From assembly GCA_002794775.1 (NCBI GenBank), contig NBAY01000088.1:1-64000 (forward strand): 64,000 bases of DNA, written 5' to 3'. Positions 1-64,000 of this stretch are shown piece by piece (within the stretch, counting starts at the first letter, position 1; every line of letters starts with the position of its first letter). Position numbers and translations under genes: made by a program. The DNA comes from Porodaedalea pini (taxonomy: Eukaryota > Basidiomycota > Agaricomycetes > Hymenochaetales > Hymenochaetaceae). The notes below the pieces were generated by a model. It saw only the letters and a list, made by a program, of their open reading frames with translations. It was not told where the DNA came from and ran no database searches.

Positions 1-796
1 ATTGGTGCGCGGGAGGGTGTAGGGACATACTGGACGGGCCGGGTGCCGCTGCGGAGTACGAAAGAGAGGCAGCGCTGGCGCCCGCGTCGAGTATGCGCGG
101 GGAGAATGACTGGCCGTTGTTTGACGAGCCTGAACCTGAGCCTGAGCCGGTTGGTGAGTGGTACGATGCAAAGCCTCCATCTGCACCGCCGACGTCGTAC
201 CCGAAGCTTGCATCCCCTCCAAACTTCTCTCCAAGCGCAGCATGCGCGTTCTGTCCAAGAGCGTCATATGTGGAGTCATACGGCTGCTCGACGTCGAGCT
301 CGTCTTCCGCGCCTTCGAGCTCGCGGATGCGATCCTCAAGCTTCGCGATCTTCTCCTGCAAAATCTGCGTGCGGCTCTTCTGCCGCCCGTCGTCGTAGTC
401 GCACTCCTCCGCGCGGTTCGCCTTGACACACTGCCGGCAGACGGGTTTTGTCGCGTCGCATTTCTATTTGTAGGTGGGGTGATGGGGGATGGGATGATGA
501 GGAAGAGAAAGGAGCGGTCGTCAGCAACTTGCACAAGAACAACTAAATGGAGTGCGCGGTACCGGGCTCGGTGAGGAGCGGCGATGGGATCGATGGGAGG
601 CAGGCTAGTAACTCACCATTTTACGCTTCCTGTGATGGAGTTAGTACTGAGTATAAAGAGACGAAGAAATGGAGACGGACCTGCAGCTGAGGCACGCCGA
701 GCCGCGCTGGAGCGGGTTGCCACTCTTGCGCGCCGCGCGCGCGTCCTGCTCATCGGTGTCCGACTGTGTCGTCGTCGCCGTCCTGTCCAGTGGCAT
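1..796 (-). CDS. Zn2Cys6 transcription factor, 5' part only
   Basis: Fungal binuclear zinc-cluster regulator that would bind DNA in the nucleus; targets unknown. I read three exons on the minus strand: 796-681, 629-617 and 463 down to the window edge. Joined, they give the six-cysteine cluster CX2C-X6-C-X6-CX2C-X8-C with the basic RKRKMK stretch between cysteines 2 and 3. The 13-nt middle exon encodes part of that basic stretch, and both introns have GT and AG ends and keep the frame. A predicted coiled coil (QEKIAKLEDRIRELEG) follows, then a Gly/Ser-rich linker. The frame stays open to base 1, so the fungal_trans middle domain lies outside the window. The start ATG at 796-794 is the first in frame before the cluster. 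Confident on family, not on orthology. Confidence 0.88.
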
Positions 797-2137
797 CTTG
801 GTGGTTTGCGGACCCCGCAAGAGGTGTTGGGTTTAAGTAAGTCAGAAGGGGTGAGTGTGCGATATGCCGATGGCAAGCGGGGTATGTGTGCACGCTAAGC
901 TGGGTGTGCACCCAGCGGGGGAGGGGATGCTCCGTCGTGTTCTGTATTTGAGCAAGTGGAAGCATCGAGGGCGCTGTTAGGACACCGTAAAGAATAAAGA
1001 CTGAGATCTACAGATGGCACGTGCACAACTCTAACCCGAGTCCGCCAGTCCAATCACAACCAAACACCGCCGCACCCTCTCTAGATACTATCTCTTGCCA
1101 GCCTATCCATCAGCTCGAAACATTGCCTTGTTCTTCAGCTGCACCGCTTCTCCAATCCGCATCATTCTCTCTGTTTCGTTCTTTTCTCGCTTTTTTCAAT
1201 GCGTTCGACTGTTCGCGCCGACCTGCCGACGGCATACCTGTCTAAAAATGGAGGATGCTCTCGAGCTTCTCTTGTCTTCCCTGAAACGCACCTCGGCAAC
1301 CTCAATAACGCAACCCTCCGACGAAAGCGCGCCCCTCGATCCATGTTCCTTAGCACGCGTCCCGTCCTTCAGACAGCCTGCTGCATCCCGAGACATCACA
1401 TCCGCTGTAAATTACCCATCATCTCGTCGCCCCGTCCAAACCCGCGTAAAATAACTCGAAACACATCGCGTCGTCTACATATGTATTTCTTTTTTGTCTG
1501 ATGCCTGATCTACGTTACTAGACCGTTTACGGGCGACCGCCATGAGCTTAACATACTGATATGTGCGCATCTTCGTGGGACGACGACGCATACGTATGCC
1601 CATCAGCTGCGTATTTCGCCCGGCGTGATCTCAACGAATTCGGTCGTGATCGCCAAGCGAAGCCCTTCGTGGCGTGGGACGTATATCTTTGCGCCATAAA
1701 GTACTGTGCTCCGTACATAGCTTCGAACGTGGCGAATGGTTGTCTCGGCCCTGACCTTTGCGAGGATTCGAACTGCGAGAAGTCGCACCGCAATGGCTTG
1801 TGCCCACGGCTAACAACGTCTCAACGTCCCACGAAAAAGCTTGCTCGCTGTGAAGCGCATCTGAGATGAAGTGCAGTCTCAGCTAGCTCTCGCATCAGGA
1901 ATCCAATGAAAAAAAGCAGAATTGAACGCGTGCCGACACACGTACTACCCCCCCCCCCCCCTCTCACTTCTCAACCAGACTCGAAACTTTCTTCAATGCA
2001 CCGCCCCCTTCTACTGTGTTTCTCAATTTCAAACTCCTGTAGTTCAAACACTAGTACTGGGGCCTCGCACAAGCGTACGCGCACCCGACGGCCTCCGTCG
2101 CTCGTCCGTCGAGTCATGAGGTGTTCTTTCTCTAGTC
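797..2137. other. Intergenic, no supported gene
   Basis: No reading frame here has recognisable domains, and the short open frames in several registers look like chance in GC-rich DNA. It contains a run of 14 C at 1948-1961. It should include the promoter of the minus-strand zinc-cluster gene, but no clear TATA element was found. Confidence 0.6.
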
Positions 2138-2989
2138 AGATTACAGCCATTTTCATAAGTCCTGCGACACGTGCATGTCACGTGAAGTGAGCCGCGTCAG
2201 AGCCAAAATGTCGAAAAAATAGAATAAATGTTGATTTTCTCTGTAAATTCTGCACAGTACCTGCTCATTAAGTACTCAAAAAAAAAGGCATGGTTCTCAG
2301 GAGCAGAAATATGTAAAATATGGAGCAATGCATTGACTGTGTAGGTGGGTAGAGATCAAACAAGTGCAGCCAGTCTGTTCTCTCACACATTTCCACTGAG
2401 ATTCAAAAATTATGGCTCCCCTACATCTACCTATAAAATTCTTTCCTGTATCTGTAAATTAAGTATATGACTATACCAACATTTCCTGCAAGTTTGAAGC
2501 CAATCCATTCAGTATTCATGGTGCAGCAGCAAGGTTTGTGTTCAACTTTGAGCTCTTTCCATCCTTGCAGCATGACCAAGAGTGGAACACAAACCTTGCT
2601 GCTGCACCATGAATACTGAATGGATTGGCTTCAAACTTGCAGGAAATGTTGGTATAGTCATATACTTAATTTACAGATACAGGAAAGAATTTTATAGGTA
2701 GATGTAGGGGAGCCATAATTTTTGAATCTCAGTGGAAATGTGTGAGAGAACAGACTGGCTGCACTTGTTTGATCTCTACCCACCTACACAGTCAATGCAT
2801 TGCTCCATATTTTACATATTTCTGCTCCTGAGAACCGTGCCTTTTTTTTGAGTACTTAATGAGCAGGTACTGTGCAGAATTTACAGAAAAAATCAACATT
2901 TATTCTATTTTTTCGACATTTTGGCTCTGACGCGGCTCACTTCATGTGACATGCACGTGTCGCAGGACTTATGAAAATGGCTGTAATCT
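2138..2989. repeat. Giant inverted repeat (hairpin), ~405-bp arms
   Basis: The left arm 2138-2543 is the near-perfect reverse complement of 2585-2989, separated by a loop of about 41 nt. The outer ends read AGATTACAGCCATTTTC and its complement. The few mismatches seen include CpG to TpG/CpA changes, for example CACGTG against CACATG near the outer ends. The arms carry no long reading frame. This fits a foldback element or palindromic MITE. A TA dinucleotide sits symmetrically near each end (TA-CAGCC and GGCTG-TA), compatible with TA target duplication, but the symmetry extends 4 bp further, so the true ends are uncertain. Confidence 0.85.
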
Positions 2990-3158
2990 TCTCGAGTCTC
3001 AAGCTTCATCTCGGATCTCAATGATAAGGGGCAACTCTTTAATTATTGCAGTTCGCAGTGATCTCCCTACTGCTTTCGTGGGTATGTGCCAGCTTCATCG
3101 TACCTGTGCATGTGGCTTCGAGTTTCTAATGAACACACCCGCACTCACAGACTCATTA

Positions 3159-3297
3159 GTGCCCGCTCGGCTGCATGGGTTAGCTAACTTTTGTCTGATG
3201 GGAAATTTGATTTGATGGGGACCCTTGAGCTAAACCCCCGGTTAGCTAACTTTTCCCCACCAGAATGTTAGCTACCCTGTGCAGCCGAGTGGGCCCC
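3159..3297. mobile_element. MITE with TA target duplication
   Basis: A 139-bp element with terminal inverted repeats of about 30 bp. The left end starts GTGCCCGCTCGGCTGCA; the right end in reverse complement starts GGGGCCCACTCGGCTGCA; both run on to a shared GTAGCTAAC/GTTAGCTAAC. It is bounded by TA at 3157-3158 and 3298-3299. Internal copies of GGTTAGCTAACTTTT add further symmetry. No coding capacity. A Tc1/mariner-type origin is possible because of the TA, but is not proven. Confidence 0.65.
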
Positions 3298-3782
3298 TAG
3301 GTTATATATGGATGACTAGCTTTGCAATGTGTCAAACTTGAGAAGCTACAGAGAAAACATTGAATAAACAAGGTTGGTGTACATGCTTCATGCAAAATAA
3401 TTTACTGGCCACGCCTAGTTCTATGTCTCTGAAATGTGCCTTTGAGCTAGTCCAAAGCCAGGAGACATGGTGTGTCTCTGCTTTCCATGCCACATTCTTA
3501 ACTGGCCTCTTGCTAGCACGACATGAAGGGCTGTAATCCATCAGCGAGCCAAGACACCAGAATCCAGAATGCAATGGTGCAAGATGGGGCTCAGAGTTAA
3601 GAGACCATCAAAATCTGCAAAGTTGATGGAGGACCGGAAGAGTTTGGCTCTGATCCAAGTTTAGACAATTCCTTGGATCATGAAACTGTGATCACGCTTC
3701 ATACACCTAATCCTGGTGTGCAAACATGATCCTTTGCTTATTGATGGCCACTCAGGGCTTTACGAAGACCCACGTGGAGTGC

Positions 3783-3788
3783 TTATAA
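3783..3788 (+). promoter_or_regulatory. TATA-like box upstream of the interrupted gene
   Basis: TTATAAGAG lies about 65-70 bp before the ATG at 3852, followed by a pyrimidine-rich stretch. The spacing is usual for fungal core promoters. The sequence 3300-3782 before it shows no gene. Confidence 0.45.
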
Positions 3789-5299
3789 GAGAACGAGGAT
3801 ACCTTTAGTTCTCATTGCTTTTCAACCCATCGAGCACACCGCTACAGCACTATGCCTAAGGATATGAGTACTGCAAGCACCACACCATCAAAGAACACAT
3901 CAAGCACATCCGGAAGAACTAGTACAGACTCCCCACGCTCATCACATCAGCGAGTTTTACCAGAAGAGACGTTAGAGAGGGAATACAAAAAAATCGATGA
4001 TATCAATCCCGGCGATGTAGTCTCTGGACCGACCCCTGGACTACGCGAGATCAACAAGAAAATTGACTTCAAGTACTCCTCTACCGGGGGTGTTCAAGGC
4101 TCTCAATTCCATAAACAAATCATCTTAGGCAAGACAGGTGATGGTCGGCTGAGAACCGTGATGCTAACGAGTTTGGGCAGCCTGAAGATAGGAGAGACCA
4201 TCTGGGATCGGTGGCCAATGCAAATGTTTGTGAAAGAAGAATGGGGACAGAACCATCAGGAAAAACCTCCCAGTGGAATATCATGGAATAATTTTAGAAT
4301 AGAAAGAAAATTGTAGAATAGTTTGGAATGGCATTAAAACGGGTTTGGACCCTTGGAATTGCACAGAATTTGCACAGAATTGAGGAACTGTATTTGGAAT
4401 TTGCTGGAATTGGCAAGGTGGTTTGTGGAATTGCACAGAATTGAGTAGAATAATAAAATTGTATTGGAATTTGCTGGAATCGGCAAGGTGAGTTATGGAA
4501 TGAGCCAAAAAAAGTTATAGCAAATGTGGCATTTGAGCACCTCAGAAACTTGTAAAATCCATATCTCACTCAATTCTTAACAGAATCAGTTCAAAAAAGT
4601 TGCTTAATTTATGTTTCAGTGGCTTCTAAATTTATGTGAGCTTAGTGGACAGAAGGTGGCTAATTAAGGCTGCAGTAGTGAGAATAGGTGTTTTCCCAGC
4701 AAAACTCCTTCCTTGATTTTTCCTGAGCTCAATTTTGAAGCGAATGACATGAAACTTGCTGGAGAATGGTCTGTATACTATATTGTTGATTTTATGAGGG
4801 CTGAACTAGAGTGAATGTCTCTTGTTCTGCTTGACTGTTGTGCTGAAACTCAAATTTGCTTGACTCAGACAGTCTTCAAAAAATTCCCTGAATTGTTATA
4901 AGCCATCTAAAATTCAATATAAATTATACATACCATTCTCCAACAAGTTTCATGTCATTAGCTTCACAATTGAGCTCAGGGAAATTCAGGGAAGGAGTTT
5001 TACTAGAAAAACACATATTCTCATGTCTGCAGCCTCAATATTCCATATTCTGTCCTCTAAGCTCACATAAATTTTAGAAAACATTGAAACATAAATTTAG
5101 CAACTTTTTTGAAGAGTTTGTGTGAAGAATTGAGTGAGATATGCTATATTTTGTACTTGGAGGCACTTCAGGTGACAAAAACTGCTAAGTCCAATCCTGG
5201 ACACGTCGTCCACAGAAGAGGTGTGGGAACTTGATCACGTGTATGTTGGTTTTGGCACAACACGCCACACATCGCCTTCACATCTGCTACCACTCTACT

Positions 5300-5833
5300 A
5301 TGTCTGGTGCTGACGTCTTACAGAATGTCTGAAAAAACCCTCGATTGCACCCACTGCAACCATCACACACAAAGTGGTAGCCTCGCCAGCTGCCTGGTGG
5401 GACACACTCACTGCCGCAGGCAACATGCCATCCGAGTTCTGACTTTCAACTTATTAGAACGCTCGTCTTCAAGCTGAAGACCGTAAAGTCTGCCGCAACA
5501 GTTCCTGTTGTTGTCATTGCATGCATCACTGGACCTGCTAAAAGAAAATTTCACGTTGAACAAGGACTCCCATGAGCACAGTCTCTTTATCTGTCCACAC
5601 GCATTGTTAAAGTTCATCCACTTTCACCATTAGCACTTGACGCAAACACGTTCCCAATTGCCATGGTTCTTGGTGCATCGCTCACATCATTGACTTCCCT
5701 CTTTGCCGTACATGCACTTGCCTCAGATTTTACTGTCTTCCTCCCTGGAACCACCATTACTTCATACTTGCGTGCTCTCAAAAATGGGGAGACCAAGCTT
5801 CACAAGTTAGATTTTGTGGAACTCAAGGCTGAG
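5300..5833 (+). pseudogene. Captured prolyl-tRNA synthetase, N-terminal part
   Basis: Begins at ATG 5300 (MSGADVL..). Across broken frames it keeps the signature of the YbaK-like editing/appended domain found at the N-terminus of fungal ProRS: SPAAWWDTLTAAGN, LVFKLKTVKSAATVPVVVIA, LALDANTFPIAMVLGAS and FTVFLPGTTITSYLRALKNG. Several frameshifts and stops make it non-functional. It stops at the gypsy insertion (target site CTGAG) inside the end of this domain. The same start and first ~70 codons occur in copy 2 at 42867, so both transposons inherited one capture event. Confidence 0.75.
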
Positions 5834-6265
5834 TGTTAGGACTCGAACCTTTCCTTTCTTTTATTTTCCTTTTATCGTTTCTTTTCTTTTAATCGCTCCT
5901 TTTCATTATAATTAATCATCTTTTCAATCATTTCCCACACTCCTTTCACATGACCTTCATTCATTCCATTCCAAGTTACATAAACTATATAGTACTTAGA
6001 TAATCCAGTCTCACAATTGGCGCGAATAAAAGGTTCGAGGAACTCGCATGAACACTTGTTCTGCTTTTCCTCTTACCTCTGCAATGACCTAGGTGAGACT
6101 GCGTCCCCTCCTGTAGTAGTGTATATTGTACTAATCCTCTTACCTCCGCGATGACCTAGCCTGAGTATAGCGTGTCCCGAGTCCCCACTCGAGTATAGCA
6201 TGTCCCAGACGACAGTCAGCTAAGGCCTGCCCAGTCCGAGTCGTCTCCCGGACTCCCACCTAACA
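5834..6265 (+). repeat. 5' LTR of the gypsy element
   Basis: Starts TGTTAGGACTCGAACC and ends CCCACCTAACA. It matches 12704-13135 along its full 432 bp with about 13 differences counted by eye, all transitions and several at CpG sites. A decayed solo copy of the same family lies at 59991-60341. Confidence 0.95.
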
Positions 6266-6684
6266 TAAAAGCAGAACCCCACCCAGGCTCATCCCCAGTG
6301 TATGTCGTTGCTGTCGACTCGCCTTCACTCAGTCTAGAGGAGCGCTCCCCTCGACAGACTTGAAGTGTAAACCCCCTAAACGACAACCCTCAACCCTGCC
6401 CAGACATTTTCGGATGTTCATGTATTACGTAAACCCTCCAACCGACTCTTCCCAACTATTACCGCATTTGGACACCAACTCGACCTCGGGCAAGCTGACG
6501 CCCTGATTGGAAAACTCTCTCCCACCCTGGCTCTCCGCATCTCCCTTTGGTGGAGAAGCCACTTAACTTGGACGTGGGTGACGTTACGTGTACAGTCATC
6601 GACGTCGTTGTCGATTGTTATCACTGTCGCCTCCTTCTGTCTCATTATCAATTTTGCCGATGAACCCGTTCAACGTTGGCGTAA
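6266..6684 (+). other. Leader of the gypsy element
   Basis: Untranslated region between the 5' LTR and gag. The bases just after the LTR (TAAAAGCAGAACCCC) should hold the primer binding site, but I could not match them to a tRNA 3' end. Short open frames here show no known domain. Confidence 0.5.
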
Positions 6685-9107
6685 CCCTGGATCGAATGCG
6701 CAACCGATCCCTGTCCCTCTGCCATCGTCAAGATAGATCTCACCGACGAACAGCAACAGGCCCTCCCTGCATCAGCCCGTTGGAATCCAGACCGACCAAG
6801 TTACGTCGTGACCAACAACAGTGGCATTACATACGACATCTGGTGGAGTGAGATCCGGCATAGCTGGTATTCAACAAACGAAGAAGGAAGGAGAGCTAGG
6901 TGGCCCCCAGCCATCCCATCGTCACCTGCACCATCAATGTCCACCGTCAACTTACCACCGACTCCAGGACCCTACCGCAAGACTCAGAGAGATCTTTCAC
7001 CGCCAACCCCTCCTGAACCTTTGATGCCTACACCCGAACCCGCAATGTCAGCAGGAGGTTTCAGTCAGCAGCAGATGGAACAGATCGCGGCCATCGTCGT
7101 GAACGCCTTTGCCCATCAGGTGAACAACACCCCGGCACCAGTTGCAGCAGCTAATCCCCCGACCCCCAACATCGACGTTGCCCGGTGAAAGGTGACGGTA
7201 CGGGTCTACAGGCTGACTCGGACCTGGTTGAGTTCGGCCACTGGGGGTTCACTCTAATGTGTCTGATGGAGGGGATAGTGTCAGGAAGTGTAGGGAAGTG
7301 TAATAGAATACTCGGGGCTAGGTGTCGACTCGAGGACGCGAGTACAAAGGATGACCGGCAAAACGTGCCTAAATGCGGTCGGAGAACAAAGAGCAACTAC
7401 GATCTTGACAACCCGGGCTCGTAAACTCGCCAGTGAAGACAGGAATCGATACTATTCGTCGAGACGATTCTGAATCTGAAAAGACCTCGAGACGCGATGC
7501 AGAATTGACGGAGATATAGCAGTTGCACTGGTTGCGGCTGGCGGAACGCACGGAACTCCCGGAACCAAAAGCTATTTTCGTAGCTCTACGACGCGGGCTC
7601 GGAATCGTGCAAGAAAAGACAGTGTTCGAAAGCGATTTTTGAGGAAATTAAGAATCTGAAGAGAGCTCGGGAAACGGATAAGAACTGAGGGCGATATAGC
7701 GAAAGCAAGATTTGGCCGAAAACGGGACTCGAGACGGAACGGACGGAACGACACTGAACGGTGACGGAGACGAGAACTAAAGACTGGGACTGACTCAGGG
7801 GAACTAAACTTGTATTTTTGAGACATTTACATGAGTGTTTAAATAACCAACAGAGGTTTGAGCCTCTGAGCGGCGTACAAAGGACACAAAGACAGACCGG
7901 AGGCTCTAGCCAAACAACACCAAATAGCCGGAACTTGAGAACATGAGTAATTAAGCTTTGGGAGGCTCGGAACAATACCAGATGTGACCCAAAACGGACT
8001 TCGGTGGCTCACCAGTGCAGAACCAAGCTGTATGCGTCGAGTTAATACTGCCAAACACTGAAACTGTCCTGAAATGCGTCGGGGATACTTGTAAGACTGT
8101 CCTGAGTTGAGTCGAACCTAATAGAGCCGATTCCGAGGCCAGCGGCATCGGGATCTCCACACCGGCCACGTGAATTCACTGGCGGCGACGATTATCTAGA
8201 CTTCAAACGTGAGGTTCTCCTCTTCGTCTCCGCAAACCCGAATCGATACCCCACATCGGAAAGTAAAATCTACGTGGCTCTCTCCTACCTAAAAGGTGGC
8301 AATGCGGCGACGTGGGCACAAAACTACGTGGAGGAGTCGACGACAGCAGGCATCGTAACCTTCACCGACAGTTGGACAAGGTTCCAAGAGCGCCTAGATG
8401 CCTCATTCGATGACCCGAACCGGAAGGAAAAAGCGTTAGCGGAATTCCGAACCAAGGTTCAGAAGGACCTCACCGCTGACGAATTCTTCCAGAAGCTTGA
8501 CGTCATCATCATGAGAGCAGGATTGATGGACGACAGCATTATCTGTGACTGCCTGAAGCGTGTGATGAACATCGAGGTGGTCCGTGGAGTACTGAGGTCA
8601 ACGCCGGTCCCAACGACATATGACGCCTGGAAGAAGAAGGCCATTGAGATCGATCGGGGTGAACAGCAGATCTGTGCAATCCAGTGAGGTCGCACGTTTC
8701 CACTTCCACCACGCCAGCCTCAGCAGCAGGCACCCCTGGCTCGCCGTCCGATCGCAACCCCCCACGTTGACAAACACGACGTGACTGGCACCACCTTCAG
8801 AGGGGCTGGCCAGCCAATGGACATCTCAATGAATGAGGCACAACGGCGACAGGCGTGCTGGATCTGTGGCAAGCTCAGTCATTTCAAGGACGCATGCCCG
8901 CAGGGGAAGACGATCGTGCAGCATATGCTGCAGATGATGGCGCCCGGCGAACGTCACCTCCTCGCCGATGAGCTAGGAGCGATGAAGGAGTCGGCCTTTG
9001 AGGAAGTCGTAGACACTCGAAAGATGACGGTGGAGGACTATGTGGAGGAAGAAGGTGATGACAAAGAGGTCGTCGACTCGCAGGATTTTGCGAGTGGTCA
9101 GGCGTAG
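6685..9107 (+). pseudogene. gag: gag of the gypsy element, interrupted
   Basis: Capsid-type protein. The N-terminal part is open from 6685 to 7188 with no obvious ATG; a Gln-rich stretch (DEQQQALPASARW) and Pro-rich linker are seen. After the insertion 7190-8169 the frame resumes at about 8172 (EFTGGDDYLDFKREV) and runs through the retrotransposon gag fold, with conserved-looking ALSYLKGGNAATWAQNYV and RTKVQKDLTADEFFQKLD. A TGA at about 8684 follows ICAIQ. A CCHC zinc knuckle (CWICGKLSHFKDAC) lies at 8856-8897, and the frame stops with TAG at 9105. The two halves are in different phases, so one more base change is needed beyond the insertion. Confidence 0.8.
7190..8169. mobile_element. ~980-bp insertion in gag, probable solo LTR
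   Basis: This stretch separates the two halves of gag and is flanked by GTGAA at 7185-7189 and 8170-8174. It has no coding frame. It contains two related purine-rich blocks (GGGCTCG..GAATCTGAA.. around 7410-7490 and 7590-7660) and a TTTAAATAA box near 7840, features often seen in LTRs. Clean TG..CA ends at the duplicated site were not found, so the class of element is uncertain, while its being a foreign insertion is well supported. Confidence 0.6.
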
Positions 9108-12100
9108 CCACCAGGGCGACTGACCGAGAAGAACAAGGGGCCTCGTATCCGGACTCGATAAAATATAACCAACCGTCTGTACAATACGTAGATGTAAATG
9201 ACGTTGATGGTTTTTCCGATTACAAAGTCCCCACCGGTGTGAACAAAGAGAACGAGTATGAACAGCTGTTCATGAGGGGAACTGGCAGACGCCAGCTGGA
9301 CCTCCTCCTGAATGTCAGATACAACATGGAGAATGAAGCGAAAGAGGTGGATGTGCATGCCCTCGTGGATTCGGGGTGTACAGGATCATGCATTGACATG
9401 AGGTTCGTCGAACGGTATGGGTTGGAGACCAAACGTTACATCAGACCCCTCACGGTGCTCAATGCGGATGGCACGCACAACGAGGCTGGTTTGATTGAGA
9501 AATATGTTGACATCGAGCTGATAATTGGACACCACAAGGAAAGAATTGTCCTTGCGGTAACATCCCTGGCATCGTCAAACATCTTCCTCAGCTACGACTG
9601 GCTTCGATGACATAACCCGGAGGTTGACTGGAAAGCGGGTTTAATTGAATTCACCCGTTGCCCAGAAGAGTGCACAATCGAAAAGGAGGCCGTGGAAGAA
9701 ATGAGGAGGGTGAGAGAAGTGCGAATGGACAAGGTGTCCTGGCCCACATATCTCAACAACTACGCCGACGTCTTCTCGGAGAAAGGATTCGAGAAGCTAC
9801 CGGAACACTGCCCCTGGGACCACATCATCGACCTGAAGCCTGACTTCAAGCCTAGCGACTGCAAGATCTATCCATTGACACCAACGGAACAACAGTCGCT
9901 AAAGGACTTCCTTGAAGAGAACCTGAAGTCGGGCTGTATACAAAAGTCGATCTCATCGATGGCATCACCTTTCTTCTTCATCAAGAAGGCCGATAAGTCC
10001 CTACGCCCAATACAGGACTACCAGAAGCTTAATGAGGGAACGATCAAGAACAAGTACCCTCTCCCCCTCATTGACGAACTTGTTGACAAGGTCAAGAAGG
10101 TGAAGTTCATCACCAAACTTGACCTCCGATGGGGATACTACAATGTCCGGATCCGTGAAGGCAATGAGTGGAAGGCAGCTTTTCACACGAATATGGGTCT
10201 CTTCGAGCCGACAGTCATGTTCTTTGGTCTTTGCAATGCACCGGCGATGTTCCAGGCCTTTGTCAACCACATCTTCAAGGGACTAATCTACGATAACTTG
10301 ATCATCGTCTACCTCGACGACATCCTCATCCTCTCACAAACTCTTGAGGAACATATCGAGACGTCAAGGTGTGTTCTTCAGATCTTGCAAGAAAACAGTC
10401 TGTACCTGAAGCCAGAGAAGTGTGAGTTCGATGCCAAGGTCATAAAATACCTCGGCCACATTGTCAGTAATGGCGAGATCAAGGCTGACCCAGCAAAGAT
10501 GGAAGCGATCGCAGACTGGCCAGTCCCGCAAAACCTCAAGCAGCTGCAACAATTTCTCAGCATGGGCAACTGGCTGTGACAGTTCATCAAGGACTACAGC
10601 AAGGTGGTCCATCCGCTAATGTCGCTGACAGGCAAAAAGGACTGGGTATGGGAGACTGAACAGCAAGAAGTGTTCAAGGAGTTGAGACGACGTCTCTGCT
10701 CACCTCCAGTCCTGGCCATCACGAACGATGAGGGCCCTTTCCGCGTCGAAGCGGACTCATCAAACTTCGTGCTTGGTGGCATGTTGTTGAAAAAGCAGGA
10801 GGGCAAGTGGAGGGTAGTCACCTACAGGTCCGAAGTGCTTCTACCGGCGGAACGAAACTACGAGATCTACGACAAGGAGATGCTCGCGATCGTTTCGGCA
10901 CTCAAGGAGTGGAGGCAATACCTTCTTGGTGCCCGTCACCCTATTGAGATCTGGTCTGATCACACCAACCTCACCTACTTCAGGTCGGCGCAAAAGCTGA
11001 GCTATCGACAAGCTCGCTGGCGGACAGAACTCGAGGAATTTGACTTCCACCTTGAGCACAAGTTGGGTAAGACAATGGGCAAAGCGGACTTACTGTCACG
11101 CAAGACCGGCTACGATGAAGGGAAGGATGATAACAACGGCATCGTGTTCATCAAGGAGAAGTGGCTGAATCGTGGAGTGGTGAGGACATCACGTGACGAA
11201 GTGTTGGAACGAATGGGTGAAGCGCAGAGGGCGCAGAACGAGTCGGAGAGGCCGACAGGAATGACAAAGGTCGACGGTTTGTGGCGGATGAAGGGCAAGG
11301 TATACGTCCCATCGACAATCAAGGAATCAGTGTTATGGGAGTGTCACGACTCAGTATTGGCTGGGCATCCAGGAGCGTCAAAAACGGTGGAACTTGTCCA
11401 TCGAGACTTCTGGTGGGTGTCGATATTCTCTGACATCTGAGCGTACATCCGAGGATGTGATCGCTGTCAGCGAACAAAGGCTCTGAGAGCGTCGAGGTCG
11501 AGACCACTCCATCTGAATACGGTCCCTGAAGCCCCTTGGGAAATCGTCACAGTCGACCTCATCGGAGAGCTTCCAGAATCGAAGGGACACAACACGATTT
11601 GCATCTTCGTAGATAGATTCTCGAAGCAGATGCATGCGATTCCGATGACAACGAAGCTGTCAGCAGAAGGCATGGCTCAGTTGTACCGTGACCACATCTT
11701 CCGCCTCCACGGCCTACCCAAGAAGATTATCCATGACCGTGGCACGCAGTTCAATGCATCAATGATGAAGGAACTATACAAACTCCTGCACATTGAAGGC
11801 AACCTGTCGACAGCATATCACCCACAAACAGATGGTCAGACAGAATGCATTAACCAAGAGCTCGAACAGTACCTTAGGCTCTTCGTTGACCATCGGCAAT
11901 CAGACTGGAAGGACTGGCTCCCTCTCGCAGAGTTCGCATACAACAACTGCGAACACTCAGTGACAAAGATGTCTCCCTTCTATGCAAACACAGGACATCA
12001 TCCTCTGAGCTTCGACACGACATGGACTTCATCCACTAACATGTCGGCAGAAGAATTTGCAAAACACATCAAGGAGACTCATCACGTTGCGAGGGACAAC

Positions 12101-12622
12101 CTGGTCAAGGCAGCTGATGACATGAAGCGCTACCAAGACCGGACAGCAGGGGTATCGGTGGAGTACCAGACTGGCAACAAGGTCTTCCTGGATGGTTGGA
12201 ACATCAGCACAGACGCGCCAACAAAGAAGCTAGCAGACAAGTGGTACGGACCCTTCAAAATCATCGACAAGGTGGGTGCGAACACGTACAAGCTCAAACT
12301 CCCCAAGCAATGGAAGACAGTCCACCCTGTCTTCAATGAAGCCCTGTTGAAACCCGCCATTGAACCATCCTTTGAAAGCCAGAAACAACCTCCACCACCA
12401 CTGCCCGACATCATTGACAACGAGGAGGAATATGAGGTTCAGGAAGTTATCGACTCATGTCTGCACCGAGGAAAGCTACAGTACCTCGTCAAGTGGGTCA
12501 GATACAATGAACCGATTTGGCAGCCAGAGACGGACTTCGGCGAGAACGCAAAGGAGGCGATCGTGGAGTTCTACCAGAAACACCCTGGCACTCCTCGAAA
12601 ACTCAACATTCCTCGCCAATGA
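9092..12622 (+). pseudogene. pol: pol polyprotein of the gypsy element with three stops
   Basis: The frame opens about 15 nt before the gag stop in the -1 phase, suggesting frameshift expression of pol. Domains in order: aspartic protease with LVDSGCTGS (Asp codon at 9368); reverse transcriptase with VYLDDIL (YLDD at 10310-10321); RNase H with DKEMLAIVSALKEWR; integrase HHCC zinc finger (HDSVLAGHPG, GCDRCQ); DDE residues at codons 11555, 11735 and 11843; GPF motif (KWYGPFKI); and a C-terminal chromodomain near 12431-12585 (YLVKWVRYNEPIWQPE). Stops at 9608, 10577 and 11438 are all TGA where CGA (Arg) would fit. Ends at TGA 12620-12622 just before the 3' LTR. Confidence 0.93.
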
Positions 12623-12689
12623 CTCCATCCACTCTTTGTAGACACCGAGCCAGACGACCACGATCTTGGTTGGTCGGGACGCCCAACCT

Positions 12690-12703
12690 TGAGGGGGGGG
12701 TAA
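12690..12703 (+). promoter_or_regulatory. Polypurine tract of the gypsy element
   Basis: GAGGGGGGGGTAA directly precedes the 3' LTR start at 12704, the expected place for the plus-strand primer of reverse transcription. Confidence 0.8.
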
Positions 12704-13135
12704 TGTCAGGACTCGAACCTTTCCTTTCTTTTATTTTCCTTTTATCGTTTCTTTTCTTTTAATCGCTCCTTTTCATTATAATTAATCATCTTTTCAATCA
12801 TTTCCCACACTCCTTTCACATGACCTTCATTCATTCCATTCCAAGTTACATAAACTATACAGTACTTAGATAATCCGGTCTCACAATTGGCGCGAATAAA
12901 AGGTTCGAGGAACTCGCATGAACACTTGTTCTGCTTTTCCTCTTACCTCTGCAACGACCTAGGTGAGACCGCGTCCCCTCCTGTAGTAGTGTATATTGTA
13001 TTAATCCTCTTACCTCCGCGATGACCTAGCCTGAGTATAGCATGTCCCAAGTCCCCACTCAAGTATAGCATGTCCCAGACGACAGTCAGCCGAGGCCTGC
13101 CCAGTCCGAGTCATCTCCTGGACTCCCACCTAACA
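12704..13135 (+). repeat. 3' LTR of the gypsy element
   Basis: Starts TGTCAGGACTCGAACC and ends CCCACCTAACA. Followed by CCGAG, the partner of CTGAG before the 5' LTR. It is the same length as the 5' LTR, and only transitions separate the two. Confidence 0.95.
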
Positions 13136-15090
13136 CCGAGGCTTATTTTCAAAAAGGAGCTATGATGGAGAAAGGGCATGCATCTTCGCATGTCTTTCGC
13201 ATAATACAACTCCTAATATGCTTTGCATGGAACAGCTACTCCCTCAGAGACAGTGCCTCCTTCGCTGAGCAAGCCTCCAGCACAACATTTGATCTCATTG
13301 GTGACGACGGTGTTGCAGGTCGATGCTGCCATAATACACAACTCAAATGGGGCCAGAAGAAAAATAAGTTTGTAAAAGGCAATGGTGAAGGTGCGGACAA
13401 CATGAAAATCGTAAAGACGGAAGGTGGAAGGCGCCTTCCCGTGACATACCACAGTGGACGTTACGGTGAGTGGAAGGCGAAGACGCTGCGGCGCGCACGT
13501 CTGCAATTGCCGCATAGGAAGATGCAACGAAAGAGGAAGGGATAACCGACGGCGCGGTGAAGATTGCTATTGGCGTGAAGAAAGAGGTCAACTTTCCGGC
13601 TTGGTATATGAACATGCGTTGGTTGTTCTGTAATCCCTCACTTTGTGCTGACAAGTATTATAGGCGCTGATCAGGGTCAATATGACATGCGTCTTCAGAG
13701 GGAGCTCTGAGCTTGAGGAGCCCATAGTAATCCGTCCGACTACAGAAACGGCCATGTATCCCTACTACACCAAATGGATCAAGAGCTGTCGTGATCTACC
13801 CCTCAAGCCCAACCAGTGGATCAGTGTTGCACGCTGTGAGTTCAAGAGCCCCCAGCTGTTCCTCCATACGTGCAAATTCCTATGGCAGGAAGGCCACACT
13901 GCGCATCTCACAAAGGAGGCTGACACTGAAGTACAGGAAATTCTCAATCTACATTGTCGCGTGTACGAGGAGCCGCTTACTGTACCCATCATCCCAGGCG
14001 TCAAGTCCGAGAAGGAGAAGTTTGCCGGTGGTCTTTACATGACGACCGTGGAAGGCTTCATTCCAATGACCAGCCATGGCATCCGGGCTGCGATGTCGCA
14101 TTGCCTTGACCAAGACTTCTCACGGCCAGAGATGTTCAACATTGTGGCTGAAGACCTGGACGATCCGCAGGGTACAGGTCTGAATGGTGGCAAATTATTG
14201 TGTGGTAGAAGTCGTGGGGCCTTAACACGCGCACGATCGGAATCATGGTTGTGATTCATGGCGACAACCAGGGTCTTGTTCTCCCATCACTCGTCGCTCG
14301 CATCCAAGCAATCGCTGTCCCCCTGCGATATCACCATGTGCACTAATAAGCAGGAGCTCGTGAAGATGCTCAGGAAAGCCAGTATCTGCACAAAGGCGGA
14401 CATACAGGACAGCTACACTCCTGGCTACAAGTTCAACGACTGGGATCAAAAGTTGCGAAATTTCAATTATTCCTTATTTCTTGGTTTTCCTGTCATCTTA
14501 CAAATGGCTTTTTGTCTGGTGTGTGCCACTTCGCCTCGAACTCTGTCCGATCGACATCCAGAAGAAGCAAACACTTCCTGTGCGATGTGGTACAGGCGTG
14601 AAGGCACCAGTAGCACTCGCAGAACTGGAGACTGCAGTACCTGGACTTCCCGAGACTATCCAACAGGAGATGTTTGAGCGCATGAAGGCTTTGCACACTC
14701 TGTACATGTCTCACCTGCATGTCATAACCAAATGAGACAATGTTGTGCTGACACTCGACAGCAAATATGTTGCAGTCCTTCCACGGTGCGAAGAGAAAGC
14801 GTGCGAAGATGACATCAAGGAGCACAGTGGACGCAAGTGTGTGTTTCCTCTCCTTCCTCCACTTTGCTAAAGCGAGTGAACTGACCATTATCCTATTCTA
14901 CATAGCTCGGAACCATAAGACATATGCGTGCCATCTGCAGGCGCAAAGTTGTGTGCCATTCCCTTCAATCAGGTGCAGTACCCACCCATCGAGTCTGGCA
15001 CCAATAGCGCTCACAGAACTGGAGACTGCTGTATCTATGATCAGCATTGTGGCTCTTATTCACGGTGATCTTCCTGTGTGTGCTCCATGA
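13136..15090 (+). pseudogene. Captured prolyl-tRNA synthetase, catalytic and C-terminal parts
   Basis: Decayed class II synthetase. About 13545-13620 keeps ITDGAVKIAIGVKKEV and FPAWYMN. A large deletion follows, and the best stretch is 13697-14200 with ELEEPIVIRPTTETAMYPYY (motif 2 area), FLWQEGHTAHLTKEAD and SEKEKFAGGLYMTTVEG. After 14250 come [57 protein letters not shown] and, after an intron, the EPQD..APSAGAKS end. Introns are still present (for example 14840-14900), so the capture was from DNA, not from mRNA. Stops, frameshifts and loss of a splice acceptor (TCTG where copy 2 has CCAG) make it non-functional. Confidence 0.82.
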
Positions 15091-16172
15091 CCTGTTTGTT
15101 AAGTAGGTCGAGTAACTACAGACATGTATGGAATGAGTACGGAATAGCATAATTTATATTGAAGAAAAATCGGAATACATGAATAAACAATGAAGAAAAA
15201 GTGGAATGCACAAATAAATGATGAAGAACTACTGGAATGCACTAATAAATGATGTGAATGCTAAGAGAATACTAGAGAAAGTCTAGGATACAGGTGAAAA
15301 ATGATAGAATACCACAGAATACGGAATACCCTTATAGAATCTGCCTAGTATGGAATCAGCCGGAATCACCAGCTGATTCCGGCAATTCCGCTATTTTCCG
15401 CCGGGGAGGTTTTTCCTGATGACCTTGAGTACTTTGTCCCACTGGAACCTGGGGAAGTTGATACCGACTATAAGAAGTACAATCAGCCGAACGTAGTAAT
15501 CAAATACGCTCCAGGCTCTGCTCAGCTGCCAATAGCACAATGGGCATTTGTTGCGAAACAATTCACATGTCGGCCTCTCGATGGCAAAGACGACGGAAAG
15601 GTATGAACTGTTCTAGTTCATCTTCAAGTCCTTGTTGATCTAATCAACGGTTTCGTGTCCCACAGTATTCAGTCGTTAAAGGAGTAAAGGTTTCAGATGC
15701 CTCCGTGAGAGAACTCAAGGAACTCGTAGATGCGAGCCAAATTAGACTGAAAGCTGCAGAACTCGACCCTGCGGGGGAGTCTAGTTCAGGCAAGGTAGAG
15801 GCAGAGAAAGAACCGGCTCCGAAACCACTGAACAAAAAGGATAAGGGGATTGCAATGACAAAGAGCTGGAGATGGGGGGATGAAAGTACCCAGAAGCCCC
15901 TACATAGTGGAGGTGGTGAGAGTACGGGAACACCGCAGAAAGCCACCCGAAGTGGGGACGGCAAGGCATCTCCAGTATCTTCCAACCCTTCCAGGGAAAT
16001 GCGAACACCTGCACATCGCGGTGGGGCACAAGAAGAAGGTTTGAGTCGAAGCTTTGCGAAGGTTGCGATTGCACCTCCATCAAAAGCACCGGAGAAAGAG
16101 AGAAGTAGTGGCAAGAAGGTATTTCGGCTTGGAAGTAGCAAATCATCCCATCCACGGTCTGAGGGGAACTAA

Positions 16173-16552
16173 CGTTACAACGTACTAGTGGTGAACTGAT
16201 AACTGGAGCTAGCGAGACATGTTTACTAGAATCGGATTTCAATTGCAAGAGCCGGTTTGATCTTTCCATGGAGGCCGCTTGTACGATGAGACTGCAATGC
16301 ATGTACACGGCGACTCGGACAAGAGAAAGATGAGACTGTTGGCATTAGTACTGATGTAAAGTTCGAATAAGTGATGCTCATGATTCTGAGACGCTCAATC
16401 AAGCAATCGCTTGCAGTTGCAATGTACCACTCTACGTTTAGCGTCCTCAGGCTCTCAGATTGCCATCTTAAAAGTTAAACGATGCAAAGAAATCATCCGG
16501 ATCAGCATCATGATGCTTGAGCACGCTTTTTTGCTGATGACGACGACTCTTA
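16173..16552. other. Intergenic
   Basis: Short stretch between the interrupted gene and the MITE. I see no gene, repeat or RNA here. Confidence 0.5.
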
Positions 16553-16696
16553 GTCCTGTTTGGATCAAATTTAACCACGCAATGATGCGTGGTTAGCTTA
16601 GATTTTGTCTCTTTTGAAGTAACATTATTTAGGATTGATGACAGAAAGCTGCAAAGGTAAGTTATCGCGGCATCAAAATCGCATCCGAACAGGCCC
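16553..16696. mobile_element. PIF/Harbinger-like MITE with TTA duplication
   Basis: A 144-bp element with ends GTCCTGTTTGGATC and, in reverse complement, GGGCCTGTTCGGATG. It is flanked by TTA at 16550-16552 and 16697-16699. Three-base TTA-type duplications and GGCCTGTTCGG ends are typical of PIF/Harbinger MITEs. It contains a small internal palindrome (AACCACGCAATGATGCGTGGTT). It lies 35 bp before a TATA box, so it may affect the small gene downstream. Confidence 0.65.
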
Positions 16697-16730
16697 TTAG
16701 CTCCATGCGTCAAAGCGAGCAATGAGCCTA

Positions 16731-16736
16731 TAAAAG
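16731..16736 (+). promoter_or_regulatory. TATA box
   Basis: TATAAAAGAG lies about 67 bp before the ATG at 16798, the same spacing as at the gene starting at 3852. Confidence 0.55.
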
Positions 16737-16797
16737 AGCGGCAATATGATTGGCATTCTTCACCCTTCAAGTTATTGAACACACCATTACAAAAGCC

Positions 16798-17172
16798 ATG
16801 TCACAGAAGGACGACTTTATGAGTGCAGATAAGAGGAAGGCGATTTTTGAGGAAAGTTGGACAAAGGATCCTCGGAGCGGAGGTGACGAGGCATCTACAG
16901 GAGATCCAAAAAGGAAGGAGGCAGTGCGGGGGAACCGGAGAGAGGGCCCGGGGTGCTCTCAGAGCGGAGGTGGCGAGACGTCCGCGGGAGAACTGGATAA
17001 GAGTGGACGTGACGAGACATCTATTATAGGATCTTCCGAGTCCAAAATTTCATCTACAAGCCGCGATAAGAAAACGTTTGCACAAGCTTTAACCGATCCC
17101 CGTCCTGAAGAGGTAGACAGAAGACGCTGGAAAGTATACAAGAAGCCGTCATCAAAAAGTAGCAATTCATAA
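16798..17172 (+). CDS. Small hypothetical Ser/Lys-rich protein
   Basis: Intronless 124-residue protein beginning MSQKDDFMSADKRK. Low complexity, rich in Gly, Ser, Lys and Glu, with SGGGETSAGE-like repeats and no membrane segment. The C-terminus (KTFAQALTDP..RRRWKVYKKPSSKSS) loosely resembles the tail of the gene split by the transposon (SFAKVAI..GKKVFRLGSSKSS), so the two may be diverged neighbours from a tandem duplication. The start is chosen as the first ATG after the TATA box. No function can be assigned. Confidence 0.5.
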   Translation: MSQKDDFMSADKRKAIFEESWTKDPRSGGDEASTGDPKRKEAVRGNRREGPGCSQSGGGETSAGELDKSGRDETSIIGSSESKISSTSRDKKTFAQALTDPRPEEVDRRRWKVYKKPSSKSSNS

Positions 17173-17723
17173 TTTCCAGGCTCAATGTCAAATTGCAAGA
17201 ACTCTTTAACTATTTCGTGTATTTTCCGTGACTTGGTAGTCTGCACGTTGAGGCTACAATACATGTAAAGGGAAAGTATGGAATAAACAATACCAGACCA
17301 CTATATTGCACCATTCGGTGCTCATTTTCCACACTCGCTTGCACCTCCGGCAGACCTGTGGAACTGGTTCAACCAAGTTCCGTGTGATCTAAGCTCACCC
17401 AACACACAACAGTCATACAAAGGTACTCAATAGCTAATTCAGAACTCTCTCTATATATGCATAGCACATCTGGCAAAGATGTCAGTGGCGAAGTCGCTTA
17501 TTCGACGCTCGGCGATATGTGGTTGAAAAAGATTGCGCTTATGAGGTTGAGTCGCGTCCGCCCTGTCACTCCAACCATCGTGTCGACAGCGCGCTCAGAT
17601 CAGACTGACGATATACGCATGACCAGAAAGAACGCCCATTACTTATCATAATGCACTCACTCAATACGTCGCGTCTGAAATGCTGCATAAAGCAGCCTTT
17701 CGCCGTCTTCTAGTCACCACACA
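17173..17723. other. Intergenic, no supported gene
   Basis: Short open frames only, without recognisable motifs. Confidence 0.5.
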
Positions 17724-17857
17724 ATGGCAACGCTCGCAGGCAAAATCGTCCTCGTCATCGGAGGGTCCTCAGGAACAGGATATGGCATCGCGAAGGCCGC
17801 TCTTCTCACACAAGCTACGCATGTTATCATCGCTCCTTCGTCGCAGCATAAAGTCCG
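17724..17857 (+). pseudogene. Short-chain dehydrogenase, N-terminal fragment
   Basis: Starts MATLAGKIVLVIGGSSGTGYGIAK, the beta-alpha-beta start of the SDR Rossmann fold with the TGXXXGXG-type cofactor loop in the variant GGSSGTGYG. Similarity continues to about HVIIAPSSQHK and then stops; the catalytic Ser-Tyr-Lys region is absent. The frame runs on to 18071 but as non-SDR sequence. Either a truncated relic or a first exon whose remaining exons are lost; no further SDR exon was found. Confidence 0.6.
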
Positions 17858-19269
17858 AGTCGCACCTCGCACTTCGAGCTTACTAAACTTATCCCAAGCC
17901 CGGCTCTGCCTCTGTCTCAGCTTATTCCCCCTCCAACAAACTAGTAAACCTTACCATCCGCATCCATCCTACATTTCCGTACATCTGCATCTCCCCGGCG
18001 CACCATACCCCATTCCTCATCTCCCACATGGTTGCCACGCGCACCGCACCCGACCCTGCCTGTGCCCGTAGTGCATCTACAGCGCCGATATCTCGATATC
18101 TCGGAAACTTCTTTTTCATTCCATCATAAAGCGTAGGACTGGCCAACTAACTCTGAAGCTTGCGAGAGTGTTTGGAGCGCGCCTTGTATTCGACTCTTTC
18201 CCCTTCCCCTTCCGCCTGCGACGGTGTCGGCCTCGCGTACCTGTCGGTATTGGAGTTTGCAATGTTCGTCGGTGATCAACCATGCATCACGGATCTACCG
18301 TGGATTCTTTCTTCGGAAAGTATGCAGGTTGCTCGCCAAGCAAGTTAAACGCGTATGAACGCAGCGAGTGAGAAGAAAACAACAACGAAACTCGGGATCG
18401 CCGAGCGAAGCTCAACTCAAAGTTCCTTCCTCTCTCCGATCATTTGATGCGACTTTCACGAGTTGGAAGACAGGCCGATCATTACGGTAGGGTTCGGAGA
18501 AAGTTACATGTATGGAGCACAGCCCTCGGTTCGGAATACAACACTGACCTATTTCATCGAAGGAAACCCTGAAGAGAGCTCGTGCGTATGGCACGTATGA
18601 GCAATCGTCGCGCAAGGTTGTCGTCGGCGCGCCGATAGCGGGTCCGAGGGCCACGCAACCGAGCCGTAGGATTTATCTATTCTATTCCGTCGAGGCTACG
18701 CCAGAGTCGGCGTTCAAGCAAGAACACAACTTCAAAAATTATTTTCCTTGCTAACGCTGTCTCGGAGGAAGTACGAGTCCCAGTAAAGTAGTACACCCAG
18801 AGATACAGATGCAGTCTACGCATCTACACATTTGGGTGTACTTGGATTCCCAAGAAGGCGAGGTAGAACCGACTCGTGTTCCTTTAGAGATGCAGAATAA
18901 GCCGTCAAACCGCTCCTGAAGCATATTGACTAGGAGAGGCTTTGAGATTCTCTTCGAAGAACTTTGAAGAATCTCAAGAATCATTCCTCAGCAAATGGGG
19001 ATGCAATATCGGGAGAACCGTTCCCCGCAACTCTTCAGCACTCCCATGCCCCTCACCCGTCCGTCATCATTGTCTTACTGAAAGGCCACCTCGGTCAATA
19101 AACAGAATGCATTTGGGGCAAGAGAAGTAAATGATCAGCAGGAGACGTGGAAATTTGACGTCAGTCCGCCAATTCCCTCAGTCTTTATGCAATTTTTGAT
19201 AACCTGTCCATCCTCAAGGCCATCCAGACGCGCCTCCTCCCCCAAGAGTCCATCATGCAATATACCCGC
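17858..19269. other. Intergenic, with a short hairpin
   Basis: No gene recognised. An imperfect inverted repeat at about 18790-18841 pairs GTACACCCAGAGATACAGATGC with GCATCTACACATTTGGGTGTAC. The 19190-19269 part should be the 3' flank of the adenylate kinase gene. Confidence 0.5.
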
Positions 19270-20694
<1,425 letters not shown>

Positions 20695-21104
20695 GTCTAT
20701 AGTCTATGCTCGTTGTTGAAGAAAGAGATACTCTGAGGAAAAGCAGGGGAGCCAAAGAGGAGACAGATAAATAGCGGTGAGAGAGCTGTCGGCGGGTGCA
20801 GGCAGCGTCGGCGTCAGTGACGAGAACGACGATGAAGACGCTCGCGGATGGAAACGGCTCGGGCAAGAAAATGCAATGGACAACGTGTCATGCTGTTGAC
20901 GTAATCACCATGGACATAAGTACCAACTACCAATCAGACTCAGAGGCGTCGATCGCGGACATCCAAGCTTCTTTACTTGGGTACACATTCGCACGAGTAA
21001 AACTCTAACTCGCCGAGCAGCAGCAGCTAGGCTACATATCCAAGTGCTTCTGACGGACGCGTCTCGAAGTCGAAGAGCATAAACGTGTATACCATGTTGT
21101 GCTT

Positions 21105-22163
21105 ATGAAGAGCCCTCGTCTTATCAACATCCCCTCGTTCAATCCACTACGCCCTCTTCGTGGCCTGCCTCTGAGAAGACCTCTGGCTTTGACTCAAACA
21201 CGCCTAGCATCAAGGACAGCATCTTTTGCACCTGCGTTTCCAATGTCGGAAATAGCAACAGACGAGCTTCTCGCGCGTCTCAAAGCCCTCTACCCTACAG
21301 CATCCTCCGCCGTAGACTCCAATCAAAGCCGAGTCGTTACACAAACAGAGAACCCGTGGTATATTGTCGCTGCAGTTTCATTCAGTGCGAGCAACCGTCC
21401 TGATGGGATACCGCGCGTGTTCGAGTATGTAATGACCGAGCTTACTGCTCTCTCTGCAACAAGGGATGATAAGCTGCGCGTCGTGCTGCGGATGCGCGAG
21501 GCTCTATTCAAAGCTGGTCTGATCAGTGGATACTCGCGTGTATGCCCAATTTCTATTCCATACGCTACAAATGATATATAGTGCATTATTCTAGGCAATT
21601 TCTGCACTCATAGCGCTGTACGAGGCAACGCCAGAGGCACTCAGAGACAAAAGACTCGTCCGGTAGGTCTCACTTTTTCTGTTGCTCTTTAGAGTTGCTT
21701 ACTTTTATATGAAGCGAGGTAGACAACGACAAAGTCTCCGACATGGTCACGCGAGGGGACCAGCTCTACACTGCCATGTACGGTGAGACTGCAGACTCCG
21801 TGCAGACTTTGCTCGATGCTATCCACCCTGACATGGGTTCGCACCCTCCCTGACTATTCTTTATACACATATCACCACTAAACGAATGAGTTCACCGCAG
21901 GCTGGTTCTCGAAGGTCATCGGCTACGGACACGTTTACGGCGCCCCGCAAATCCTTGCGCAGCGCGACACTTCATACGCCATCGTCGCTGCACTTGTTGC
22001 AATGGATACCCCACGCCAGGTTGGCTGGCACCTTGCGAACTGCCGGCGTGGCGGCGCGACGCACGAGGAAGTGTGTGCAGTACGCGATATCGCAATGCAA
22101 ATCGCGAGCGCGTGTGGTGTAAAGTGGCGTGATGGCGTGCCGCAGGTGCAAGAAGAGGCATAA
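21105..22163 (+). CDS. Carboxymuconolactone decarboxylase/AhpD-like protein
   Basis: Member of the CMD/AhpD alpha-helical family; some members act in peroxide defence or aromatic degradation, but fungal members of this type have no settled role. Four exons, 21105-21539, 21595-21662, 21715-21836 and 21901-22163, give 295 residues. The first ~45 residues are Arg/Leu-rich without acids, suggesting mitochondrial import, and a second ATG (MSEIATDELL) could give a cytosolic form. The core reads LRVVLRMREALFKAGLISGYSRAISALIALYEATPEAL and GWFSKVIGYGHVYG; the C-terminal part has DTSYAIVAALVAMDTPRQVGWH. The redox CxxC of bacterial AhpD is not seen. Intron 3 has a weaker GTTCGC donor. Confidence 0.8.
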
Positions 22164-22374
22164 TATAACATCTCGATCAGCATGTATGAAATGTTTCCGC
22201 TGCTTGCACGGCTCGTAAGTTCATGATCTTCTTTAAATAATACGATAGATTGGAGAAGTCGTGGAATAAACTAGAAACACGAGACACAAATATTAGTCGA
22301 GACAGTCCAAGCAGCGCCAAAAGGAAACGTGCTAGCGCAGAGTGCGAAGTCGAAACCAACGTAACGACCCGGAA

Positions 22375-24895
22375 CTAAAGAGATTGTCCATTAATGCTCT
22401 CCCATTCATCAGCAATCTCCCATTCCTCCTTGGTCGGTCGAATCGGAATCCTCCTCCATAACAAACGTATCCTCGTCTTCGGACGGTGTGCATGCAGTCC
22501 CATTTCTCTCAGCGTGTCCAGCTGTCGTCACTTGTCTCAGCTTCGTTCCAATCTGTAAGGCCAGAATCCACGTGCAGGTGTGCAGGCGGCATCCAGGGCT
22601 TCCAGGAGAATGGGCCTGTAGCGTCAAAGCCAGCTTCATCTTTAAAAGCTTGTGTCTCGAAGTGCTCGCATCTCCTATAGGCATCTGGCGTGTATCGCAA
22701 GACGTATACGAGGAGGTAAAGGGGGACCACCTTCCTCCTCTTGAAATGCGGATCGTAAGCCCACATACGCAATTCTTCAGGCTTCGTGGCTTCGGTAATT
22801 ACGATGTGTTTGCCGCAGTCACCGCTCTTGCTCACTGGCTGCGCGATATACGCCTTCTCTGTAGTTATGGTCCCAGCAACAAGATGATGATGTACTGCAG
22901 CGGCAAATGTTGTGCCGCGTGGAATGTGAACCTCTCCTTCGAAGACTTCAGGACTTGCTTCGTCACCTCGTGCTCATCACAGCGAATTACATTTCACTAA
23001 TGGATACCCACCTCCAATTAGCAACCTTTCTTGCCAAAAGATGAAAGCGCTCACATCATGAATGTATAATAAATCCCCGTTGTTGTTGCAACCGCGAATG
23101 AATGTGTACGTAACAAATCCATCAGCCACCGGATGCATTTCTTCTCCGACTCTTCCACCAAAAGCCGAAAATTGCTTGTTTGAGCGAACCGAGTAGCAGA
23201 CAGTGCATGAAATGACGCCCTTCGGCAATAAATATCAGTCGAAAGCAAGTACTTGAAGGCATGTAGGGCGCGGTGGCAAATCAGCTCGTCCTCGCTAGAG
23301 GCCAAAATCATCAGGCAAATCGAAGGACGTGTGTTACACGAAACGGTACCTGTCGACATATTGAGATAACTGCGTGCATAGATGCTCAAGCTCTTCGGAC
23401 TCCATGACTATCGGATTTGCATTCGCATTCCAATACATTATGTTCTTGAACTTGTGTCGGATGGCAATGATTTGGCCGAGCAAGATCTCCGGCGGACAGG
23501 TAAGCCTGTGAAGGAGCGGCTGTACAGCGGGATGAGGATACAAGCTCTGCAAAAGACCTAGATCGTTTTGAAAGCTAGCTTCGTTGTCGAGGTCGTTCGC
23601 AAGCGCTATCCCACGCAGGAGGCAGTACGTGAGCTGGGCGTGCCGAAAATCGACGCTATACTCCGTATTATCAAAAGATGCGAACCAAGAAAAGAAGTTT
23701 GAGTTAATCGTTCGAGGAAGTTTCTCTGGGAATCTGAATATTAATGAAAGAATTTAGTACAAAACCCATATAGTTCCGCATGCCACTTCTGATACTTACC
23801 GTAGGAGCATCTCCGTCATAGGAACTAAAATACTGGCAGGCGGGAAAAATCCAAATATATCTTCGGGTTTGAAAATAGAGCGTGTGTAGTGTGCAACCAG
23901 ACCATCGAGTGTATACCACTCAAAATGGTTTGGCGAAAATTCTTCAAGGTTCGCCATAAAGTCCAGTAACTCGGCCGCACAGCTATTGCAGCGAGAGTGT
24001 ATTCTATCAAATAACCGCTCAAGATGTCGAAGGACGAGAGATGCTCGATCTGGATCGCTGTGGATATCGTGGCAGTTGAAATCTTTGCTACAGAATATGA
24101 TGCAATTGAACTCACCCAAAGTAGGTCTTGATACTGCTCAGTGGTTGGAGATGACCGTTGAACACTGAAGACTGAAGGCTGGCTGCAATCTCGTGCCCGA
24201 CTACGTTCACCTCGGTGTCTGCCAGCGAGAACAGAGCTCTGCGAGAACTGGTCATTAGCGACGGGAAGCAGTCGACCCAGGTAGAATCCCATCTTTGCAG
24301 GAGTTCTATGGAATGAGCTGCTCCTTTGACAATGAGGATATCTCGAATAAACTCATCCTCAATGGCGAGACGGGTGATTTGGTTGATGGCTTGCAACTTT
24401 GTCGATGCGACATTCGATCTAGAACTTCGCGTTCATATTAAAATTTTAGCTATGGGCCATACCGGACATATCTAATTAGGCGCCTACAGTCATTCTCGAT
24501 CTGGACCGCAACCTTCCGGCAGCTAATCGGAAGGCTGACAGCCTTGAATCGTCGACGTTCAATTCTAATGGCTGTCATACGTGGTCCTTTCCCTAGCTTC
24601 TCCGCCAGTCGTCCAAGGCAGAGTTCTAAATGTTTTCCTGCGAAACTGTAGAAGAGTCCGAGTGTGCGCCAAGGCCTGGGAGATCGTCCGCGGTAGCATT
24701 CGTACTGATCGACGAGGCCAGCGAACAGGTCTCTAGATAGTATTCTGAGAAATCGTCTGTCGCCCCATTGTGCCTTGTAGACCTGGGATTCATCCTTGCG
24801 ATGGGTTCTGTCATGGGCAGCTGAAGCGATGCATCCTGGGCATAGGCTTTTATATCAAAACTTGTTGACTGCATTTTACTTGGTGCTATTACCAA
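22375..24895 (-). pseudogene. Unknown family, copy A
   Basis: First of three related sequences here (others at 45953 and 55158); no known domain recognised. On the minus strand it keeps, in order: a Ser/Thr-rich start (SISTNATADDLPG), an exon about 24420-24120 (AINQITRLAIEDEFIRDILIVKGA), a His/Cys-containing stretch (LLDFMANLEEFSPNHFEWYTLDG), then YPHPAVQPLLHRLTCPPEIL, LEHLCTQLSQYVDRY, RALHAFKYLLSTDIYCRRA, a block with EATKPEELRMWAYD and VPLYLLVYVLRYTPDAY, and an acidic tail with EEWEIADEWES. Splice sites are recognisable, but stops and frameshifts occur in several exons (such as before GGMGDC at the end), so it looks inactivated. It is the fullest of the three at its 5' end. Confidence 0.6.
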
Positions 24896-25936
24896 TATTT
24901 CTCCTCAGCAGCGCATAGGAAGGTTTGAAGAGAGTTTCGAGAGAAGCCGAGAATGATAAGCAGACGGCAGAAAAGACTGTTCATGATCAGTTTCATCACA
25001 AAAAAGTCGCATCGCCTGTATAGCCTTGTATACCTTGTAAGGTAATGTAAGTCTGTTAGTCAGCTTGTCATGTGCCAAAATGTCTTCGAGTCGAATACAA
25101 GCTTGTTACAAGAGTTTTGGTGCAATACAGGGCATATACAAGACAGATAGATAATTACAAAAAATATGCTATACTTTTATTATTTTGTATTCTGATTATA
25201 TGCCCTCTGAAAGTCTGATGTCTGAGCTGTAATGTATTTATTCTGCTGATTATGCCTGACAATGGGGCTGGAAGGCTCTTCACCAGTTTATATGTTGGGT
25301 GTCAGCATGTCAGTCTGCATATCAGATACTTATTAGGATAGAAGGTGAATACAGCTTAGATAGATGCTTACAGGAAATGAACATTTATTTTTCTCATATT
25401 ATATGTCACTTGTATGTCCTTCAGAACGTCTCAACTGTAATACATTCATCATAGTATTTTTGTCTGATGGTCCACTTATACTTCAGATATTTCTAGGAAG
25501 TTTGGTTCAGTTCGGTTCAAGTCCAAAGTGGTTCAATAGTAACAGCCTATTCACAACTGCTGAGTCCAAACCGAAGCTCAAGACCAGCACTCGAGAAGCT
25601 GGGCATTGACATGGACACCTGTCCCTGACCGTTAGTCCTGTTTCCGTTCCCAATTCCACCCATGCCGCGGATCGCGGTCCTGTCCTCAAGACTGCCCACA
25701 GAGAGCACCTGTGCATATCATGCAACCAGGTCTGACTCGTCGGTGGGTCCAAATCAGTGGCCCTTCGCTGCACCCAGGCTGGAGCCCATGGCATTGCCTT
25801 GGGCGCCATCAGCCGACACACCTGCAAGCTGCACGATCACAGGCATGTCTGGCAGTGTTTCGATGGCCTCAAACCGACACTAGAGCCTGAGTCAGATGAG
25901 TCCGTGCTCTGTGCGGTGTAGATCCTGACTTAGGGG
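24896..25936. other. AT-rich intergenic, no supported gene
   Basis: Low-complexity, CpG-poor sequence at 24.95-25.5 kb changing to GC-rich after 25.5 kb. Open frames in the GC-rich part occur on both strands without recognisable motifs. Confidence 0.5.
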
Positions 25937-26868
25937 TGTCTGGGATCAGCGGTCCTTTTGGGGACATGATCGCATTGCTCTGGGAGGTTAGGGGTAGACT
26001 GCAGTGAGATCACTCGACGTACCGGTACGCGTCGGTACACTTCAGTATGCGCCAGTATGCGTCAATTTCAAGAACTAAGGTCGGGAACTCCTGATGGGTC
26101 TGTACTTGACCGGTACGGAGTCGGTACGCGCGGGTAATCAATGCCGGTATGGTGTGGTCACGATGAGCAATGAGGTTCGAGTTACGGAGTAAGAGATGAG
26201 AGACGGTTTCGAGAGACGAGATGCTAAGATGAAGACGGAACAACTACGAGTTTTACGAGAACTAAGATGGACCGCACTCAAGTTACCCTATCTGAGGGAG
26301 ACTCTGCAGTAGAACTTACTTGTCCTCTACCTACGACATGGGGTGCATATTTATACTAAGTCCAAAGATCTATCTACAGTTAATAATTTCCATACAGGCA
26401 TAACGTGCATATCAGTTGAAACATAGAGAAGTCGAAGAGAAAAGTCATAGGTCATAGAGGTGCGCATAGAGTGCATAGAAATCAGAAGAACATAGGAAAA
26501 ACATAAATCATAATGAAGAAAAACGTCTGCATCGCATCCGACCATACCGGTGCTCCACCAGAACTCAGATCGTCCAATCGGTATGTGGCTCCCGTCGTCG
26601 GACAGCAGTCCGGTACGTGTCTTGGCTGTATGCTCCATGTGACCGCGTCCCTAATCGTCCAGATAAGATCTCCAAAATGTTCTGTCATGCATTCGGAAGT
26701 CTCGGAACGTGTTGCTGATGCGATCGTGAGGTTCTGATTCGAAACTGGACGGATCAGATTGAGTCCGGTACTGATCAGTACACGTCAGAACCAGTTCTTG
26801 AGTGCTTCTGGAGTGATCGGTGGTGATGGGACGATCGGCATGGCTCTACAGCAGTACTCCACACAACA
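25937..26868. repeat. Possible solo LTR remnant
   Basis: Non-coding stretch beginning TGTCTGGGATCAGC and ending near CTCCACACA, with repeated CGGTACG motifs around 26020-26140 and a TATTTATACTAAG box near 26346. Composition and layout resemble the insertion at 7190-8169. No target duplication was found, so this is a weak call. Confidence 0.3.
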
Positions 26869-26948
26869 TTGGCACTGTTGTTGTAGCTATAACTATAATT
26901 GTAGCTGCACAACGCTGCACTCGGCATCTTGAATGTTGATTCGCCAAG

Positions 26949-28134
26949 TCAGAGTGGCAAGTACGAAAGGCGTGGTGTCGGCTCTTCGAGTGGGAAAGGC
27001 GTCAGATCAGAAGACAACAGCGTTTGTGATGTGAAAGCAGAAGAAAGCAATGTTTGCTGTGCACTGAGCGCTGCGTGCTGATGCGCTGCAATGACCACGA
27101 GAGGTGGACCTGCAAATGAGAATGGCAACGATCCTGGGAATCGATAGCGGGGCAGCACGCTCCACATTGCCACATCATCTGGTAGCGTTGCAGCACATCC
27201 AAGTGCTCTACTTGCCATCCCTGCCTCATGGCCAAACTCCGGGCTTGCACCCGCGTCTGACAAGGGTGGACTTGGGAAGTGTGTCACGTTGCGCATTGCA
27301 GAAACCAGAGATGATCCAAATGCAATTGTACCCTCACTTTTCGTGCATTGCATACTGCACGAGTTCTCTTCCTGTGGCGGTGTAGAGCCCTTGCCAACCC
27401 AGAGACACCACCCAAGCACATCGCCGAATGCACGTTCACAGCATCCAACAATTTGAATAGCATCGATCCTGTAAGAATGTTGATGTTAGAATGAGCGCGG
27501 CAAGGAAGGTGCACCATGGGCAAAGAAGCCACGAGGGCAGAGGTGGCAGCGGCGTGAGTGGTTTTGCTGGAATCTTATGGTGCTTGTTGTTAGACTGCCT
27601 TTGAGTCTGCATCTGCTGAGTTAATAGAAGCAAAGTGTCCAATTGGAGGACCGTCGGTACACACGATGTGTTGAATGGATCCATTGACATCAGTTCCGTC
27701 AGAAGGCTGCAGAGGTTGGATGTGTCCAAAGAGGTATTCACCTTTGACAAGGCAGACACCTCGTCTTCCTTCACGATCCTCTTATCTAACTCCAACTTGC
27801 CTCTCACTCTCGTACCGAGCCTCTCTTTCTGCACCAGCTCCAGCACCTTCCCTCTCACCACCTCGATGTAGCAGAGCGCCGAATGCAGGACACTGCATGT
27901 TGTGTGTGAATGGCGGAGGACCTCCATACAAATGTTTTGATCTGAACGAGATCCTTCTCGGACTATGGTTGCGATGTTTCTGCCGAAATTCTTGGCGAGA
28001 GAGGTGGATGGGAAAACAGCTGACGTCGATGAAGCATATGGTGGGTCGGAAGGGGCAGGAGGAAGAGGGAGGAAAGTGTACTGGATGAACAGGGTGAGGG
28101 AAGTTGAACTAACTGACAGTTTAGTGGCTGGCAT
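26949..28134 (-). pseudogene. PHO85-type (PCL-like) cyclin, broken
   Basis: Cyclin that would partner a Pho85-like CDK. The minus-strand frame 28134-27436 carries SLAKNFGRNIATIVREGSRSD, then EVLRHSHTTCSVLHSALCYI and TFLAALILTSTFLQDRCYSN, which match the cyclin-box helices of fungal PCL cyclins. The next expected helix (RAWAKLSGL..) is deleted. Beyond the stop, another frame continues with CERAFGDVLGWCLWVGKG, the end of the cyclin box, and a Pro/Ser-rich tail. A deletion that shifts the frame inside the cyclin box means it cannot make a working cyclin. Confidence 0.68.
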
Positions 28135-28624
28135 TGAGAAGGGAGTGACAGCAGCTGTTTCGTCACCACCGTGATAACTGTTTGAGTTGAGAAGACGACA
28201 GGGATGCTCTCTCAGGGTGCCAGATGTCAGTCAGGCTTTTCACAGCTTGATCTAGGATCGAGCACGTCAGTACGAAAAGCAAGGCAATTTATCTACGACT
28301 TTGTGTGCGCACCTCGGAAGGTTGCCGACAATGGGAATGCTTGACTTGCCGACCAGAAAAGCCATGTAGTTCGCTTTTGCTGGGTGCATCTTTGGGGCTT
28401 GGGATTGTTTCAATGGTTGACACTGCTTGCTGCGAAGAGAGTAGGTGTGGGTATTGGGAGAAGGTGGAGGCAGCGGGAGAGAGATACTAGATAGTGTACA
28501 TAGATGCAGCTGGAGTAATTGATGAGTGGATTCTTGAGAATTAGGATGCTGATGGTGAGTGGACAAGGACACGCATCAGACAAAATTCACCACTCAGCGG
28601 ACTTAGCGGACTTAGAAATTGCAG

Positions 28625-30518
28625 ACTTAGAAAACACGTCGAGATGCTCGATGTGTCGTTGCACTTTGCTTTCTCCCACCACCATCACCTGCTCTCCCTC
28701 GGTCACAAATCTGTCAAGCACTTAAAAACTAAAGCCACATGTTCTTTGCAATGTAGTGAACATGTAAGTCAAGATGTGCTGGAAACGGAGCTCAGGCAAG
28801 CTCGTGCCACTCAAATTGGTGAGTAACCCCTATATACAGACAGTTCATATAACTGGCCTCTAGTCCACAAGTACTGGGACGACCTCGCAAAGCAGCATGA
28901 GAGATGTATCCTTGGTATGTCTATCAGCCCACACTCACCACCAAGGAGACAAAGGGCAAGACAGAGTCGACAGTGGGTGGGAAGGTGAGGAAGAAGGAGC
29001 ATCATGACTGTACCAAGTTGAGCAGCTGTGTGCACAGTTCTGGCACGTGTGCACACAACAGTTCTTTGTGATCCACTATCAGCCCCACGAGCGTCTCCCC
29101 ATCTTCATCAACCGTCAATTTGGAGGACTTCAGCGAGCTCGACATGCTCTCCACCGACAGGTCTCTCTATGGTCTGTATGGCTATGCGAACAGCGGGTGC
29201 AGTAGCATGCACGAAGTCGAGACAGCGGATCTCACAGACTTCAACATGAGCGAATCGGAGGGATCACAGGGCCAGGGTCAAAGTCAGACGCTCTTGCTCC
29301 CACTGAACCTCTCGATGCCCTTGCTCTCTGGCGCATCTGGTTCTGGACCAGGAGCAAGCCTTGCAATCGACAGTGCAATGCTCTTGCAGGCTTCTCTCGA
29401 ATCTAGCCCACTCAGCACATCTTCCTACTTGCACTCGCACCACGTGGACACGGGCATGGACACAGACACTTGCTTTCTGCGCAGATCCCGACTCAGACCA
29501 CCCAGAGCTTAGTTCCTGGACTGCTTAGCTTTGTCCTCCCACAGAACTGCCACTTGATGAGTGCACCAGGTGCACCGACGCCACTGATAATGCCAGCTAC
29601 CCCCTTGGCCTCCTACAGTGAAGATCCCGAGGCTGCTGGAGACGGCACCTGGTTCGAACAGTGGCTTGCCGGTTGGCTCACCTGTGATGCACGAGGGCAA
29701 CGAAGACAAGCAGCGGTTGCAGATGAATGGCCACAGCCAGGAAAGAGAGGGGGAATTTGGTGGAATGAGCGGTTTCCAGTTCCCGAACTCACATCTGCAG
29801 TCCATGAACTACGGTATGCCAGGGCAGGTTCCCGATTTCTCGACTGCTGGCAGCGAGATGCAGGTGTGTTTTTCTGCCCTTCATCGTAGCATGCTATCTC
29901 ATGTTTCAGGTATACAAGGAGCAGGTGCCTGTCACTGCTAAGCCTCGCCCTTGCATGCTCACGCAGCTCAGCATTCCTAGCAAGCCTTCAACCTCTTCAG
30001 GTGACCCGCTTTCCGCACCAACACCTCCTTCCTCCTCGTCCTTGCATCTCTTCCTCCCTGGTCAATTCTCTTCACCGACTAGCCAATCGCCAGGTGGACA
30101 GCTTCAAGTGCCGGCTCAGCGTGCAGTGCCGCATGGGCTGCCTGAGTCACCAGAATGGCAGTTGCTGGCGAGTGGGATGACTACGGCTTGCCAGCATGGG
30201 CAATGCAGATGCTGTGCACCGCCGATGAATCTACCATGCATTCCACATGGTTAGAACCAGGAGACACAGAGTCAAAATGTATTTGGCGAAATCAACATTG
30301 GAATGGACATGGGGCTGCCGCCGTGGATGGGCTTCGGCTCAATGGGGTCGGTGAGTGCGATGGGTGCGATGGGCACGATGGGTGGTGGCATGGATGGGAT
30401 GGGGCCAGACGGTGAGCATATGGACACGTATGCGATGCGCTTCCAGTTTGAGGACCTGCTCGACTCATCGCAGCTATATCCCGCACCTCATCTCGCCCGC
30501 GGACACCATCAAACCTGA
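28625..30518 (+). pseudogene. HMG-box regulator, copy 1
   Basis: Decayed HMG-box transcription factor, related over its length to the copy at 34539. The HMG-box end is readable at about 28865-28930 (HKYWDDLAKQHER-like, then PWYVYQPT), but the first helices are scrambled. Downstream blocks are DFSELDMLSTDRSLYGLYG, SESEGSQGQGQSQTL, RLLETAPGSNSG and QFPNSHLQSMNYGMPGQ. An intact intron (GTGTGT..TTTCAG, 29862-29908) is followed by VYKEQVPVTAKPRP and a Gly/Met-rich C-terminus (PPWMGFGSMGSVSAMG) ending at 30518. At least two frameshifts separate these blocks. Confidence 0.65.
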
Positions 30519-31456
30519 ATTCTTTATTCCTCTTTTACTTTTATCTATGATTTCGATGTGGCTACAATTTTGAACAATTCAATTGTACAATAAATGATGC
30601 AATAGAAATACATTATTGTTATATTATTTAAATGGTGTGATAATGAACCAGTAGACTTTCAGTCTCGTATAACGACTTGCAGGCCTTATATAAGAACTCT
30701 ACCAGACACGACAAGAACCACAAGTAAGATTATCCCATGTCATTTTGAAGCTGTGCCGTATTCTCTTCTATATTTCTTCAGGGCTGGCCATTCTTGTAAG
30801 TGACGATCAGTACGACCTAACTTGGCAATATGCATCAGACTTGCGGCGATCTTGCGGCAACTTGTACATTTCTGATCATTTTGAGAGTGTGCTAGATTCT
30901 CTTGTACATAATATACAAAATATACAAAATTTACTATCTTCCACGGGTATGTAAGCCCGTGCAAGATTTTAGACATTTTTGTGATGTTGTCTAGTTTCAG
31001 GGAGAAGAAGCAATGAGCATGTCATGCTGATGACGTAACCAAATGTAAGCTTTCTCTTTTCTATCCGAATATATTATTATATATTCCCATGTATGCAAAA
31101 CTTGAATTTAGAGCCTTTGCTGATTTCTAGCAAATTTGCTCTCAAGGTTACAAAGGAAGACGTGCATGTCGTAATGCTTGTGAAGTGCTCTCGTCTGTCT
31201 CTCCTCGTTCAATCGCCTGCGTCATATCTGTGCACAGGTGTATGCCTCTTTTGTTGGTCTTTGGGCGCGTTAGCATACTGAGGCGATATATACAGCTGTA
31301 GTATTACACAAGTGTTACTATCATTAATATTAGGAACACGCGGTGCTTTGGGCGTCTCTTCAGTACTTTAGTCGGACGACCGCATCTCTCCCAGTCATCG
31401 TCCTCGATCTCTCTCTCTGACCCCAAGCCTCTTGCAAGAATGGATCATACGACTAG
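30519..31456. other. Intergenic with a decayed copy of the adk1/CMD promoter region
   Basis: No gene. About 31010-31215 shares spaced matches with 20870-21145: GCAATG..ATGTCATGCTG-TGACGTAA, then GCTT-TGAAG-GC-CTCGTCT and CCTCGTTCAATC, in the same order. This looks like an old partial duplication of the adenylate kinase/CMD intergenic region. Confidence 0.4.
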
Positions 31457-33114
31457 CGGGAAACAGACGGACTTGTCTGCACGAGCCGCATTTCCTCACG
31501 CGTGTTGCGCGGGATCGCTGCGGCTCTCGAAGCGGGGGAGGCCGCTGCCTCCGACTCGCCTTCCTCCCGTTCATCTAGATCGTCAAGATCGTCGAGGAGC
31601 GCTAGGAGTTCGTATGCACCGAGTTCGGCCGCGGCGTCGCCTGCGCCCATTCGTGCCTTCCAGCCACAGTCTGCCTCGCGCCCGGGAACCAGCCAGGGTC
31701 TCGGAATGACTACAGGATTAGGAGGAGGGACAGGTAAAGAAGCGCTGGACGCTGCGACGCCACTCGTCGACGCCGTGCAAGCTAGCGCGCTCCTCGCGGT
31801 GTACTTTTTCGCGAAGGCGCGTCTTCTTGAGGGGTACTACCATGCGAGCGCTGCTGCGCGTCTTGCGGTCAGCTTGGGAATGCACCAGGTGCGGAGCGCC
31901 ATCTGGCGGCCTCCCGTTCCTGCTTCTTCTCCGTCCTTACCGCCGACTTCTGTCGGCTCTACCGCGTTTGACTCGCCATCTTCGTCGTACACCACTGCCT
32001 TCCCATTCTCCACCTGTTCTAGCGACACCGGCAACGGCAGCTGGTCAGGCAGTCCTTCTCCCTCGCACGCCGTCGTTCTCCCCCCTGCACGCAGCGCACT
32101 GGAGCACGCGGAGCGGGTGTCGACGTTCTGGGGCGTGTTCTTCGTGGACCGGTGCTGGAGCGTTGCGACGGGACTGCCGAGCAGCTTGCCGGACGACGAG
32201 CACCCGCAGCTGAAGATCAGTACTGTGTGGCCGTGGGACGCGGATGGGGGCAAGGAGGTGACGCGTGAAAATGCGGATTATGAGAGCCTGGGGTCGTTGT
32301 TTGATGCGAGCAGCGCGTCGTCGACGACGGGAGGGATGAAGAACTCGTGCACTCAGGCGCTTAAGGCGAAGGCGGCAGCGTTGTTTGAGCGTGCGGCGCG
32401 TATCGCGTCCAGTGCGTTTATTTCTTTTATTTCCTCCGATATATATTACATTTACTGAATAATATATTTACGTATAGTGCAATCGGAGCCAACGCACTGG
32501 GAGCAGCTCACGCAGCTCGAGTTCGCGCTTTCGAACTTCATTGCCAACCTCCCTCCTTACACCGTCACGTTGACTCCCTCCCCATCTCCCTCGCCTCACC
32601 TCTCCGCATATGCAGCCGCAGCGCCCGCCTCCCAATCGATCTCAGTGGACGTCGAGCTCGCACTGGTACACACGCTCGCGCACGCGGCCGTTATCCAGCT
32701 ACACCACCCGCGCGCACAAAAGGACGGACACGCACACGCGACATGCGTGCGGGCGGCGGCGGCGGCCTGCTGCCAGATCGTGAGGCGGCTGGGAGGTCGG
32801 GAGTATGCGCTACTGGACCCTGTGATGGGGACGTGCTGGATGTGTGTGTCAGATGTGCTGTTGCGGGAGCGGATGTGGGGCGGGGGCGGGGGCGGAGATA
32901 TGCGGGCTGCGCGTGATTCGGCGATGGGGAACGGGGAGTGGTTTGGGGTGGAAGCGGAGCTGGACGTGGTTGTGGGTGCGCTGAGGCAGCTCAGTTTCGT
33001 CTTTCCTGTTGCGCGTGAGTTCACTCTTTTTCTCCTGGTATGGATGCTGATGCTTATCCTTTCTTAGTCTACCAGGTGCAGAAAGTCGAGCAGTCGCGGA
33101 ACATGCCGTTTTAA
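31457..33114 (+). CDS. Zn2Cys6-type regulator body (fungal_trans domain), no DNA-binding domain
   Basis: Middle and C-terminal parts of a fungal zinc-cluster regulator. Exons 31457-32411, 32478-33014 and 33068-33114 join in phase (GT..TAG introns) to 513 codons ending SRNMPF. The fungal_trans (middle homology) region shows ALLAVYFFAKARLLEGYYHAS, AAARLAVSLGMHQVRS, HAERVSTFWGVFFVDRCWSVATGLPSSLPD and a later LALVHTLAHAAVIQLHHP. No Zn2Cys6 exon was found upstream, where sequence is AT-rich and decayed; a TAG in frame at 31454 or a splice acceptor there sets the left limit. The 31457-31500 part may be frameshifted. Likely a 5'-truncated relic, though the remaining frame is intact. It is not part of the zinc-cluster gene at 1-796, which runs the other way. 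Confidence 0.7.
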
Positions 33115-34399
33115 AACATGTATACATTGAAAGAAAGAAGAAGAAAAAAGTGATTTACACATAGATTTTCGTTCCTCGTACTCTCATCCTTCGTCTTCAA
33201 GGGTCTCCTTTTTTCTTCTATTGATCTGCCTCACTTACTGTATGTAATAGCCACTGCCCACACTTCCCTTTGTCGCCGAGGGGAGAACGTGAATAACCCC
33301 CTCCGCAACAAAATGCCAAACACTCCTGATGCCTTCGTTCTTCCCATCCTTCGCCCTTCCCCCCTTTTTTTCTTCAGTTTTTCCTCCTTCCCTTCTTCCG
33401 GTTCTTTCTCTTTTTTTCTTTTCTTTCGATAACTGTATCAACTAGGATTTTCCCAACCCCCGGATCAGATGAACTCATTTGCACTCACTCTACTCAGCTC
33501 TGCATATAACGTACAGTGTATAACCCTCCGCAGCACCCCAAGGCATGCCTTCTGCATTCAGATTTGCACTTGAAGACTCGGATCAGAAGATGGCGGATGA
33601 GCAGTTGAGTTTTTTCTGTTTTTGGAATCTCTGGAATCGAAGCAGGGTGCGGAGTGATTGAATGGGATAGATAGATAGATAGACAGGGGTTAGCCTACTT
33701 TGACCTTTGATGCTTCCACTTCGTTGATTCCGTCCATGCTTCGCGGACGATCCCGTAAGCTCCGCTGCAGACTCCGACGTCGTGCCGGGTCTCCGAGACT
33801 ATGTAGGCGTGCGGGATCCGCTCAGCGTCGTTCGGCAGAGTGGAGTACGTAGGGTACAACAGATACAAAGTCCAGACCCGGGCTCCCCGACGCTAGAAAC
33901 CTTCGATAGTGATAGTGTGCGTCGATGTGCTTGTGTATCACTCCCATCATTCAACCATATGCAACTACTGAAAGCTTTGTGTACTCGTACGTAGATGCAC
34001 ATCTGCAACGCGTGCATTTCCGTATGGACAAGTCAGTCGCTTCAGCCTGACATCACGAAAATGAGACAAATCTTACATTTGCATACATTTAATTGTAAGA
34101 AATGAAATATGTAAATTATATGTAAGCCTTGTGGGTAATATTGTACCCCATTTCATTGGTCGGCACTTCTTACAAGACCCACAAGACTTGTCAAAGCTCA
34201 CAAGACTTATGGAGATTGTAATCCTCCACAATTCTTGTCAGACATTACCAGACCTACAATCACATGTAATTACTTGTGACACCAAGAAGAAAATAGAAAA
34301 AGTAGCTTTTTGCTTTTCTTTTCTTATTTTGTAAGATTTCCTTTCTTAACTGTTTCTCAAATTTCAGATTTCTTAATTTCTCAGGTTTTATTCTTTTTC
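33115..34399. other. Intergenic, with (GATA)n microsatellite
   Basis: No gene recognised. A GATAGATAGATAGATAGACAG microsatellite-like run lies near 33668. The first part should be the 3' flank of the regulator gene, with poly-pyrimidine stretches at 33350-33430. Confidence 0.5.
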
Positions 34400-34484
34400 T
34401 TAGTGCTGCAGGGTCTTGAACTCACAACCTCTTTCTTACAATTTGCTTAAGGAACTCAATATACCACTAAACTATTTATGCTTG
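34400..34484 (-). repeat. tRNA-derived SINE-like sequence
   Basis: On the minus strand a Pol III A-box-like TAGTTTAGTGG (34474-34464) is followed about 40 nt later by a B-box-like AGTTCAAGACC (34422-34412), a spacing close to that in tRNA genes. The acceptor and T stems do not pair properly, so it is not a functional tRNA. Downstream on that strand the sequence is A-rich, as in many SINE tails. Confidence 0.4.
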
Positions 34485-34538
34485 AATATAAGTGCAAGGC
34501 CAGTACAGATGAACTATACGGATCTCATTCAGACCTGG

Positions 34539-35865
34539 ACTTAGAAAACACGTCAAGATGTGACATGTCGTTACACCTTGCTTGCTTCCACCACCATTGT
34601 GTGCACTCTTTTTGCCACAAAATTTCTCCAGCGCCAGGCTGACCTGTCCAAGACGATCTCCCAGCAGTGGCACCCGCTCTCTGCAGAGGAACACAAGTAC
34701 TGGGATGACCTTGTGAAGCAGCGCAAGAGGGAGCATGAAGAGATGTATCCTTGGTACATCTATCAGCCCACATGCACTGTCAAGGAGAAAAAGGGCAAGG
34801 CAGAGTCGATGGCAGGTGGGAAGGTGAGGAAGGAGAAGGATGGGAAGAAGGAGCGTCGTGACCGTACCATACTACCAAGTCAAGCAGCCGTGTGCATGGT
34901 TCCAGCACGCGTGCCCGCAACAGTTCCTCGTGCTCCACCAACAGCACCACCAGCACCACGAGCGTCTCCTCATCTGCACCGACCGCCAACTCGGAGGACT
35001 TCAACGAGCTTGACTCGCTCTCCACCGACAGGTCTCTCTATGGTCCATACGGCTATGTGAACAGCAGGTGCAGCAGCGTGCGCAAAGTCGAGATGGCAGA
35101 TGTCGCGGACTTCGACATGAGCAAATCGGAGGGATCACAGGGCCAGGGTCAAGGTCAGACGCTCTCGCTCCCACTGAGCCTCTCAATGCCCTTGCTCTCC
35201 GGTGCATCTGGTTCTGTATCAGGAGTGAGCCTTGCGATCGACATGCCTCTCTCGAATTGGGCCCGCTCAGTATGTCTTCCTACTGGCACTTGCACCATGG
35301 TGGACATGGGCACGGACACAGACACTTGCTTTCCACGTGAATCCTGACTCAGACCGCCCAGAGCCTAGTTCCCGGACCGCTTAGCTTTGTCCTTCCACAG
35401 AACCGCCGCTCGACGAGTGCACTGGGTGCACCGATGCCACCAATGATGCCAGCTGACCTCTACCCGCCTGCGCCTCCTACAATCAAGATCCAGAGGCTGC
35501 TCGAGACGGCGCCTGGTTCGAACAGTAGCTCGGCAGTTGGCTCGCATGCGACACATGAGGGCAGCGAAGGTGAGCAGCAGATGCAGATGAATGGCCACGG
35601 CCAGCAAAGACAAGGGGAATTTGGTGGGATGAACGGTCTCCAGTTCCTGAACTCGCATCTGCAGTCCATGAGCTATGGTATGCCAGGGCAGGTCTCCAAT
35701 TTCTCAACTGCTGGCGGTGAGATGCAGGTGTGTTTTTTCTGCTTCTCGTTGTAGCGCATCTCAATGTCTGATCATTTCTTGTTCATCATAAAGCATAACT
35801 CCATGTTTTGGGTCTACGAGGAGCAGGTGCCCGTCACCGCTAAGCCTCGCCCTCGCGTGCTCATA
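34539..35865 (+). pseudogene. HMG-box regulator, copy 2
   Basis: Better preserved at the box than copy 1: 34620-34775 reads FLQRQADLSKTISQQWHPLS, then EEHKYWDDLVKQRKREHEEM, the second and third helices of an HMG box, followed by a Lys-rich tail. The first helix is missing. A frameshift near 34880 moves the frame before SEDFNELDSLSTDRSLYGPYG, another break lies near 35345, and the intron after GGEMQ has lost its acceptor (TTTTGGG where copy 1 has TTTCAGG). Similarity to copy 1 stops near 35865, so the C-terminal part is absent. Confidence 0.7.
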
Positions 35866-36838
35866 ATAATAATATTGTTGCTTAAGACTTGTTGTGCCCT
35901 TCTGTGCAAATGTATTCAAATCCAAATAATTTTATTGTGCATATAATTAATTATAAAGTGCATAAAGTACTTGTACAAGCTTACAATTAAGTTAAGAGCC
36001 TTGTTATATGATTACATTGAGTCGCAGTGCTTGTGGATAGCTACATTCAAATGAAAGCCTTGTGGTTGCTTGTCAGTGCTTGTAACCACATATAGGCAGT
36101 GCTGATCCTTGCCTAATGCGTGTCAGAACTAAATGTCACTACCAGCCGCGGATAGTTTTCGTGATGGAGGCCATACGCGACGCGTCGTGGCTAACACGCT
36201 AGCTATCGCAATCACGACCCTCCTCGTCGTCGGCGCGTCCAAGTGCGCCGGCAGCTCTGCTCTAACCGCCGCGCGCACATATTCAAATTCCAGTTGCACT
36301 TTATTGCAATGCAATGCACTCGGGGGATCGTCGGGCATCCACTTCGAAACACATCCGAGTCGTCGCACGTCATGCATGGCCCGTGGCGACTTTGCACGGT
36401 AGGAGACTAAAGCCTGAAGGGGTGATGAGCGCCGGTGTGATTGGCGCAGGACTACAATGACCGCCAAACAAGAGACGTTCCAGTGCTAACAGACGCGGAA
36501 ACGCATCTCTCATTGCATGAAACCCGGGGACGCCTACTAAAAGTCTGCCCTGCCCTAGCTTCGAAGGGAGCCGTTCGACGTTGATCGCAGTGAGTACTTG
36601 CAGTGCTGCTTCCATGCGCCTCGAGCAATATTAATGAGGATGTCTAGGCTTCGGATATGCCTGGTTAGATATAAAGAATACTGATGATATGCACCGCTAA
36701 CAGCGAGTGCCGGACGGCGTCTTTCCTAGATATATATTGAAGCACCGACTGCCACGACGCCCACTGCCACGCATAGAAGTCCCCGCACGAGGTGTTATTC
36801 AAGTTGCCAGGCGGAGTCAGAGAAGAGCGAGCAGGCTA
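35866..36838. other. Intergenic, no supported gene
   Basis: AT-rich to about 36.1 kb, then GC-rich with chance open frames on both strands. No nucleotide-binding domain of an ABC transporter is found here, although the next gene would need one. Confidence 0.5.
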
Positions 36839-38094
36839 GTGCTGGAGTCAGCAGCCCCGCTGAATTGGAGAAGGGCGAGATCTCGGGCAAATCTAGAGCG
36901 AAGGGTGGCTCTCAGTATGCAGCTACATTCTTGACCCAGCTTGAGGTTCTGTCCGGTCGCGAGTGGAAGATCTTGCGAAGGTACGTACTACTTACTTTCA
37001 CAAGGAGAGTGAGGGCTGACGAGACGAGGGTTGTAGAGATAAAACACTGTTCCTCACTCATGTTGGCATCGCGTGTGTCCTCGGCGTCTTCTGCGGAGGG
37101 CTATACTTCAACACGGGTATCACTATCGCCGGCTTCCAGTCCCGTGTGGGATGCTTGTTCTTCCTGGTGAGCATGATCTACCCTAAAGACGGACGTCCCC
37201 TAGCCTCAGATCAACCTTCATACAGGGAGCTCTCATAGCGTTTTCATCATTGAGCGCTTTGTATAACCTTGTTGAATCGCGGCCTCTCTTCCTTCGCGAG
37301 AGGTCCAATTTGTACTACAGGTCAGTCCAGAAGCTTAGGATAGCACTTTGTACTGACGATCCGTACCTAGTCCTACAGCTTGGCTGCTTTCTCGACTTAT
37401 CTTCGATGTTGTCCCACTGCGGTTAATCCCAACGATCATAGTATCTTCGATGTGCGTATACTATTCCATCACCCTTCGCCTTTGCTTACATTTCCGCAGA
37501 ACATACTGGATGGCAGGCCTCGCCGATGATCCAGCCCACTTCTTCAAGTTCCTCTTCGTCCTTGTTCTGTACTCCCTAGCCATGACTCTTTTCGTACGTT
37601 CCGTTCCCTCCTCGTCTGTTCCTCCCTTCCACTGACTCTTCGCGATCGCAGAACTTCCTCCTTGCATGTCTGTTCTGAAACGGCGGCATCGCGATTCTGC
37701 TGAGCGCGCTGACGGCTCTGTATCAAATGACATTTGCGGGCTTCTTCGTGCACCTCGGTGACACACCGCCCGTGCTGCGCTGGCTGCAGTGGCTCTGTCC
37801 ACTCAAATACAGCCTTGAGGCACTGTCTGTGAACGAGGTTGGTTCGGGGCTCATGATCGAGGACACTCTCCAAGGCGTACCCGTCAATGTTTCAGCAAGC
37901 CTTATCATGCAACTCGTACGTGCATTGTTCAATCCAAGAAAAAATTGCATTCTGATCATTAGGACGACGTGTAGTTATTCGGCTTCGGCGTGAATAATTA
38001 CTATAGAGACGTGCTCGTCCTCTTCGCTTTCATCGCTGGGTTTGGCATCGGTGTCATCGGCGTTGTTTGGCTGAAGATGCGCGAGCGGCGATGA
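36839..38094 (+). pseudogene. ABCG-type transporter, C-terminal ABC-2 membrane half
   Basis: Membrane half of an ABCG/PDR-like exporter. Exons near 36839-36980, 37037-37165, 37226-37320, 37371-37451, 37500-37593, 37652-37915 and 37975-38094 join in frame with GT..AG introns. The protein starts with a linker (FLTQLEVLSGREWKILRR), then membrane segments FLTHVGIACVLGVFCGGLYF, GALIAFSSLSALYNLV and FKFLFVLVLYSLAMTLF, a loop with PLKYSLEALSVNEV, and a last segment VLVLFAFIAGFGIGVIGVVW. Family members have an ATP-binding half (Walker A/B, LSGGQ) before this, and none is present. A TGA after LLACLF in exon 6 also breaks the frame. Confidence 0.75.
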
Positions 38095-38699
38095 TTGTCT
38101 GTGTTGCAGACTTACTATTGTGACTGTTTTGTACGCTTTCTCTGGTTTTGATTTGTATCCTAGCGGACCATGTTATCGTCATGCTCTCTCTTGCTATTCT
38201 TCTATAAATGTTCAATGTAAGAGAGTTTCGAATGACTGAGGGCGAAAGTGACTCACTCACTCTCCGTTTCGTTTCCGATCGGTCTCATTAGTTACATGTT
38301 ACATGTATGTAAGACAGCAATTCAGATTGATCCAAAAGAATATCTCGCAGACATGCTTGTTCAAGTGATGGGTTGATTCCGAGTCTACCAATGGAGGCGA
38401 AACAGGTGCAAGTGTCGCTCCAGCAAGATTACGATGACTTTTTTCCCGAATCTTTAGGTCATCCACTTCCACCCCTTTGAGCTCGCACCCCTTAGGCTCA
38501 CCTCTCTCGGGAAAACGAGATCAATAATGAGCAATCGATCATCAGTTTCGTATTCATACTTGTCATTGAATACAAGCTTCTGCCATCCATTCATCTTTGC
38601 AGGTAAAGGCCAAGCCTTCATCACTGTCCTTTTCGCCTTATCAATCGGAAATTAACTTAAGGATCCCACTTTCTCGGTATTCTTTCTCTCTTCAGTTAC
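38095..38699. other. Intergenic, convergent 3' ends
   Basis: Lies between the ends of the transporter remnant and the oxidoreductase gene. No gene seen. Confidence 0.5.
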
Positions 38700-39979
38700 T
38701 CAGACAGTCTCCAGAGGACGAGCGATAAGCTTCGTCCCGCTGACCTTGTTCCCCTTCAAGCGTTCCAGCCCGTCCGGAATCCCAGCCAAGCCGTTCGGAA
38801 GCACTTCGACACGGTTGGGCTATATCCATATGTCGTATCAATAATCAGATCCGTCGAAGCTAGCTCGCCACCATACCTTGATGATCCCATTTTCTAGTAA
38901 GCGCGTCAGCTTACTGTAAAGGCTCACGCCAAGTCCCCGGTTTGCTGGAGCGTGTACGTTTCCGAACACGGTGTCAATGATAGTCCTGTCTTTGTACTTC
39001 CCCTTATCGACCTTTGTTGGGAGAACAATTACGAGGGCGCCGCCCGGTGCGAGCAGGTCCCACGCCTGTGACTGCGTGTCTTGCTCCGAGACTGCGTCGA
39101 AGATCAACTCGACTTGTGTACTACCGAGAATCTCCGCGACCTTGGCTGCGACATCCGCCTTGCGGTCGACAACGTGCGTCGCGCCGAGTGATTTGAGGAG
39201 AGCTGTGTTGTGCGGTGAGGCAGTGGCGATGATGGGTGAGAAACCAGAGAGCTTTGCCAGCTGGATGACTACATGAGAGATGGAAGGTCAGTACTTCCGC
39301 CCTTACAAACAATGTGTATGCTAAGAATATTGATACCGTATTGCCCGACAGAGGTCGATCCGCCGAAAACGACGATCGGCTTTCCACGATATATGCCTTC
39401 TCCGCCTTCCTCCCATGCAGGCGTGTACTTTTGAACTCCCGCTGGTCTGTCGCCATATAATCCCAGAGCCGCGGTAGCAAGGCCCAGTGGAATAGATGCA
39501 GCTTCGTCGAAAGATACATTCGAAGGAAGCTACGATCAAAATGAAAGAAATTAGTTAAAGAAAGGATAGCGGGAGGACTCGAACTGACTTTAGCTGTGAT
39601 CTCTGCTGGGACGACCGTGTACTGCTGAAAGGTTGCTTTGTCATTCGAAAAGAATCCCTGGTGAACTCTGGGCAGCAATGCGTCAGTGTCTAAACACGAC
39701 GTAGAAGCCGAAATAAACTTACACCTTATCGCCTTTCGCAAAGCCTTGGACGCCTTCGCCGACGTCCTCTACTGTACCAGACGAGTCCGTACCGAGGATG
39801 GCAGGGTACTCCGTGATGAAGTAGTTGTAGTTTCGGATTTTCCAGTCGACAGGATTCAATGCAGTCGCATGGATCTTAACCACTAGCTCTCCGGGCCCAG
39901 GCTTCGGGATGGCTTTGGATCCTACGCGCCACTCGCCGTTGACTGGAGTTTGGAGAAAGAGGGCTTTTTGTTCAGGCAT
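38700..39979 (-). CDS. MDR-family NAD(P)-dependent alcohol dehydrogenase / enoyl reductase
   Basis: Medium-chain dehydrogenase/reductase of the quinone oxidoreductase/toxD-like group. Exons 39979-39723, 39667-39589, 39529-39337, 39268-38877 and 38819-38700 give 346 residues, the usual size. The GroES-like N-domain shows IPKPGPGELVVKIHATALNPVDWK and ILGTDSSGTVEDVGEGV. The Rossmann part has IVVFGGSTSVGQYVIQLAK with the GGSTSVG cofactor loop, then GATHVVDRK and LAPGGALVIVLP. The catalytic zinc cysteine of true alcohol dehydrogenases is replaced (LNPVDWK), so it is probably a zinc-free reductase. The start is the ATG giving MPEQKALF, the common family start; an upstream in-frame ATG exists. Substrate unknown. 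Confidence 0.88.
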
Positions 39980-41805
39980 CGCAGACGGAATCGTTGTCGG
40001 AGGGGATTCTGGGTGTGTCTGGGTGGTGTCGTGCGGGTACACTTAGGCTTTATAGTAGCTGGCTGGATAAATATAGACAGACGGCATGAGACGGAGACTC
40101 ATTAGAGATATGAGCGCTGCGTAGCAGTGAGTGTGCTGAGTAAAGCCGATCTGGTATTATCACAAGTACTTACTAACGTGCCAGTGGGCTTTGATGTCAT
40201 TCGCACATCACACTTTCTCAAGCGCTGCTGTGAAGAGAAAAACCTTGAGTCACGGGGCGAGGCGTCGATCCGTATTTCAAACTCAGATCAAGCTTCCAAT
40301 GAGACAGGCCTAGGCTTCCTTGTGTCCTACATTAAACATTGAGGCAAAGTCTACATTGTGATATTTAGGTCAAGATGGTAATTGCAGCATTATTGATGGG
40401 GACTTCCAGATCCATTTACATGGGTTCAAGATTGTGAAGGGGCAAAATAACCAGAGCAATCTCACAAGGAACTTGAACTGACAAATGGTAAGCTTTTTGC
40501 TTCATTCACCTTACTTCATACACAAGAGTGTGTCTTTAGGGTTGTCTCATATCTATGAGTCTCAGAGAAACTTTGCCAAGAACATTGCTCATGTTTGTTG
40601 TGCTTTGATGGGCTTATATTTTCTCAGATTCTATTGCTTTTGGCTTGCTCATTCTTTCTCATCAAGGCACCACAATGGCATTGACATGGACACACAGCTT
40701 TGCACTCACATAAAAACAAATCAAGCTACCCAGATCCCATATAAAACTTACATTCATCTCTTTTAGCCACACTACTCCTAGGCAGTGCCCTGAACATCTC
40801 ATTTGGTACTTCAAATTCCCTGTCAGTTGTGACTAGTTTCACTATCTGTGTTTCACTGCCACAGAACACCCTCTTCACTATATCAATCCTAGGACTCTGA
40901 TGTGCACTGGCAATACAGACACTATCTACTGGAGAAGTCTAGTGCACTCTTCCCTTGTGTGACAACTTGAATGGAAGAATCTATATAGGACATCACATTG
41001 GCTAAGATTCAAGCGATAGACCAGTCTATTCATTCATCCTGCCATAATGGAGCAGTTGATCATCACTCCTGTTGTATCATGGAAAAATTGTACATGATGT
41101 GCAGGGCTGGGATTCAGACAATGGCAGTGTTGGCTTTATGCAATATATAGTGGAGAGGCTAATAAGATGTCATCAGATGCTCAAGTAATATGCAGTGGCT
41201 CATTCCTCACCTCTGGTGAGTAAAGTACAAATATTCTAGGATGTCCAAGCATGTGTCACTCCTTTCAACTCTTTCTCATGCTCCCTTTGATTCATATTTC
41301 CATGTCCTTGTTGAGGAGATAATGAGAGGTGCAGAAATTCATGGGTCATTCAGCTCCATACATAATAATCAAAGACTTATTATAGATAAAGAATATATGT
41401 GGAGAAGTGCCGCAATGAGATGCTAGCTGATGTCATGAGTGCAAATGCACTTTGAGGTTGGACCGTTCCTCTTTATTGACAGGTTTTATTTCATACTGAA
41501 CAAGACTAATAATATGATGCAGGGGTATCTACGCTATCTGATTCATGGGGACTACTGTATTGTGCATCCTGCTTCTCTCTTGATGTAGCTTTCACATTCC
41601 ATGGATGGGTATCAGCCTACTGATGCAATGCATTTGTATGAGAGTGCTTACTGCATCACAATTTACTGAAGTATATTTTTCACAGATACAATTCTTCTCT
41701 TCTAATGGTACAGAAGCATAGAACCACTGTATACATCTCTAAATACAGGCAGTGCAAAAAGGTCTTGCCTCATATTAAATTTATAGGGCAAGTTGAATCT
41801 CTCTT
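39980..41805. other. AT-rich gene-free stretch
   Basis: Contains the promoter of the minus-strand oxidoreductase, then about 1.7 kb of CpG-poor sequence with only short chance frames. It ends at the second gene-carrying transposon. Confidence 0.5.
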
Positions 41806-42866
41806 CATCAGGAAAAACCTCCCAATGGAATATCATGGAATAATTTTAGAATAGAAAGACATTTGTAGAATAGTTCGGAATGGCATTAGGATGGATTTGG
41901 ACCCCTTGGAATTGCATGGAATTGAGTAGAAAAAAGGATCTGTATTGGAATTTGCTAGAACCGGCAAGGTGGTTTGTGGAATTGCACGAAATTAAGTAGA
42001 AAAATAAAATTGTATTGGAATTTGCTGGAATCGGCAAGGTGAGTTGTGGAATGAGACAGAAAATGTTATAGCAAATGCAGCATTTGAGCACCTCAGAAAC
42101 TTGTAAAATCTATATCTCACTCAATTCTTCACAGAATCAGTTCAAAAAAGTTGCTAAATTTATGTTTCGATGGCTTCTATAATTTTGTGAGCTTAGTGGA
42201 CAGAAAGTGGAATATTAAAGCTGCAGTAGTGAGAATAGATGTTTTTCCAGCAAAACTCCTTCCTTGATTTTTACTGAGCTCAAATTTGAAGCTAATGACA
42301 TGACACTTGTTGGAGAATGGTCTATATATTATATGGTTGATTTTATGAGGGCTGAACTAAAGTGAATATTAATGTCTCCTCTTGTTCTGCTTGACTGTTG
42401 TGCTGAAACTCTCAAATTTGCTTGACTCAGACAGTCTTCAAAAAATTGCCTGCATTGTTATAAGCCATCTAAAATTCAATATACATTATACAGACCATTC
42501 TCCAACCATTTCATGCCGTTAGCTTCAAAATTGAGTTCAGGGAAATTCAGGGAAGGAGTTTTGCTAGAAAAACACATATTCCCACTACTGCAGCCTCAAT
42601 ATTCCATATTCTGTCCTCTAAGCTCAGACACATTTTTGAGACCATTGAAACATAAATTTAGCAACTTTTTTGAAGAGTTTTTGTGAAGAATTGAGTTAGA
42701 TATGATGTATTTTGTATTTGGAGGCACTTCAGGTGACAAAAACTGCTAAGTCCAATTTCCCACACCTGGATGCGTCGTCCACAGAAGAGGTGTGGGAACT
42801 TGATCACATGTATGTTGGTTTTGACGCGGCGCGCCATACAGTCTTCACATCTGCTACCACTCCAAT

Positions 42867-43085
42867 ATGTCTGGCGCCGATGTCCTTACAGAACGTCTGA
42901 ACATACCCTCGATCACACCCACCGCAACCATTATGCACACAGCAGTAGCCTTACCGGCTGCCTGGTGGGACGCACTCACTGCCGCAGGCAACACGCCGTC
43001 CGACTTCCGACTTTCAACTTGCTCATCTTCAAGCCGAAGACCGTAAAGTCTGAACTTCTCTGCACTGAACAAACTGTCAAGTGAA
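42867..43085 (+). pseudogene. Captured prolyl-tRNA synthetase, first exon part
   Basis: Starts MSGADVLTERLNIPSITPTA and continues WWDALTAAGNTPSDF, then in a shifted frame LIFKPKTVKSE, matching the N-terminal YbaK-like domain in copy 1. It breaks off at about 43085 where eIF4G sequence begins. Confidence 0.72.
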
Positions 43086-43094
43086 AAGTGCTTC

Positions 43095-44830
43095 ATGTGC
43101 TCGACGTCAATGAGTGGTGGGCACGGCGGCCTTCCATTCGCAGGCGGGCGTCCATCGCCTATGGTTCGCTCTTCCAGTCAGGTGGCGCGGGCGCTGTGGG
43201 CAACAAGCGTACGCGTAGGAAATGTGGCTGCTCAACACGCAACGAGTCGGACCGTATCAGTGCTTCTGCCAATCAGTCCAACGTGAATGCTACTTCCTCC
43301 TTCAAACACGTCGCGCCGAGCAGTCTGCGAACCGCTGGGTCGCGGGCAGCACGTCCAGGTGTGGGGCCTCAATTGACACAGATTCACCCGAGATTGTGGA
43401 CAAGAAAGTCCATTTGCTGCTCAACAAGCCCACTATCGAGAAGTTGTAGTCCATCTCAAACCAGATCATTGCGTGGGCAAACAAAAGTGAGAGCGTGAAG
43501 GATGGGCGTACGCTCATTCAGCTCATTCGGCTTGTGTTCGAGAGGGCGACGGATGAGGCGGCCTGGAGTGAGATGTATGCTCGCTTGTGCCGTAAGATGA
43601 TGGAGCAGTCCAGTCCGAACGTGCAGGATGATGGTATCCGCAATGCTGAGGGCAAGCCGATTACAGGTGATCTGCTTTTCCGTAAGTACCTTCTGAATCG
43701 CTGTCAGGAAGACTTCGAGCGCGGCTAGACGCAGAAGGAGTCGATGGCGGCAGCGGCTCTCGTGAAGGCGACAGAGGATCAGGCTGTTAAGGATGCCAAC
43801 GAAAAGGAAGAAAACAAGGAGGCTTGCGAGAACGCGCTGTACTCGGACGGATACCACACTGCACAGAAGGCCAAGCGTCAAGGTCTCGGACTCGTCAAGT
43901 TCATCGGTGAGCTCTTCGATCTTCAGATGCTCACGGAACGTATCATGCATGAGTGCATCAAGAAGCTGCTCAACAACGTCGACAATCCCGAGGAGGAAGA
44001 GATCGAAAGTATATGTAAACTACTGACAAGTGTTTGTCAGGCGCTCGATACCTCTTAAGGCTCGCGGACACATGGACGTCTATTTCAGTCGGATGAAGGA
44101 GCTTGCGAAGAGCAGCAACGTGTCGTCTTGTATGCAGTTCATGTTACAAGTGCGTACCCTCTGTTTCCTAGCCTTTCGTTGAGCTGACTTTCTTGGACAG
44201 GATGTGATTGAATTGCGGGAAAGGAAATGGACTACCCGCAACTCGGTCGCTGCTCCGTCGACAATCGCTCAGGCGGTACGCGCTCTTGCTTTGTTACTCG
44301 ATTTCACTTGAGCTTACCAATATACAGGCCACGAAAGAGAAGGCGCAACAGGAGCAACATAACTTAGCGCGGTCGGCCATGTCTCGCGGTGGTTCACGCC
44401 GTGGCCATGATCGTGACGGAAATGTTCAAGTCGGTCCCGATGGATGGGCTGTCTTCTCTGGCCCTTCGAGGCCTGCAAACGAGGCGGGTGATCTGACGAA
44501 CTCTGGCAAGATTCAGAAGGGCAGTGGCACCATGAACTTCGAACCCACTAGCGTCTTCACGAAGAAGGGAGACAGCAAGCGCGACAGTGCGAGCCTTTCA
44601 AGGACGAGTTCGAACACGAACATGTTCCAGATGCTGCAGGCCGCTGAGGCCGCTAATGAGGCTCCTACTGCATCCTCGTCTCGTCCAAGTCACCCGTCAA
44701 GCCGTACAACGAGCGTCCACTTGACCCACAACGCACCTGTGGAACCTGCCCAACCTGCTCAGCGTCCCAGACTCAACCTGCTTCCCCGTTCGAAGCCCAT
44801 GCAGGAGAAGTCGGAGAATAGTCGGCGCGA
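43095..44830 (+). pseudogene. Captured eIF4G segment with MIF4G domain
   Basis: Piece of translation initiation factor eIF4G, the scaffold binding eIF4A and eIF3. It opens with a Gly/Arg-rich part (MSGGHGGLPFAGGRPSP), then ANRWVAGSTSR and DTDSPEIVDKKVHLLLNKPT leading into the MIF4G domain: ISNQIIAWANKSESVKDGRT, ARLCRKMMEQSSPNVQDD, ITGDLLFRKYLLNRCQEDFE, AKRQGLGLVKFIGELFDLQM and LTERIMHECIKKLLNNV. It continues to DVIELRERKW and SRGGSRRG. Two introns remain (44150-44200 and 44275-44329). Stops at 43447 and 43724 (TAG where Trp TGG fits) and a 1-bp shift near 44056 inactivate it. It ends inside the factor, where ProRS sequence resumes. Confidence 0.85.
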
Positions 44831-44839
44831 AAATTCAAT

Positions 44840-45420
44840 CATTCCTTATTTCTCGGTTTTCGTGTGGACTTACAAATGACTTTTTGTCCAGGGTGTTCCA
44901 CTTCGCCTTGAACTCGGTCCGGTTGATATCCAGAAGAAGCAAACACGTTCTGTGCGACGTGATATGGGCGTGGAGGAGACTCCCGTACCTGCACTTCTCA
45001 AGACTATTCAACAGATGTTCGAGCGCACGAAGGCTCTGTACACTCTGTATATGTCTCACCTGCGTGTCGTAACCAAATGGGACGATGTCGTGCCGACACT
45101 CGACAGCAAATATGTTGCAGTCCTTCCGTGGTGCGAAGAGAAAGTGTGCGAAGACGACATCAAGGAGCACAGTGGACGCAAGTGCGTGTCTCCTCTCCTT
45201 CCTCCACTTTGCTAAAGGGAGCTGACCATTATTCTATTCTACATAGCTTGGAACCACAAGACGTACGCGCGCCGTCCGCAGGCGCAAAGTCGTGTGCCAT
45301 TCCCTTCAATCAGGTGCAGTACCCACCCATCGAGTCTGGCGCCAATAGCACTCGCAGAACTGGAGACTGCCGTATCTATGATCAGCATTGTGGCTATTAT
45401 TCACGGTGATCTTCCTGGTG
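44840..45420 (+). pseudogene. Captured prolyl-tRNA synthetase, C-terminal part
   Basis: Matches the end of the ProRS copy at 14465-15090, starting within an intron that still has its CAG acceptor (..TTGTCCAG). Readable blocks are VPLRLELGPVDIQKK, ETIQQMFERTKALY-like, VTKWDDVVPTLDSKYVAVLP and WCEEKVCEDDIKEHSGRK, an intron to 45246, and LEPQDVRAPSAGAKS. A stretch of about 30 bp present in copy 1 (ALAELETAVP) is missing at its first place but present again near 45345, in both copies. This is the C-terminal zinc-binding region of eukaryote-type ProRS. Confidence 0.78.
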
Positions 45421-45952
45421 TGCTCCATGACCTGTTTGTTAAGTAGGTTGAGTAATTACAGACATGTATGGAATGAGTACGGAATAGCATAATTTATATT
45501 AATGAAAGTTTGGAATATGCAAATAAATGAGGAAGGAAAATCGGAATACACAAATAAACAATGAAGAAAAATTGAAATGCACGAATAAATGACAAAGAAC
45601 TACTGGAATGCACAAATAAATGACATAGAATACTAGAGAAAGTCTAGAATACCACGGAATACGGAACACCCTTATAGAATCTGCCTAGTATGGAATCAGT
45701 CGGAATCACCGGCTGATTCCGGCGATTCCGCTATTTTCCGCCGGGGAGGTTTTTCCTGATGTTTTAGCCTTATTTTAAAATATATATTAGAACTCATTTC
45801 ATCTCTTACACTACAGAGCATGGGTTCTTATACAGTATAGATAGTCTCTTCATGGAGGCCTACAAGCCTATAGAGTATGAAGAAAAGACATGTTCTTCTG
45901 AGGGAGTTACAGACTAAACTTTGGTTCAGAGGGGTGATGCAATACTTTTTTT

Positions 45953-47117
45953 TTGCCTACTGTAGGTCTTCTGCAGGGCTTGTATCCTCATCCCGCTGTA
46001 CAGCCGCTCCTTCACCGGCTTACCTGTCCGCCGGAGATCTTGCTCGGCCAAATCATTTCCATCCGATACAAATTCAAGGACACGCCGCGTTGGTATGTGA
46101 TTGCAATTCCGATTATCGTGGAGTCCGAAGAGCTTGAGCATCTATGCACGCAGTTATCTCAATATGTCGACAGGTACTATTTCGTATAACGTCTTTGTTT
46201 CAATTCGTCTGATGATTTGGAAATTTAGCGAGGACGAACGGACTTGCCAGCGCGCTCTACGTGCCTTCCGGTACTTACTCTCAACTGACCTATATTGCCG
46301 AAGGGCGTCATTGCGGGCACTGTCTGCTACTCGGTTTGCTCAAACAAGCGATTTTCGGCTTTTGGTGGAAGAGTCAGAGAAGAAATGCATCCCGGCTGTC
46401 GATGAAATTTCTTTTTTTACATATATACTACTCGCTCGCCACTGCAGCAGCAACGGTGATTTACTACATATTTTCAACAGAGTGAGTCCCTTCATCTCTT
46501 TGCAAGGAAGGTAGTTAACTGGAGGTGGGCTTCTCCTAGTATGAGGTTCGCTGCGATGGACTCGAAGGAACAAAGCAAATCCTGAAGTTTTCAAAGCAGG
46601 ACGTGCTCGAGCTTCACATACGACGCAGAACATCGTTCTCCACTGCTGAACACTTCCCACTTCTTGCTGGGATCACTGCTATGGGCGAGAAAGCGTATAT
46701 CGCGCGGCCAGTAAGCAGGAGTAGTCAAAACGGCAATTACATCGCAATTACCGAAGGCACGAAACCTGAAGATTTGCGTATGTGGGAGTACGCTCCATGG
46801 CCCACGAAGAGGAAGGTTGTCCCCCTTTACCTTGTCGTATACGTCCTGCGATATCCGCCAGATACCTATTTGCGATGCGAACGGTTTGCGGACGACGAGG
46901 CCGGTCTCGGTGCAACAGGCCCATGCTCTTGGAAGCTTAAGCCTGTGGATCCTGTCCAGCCATGCAGTTGTGATTCATGTCAAGCTCCGAGGGATATGGC
47001 TATATTGAAGAGGAAGAAATGTCTGGCTCAATAGACCTATGCGGAGACGGAGAGTCGACTGTTGAGGAGTGGGAATCTGCCAATGAATGGGAGAGTGTGG
47101 ACATTACATTTGAATAA
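45953..47117 (+). pseudogene. Unknown family, copy B (C-terminal half)
   Basis: Related to copies A and C; 5' half missing, beginning 190 bp after transposon copy 2. Blocks in order: LLQGLYPHPAVQPLLHRLTC, LEHLCTQLSQYVDR, an intron, RALRAFRYLLSTDLYCRRAS, a second intron, GTKQILKFSKQDVLELHI, EHFPLLAGITAMGEKAYIA, AITEGTKPEDLRMWEY, VPLYLVVYVLRYPPDTYLRC and an acidic tail ending about 47117 (EEWESANEWESVDI). The main frame is open across most exons and CpG sites are kept. It is better preserved than A or C in this half, with a shift near the tail. No domain recognised. Confidence 0.6.
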
Positions 47118-48000
47118 TTCTACTTTTGTAGTGTGCCTCCGATAACGTGCCCTAAGCGCTCGACAGAGAATGAATAAAAGTGTATTGCTTGCTATCAGTG
47201 TACACTCGTATAACACAGAATACTTGTCTAAACATAAATGCACTATATGAGTAGCCCGAGAAGAAAGAAGCCATAGCGCCAGTGACCAACAACTCAGAGC
47301 GATCCCCAGCATGAGCCCGAATGAGACGAGAATGATAGCAGTCATGGCAAATGCGATCACCCAAACGACCATCCCAGCAGGCGGAAACTTCCCGTCGATC
47401 AGCGCTTTCTGCATGCTAAAGTAACGATACACGGCTAACATCGTAGGAGATTCGGTAAATGGATAAATCTCGATGAAGAACAAAGAGAGTTGACTGATAA
47501 CCATGATGGCTATACCAAGAACTTTAATCACAAGGCCGAGATATTTTCCGAAGCGCTGCAGCCGGGAGGGCACGCTTCTGTGCGTCAACGATATGAACTG
47601 TATGAGTGCTAATTGAAAATGCTCTATAGGTGTGTCAGAGAACAATGAGAGACAGTACGCACCGACGCCTGTAGCAGCGCACCCAAGCGAGGTGTGGACA
47701 TATGCGAGGAAGGTGCGCTCGGCAGCGAGATGATCGCGTGCGACGCTGCCGCTATTCTCGAGCACAAGACGTGGAGAGAAGGAGGACAGGCGCTGCAGCC
47801 ATGCAAAGCGGTTCGCTCACCATTGCCCTGGTCTACTCGACGGAGACGATATATCGAACGAGGGCGCTTGTCTTTGCTGTTCGCCGGACTCGTCGTGCCT
47901 CTGAGAACAAGAGACCTGCTCCGATGCCTCCTCCAGTACGGCATCGGATTCCGAGCATCCTTCTTCACGTTGTTGCTCGTGCATATTGTCACAGATCTGA
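47037..48000 (-). CDS. DUF202-family membrane protein
   Basis: Small integral membrane protein of the DUF202/YidH type; role unknown, related to membrane parts of the fungal VTC complex. The family signature LENSGSVARDHLAAERTFLAY is clear. An intron at 47662-47609 (GTGCGT..TTAG) removed in phase gives TSLGCAATGVALIQFISL, the expected first membrane segment. Two more follow: LGLVIKVLGIAIMVISQLSLFF and VVWVIAFAMTAIILVSFGLMLG, with the usual YRYFSMQKALIDGKFPPAG between. The 5' end is uncertain. An acidic, Gln-rich frame (MHEQQREEGCSE.., about 48000-47833) is the likely N-terminus, but it does not join the signature exon in phase by any GT..AG pair I can find, so a frameshift is possible. The C-terminus may end earlier than 47037 if another intron exists. 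Confidence 0.65.
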
Positions 48001-49045
48001 GGGCCCGAGACAGCGTGCGATGGAGTCTGCTATCGCACATTGGTTTCCTTATCCAGGCGATCCGATGACCATCGTAAGAAACACTCCGTATTCAAGCCTG
48101 GGACGGTCATTTTGAAGGATTCAAACACGTCGATGTTGCCAGAGATGGACAGAGCTGTAGAGAAGGAAGACCGCAGTGAAGGAAGTGTTTGAACGAGGTG
48201 AAGGCGAGCAACAGATGACATTGCTGATCTAAGCAAATGGCGACATCAACCCTAACCTTTTAATCTCTAAATGCCGGATATGGCAATTTTCTTTTCTTTG
48301 GAAAAACGTAAGTTATAATTAACTGCGTCCTCAACCGCGCGGGTAAAGCCGTGAAAACTTATACTAAGTTATAGTATAGAGAGGCTGAACGCAACTTCTG
48401 CTCTGCATCGCGACCTCCAGACGAAGATTGGGCTGTCGTTCGCTTTGCCTAAGAACTTGAACTTTGAAGACGAGAATGGCCAAGAGATGATGGTTCACTT
48501 ACGTCAGATCTAGAGATCTTGTTCAGAAAAGGTTGTGTTAGCAGTGCTGTTCCACGTTTCCTTCCGCGTTAACTTGGAACAACTCCGGCCTTGCAGGTGT
48601 ACAACTCATTCATCCCGAGGTAGAAAATGTACAAGTCGGTGTCAAACTTCAAGTTGTTTCTGCTGTCCTTAGGAACTTCCCTCAGGTTATCAAGTTGATA
48701 ACAAACTTGTTTTTGCTAGCTTAGTCCTTGTATACATTGCGGGATGGCAAAATAAGTGTATACGGGACAACTTCAACGACATGTCTCGGACGTCCGCTCT
48801 CAGGAACTTTACATCTCTGCCTACCTACTCAATTACATCATAATCCTTGGTAATGCACACATAGAACTGCATCTGGCAACGCTGATTATACACCGCGAAT
48901 TCAGAATTTGAGACAGATTGAAATCGATCTGTCTGGTCACGAGCGGAAGTTTCAATTCTTATGCGCAACATCGTACTTCCGAAATGTCTCGTGTCGGGTG
49001 TTAAAAGACGCATTCCAGATGCCGATACGTTCGTTCATGCACGTC
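48001..49045. other. Intergenic, no supported gene
   Basis: Divergent promoter region between the DUF202 gene and the IQ-motif gene. AT-rich without recognisable coding sequence. Confidence 0.5.
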
Positions 49046-49053
49046 TATATAAG
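49046..49053 (+). promoter_or_regulatory. TATA box of the IQ-motif gene
   Basis: TATATAAG lies 73 bp before ATG 49126. It falls inside the longer open frame that starts at 48961, which argues that the upstream frame is not translated and that 49126 is the start. Confidence 0.6.
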
Positions 49054-49125
49054 CAATACGCTCCTATTCTCAAACCCCTAAACGAGACTACACCCATCCG
49101 AGTTCTTACGCGCTTTACCTCCATC

Positions 49126-50277
49126 ATGATCTGCACTCAACTCCAGCCTTCTAACTCCGGCGCGAGCACTAGTCACCAACCTGTCAAGCAACGTGAACAG
49201 TATCTCCATTCTAGGGAGCTTACGCTCGATTTCGGATGTTATGCAGAGCTCGATATATCCAATTACTTGGGGTATGACGAGCGCGGACGCCAGTATAACT
49301 TTCGCGAGACAGCGTGGCAGCGTCAGGAGCGCCTCAACTTTGTCCGACGCCAGAAACGTACCCACCGTCTCTGCAAGATAGACCTTCAGGGCATGCCTCC
49401 TTCTGGATGCATCACTGTAAGTCCAGTACAATTCAATTCATTAGCTGTATTCCCATTCATCTTGCTCGAATTCCAGAAAGACGTCGTGCCACACCGCTTC
49501 CTTCTGCGACCCATAGAACGCACGCAAGCAGCCACCAAAATCCAGCGAGCTTATCGTGCTCACCGCGCTATTGGAGCACTAAAACTCCTCGAGCGGCGCA
49601 TCGTCGCGGCCTCCGACCCGTCGCACGATGCACGCGCCACACACACATATCTTCGCGCTCGAGCCGCCGAGCTTGGTGCTCTAGGCGCGTTCCTCGATGC
49701 CGCACCGCACACGACTGACGATCCGAGAGTCCTCCGCACAGCTCGACGCGTCACTGAGACGCTGCGCCGGGCGCTCGAGCAATCCGAATGTGCAGAGCAG
49801 GAGCGGGAAGAGAAGGGTGTTCGGGTACATACTCGTGTGGCGGGTATTAGCGCTACTATGGCTCAGGAGTACGTGCTCGAGTGCGTTTCGCTCGAGGATG
49901 AACAAGGCGATCTCGATTGTTGTAACGCACGAAACGATTTCAAGACAGGATATCCGAAGGCGCTTAAGGTTGTCAATATTACGACCTCGGACAACTCAGA
50001 CGAACGGTACTGCACGTACGACTCGTCAGATTCAGAATCCTCTGATTATGCCGAGGAGGACTTCGATCTCAGCTCAGGCGCAAGCGCAGATGAAGATGTC
50101 TCGGAAGCGCACCGTGCCGCGCTCATCGCCCTCTGCTCGGGATCTGCGCAGCATCGGCAATGGATCGCTCGTATTCTAGCTGCGACACCCCCGCATCGCA
50201 TTCAGCGCCATTCTACTGTGTCTAAGGTGCCTGCGCTGCTCACGATTTCGGAGGATCCGGAACGCAATTTTTCATGA
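49126..50277 (+). CDS. IQ-motif protein, possibly BAG-domain type
   Basis: Calmodulin-binding-type protein, function unknown. Exon 1 (49126-49416) encodes MICTQLQPS.. and an aromatic N-region (YLGYDERGRQYNFRETAWQRQ). A 60-bp intron with GTAAGT donor and TTCCAG acceptor (49417-49476) keeps the frame and has no stop. Exon 2 starts KDVVPHRFLL and soon carries a clear IQ motif, ATKIQRAYRAHRAIGALK. A helical Arg/Glu/Ala-rich stretch follows (TARRVTETLRRALEQSE), which could be a BAG-like bundle, then an acidic Ser/Asp/Glu stretch (SSDSESSDYAEEDFD). About 363 residues when spliced. Confidence 0.65.
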   Translation: MICTQLQPSNSGASTSHQPVKQREQYLHSRELTLDFGCYAELDISNYLGYDERGRQYNFRETAWQRQERLNFVRRQKRTHRLCKIDLQGMPPSGCITVSPVQFNSLAVFPFILLEFQKDVVPHRFLLRPIERTQAATKIQRAYRAHRAIGALKLLERRIVAASDPSHDARATHTYLRARAAELGALGAFLDAAPHTTDDPRVLRTARRVTETLRRALEQSECAEQEREEKGVRVHTRVAGISATMAQEYVLECVSLEDEQGDLDCCNARNDFKTGYPKALKVVNITTSDNSDERYCTYDSSDSESSDYAEEDFDLSSGASADEDVSEAHRAALIALCSGSAQHRQWIARILAATPPHRIQRHSTVSKVPALLTISEDPERNFS

Positions 50278-51156
50278 TACCATATTTCTTCTGTGCTTTG
50301 AATTTGATTGTGGGAAATCAAATTTATTTTCATCTGTTGACTATTTGAACGTCTCCCAATATTAATAGAGTCGTGGCAACGTGCTCGCTCATTCGTTGTA
50401 TCCTACCGCGTCAAAAAGACAATCAGAATACATGATTGGTTCTTCTGCTAGACCTTCAAGTTCACAATATTACGCTATGTTTGGGCCTATCACTGTCGCG
50501 CTTATCCTCACGTGCGTGTACGGCAGCTTTGCTCCATCAATAGAACGAAGCATCGACAAAAAGATGGTTAGACGGGTGACTCATCAATCAAAATGGAACG
50601 TTCTCCTCGAGGCTGGTTTCAATTTATTCTTATGACGTTATCTCACTGTCCACGAGCTTCAAGCATAAAAAATAAGAGCTATTTCCTCCAGCAGGGCAAG
50701 TATTACACAGATTCAAAGGGGGACATGCGTGCACGGTGTGTGAGCTTGGATAACTTGCAGTCAAACAGGCGGGACGCGAGCCAATCTAGGTCTCTACAGG
50801 GACCCACGCCTCTCCGCTGACACCTGCATCTTAGGCCAGCCCATTCCCAGCCCACCGCCACAAGTACCGCACACCACGGAACCAGCCCAAGCCAAGGCCA
50901 CAGACCAACGAGAGGAGAAAGGCACAGTAGACAGTAATGTACGAACAAGAGAAGCGGAAATATCAGAAGACAAGAGAAGGCTAGGAGACGATGGTGGGAA
51001 CGGGTGAGACGATGAAAGGATGAAAGACGGTATATGAAGTAAAAGATACGTCGATGCCGGTCGTGACAAAGTGATAGTCATTACGGGAGTACGAAGGGTG
51101 GGTTTGGGATACGTGAATGTGGGAGAGAAGAAATAGGAGAAGCAGAGTACGTTGTC
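50278..51156. other. Intergenic, no supported gene
   Basis: Between the convergent ends of the IQ-motif gene and Cdc42. Only short chance frames. Confidence 0.5.
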
Positions 51157-51970
<814 letters not shown>

Positions 51971-53058
51971 TTCAACTCAAACTTGACCTAGGGTGTATGG
52001 AGGTTCGGGAGATATGATCTGATACAGCATCGACAGGTTAGCTTTTTCAAGCCAATATGACACGAGAACGGGGAGAAAACGGGGGATCATGGCGTGGATG
52101 TGAAAGAGTCCGAGCAACACATAAAATGCCCATCATGACAACGAGGCCGCCGTCTGTCGTCGCTCCCAAGCGTTCTTCGATAAACGAGCTTCGATGCTGC
52201 TACCACGACGACACCTTCAACATCCAACGAAGTCGAAAGCCAAGCATCCGTCTGGACCCAACCTAACGCCTTCGCAAGGAGCCCGGACCAGCTGTGACAG
52301 TCAAGTGACTGAATCGAACGCTGCTTTGCTAGGAGACTGACGGCCGACGCCGCGGATGACGAGCAAAGAAGCAAAGAGGAGGAAATGCTCACCGAGGACA
52401 CAGTGGCAGCAAGAGTGCCGAACGTTGGTGAGCGTGCTAAGAACGACGAGCAGCTGCAGCGCCTCGAGGTCGGGTAAGAACTGTTGTTGGCTGTTGCCAC
52501 TTCACTTTGGGTGACGCAACTGTCACGCTTATCAGGACTGCGAAATTGTGACTTTCTCGTCACGCCTTTGTCTTGACCCTGTCATCTACGAAATCAGTTT
52601 ACGGATATTCAGAATTTGGCAGAAGATTAGCTTCCAAGATGGTCAGACACTTGTACTCAGGCTACCCGCTGGCATCAACTTTGCTCTGCTGGAGCTACGA
52701 TTGCTAGTAACATGGAGCATTAAAACTATCGTGTCAGCATGCAGGTCTTGCACCACTAGTAGTTGCAAAGTACGCATACCATGCAATTGCGCCTCGAGCC
52801 CGGCAGCATCCGCACCTATGTCTGTCCCATTGTGGTTTGCTTTCATTTCTGGGGTAACTTATCTGTTTTCTTCAATGCTACTCTACATCTCTTACTCTTT
52901 CCATCTCTTTCCTTCCCTCACCCACCCAAGTCGCTCCTTTAGTAAGTCTTCCTCCAATCAACATTCTGTGTCTTTTCGAACTGACGAATGTCTGAATGTA
53001 GCACACTTAGCTGAACCTTCAGCACTTTCACGCTCGTTCAGATCCAGCCCACTATTGT
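51971..53058. other. Intergenic, no supported gene
   Basis: Shared upstream region of cdc42 (minus) and the F-box gene (plus). The 52548-53087 open frame overlaps the F-box start in another phase and shows no domain. Confidence 0.5.
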
Positions 53059-54579
53059 ATGCGAAGTCTGCAAACTTGGTGCAGTGAACAACAAGCAGAA
53101 CACTTCGACCTTTCTGAGCTTTCCCTCAACGAGGATGCGGAGGCGTCTCCCTCGAAGTCTAATAGAGGCTCCGTCGTATCTTCGCCCATATCATCCGAGA
53201 GTATTTTTGGCGACCGACTGAACGCCTTGCCCCCCGAGATTCTCTCCGAGATCTTCCACTGGTGTACCCCTACCGTGGATGACCAGGAATCCTGCGAACC
53301 GCGCTCTGCGCTCATGGTCAGTCAAGTCTGCAGGCATTGGCGGGCGATCGCCGTGTCGTCTCCTCACCTCTGGACGTACACGAAAGTCCGCGTACTGCAG
53401 GAGGTACTCCAGCCTGCATTGGAGCTTATGGCGTTGTACCTCGAGCGCTCTAAGTCATGTTCGGTCTTCATTGATGTGGACTTCGTCGATGTGTGGTCGT
53501 ATTACCGGCCTGTGCTTGACCTTTTTGAGCAAATAGTGAGCAAGGCGCGGGAGTACAGGCCTGCGTTCGCCCTCGCAGACTCGTTCCTCGCTACTCATTT
53601 GGAGGCGTCTAGTACTGAAGATCGTCCTACTCGTGAGGAATGGTACTTCTGGTCTGCTCGTCCTGCACTGCCCTCCCCGACTCCTAACGATAACAATGCG
53701 TCGTATATGCACCTCGCCAACACGCCCGCCTCGCCGCAGTCTACCGAGTCGTTAGTAACGCTTCGTGCCTTACGCGTTGCAGTCGGCTCCTTTGTACTCG
53801 AGCCCTACCTTCCCTGGTCCTCGTCGCTTACCTTCCTCATCCTTAGAGACATACACGATTATACCAACCTTACCGTCACAGAAGCCGCACGCATCCTCAG
53901 CGCTTTCCCCCTGCTTGTGCACTGCAGCATACATATTGACTTCGAAGCGGCCGAGCCACACGTACTCGAGGCCGATACCATCGTGCTCACGTATCTACAG
54001 AGCTTCAGCATCTCATGGGCCGACTGGATCAACATAGGCCCCTTGCTAGATGCGCTCTCCGCGCCATCGTTACGCGAGCTCGAGTTTGCGGGCCGTCTGC
54101 CCGACACGGATACCGGAGGCAATTGGGAGCATCTTATGGACTTCCTGCGCCGCAATAACCCACCGCTCTCGCACCTCATCCTCGACCAGATTGATTGCTT
54201 TCATATCTCGCTCCTCTCTGCTCTAGCTCTGACACCAGCACTCGAGGGACTGTGGCTTGAAGACTGCCTTTTGGACGACACGATCATCCGTGGACTGGTC
54301 CCCTCACTCGGCCCTCAGGGCCTGAAGTCGCTCATCCTGCTGGAATGCTATGCGTTTGATATCGAAGTGCTTGCTCAGGTATTGAAGGATGTCAGACAGT
54401 CGGGAAGTGAGAGAGTGAAGGTGTATGTTGATGGGTGCGGCGACATGAGCCCCGCACACATGGAGATGATTCGGGAGATGGAGCTGGACAACCTTGAGAT
54501 AGGGCCGTCAAGTATGCCTATTGATCTAGATGCAACTGGCTCCACAGAGAATGGTATGGAGGGCATCGAGGAGGCGTGA
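53059..54579 (+). CDS. F-box protein
   Basis: Intronless 506-residue protein. An F-box lies at residues ~54-100: LNALPPEILSEIFHWCTP then SALMVSQVCRHWRAIAVSSP and HLWTYTKV, the pattern that binds Skp1 in SCF ubiquitin ligases. The rest has irregular leucine-rich segments (LLVHCSIHIDFEA, LRELEFAGRLP, ALEGLWLEDCLLDD, LKSLILLECYAFDIEVLAQV), as in the many Agaricomycete F-box/LRR-like proteins, ending in an acidic tail. Target unknown; this family is greatly expanded in mushroom-forming fungi. Confidence 0.88.
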   Translation: MRSLQTWCSEQQAEHFDLSELSLNEDAEASPSKSNRGSVVSSPISSESIFGDRLNALPPEILSEIFHWCTPTVDDQESCEPRSALMVSQVCRHWRAIAVSSPHLWTYTKVRVLQEVLQPALELMALYLERSKSCSVFIDVDFVDVWSYYRPVLDLFEQIVSKAREYRPAFALADSFLATHLEASSTEDRPTREEWYFWSARPALPSPTPNDNNASYMHLANTPASPQSTESLVTLRALRVAVGSFVLEPYLPWSSSLTFLILRDIHDYTNLTVTEAARILSAFPLLVHCSIHIDFEAAEPHVLEADTIVLTYLQSFSISWADWINIGPLLDALSAPSLRELEFAGRLPDTDTGGNWEHLMDFLRRNNPPLSHLILDQIDCFHISLLSALALTPALEGLWLEDCLLDDTIIRGLVPSLGPQGLKSLILLECYAFDIEVLAQVLKDVRQSGSERVKVYVDGCGDMSPAHMEMIREMELDNLEIGPSSMPIDLDATGSTENGMEGIEEA

Positions 54580-54958
54580 GTCTTTCAAGGGGTTTTGTGA
54601 CTCGTGCATGTACACTGTACAGTGTCCCTTTCTAGCATCACGTGGACCGCGGTATATTAGATCAATTCACAGCGCTTTCAGAAAGAAAGAAAGTGCTGAA
54701 ATGAGAATGCATGTCTAATAAGAAGTCTCCTTAGTTATACGCAACGATCTGTCAGCGCTGAAGCGGCTGTTCGGTCATAAAAGGTTCCCACAATCGATAG
54801 TGAGCACTAACTTCCAGTCGCTTGCCCTGCAGACCTACTTTCACGGCGAGGCCCCACATGGTGTGCTGTACCCTTTGTCCTATAAAGAGATAGCTGCATA
54901 ATTTCATTCGTATTTTCTACTTCGCCCTCCACGACTTGCCCTTGAAAGACGTGGTCAT
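54580..54958. other. Intergenic
   Basis: 3' flank of the F-box gene up to the palindromic MITE. Nothing else recognised. Confidence 0.5.
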
Positions 54959-54960
54959 AC

Positions 54961-55150
54961 TGCCCTTTTCAGAAGTATTGTCACACGTGATTTCACTGAT
55001 TTTCATGCCACAAGAGCCTCAAAACACAAACATTTTCATATCTCAACCAAAAGCCAACTTTTGGTTGAGATATGAAAATGTTTGTGTTTTGAGGCTCTTG
55101 TGGCATGAAAATCAGTGAAATCACGTGTGACAATACTTCTGAAAAGGGCA
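54961..55150. mobile_element. Perfect palindromic MITE with TA duplication
   Basis: Perfect inverted repeat: arms 54959-55053 and 55058-55152 are exact complements around the 4-nt loop CCAA. The outermost pair forms TA-CTGCCCTTTTCAG and CTGAAAAGGGCAG-TA, so the element is 54961-55150 bounded by TA, as in Tc1/mariner-type MITEs. It sits 6 bp before the first exon of the family copy at 55158. Confidence 0.85.
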
Positions 55151-55157
55151 GTAAACT

Positions 55158-57537
55158 ATGGAATTCAGGACACCGATGCATGCTGATGAGATAGATGCAG
55201 AGTCTGAATACTATGTGGAGAGATGCTCGCTCATTTCATTGGTAAGCACAAATGCAACTGCAGACAACCTTCCTGGTCCTGGTCATATACTTGGTCTTTT
55301 CTACTCCTTTGCTGGCAGACACTTGGAAAATCAACTTGGGTGGTTAGCAGAGAAACTGGGAAAGGGGCCACACATGACTGTGACTAGGATTCAATGTCAC
55401 CAGCTGAAGGTGGCCAGCCATCCCTTCATGAGTGCAAAGATTGCAACTAGGAATTCAAATTTGGAGAAAGATTGTAAGAAATTGCTCAAATATGCTAGGT
55501 ATGGGCTAGCTCTTTTCCAGTGGCATAATTTTAAATAAGGTATCTCAGGTCACATGAAATGGAGATGAACATACAGGCTCTGAACTGAATCATTGATCTC
55601 TCTGTGGAAGACCACTTGTTCACAACACTCTATGTGGCCTGGGCACATTAGATATCATAGAGTCCCTGAAACAATAGGACTCAGCATGAGCAGTATATTC
55701 CCCATCACTCTTATGCAGCTCTCGTAAAGGCCTACTTTCAATATCCAACTCAGAGATCAATGAGCTCACATATGAGATCCAAAACCAGCTGGAGTCACCT
55801 TCAGGAAAATCATTTGATCATGTTACCTGAGTCACTAGTCTCAAGTATTACCTGAGGTACAAGGGTGAAACCATGTCACTAGCTTTCATATTTTTCTCAA
55901 ATATTTCTATATGTAGGGTTCCAGACAGTGCCTTCCTTGTCATGAGGCATGTTCAATGCTTATCTGAAAGGCTCATGATGCACTGCTGGGAGTGTGCACA
56001 CGAGATATCAGACTTTTTGGAGTACTTTGTTTATCATTCCCTGGGCCAGTTTGAGTGGCACGTATTCGACCTGCTTGCCATGCAATACATATCATATCTT
56101 ATGAACTACAAGTTTCCAACCTGGCATTTCCACCAGTCCATATTTGCCTCTATGATGAAATTGCTTTGCCAGTGAGTGTCGGCCTGAACACTGCCCTTCA
56201 TTGATGTCTTGATGATCACTTCATTCTAAACACTTATCCAGATTCCCAGATAGAATGCCCCACACAAGCTCCATTGTATTGTCTTGCCTTGCTACATTCC
56301 TTTCTGTCAAAGATGGTGCCAACTACATGCACATTTATTTCACATTTGGCTTTCTGGAGAACATCTTCTCTGCAAATTTTGATGATGCAGATGCCATTTC
56401 TCAACTCAGTCTTGCTCAACTGTGCTGCCAATATCCCCACCCCACTCTGGTACCTCTTCTTTTCAGGCTCAGCTGTCCACTGGAGATACTACTCTACAAA
56501 GCAATTGCAAATCAACATGGTCTTCTCGACCCATGGATTTCCAACATACAGGACATGGCAACAGTCATAGAGCCCAAGGAGTTAGAGAGCACATGCAGAA
56601 AGCTGAATGGTTATACTGAAAGGTATTGCTCTATCTTCTTCTGCCATTGTTAGATTTTGACTTGGGAATCATCAGTGAAGACAGTTTTATTCACAACCAT
56701 GCCTTATATGCCCTCAAATATCTACTCACCATTGATATATATTGCTGGGGAGGGGTTTTGAATTCAATACCAGTGTCAAGACTTTCTACCTTATTATTTC
56801 TTAAAGATATCAGAATTTGCAGACCTGAGATACACTCTGTATCACCATATATTGGAATCACTCGTCTTTGCAATGACAGTGGTAAACTACTACATGTATG
56901 TATCTGATGCTGGCACAATGCAGAAGTCATGACTTACAGCAGACACTTACATTTTCTTTCTGCAGATTTGCTCAGAGAGCAGCATCTACTGCTGCAATGC
57001 ACTAGGAGGAAGGAAGCAGGAACTAAACTTTGCATCAGAAGACATACTAGAGCTTCACATATTATACAATTCAGAACTTCACGTAAAAGGATACCATCCA
57101 CTTTTTGCTGGGTTGAGCAAGGATGGAGAGAAATCATACATCAGATTTCCAATCAGCAAGAGAGGCTATCAAGAAGATTACATTGCAATTACTGAAGGCA
57201 CAAAACCCAAAGATCTTTGCATGCAAGACCAATGCTTTTCCTTTGGGAAGAAAACAGCAGTCCCCTTGTACTTTGCCATATACATACTACACTATGCACC
57301 AGATGCATATTTACTATGTGAATGCTTTGCCAAGAATGATTCTCACAGAAAATTTGGCCTCAACGTGACAGGCCCATATTTGTGGAAGCCTCTGGATGCA
57401 GACTCATTGCTGGTTTTGAAGAAAGTGCATTGATATCTGTGGACTGGGACTCAGATGAGAGCAATGGTCATTTATTGGAGCTATCTAGATCTGATGATGA
57501 AGATGAAGCTCTATCTGATGATGCGCTGTGCAAATAG
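55158..57537 (+). pseudogene. Unknown family, copy C
   Basis: Near full-length relative of copies A and B. Recognisable blocks: VERCSLISLVSTNATADNLP (A has LETCSLASSISTNATADDLP), LAEKLGKGPHMTVTRI, HQSIFASMMKLLC, LCCQYPHPTLVPLLFRLSCP, HALYALKYLLTIDIYCWGG, AITEGTKPKDLCMQDQ, AVPLYFAIYILHYAPDAYLL and an acidic tail ending about 57537. Exon 2 (about 55555-55700) has several stops, and other shifts occur. Compared with A, nearly every CpG is changed to TpG or CpA (for example GCTACCGCGGACGAT against GCAACTGCAGACAAC), the mark of methylation-linked decay. Confidence 0.62.
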
Positions 57538-58943
57538 AGCTGAAGCGATCAGTGAAGGAGAAGGCCCACAATGATTGTGTGAGTAACATAATCAAGTCTA
57601 TACTGAGCTCTAAGATATCACTTGAAGTTCTTCTACAATAACATTTCTAGAAAGAAGCATGTCTTATTTCACTCAGAGTATTGTAAAGTACTTATATGAT
57701 GAAAAATCCATCAGTACATCTTTTCTTACTATATGTATTTCAGGAGGCAACTCATGGAGGTGATAAAAGATTGAGTTCATTAGTCATTAAAATGCCACAG
57801 TTTTCTTTCATTGCTAGCACAGAGTGCCTGTCATTGGCTGTCAATACTCTTCAGCCTTTGGAGATATCTTCTCTTTGCAGTCATCAACATTTTGACACAG
57901 TGAAATATTGTTGATTGAAATTTTGAACTTGCTGACTAGGACTCTATGCCATTTCGATTTATTTTGACATCCATCAATATTCTCCCTTACTAACTTGGTT
58001 TACTGCCTCCCTATTTTTCTGTTGAGAAATCTTGTAATGCTGCTCTCTGATTGGTTCATGTAGATTTTAAACATAAGAAAGCAGAAAATTTTGCTCTGAT
58101 TTTAGTACTGCATAACTTAGAGCAAAAAAAAGTGAAGGAAGATTACATGATATATCATCAAGCCCTTTTTTCTTCTTCTTAGCTGTGCACAAGGGGTATA
58201 CTCAACTGTGAGCACAACCAATGTCAGGAGTCAAACCTGAATACCACTGCTGTCATGGTCTTAAGGGGATCATCCAGTGGGAGTTTTTGACTTAACTTGC
58301 TTCCAGGGGATTATAATCCTTAATTCTGACTTCCTACTAGCTCACCACCAGTCTTTTTGATTGCCCTGTTGTCAGTAGGACTCAGCCTAGGGCTCATTAC
58401 TTTGGGAATATAGCACTATTAAACTATTATATTGTGTTTATAGATTTATTTCTAGAATTCCTCCTTCCCTTGGGAGATGAATGTATGTTTTCTCTTTACA
58501 CCATATGCTAGTGAACGTGTCTTTCAATTTACCTTGTTTTTCAATTTCAGCAACATGTATTGACTCATAGTCTATCTTTATCCTTTCAACCATGGTTTTT
58601 ATCCATTGCTTATATAGTTCTATCTTGGTGAATTCTATTTCATCAAAGACTCTTCTGTTTCTTAGTGGCCACTGTCATAGCTACTTAGACTCTAAGTCTT
58701 TACTTTCCCAATTCAATTACAAGTCAAACTGCACCGACTTTGGTTTCTGTCATAGTTACTTAAGCTTAAGTTCTAATTTTCATTAGTTATCACTCTTTGT
58801 TAACACTGATAACTGGAGTGGGGATTGATTAATGTGACTAATTACAAAGTTCAACAGATTAGATCAACTATGCAACCCCTTTTGTCACCAATCCACAATC
58901 AAGCTTCATATTTTTTTCTGTATGGCTTACCACCTCTGGCTTC
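57538..58943. other. AT-rich, CpG-poor stretch without a gene
   Basis: No coding signal. At about 58226-58245 the minus strand reads AGGTTTGACTCCTG, a Pol III B-box-like motif, but no convincing A box accompanies it. Confidence 0.5.
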
Positions 58944-60421
58944 TCATATACCCATTGGAACTTCAAAGATGGGGCATTGTTGTTTATTGTGCATATAGCT
59001 AGTGCAATAAGTGCATGTCAGTGGAATTACCACTTCAAGGGTCAGCCCATCAACCTTGATTGGTGCTGCTACCAATTTCTTGATTGCACTCAGTTTGCCA
59101 TGAATGGTCACAGACCATGAATACAACATCAGATGTGATCCAGGATGCAGAGTAACTTTTTCCTGGTTAATGTTAAGCTGACCTTGACTCTCAATGTATT
59201 CCTTCAATGCCATCAGTCACTGCTTGTTATGTTCCTGGTATATTTTGTGTTCACTGAAGTAAACATCACAATAGCAGACTACCACATTATTTGTTTTGTG
59301 ACACTCACAGAAGATGACTGCCTGTGGAACCTTCAGATTGAACACAAAGAGTTCATCCTTCAATACAGATTTCTCCACTTCAAGCAATGGTGACTTGATG
59401 GTGACCCAATGCCAGAGAGGAGATTTAAGTGCATGAGGATGCTCTAGGAATGTGTGTATCTTCATTTTATCACATTCAACAGAGATGGACATAAATGTGG
59501 CAGAGAGAGTGGCATAGACTGCACTCTTGATTAGTTCGACCTTCTTTTTGTTACATCCAAGCCCAATGCACATCATGAAGATGAACTGGTCCCACTTGTT
59601 CTTAGCCTTGTGGGCTTGTTCACTGGGGAAGAGCTCTTTCAACTCAACCCAGTGAGGTAGGTCATTATAATCCTTCCCATCAAAAAGATTTGCAACTCCA
59701 ATGTGTCAGTTCTGCCTATGAGTCCCATACTTGTTGGCCTTCTTAGCTTTCAGGGCAGTGTAGGAAAATTCCTCACTGTCTGATTTGACTTCAGGCTCTG
59801 TTATTAAGCCATTAATACTGATTTTAATGAGTTTGTGTCCAAATGCTTACCCATTGTCTGACCCATGGCTTGGTCAACCTCTATGCCATCCCCAAACAAT
59901 TCTGATGCCACCACCACTGGAGTAACTATGCCATTATGTTATTATATGCTATTAAGACAAGAAGACAAGACTCACTTGTCATTAGCTCTTTGTTAGGACC
60001 TTATTTTATTTTATTTCACCCTTTTATTATTTTCCTTCTATTTTATTCACACCTTTTTATTATATTTAACCATCATTCCTAACTGTTCTCATGTTCACAT
60101 GACCCATGATGCTCACAAAATAAATGATATAGCCTTAGATAATATTGTCTCATAGTTATTTACTTATAAGGTCAAGGAACTTGCATGAACTCCTTGTTCT
60201 GCTTTTCCTCTTACCTCTGCAATGACCTAGATCTTGAGTAAGACATGTCCTGAGTCCCTGCTCGAGTTACAGCATGTTTCCAATGTCAAAGTTAGCTGAG
60301 GCCTGCCTGGTCTAAGCTGTCTCCCAGATTTCTGCCTAACACTCTTCAAGATCAGGAGCCTTCTGCCTATCACTTCTGTGGTGAGCTTTATCTTCCTTTC
60401 CTTCTTTGCCTTTTGAGGCAC
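58944..60421 (-). pseudogene. Mobile-element-type protein with CCHC zinc knuckle, broken
   Basis: Minus-strand remnant in several pieces. A start-like piece at 60421 (MPQKAKKERKIKLTTEVIG) is cut by the solo LTR. After it, 59642-59217 reads ELFPSEQAHKAKNKWDQFIF and GLGCNKKKVELIKSAVYATL. A one-codon stop follows, and 59213-58944 continues with ITLHPGSHLMLYSW-like sequence and ends with CTYCTSYMHNKQQC, a perfect CX2CX4HX4C knuckle. CCHC knuckles are usual in gag or LINE ORF1 proteins, so this is probably a retroelement relic; no RT was found next to it. The identity of the element is unknown. Confidence 0.5.
59991..60341 (+). mobile_element. Solo LTR of the gypsy family
   Basis: A 351-bp decayed relative of the LTRs at 5834 and 12704. 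It starts TGTTAGGACC, contains the shared block CTTGTTCTGCTTTTCCTCTT and ACCTCTGCAATGACCTAG, and ends TGCCTAACA. It is flanked by perfect 5-bp repeats CTCTT (59986-59990 and 60342-60346). CpG sites of the full LTR are mostly lost. Confidence 0.87.
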
Positions 60422-61048
60422 ATAGCTGCTTCAGGACTGGACATTTGTCTCCACCCTCATGAAGATGTTTACTGCCAGTCTGCAATGGCATTCTAGTAGC
60501 AAGATAGTTTCCTATCCCTTACTTTTAATATGTCTTTTATATTTCCCTTTCTTTAAATTTCCAAGAGCAACTGTGTCACTCTTTTCCTTAGTGTCCACGC
60601 ACTCCCAGTGATTTGCAACATATCACCCTTTTATTCAGTCATATTCATTTATGAACACTCTATGTGTGTAATTACTGGGCACCACTCCAGTCACCGTGTT
60701 CCCAGTCGATCTAACAACCCGAGGTCAGATGGAGAAAGGCCGTCTTTAAGTAATCTAGCAACATTTGTAATTAGTGAATCTTAATAAAAGGTTTTGGCAG
60801 AAAGTAATAGAGGGCCTCGAGCCACCTAAGGCTGGCGGTTGCCAGGAGAGTTTGATCAAAGATAAGATGAGATTACTGGAGATGATCTGCATGGATCTGC
60901 AGTAAGGACTTATTAGGCAATATAGCTAAAATATACATTTAGGAGTCCTGACACGATCTGTCACCGTGCGTACCATGCACTGGACTTTGTGGATTCCCCA
61001 TGAGAGGCATGTGTGTCACGCGTTCATGCCTCTTGTCTGGAATCCACG
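60422..61048. other. Upstream region of the TNP2 gene
   Basis: No gene. An imperfect inverted repeat at about 60989-61047 pairs GTGGATTCC..GAGAGGCATG with CATGCCTCTTGTCTGGAATCCAC, ending just before the ATG at 61049. A terminal repeat of the DNA transposon should lie in this area or further left, but no CACTA-like end was identified. Confidence 0.5.
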
Positions 61049-64000
61049 ATGGCGAAGGCGAGCTCAGTAAGTACAATATTAATATCTTTAAATGAAAACT
61101 GCTGACCTTTACTAGAAATCAAAATCAAAAGCAATGGCCTGGTGCACCTGCCGCATATGTGTCAGGATCAAGCCAAAGGGATGGTACATCGAGGCATCGA
61201 TGCAGCGCTCACATGCGATGTGTTACCCAGCTTCTTGTGTGAGGGAGCAGAAGGAGGTTAGGGAGCCTGGTGGCTTTGCTGCTGCTGTGGCAGCAACAGC
61301 AGTTTTTACTGTTGCTGTTGCTGCTACTGGGACTCTCGCTCTTGCTGCAACGCTGGTCGCTACTGGAGCTGCTGATGCTGACGAAGTACTGGAAGTGGAG
61401 GTGGAGGATGAGGAAGGCACTGAGATGCATGGTGAAGACGGGTGCCTATATGCGCTCAACAACTGCATGGATGTCAACAACAATGGCTTCAACTTTCTGC
61501 AACCGCTGGACAAGCTGCCTGACACTCTGGAGACTCAAGAAGACAAACCATGAGGAGCAGAGGAGAGCTATGAAGATGAATACAAAGCAAGAGCGTCCTC
61601 GCTGCCCGCAAACCAGCCAACTCTGGTTTCAACCATGGACAACATCCTCTGGCATGTAGTGATGCTTCTGGTCGCATGCCTGAACCTTCGCTTTCATCTA
61701 TCTCATCGTGGCTGCTACCTTATTTTAACAGTACTTAAATGTGTATTTTTTCAACTGGGTCTCTTTTCTTCTGAAGACAAGCCTGCAAGCATGCTCAAGA
61801 CCGTTTTCAATTCTCTCGGGCTCAAGGACTGCTTCGAAACTCTTCCCATGTGCCCGATATGCCACCATGTCTTCCCAGCAAACTCTGAATCAGATCTTAG
61901 GTGTGACGTCTGCAATGAGCCGCTCTTCAAGACCAAGCTACAATTGCGTGAAGATTTTGACAGAACCGCTAAAGGAGAACAACATCTAACCTCAACGCCA
62001 GTCCTCAAGTACGCATACTGATCAATAACCAGTCAGCTCACGGAAATGCTCTCTCAGGAAGGCTTTGAAGATGCGTTGGACTCCTGGTGGCACATTCAAC
62101 AAACTCCTGGCTGGCTGAGCAATATCACACACAGTCAGATCTGGAAGATGATAGAGAGAGCTGACAGTGGCATGTTCTTCAACAGGAGTCCCAACTGCAG
62201 AGAACCAGATGCACTGTGCATTGGACTCATTGTTGCGTTTGATGGGTAAGCTTTTATTCACTTCTGTTTCATTTCATTTCGTCTCAATTGTTTCTACCCT
62301 TTCTCTCAGTTTCGGTGGCGAGCGAGGATGCAGTGGACCTAGCTATAGCTCAGGCATACTCACGCATTGTATAGCCAACTTACCATTGCACTTGAAGTGA
62401 GTAGCCGCTTGTGTATTGATGAGATTCACTATAACTAACTACTGGACTCTAGGTACCAGCCTTGTAACCTCATCCTGACCGGGCTCACGCCTGGCCTGAA
62501 AGAGCTGTCAGCCAACAAGCTACAGCACGTCCTCCACATTGATACAGATGAGAAGATATGCCTCTATGAAGAGGGTATCGTCGTTCCAACACCACAGTTT
62601 CCCAATGGTAAGCTCTCACCACTCTCTGCATCCCAGAATCTGATTGTCTCTCTGGGGAAGGCCACCAGTGCTTTGTAGTCTGTGTAGCAGCCTCCTGTGA
62701 CCACCCAGCACTCTGCCACGTCAATGGGTTTGCAGACCATTCCCATAAGCTATGCTTCTGCCCTCGATGCAAGGCAGAGTGTGATGAGCTTTGCACAAAG
62801 AAGGGGTTGACCAGTAGTAAGTATTATTATAAATACTTAATTTGACATTGTTAACAGCTTGATACATTCATTTTTAACAGAATTCGAGTGGCGTACTGCT
62901 GCTGAGCATCGTGAGAACTCTCGTAGGTACCGAGATGCTAGCTCAGACAAGTGGCCAAAGCTCTTCAAAAAAATGGGGACACGATACTTTGAGTATTTGC
63001 ATCTTCTGTATTTCAATCCCAATTCTATGAGTATAATAGATCCTATGCATAATATTCTACTCAGTATGTCTTCTCTCTTGTTCTTTCATTTACAGTAAGT
63101 ATAACATATCAATAGGTATCTGCAAAAGCCAATGGCTTGACTCATGGGTTCACCAAAAGGTTCTCCATCAACAGATGGCCAAAAAGGTGCGCGAACTTGA
63201 TCAGATACATCTGTATCTTTGAAAGGTAGTTTTTTTTTTCACTTGTGGTCTTTTTTTTTTTTCAGAATCACACTGCTCAAACTCTATAGTTTGAGATGCC
63301 TTCACGGGTCGGTCACCTCCCCAGCAAAGTTGGATATCCAGCAGGAGGCTCTCTCTCTGCTGACGAGTATAAGGTACTCGTTCTAGTATATTGCCCGGTA
63401 ATCGTAAGTTTTCTATACTTTACTCTCAATTAATCATATTTTAAATTCATCTAATAGATTCTCATCTGGAGCGAATGGAAGCTGCTTGCGCAGCTGGAGT
63501 TTGAGCGGTGAACTCACAATTGGGAGATGAAGGAGAGGCGGCGCCTGAAGCATATTGCAAAAGGCAAGGTAAAGAAAGGTGACAAGAAACTGGCAAAGAA
63601 ACTGAAACCCATCCACATGCAACCTGGTGATGTGGACAACTTCTTGAAGCTCGCAACGGCACTCAAGATAATTCTTGGGCGCTCTGTCAAGGTTGAAGAC
63701 TTACCGTGTGCACGCAGGCTTTTATACACATATCTGCAAGGTTATCTCAAGGTATTTGATGTTTTTTTTTCTACTTTCACTAGATTCTTTCCTAATTTTA
63801 TTATTAGATGCATGAAGATGATGTCAAGCCCAATCATCATTGGGTAATGCATATATTTGACCAAATTCTCGACTTTGGACCCATATATGGCTTCTGGACG
63901 TACACGACTGAATGGCTCAATAAAGTCCTCAAGAGTTATCCTACGAATAATCACAATGGCAGTGAGATTGAATCATCCTTCTTACAAGCTTTCTTCAAAG
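61049..64000 (+). CDS. tnp2: TNP2-type transposase (CACTA/EnSpm-like), 5' part
   Basis: Transposase of the TNP2 family common in mushroom genomes. Exon 1 (61049-61066) joins exon 2 (61116 on) to give MAKASSKSKSKAMAWCTC.. with CXXC pairs. Zinc-binding cysteines recur in MCPICHHVFPANSESDLRCDVC. The core has NLILTGLTPGLKELSANKLQ, EEGIVVPTPQFPNG, ALCHVNGFADHSHKLCFCPRC and SIIDPMHNILL, all close to the family pattern (GxTPGPKE, GIxVPTP, GFxSHSxxxFCxxC, DPMHNxxLG). Later LPSKVGYPAGGSLSADEYK and ..LPCARRLLYTYLQGYLK follow. Many short introns; exact exon ends were not all fixed, and a few frame breaks (such as TGA after LEFER near 63510) suggest partial decay. It runs past the right edge. Confidence 0.78.

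Follow-up and report, generated by a model that had tools for sequence, protein, structure and literature searches.

How did pieces of translation genes, introns included, come to lie inside two similar mobile elements of a fungus? The question is raised by a 64-kb window (the whole stretch of DNA that was analysed), in which pieces of prolyl-tRNA synthetase (ProRS) occur in both elements and a MIF4G piece of eIF4G occurs in the second. A sequence-only reading had taken the two for members of a Pack-type family whose cargo was captured at the DNA level. The best explanation, which we hold with a probability of about 0.92, is that both are non-autonomous cut-and-paste Plavaka elements of the PlavakaB type that act as Pack-type elements, being mobilised in trans and exchanging their cores.

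Both elements end in the 18-bp terminal inverted repeat (TIR) CATCAGGAAAAACCTCCC, of which the window holds four perfect copies (4254-4271 and 41806-41823 on the forward strand, 15404-15421 and 45744-45761 on the reverse strand); 0.06 copies are expected by chance when up to three mismatches are allowed. The flanking 2-bp target site duplications (TSDs) are AC/AC in element 1 (4252-4253 and 15422-15423) and TT/TT in element 2 (41804-41805 and 45762-45763). These repeats had been described correctly, and the genome-wide search that had been proposed with the 18-bp end revealed a large family, with 133 forward and 134 reverse ends (267 together, a count that includes duplicate or allelic contigs) and none for the reversed control. 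Identical 2-bp flanks were found in 25 of 27 end pairs, matching duplications being absent from L034 and L040; flanks of 1 and 3 bp gave 5/27 and 1/27, respectively. The C36 pair, examined afterwards, has a TA/TA duplication. TIRs and TSDs, with no listed PF18759 match inside the 22 elements compared, are present as in Pack-TYPE elements. A Helitron origin, which requires that inverted repeats and target duplications be lacking, was rejected on these TIRs and TSDs. Contig C127 matches the window with 100% identity over 1229 nt, and C24 and C71 look like counterparts of the duplicate or allelic kind, judged from matching coordinates alone.

The interval 4254-15421 had been read as one transposon. 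Its ends are right, but it contains an unrelated Gypsy-type LTR retrotransposon of 7.3 kb (5834-13135, forward strand), which splits an element 1 proper of 3866 bp. The nested retrotransposon encodes reverse transcriptase, integrase and a chromodomain, its LTRs (5834-6265 and 12704-13135) are identical at 419 of 432 positions, its target duplication is CTGAG/CCGAG, and its site is unoccupied in the sister copies L032, L033 and L037. Element 1 begins with a GGAAT/AGAAT-rich left arm of type A (4254-4521, forward strand; motif positions were tabulated for W2, L050 and L033), followed by a fold-back region of inverted arms (4560-5143) common to subfamilies A, B and C. The captured ProRS pieces, all on the forward strand, are a 5' piece at 5278-5520 (host 554-790), 5523-5827 (host 858-1165, with intron 1) and, beyond the retrotransposon, 13486-13684 (host 1182-1381, with intron 2), 13683-14998 (host 1677-3009, with introns 5 and 6) and a small second piece at 14997-15029 (host 2623-2655). 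The A-type right arm (15030-15421, reverse strand) closes the element.

Element 2 is built in the same manner, with an A-type left arm (41806-42078, forward strand), a fold-back region (42108-42706) and an A-type right arm (45376-45761, reverse strand). Its cargo, on the forward strand, comprises a 5' ProRS piece at 42841-43052 (host 550-762), an intron-containing eIF4G piece at 43053-44823 (1311-3097 of the host locus L057), a 3' ProRS piece at 44829-45339 (host 2477-3009) and a small second ProRS piece at 45338-45373 (host 2623-2658). The likeness of the arms noted earlier was borne out; over two common stretches the two elements are 88% and 85% alike. Element 2 is a mosaic in that its arms are A-type, whereas its core is largely that of subfamily C.

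Host copies of both genes were found in the genome and aligned with the cargo, a comparison that the sequence-only reading had called for and that confirms the intron-containing ProRS pieces in both elements and the eIF4G piece in the second. The host ProRS gene (L053) is intact and has six introns, so that this cargo, like that of Pack-TYPE elements, has an intact source gene elsewhere; the host eIF4G locus (L057), read in part and not to its ends, has long open exons. Of the six introns of the host ProRS gene, four are spanned in full by alignments of element 1, and the introns kept in the ProRS and eIF4G cargo lie within continuous alignments of about 80-91% identity, which supports capture at the DNA level. 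A listing of captured genes across copies yielded one amplified ProRS lineage among the 22 compared elements, some with an eIF4G-ProRS cassette, and not many different host genes. A ProRS deletion junction (host about 1381/1670-1688) occurs in seven of eight aligned elements, the eighth, W2, being without that region, and eIF4G is found together with ProRS cargo in two subfamilies.

Insertion is documented by empty sites, which had been named as a check and which were present at both sites where joined flanks were searched. The joined flanks of element 1 match contig C127 at 99.38% over 1775 nt and those of L032 are matched over 117 nt, both without a gap. A reading frame broken by element 1 (left part 3789-4253, forward strand) resumes in frame at 15424-15606 once the element and one AC are removed. 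The alikeness of the two elements and the near-identical duplicate contigs in the assembly, C127 among them, might be taken to mean that both belong to a single larger segmental duplication and that their ends are incidental, an outcome that the sequence-only reading had itself named as fatal to its proposal. However, the flanks of the two elements differ, and dispersed copies, 2-bp duplications and clean empty sites led to the rejection of this view, the probability of which is negligible. Arrival of the cargo as cDNA or by retrotransposition, like histone H3 in fungal hAT elements, might be suggested by the LTR retrotransposon within element 1 and by the LTR-element sequence on either side of a class D cassette at C31; it is very improbable and was rejected, because introns are present in both ProRS and eIF4G cargo. 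Capture at the DNA level by a Pack-type family is thus supported by the number of ends, the empty sites and the intron-bearing cargo.

What the cargo was taken from, and whether it still works, are separate matters. A source in a related gene (from another lineage or an old paralogue) instead of the present host genes is unlikely. In its favour, eIF4G dS between host and copies is 0.22-0.27, well above that between copies (up to about 0.10), and the fixed differences in eIF4G are biased towards third positions (9:9:39). A constrained host branch would by itself yield that bias, however, and the fixed differences in ProRS (8:4:13) give a contrast that is not significant (p=0.13). The family had also been described as carrying essential translation genes; pieces of them are indeed carried, but codon-position counts and stops make them look decayed rather than working. 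Among 15 copies, first, second and third codon positions hold similar numbers of variable sites in eIF4G (42:53:56; six B and nine C copies, with L040 left out) and in ProRS (83:82:90), and 14/15 ProRS copies have stops in the host frame. Decay of the captured exons is mostly C>T/G>A and enriched at CpG (C>T at 58/180 CpG, 18/150 CpA, 16/157 CpT and 5/113 CpC), and these exons look unconstrained. That selection keeps the pieces to make truncated ProRS or eIF4G proteins would agree with the open eIF4G frames, some 280-380 aa long, that many copies retain, with NG86 dN/dS of 0.47-0.78 between subfamilies B and C, and with eIF4G exons that are less divergent than the upstream non-coding stretch in most pairs compared (11-15% against 17% variable columns, about 2% against 5% gapped columns). 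Wholly neutral decay does not account for this lower divergence, unless one part of the element differs from another in rate or ancestry. Yet the transition bias of the changes may lower NG86 dN/dS, and since the codon-position counts speak against the hints from dN/dS and divergence, selection on the cargo is kept as a minor rival only, with little probability. Just as improbable is a camouflage, in which pieces of these essential genes are favoured since homology-based silencing would strike the host genes too.

The identification as non-autonomous Pack-type Plavaka elements comes from the transposase in larger elements with the same ends and from the match of these ends to published PlavakaB. 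PlavakaB elements are described as having CATCA..TGATG termini and a 2- or 3-bp target duplication (PMC12730594), and the present family has these termini, 2-bp duplications and, in larger copies, a PF18759 transposase; on ends and TSDs it would be placed in PlavakaB rather than PlavakaA. A 13.5-kb C7 element with the same tips matches the Plavaka transposase (PF18759) at E=1.2e-76 and 1.6e-23, and among the end positions listed, PF18759 matches lie by coordinates also within the C36, C6 and C3 pairs; none of the listed matches falls inside the 22 compared elements. Type C arms occur on the C6 ends and on a C40 end adjoining a transposase match. Near transposase matches, the arms of the ends that were inspected are of the C, C7 or C45/C52 kind; the exception is C93, where an A-type end faces away from the nearby match. 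Because none of these ends revealed a copy with both a transposase and A-type arms, the putative autonomous partner of both window elements is assigned from the common 18-bp tip, beyond which the ends of differently armed Plavaka lineages have little in common. The closest named protein is from Sanghuangporus for the transposase and from Athelia for ProRS, both genera of Agaricomycetes.

Class D (L056, L068) lacks the 18-bp tip in the sequence that was read, where the best match has five mismatches. Its ProRS junctions differ from those of the A core; on the improbable camouflage reading, this would point to at least two captures of ProRS. An HMG-box gene at ends L002, L003 and L015 was considered as a third captured gene and rejected: the stretch is 95-96% identical to window 34938-36166, a dispersed repeat in its own right (40 matches scored among 126 candidates), and is therefore taken for an insertion nested in these elements. 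By eye, the additional DNA of L038 and L045 also resembled nested transposons.

We infer a single ancestral ProRS capture followed by amplification, with the eIF4G-ProRS cassette joining later. Candidates for the act of capture are repair or template switching, or the remobilisation of neighbouring insertions that has been proposed for plant Pack-TYPE elements. The transposase of the larger copies would act in trans on the non-autonomous elements, with the 18-bp tip, and perhaps also the arms rich in GGAAT, as what it recognises. Ectopic recombination, gene conversion or template switching may have moved cores between differently armed elements, giving rise to element 2. Such movement of cores makes the question of gene acquisition and exchange testable. 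Gene annotation calls for caution too, because many stretches that resemble ProRS or eIF4G in genomes of this kind can be cargo of transposons.

The present family adds a fungal case, and one from the Plavaka superfamily, to DNA-level, multi-gene capture of the Pack type, and a single genome offers the relatives with a transposase, the source genes, the empty sites and the spectrum of decay. PlavakaB elements of the CMCT clade share the termini, the 2-bp duplications and the transposase of the larger copies, and can bear an additional gene, TET/JBP; non-autonomous derivatives with decayed pieces of host housekeeping genes are absent from the passages of that description that bear on these elements (PMC12730594). 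Pack-TYPE elements, including Pack-CACTA, likewise combine TIRs and TSDs with host gene fragments and no transposase, sometimes with several source genes in one element and with DNA common to different elements (PMC8903248). That study is on plants, the word fungi being absent from its main text, whereas the present host is a fungus and the superfamily a CACTA-related one with 2-bp duplications. The Helitrons of Pleurotus ostreatus also represent gene cargo in basidiomycete DNA transposons, but they are rolling-circle elements, and the intact ones are reported, in the relevant part of that work, without P. ostreatus gene fragments (PMC4289320). The earlier remark that similar fungal examples with these ends were not known is to be amended: ends of this type have been published (PMC12730594), and hAT elements have captured and amplified a housekeeping gene, histone H3, in fungi (PMC6710886, PMC3538342). 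The hAT cargo is described as intronless, of inferred transcript origin and decayed by RIP (PMC6710886); here, in contrast, a Plavaka family carries intron-bearing DNA of two genes with CpG-enriched decay, and as far as the literature was searched, the superfamily, the intron-bearing multi-gene cargo and the exchange of cores are new.

The proposal that the window holds members of a Pack-type, gene-capturing transposon family, made in the sequence-only reading, describes a real family. Four copies of the 18-bp tip are present in the window (0.06 expected by chance), arranged as two pairs in inverted orientation; these are the perfect terminal inverted repeats first noticed on element 1 (4254-15421) and element 2 (41806-45761), and the reported 2-bp flanking repeats are likewise present as AC/AC and TT/TT, respectively. 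Element 1 spans 11168 bp in total, including a nested Gypsy-type LTR retrotransposon (5834-13135). This insertion shows similarity to a reverse transcriptase, an integrase, and a chromodomain; its LTRs are identical at 419 of 432 positions, and its target duplication is CTGAG/CCGAG. The unoccupied site of this retrotransposon is visible in the sister elements L032, L033, and L037. Without it, element 1 measures 3866 bp, near the 3956 bp of element 2.

A search of the 53.3-Mb genome with the tip (≤2 mismatches) found 133 forward and 134 reverse occurrences, and none for the reversed control. Twenty paired elements from the genome were compared with the two window elements, and all 22 have similarity to ProRS (prolyl-tRNA synthetase) stretches. 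Subfamily A (element 1, L032, L033, L037, and the longer L038 and L045) carries ProRS. Subfamily B (element 2, L040, L042, L044, L046, L047, and L049) carries ProRS, eIF4G, and ProRS in that order, and its six other copies are 98.6-99.1% identical to element 2 over the full length. The nine elements of subfamily C carry eIF4G and rearranged ProRS. Target duplications were assessed in 27 pairs with both flanks known, namely these 22 elements and five from end loci: a 2-bp match was found in 25 (the exceptions being L034 and L040), a one-base match in 5, and a three-base match in 1.

Unoccupied sites were sought with the joined flanks of element 1 and L032, and both match one without a gap at the junction. 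The element 1 query aligned to contig C127 over all 150 bases (97%), extending to 99.38% over 1775 nt, and that of L032 aligned to C62 over 150/150 bases (94%). A paralogue of the element 1 site on C50 is likewise unoccupied, and removing element 1 plus one AC restores the in-frame join of an open reading frame. Since a further 1229 nt of C127 are 100% identical to the window, C127 may represent the other allele of this region.

Alignment to the host genes bears out the intron-containing ProRS pieces, and the eIF4G in element 2, that had been described. Host ProRS (C57) has six introns and a spliced product of 719 residues; the alignment of element 1 to this gene begins shortly before the start codon and reaches host position 3009. 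It covers introns 1, 2, 5, and 6 in full and shows a deletion between about host positions 1381 and 1677. The deletion junction is found in seven of eight elements aligned, the eighth being without that region. Host eIF4G (C33) encodes MIF4G and MA3 domains, and its positions 1311-3097 are present in element 2 at 91% identity. A ProRS family model gave at least 68 genome matches (58 of 455 candidates scored) and a 109-residue eIF4G query gave 89, including the host gene and some loci counted as two pieces; both counts take in duplicate contigs.

Positions 1-273 and 3230-3956 of element 2 match A-type elements, and over these intervals similarity to the C-type elements tested is limited to short stretches. 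Since a C-type element is the nearest match over 274-3229, element 2 reads, on these alignments, as largely a C core within A arms. Over 274-700, however, the A-type element 1 (91%) ranks below L041 (93%) but above L031 and L050 (86%). In type C, a ProRS 5' piece is joined to an eIF4G-ProRS cassette, which recurs in a separate class D. Class D ProRS has a smaller gap (host 1513-1573) instead of the A-type deletion. The L056 (C71) copy includes a PRP3 piece along with the eIF4G and ProRS pieces. The tip was absent from the stretches read of L056 and L068 (C31), and the C31 cassette has LTR-element sequence on both sides.

Host-frame stops are present in 14 of 15 ProRS copies. Among 15 eIF4G copies, variable sites fall on codon positions 1:2:3 as 42:53:56, versus 9:9:39 for fixed host-copy differences (Fisher p=7.9e-5); for ProRS, also in 15 copies, the values are 83:82:90 and 8:4:13 (p=0.13). 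Pointing the other way from these signs of decay, the eIF4G exons are less variable than the upstream non-coding stretch (11-15% versus 17% of columns), with fewer gaps and, in most pairs compared, lower divergence, and NG86 dN/dS is <1 in most comparisons. Both the lower exon variation and the dN/dS values could stem from mosaic ancestry and transition bias. Host-polarised changes in eIF4G are C>T or G>A at 97 of 147 two-state sites, affecting 58/180 CpG contexts versus 39/420 other contexts combined, a spectrum consistent with methylation-driven decay. Element 1 is missing from the 99.4% identical site on C127, yet its nested LTR pair differs at 13/432 positions. Perhaps element and retrotransposon transposed together as a single 11-kb unit, but the implied LTR age may be inflated through C>T decay, because all 13 differences are transitions.

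The window holds other features. An HMG-box-encoding dispersed repeat (34545-36166 and 28900-29961; 40 matches scored of 126 candidates genome-wide) also lies directly within the C-type element ends L002, L003, and L015, apparently as a nested insertion. A 196-bp near-perfect palindrome (54958-55153), with element start CTGCCCTTTTCAGAAGTATTGTCACAC and TA flanks, has ends that by eye also border a 2.9-kb insertion in L045, and L025 holds related copies. A long palindrome at 2138-2989 (arms 99% complementary) is also present within the transposon family's end loci L019 and L026. An open frame at 31457-32455 encodes a fungal transcription factor domain (PF04082).

A 13.5-kb element on C7, with the same tips and the duplication AA/AA, encodes a Plavaka transposase, whose two open pieces match PF18759 at E=1.2e-76 and 1.6e-23. 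PF18759 has matches at 64 places in the genome; among those listed, none lies inside the 22 elements, and some fall by coordinates within tip-bounded intervals of C36 (11.7 kb; flanks TA/TA, a pair outside the 27), C6 (20.6 kb), and C3 (25.2 kb). Arms of type C are found at both C6 ends (alignment to L031 of 95% over 189 nt for one; 91% over 157 nt for the other) and at a C40 end adjoining another transposase match. A second arm group comprises the ends on C7, C3, C36, and C26. The third consists of C45 and C52, each a single end lying about 9 kb from a transposase match. The tip is common to all arm groups, and these shared ends suggest that a Plavaka transposase drives the family.

In the three elements with listed motif positions (element 2, L050, and L033), GGAAT/AGAAT motifs are concentrated within a few hundred bases of the termini, resembling the subterminal repeats of CACTA-type elements. 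The sequence-only reading knew of no similar fungal examples with these ends. This holds in part: host-gene capture by non-autonomous Plavaka elements was not found in the Plavaka passages and literature listings covered, and may still exist in print. However, the ends match the PlavakaB termini, CATCA..TGATG with 2- or 3-bp duplications, given in PMC12730594. Two further papers describe histone H3 transduplication by hAT elements in Pyrenophora and Pseudocercospora (PMC3538342; PMC6710886), the cargo in the latter paper being inferred as transcript-derived. For Pleurotus Helitrons, intact elements without P. ostreatus gene fragments are reported (PMC4289320). Pack-TYPE elements, including Pack-CACTA, are described in plants (PMC8903248).
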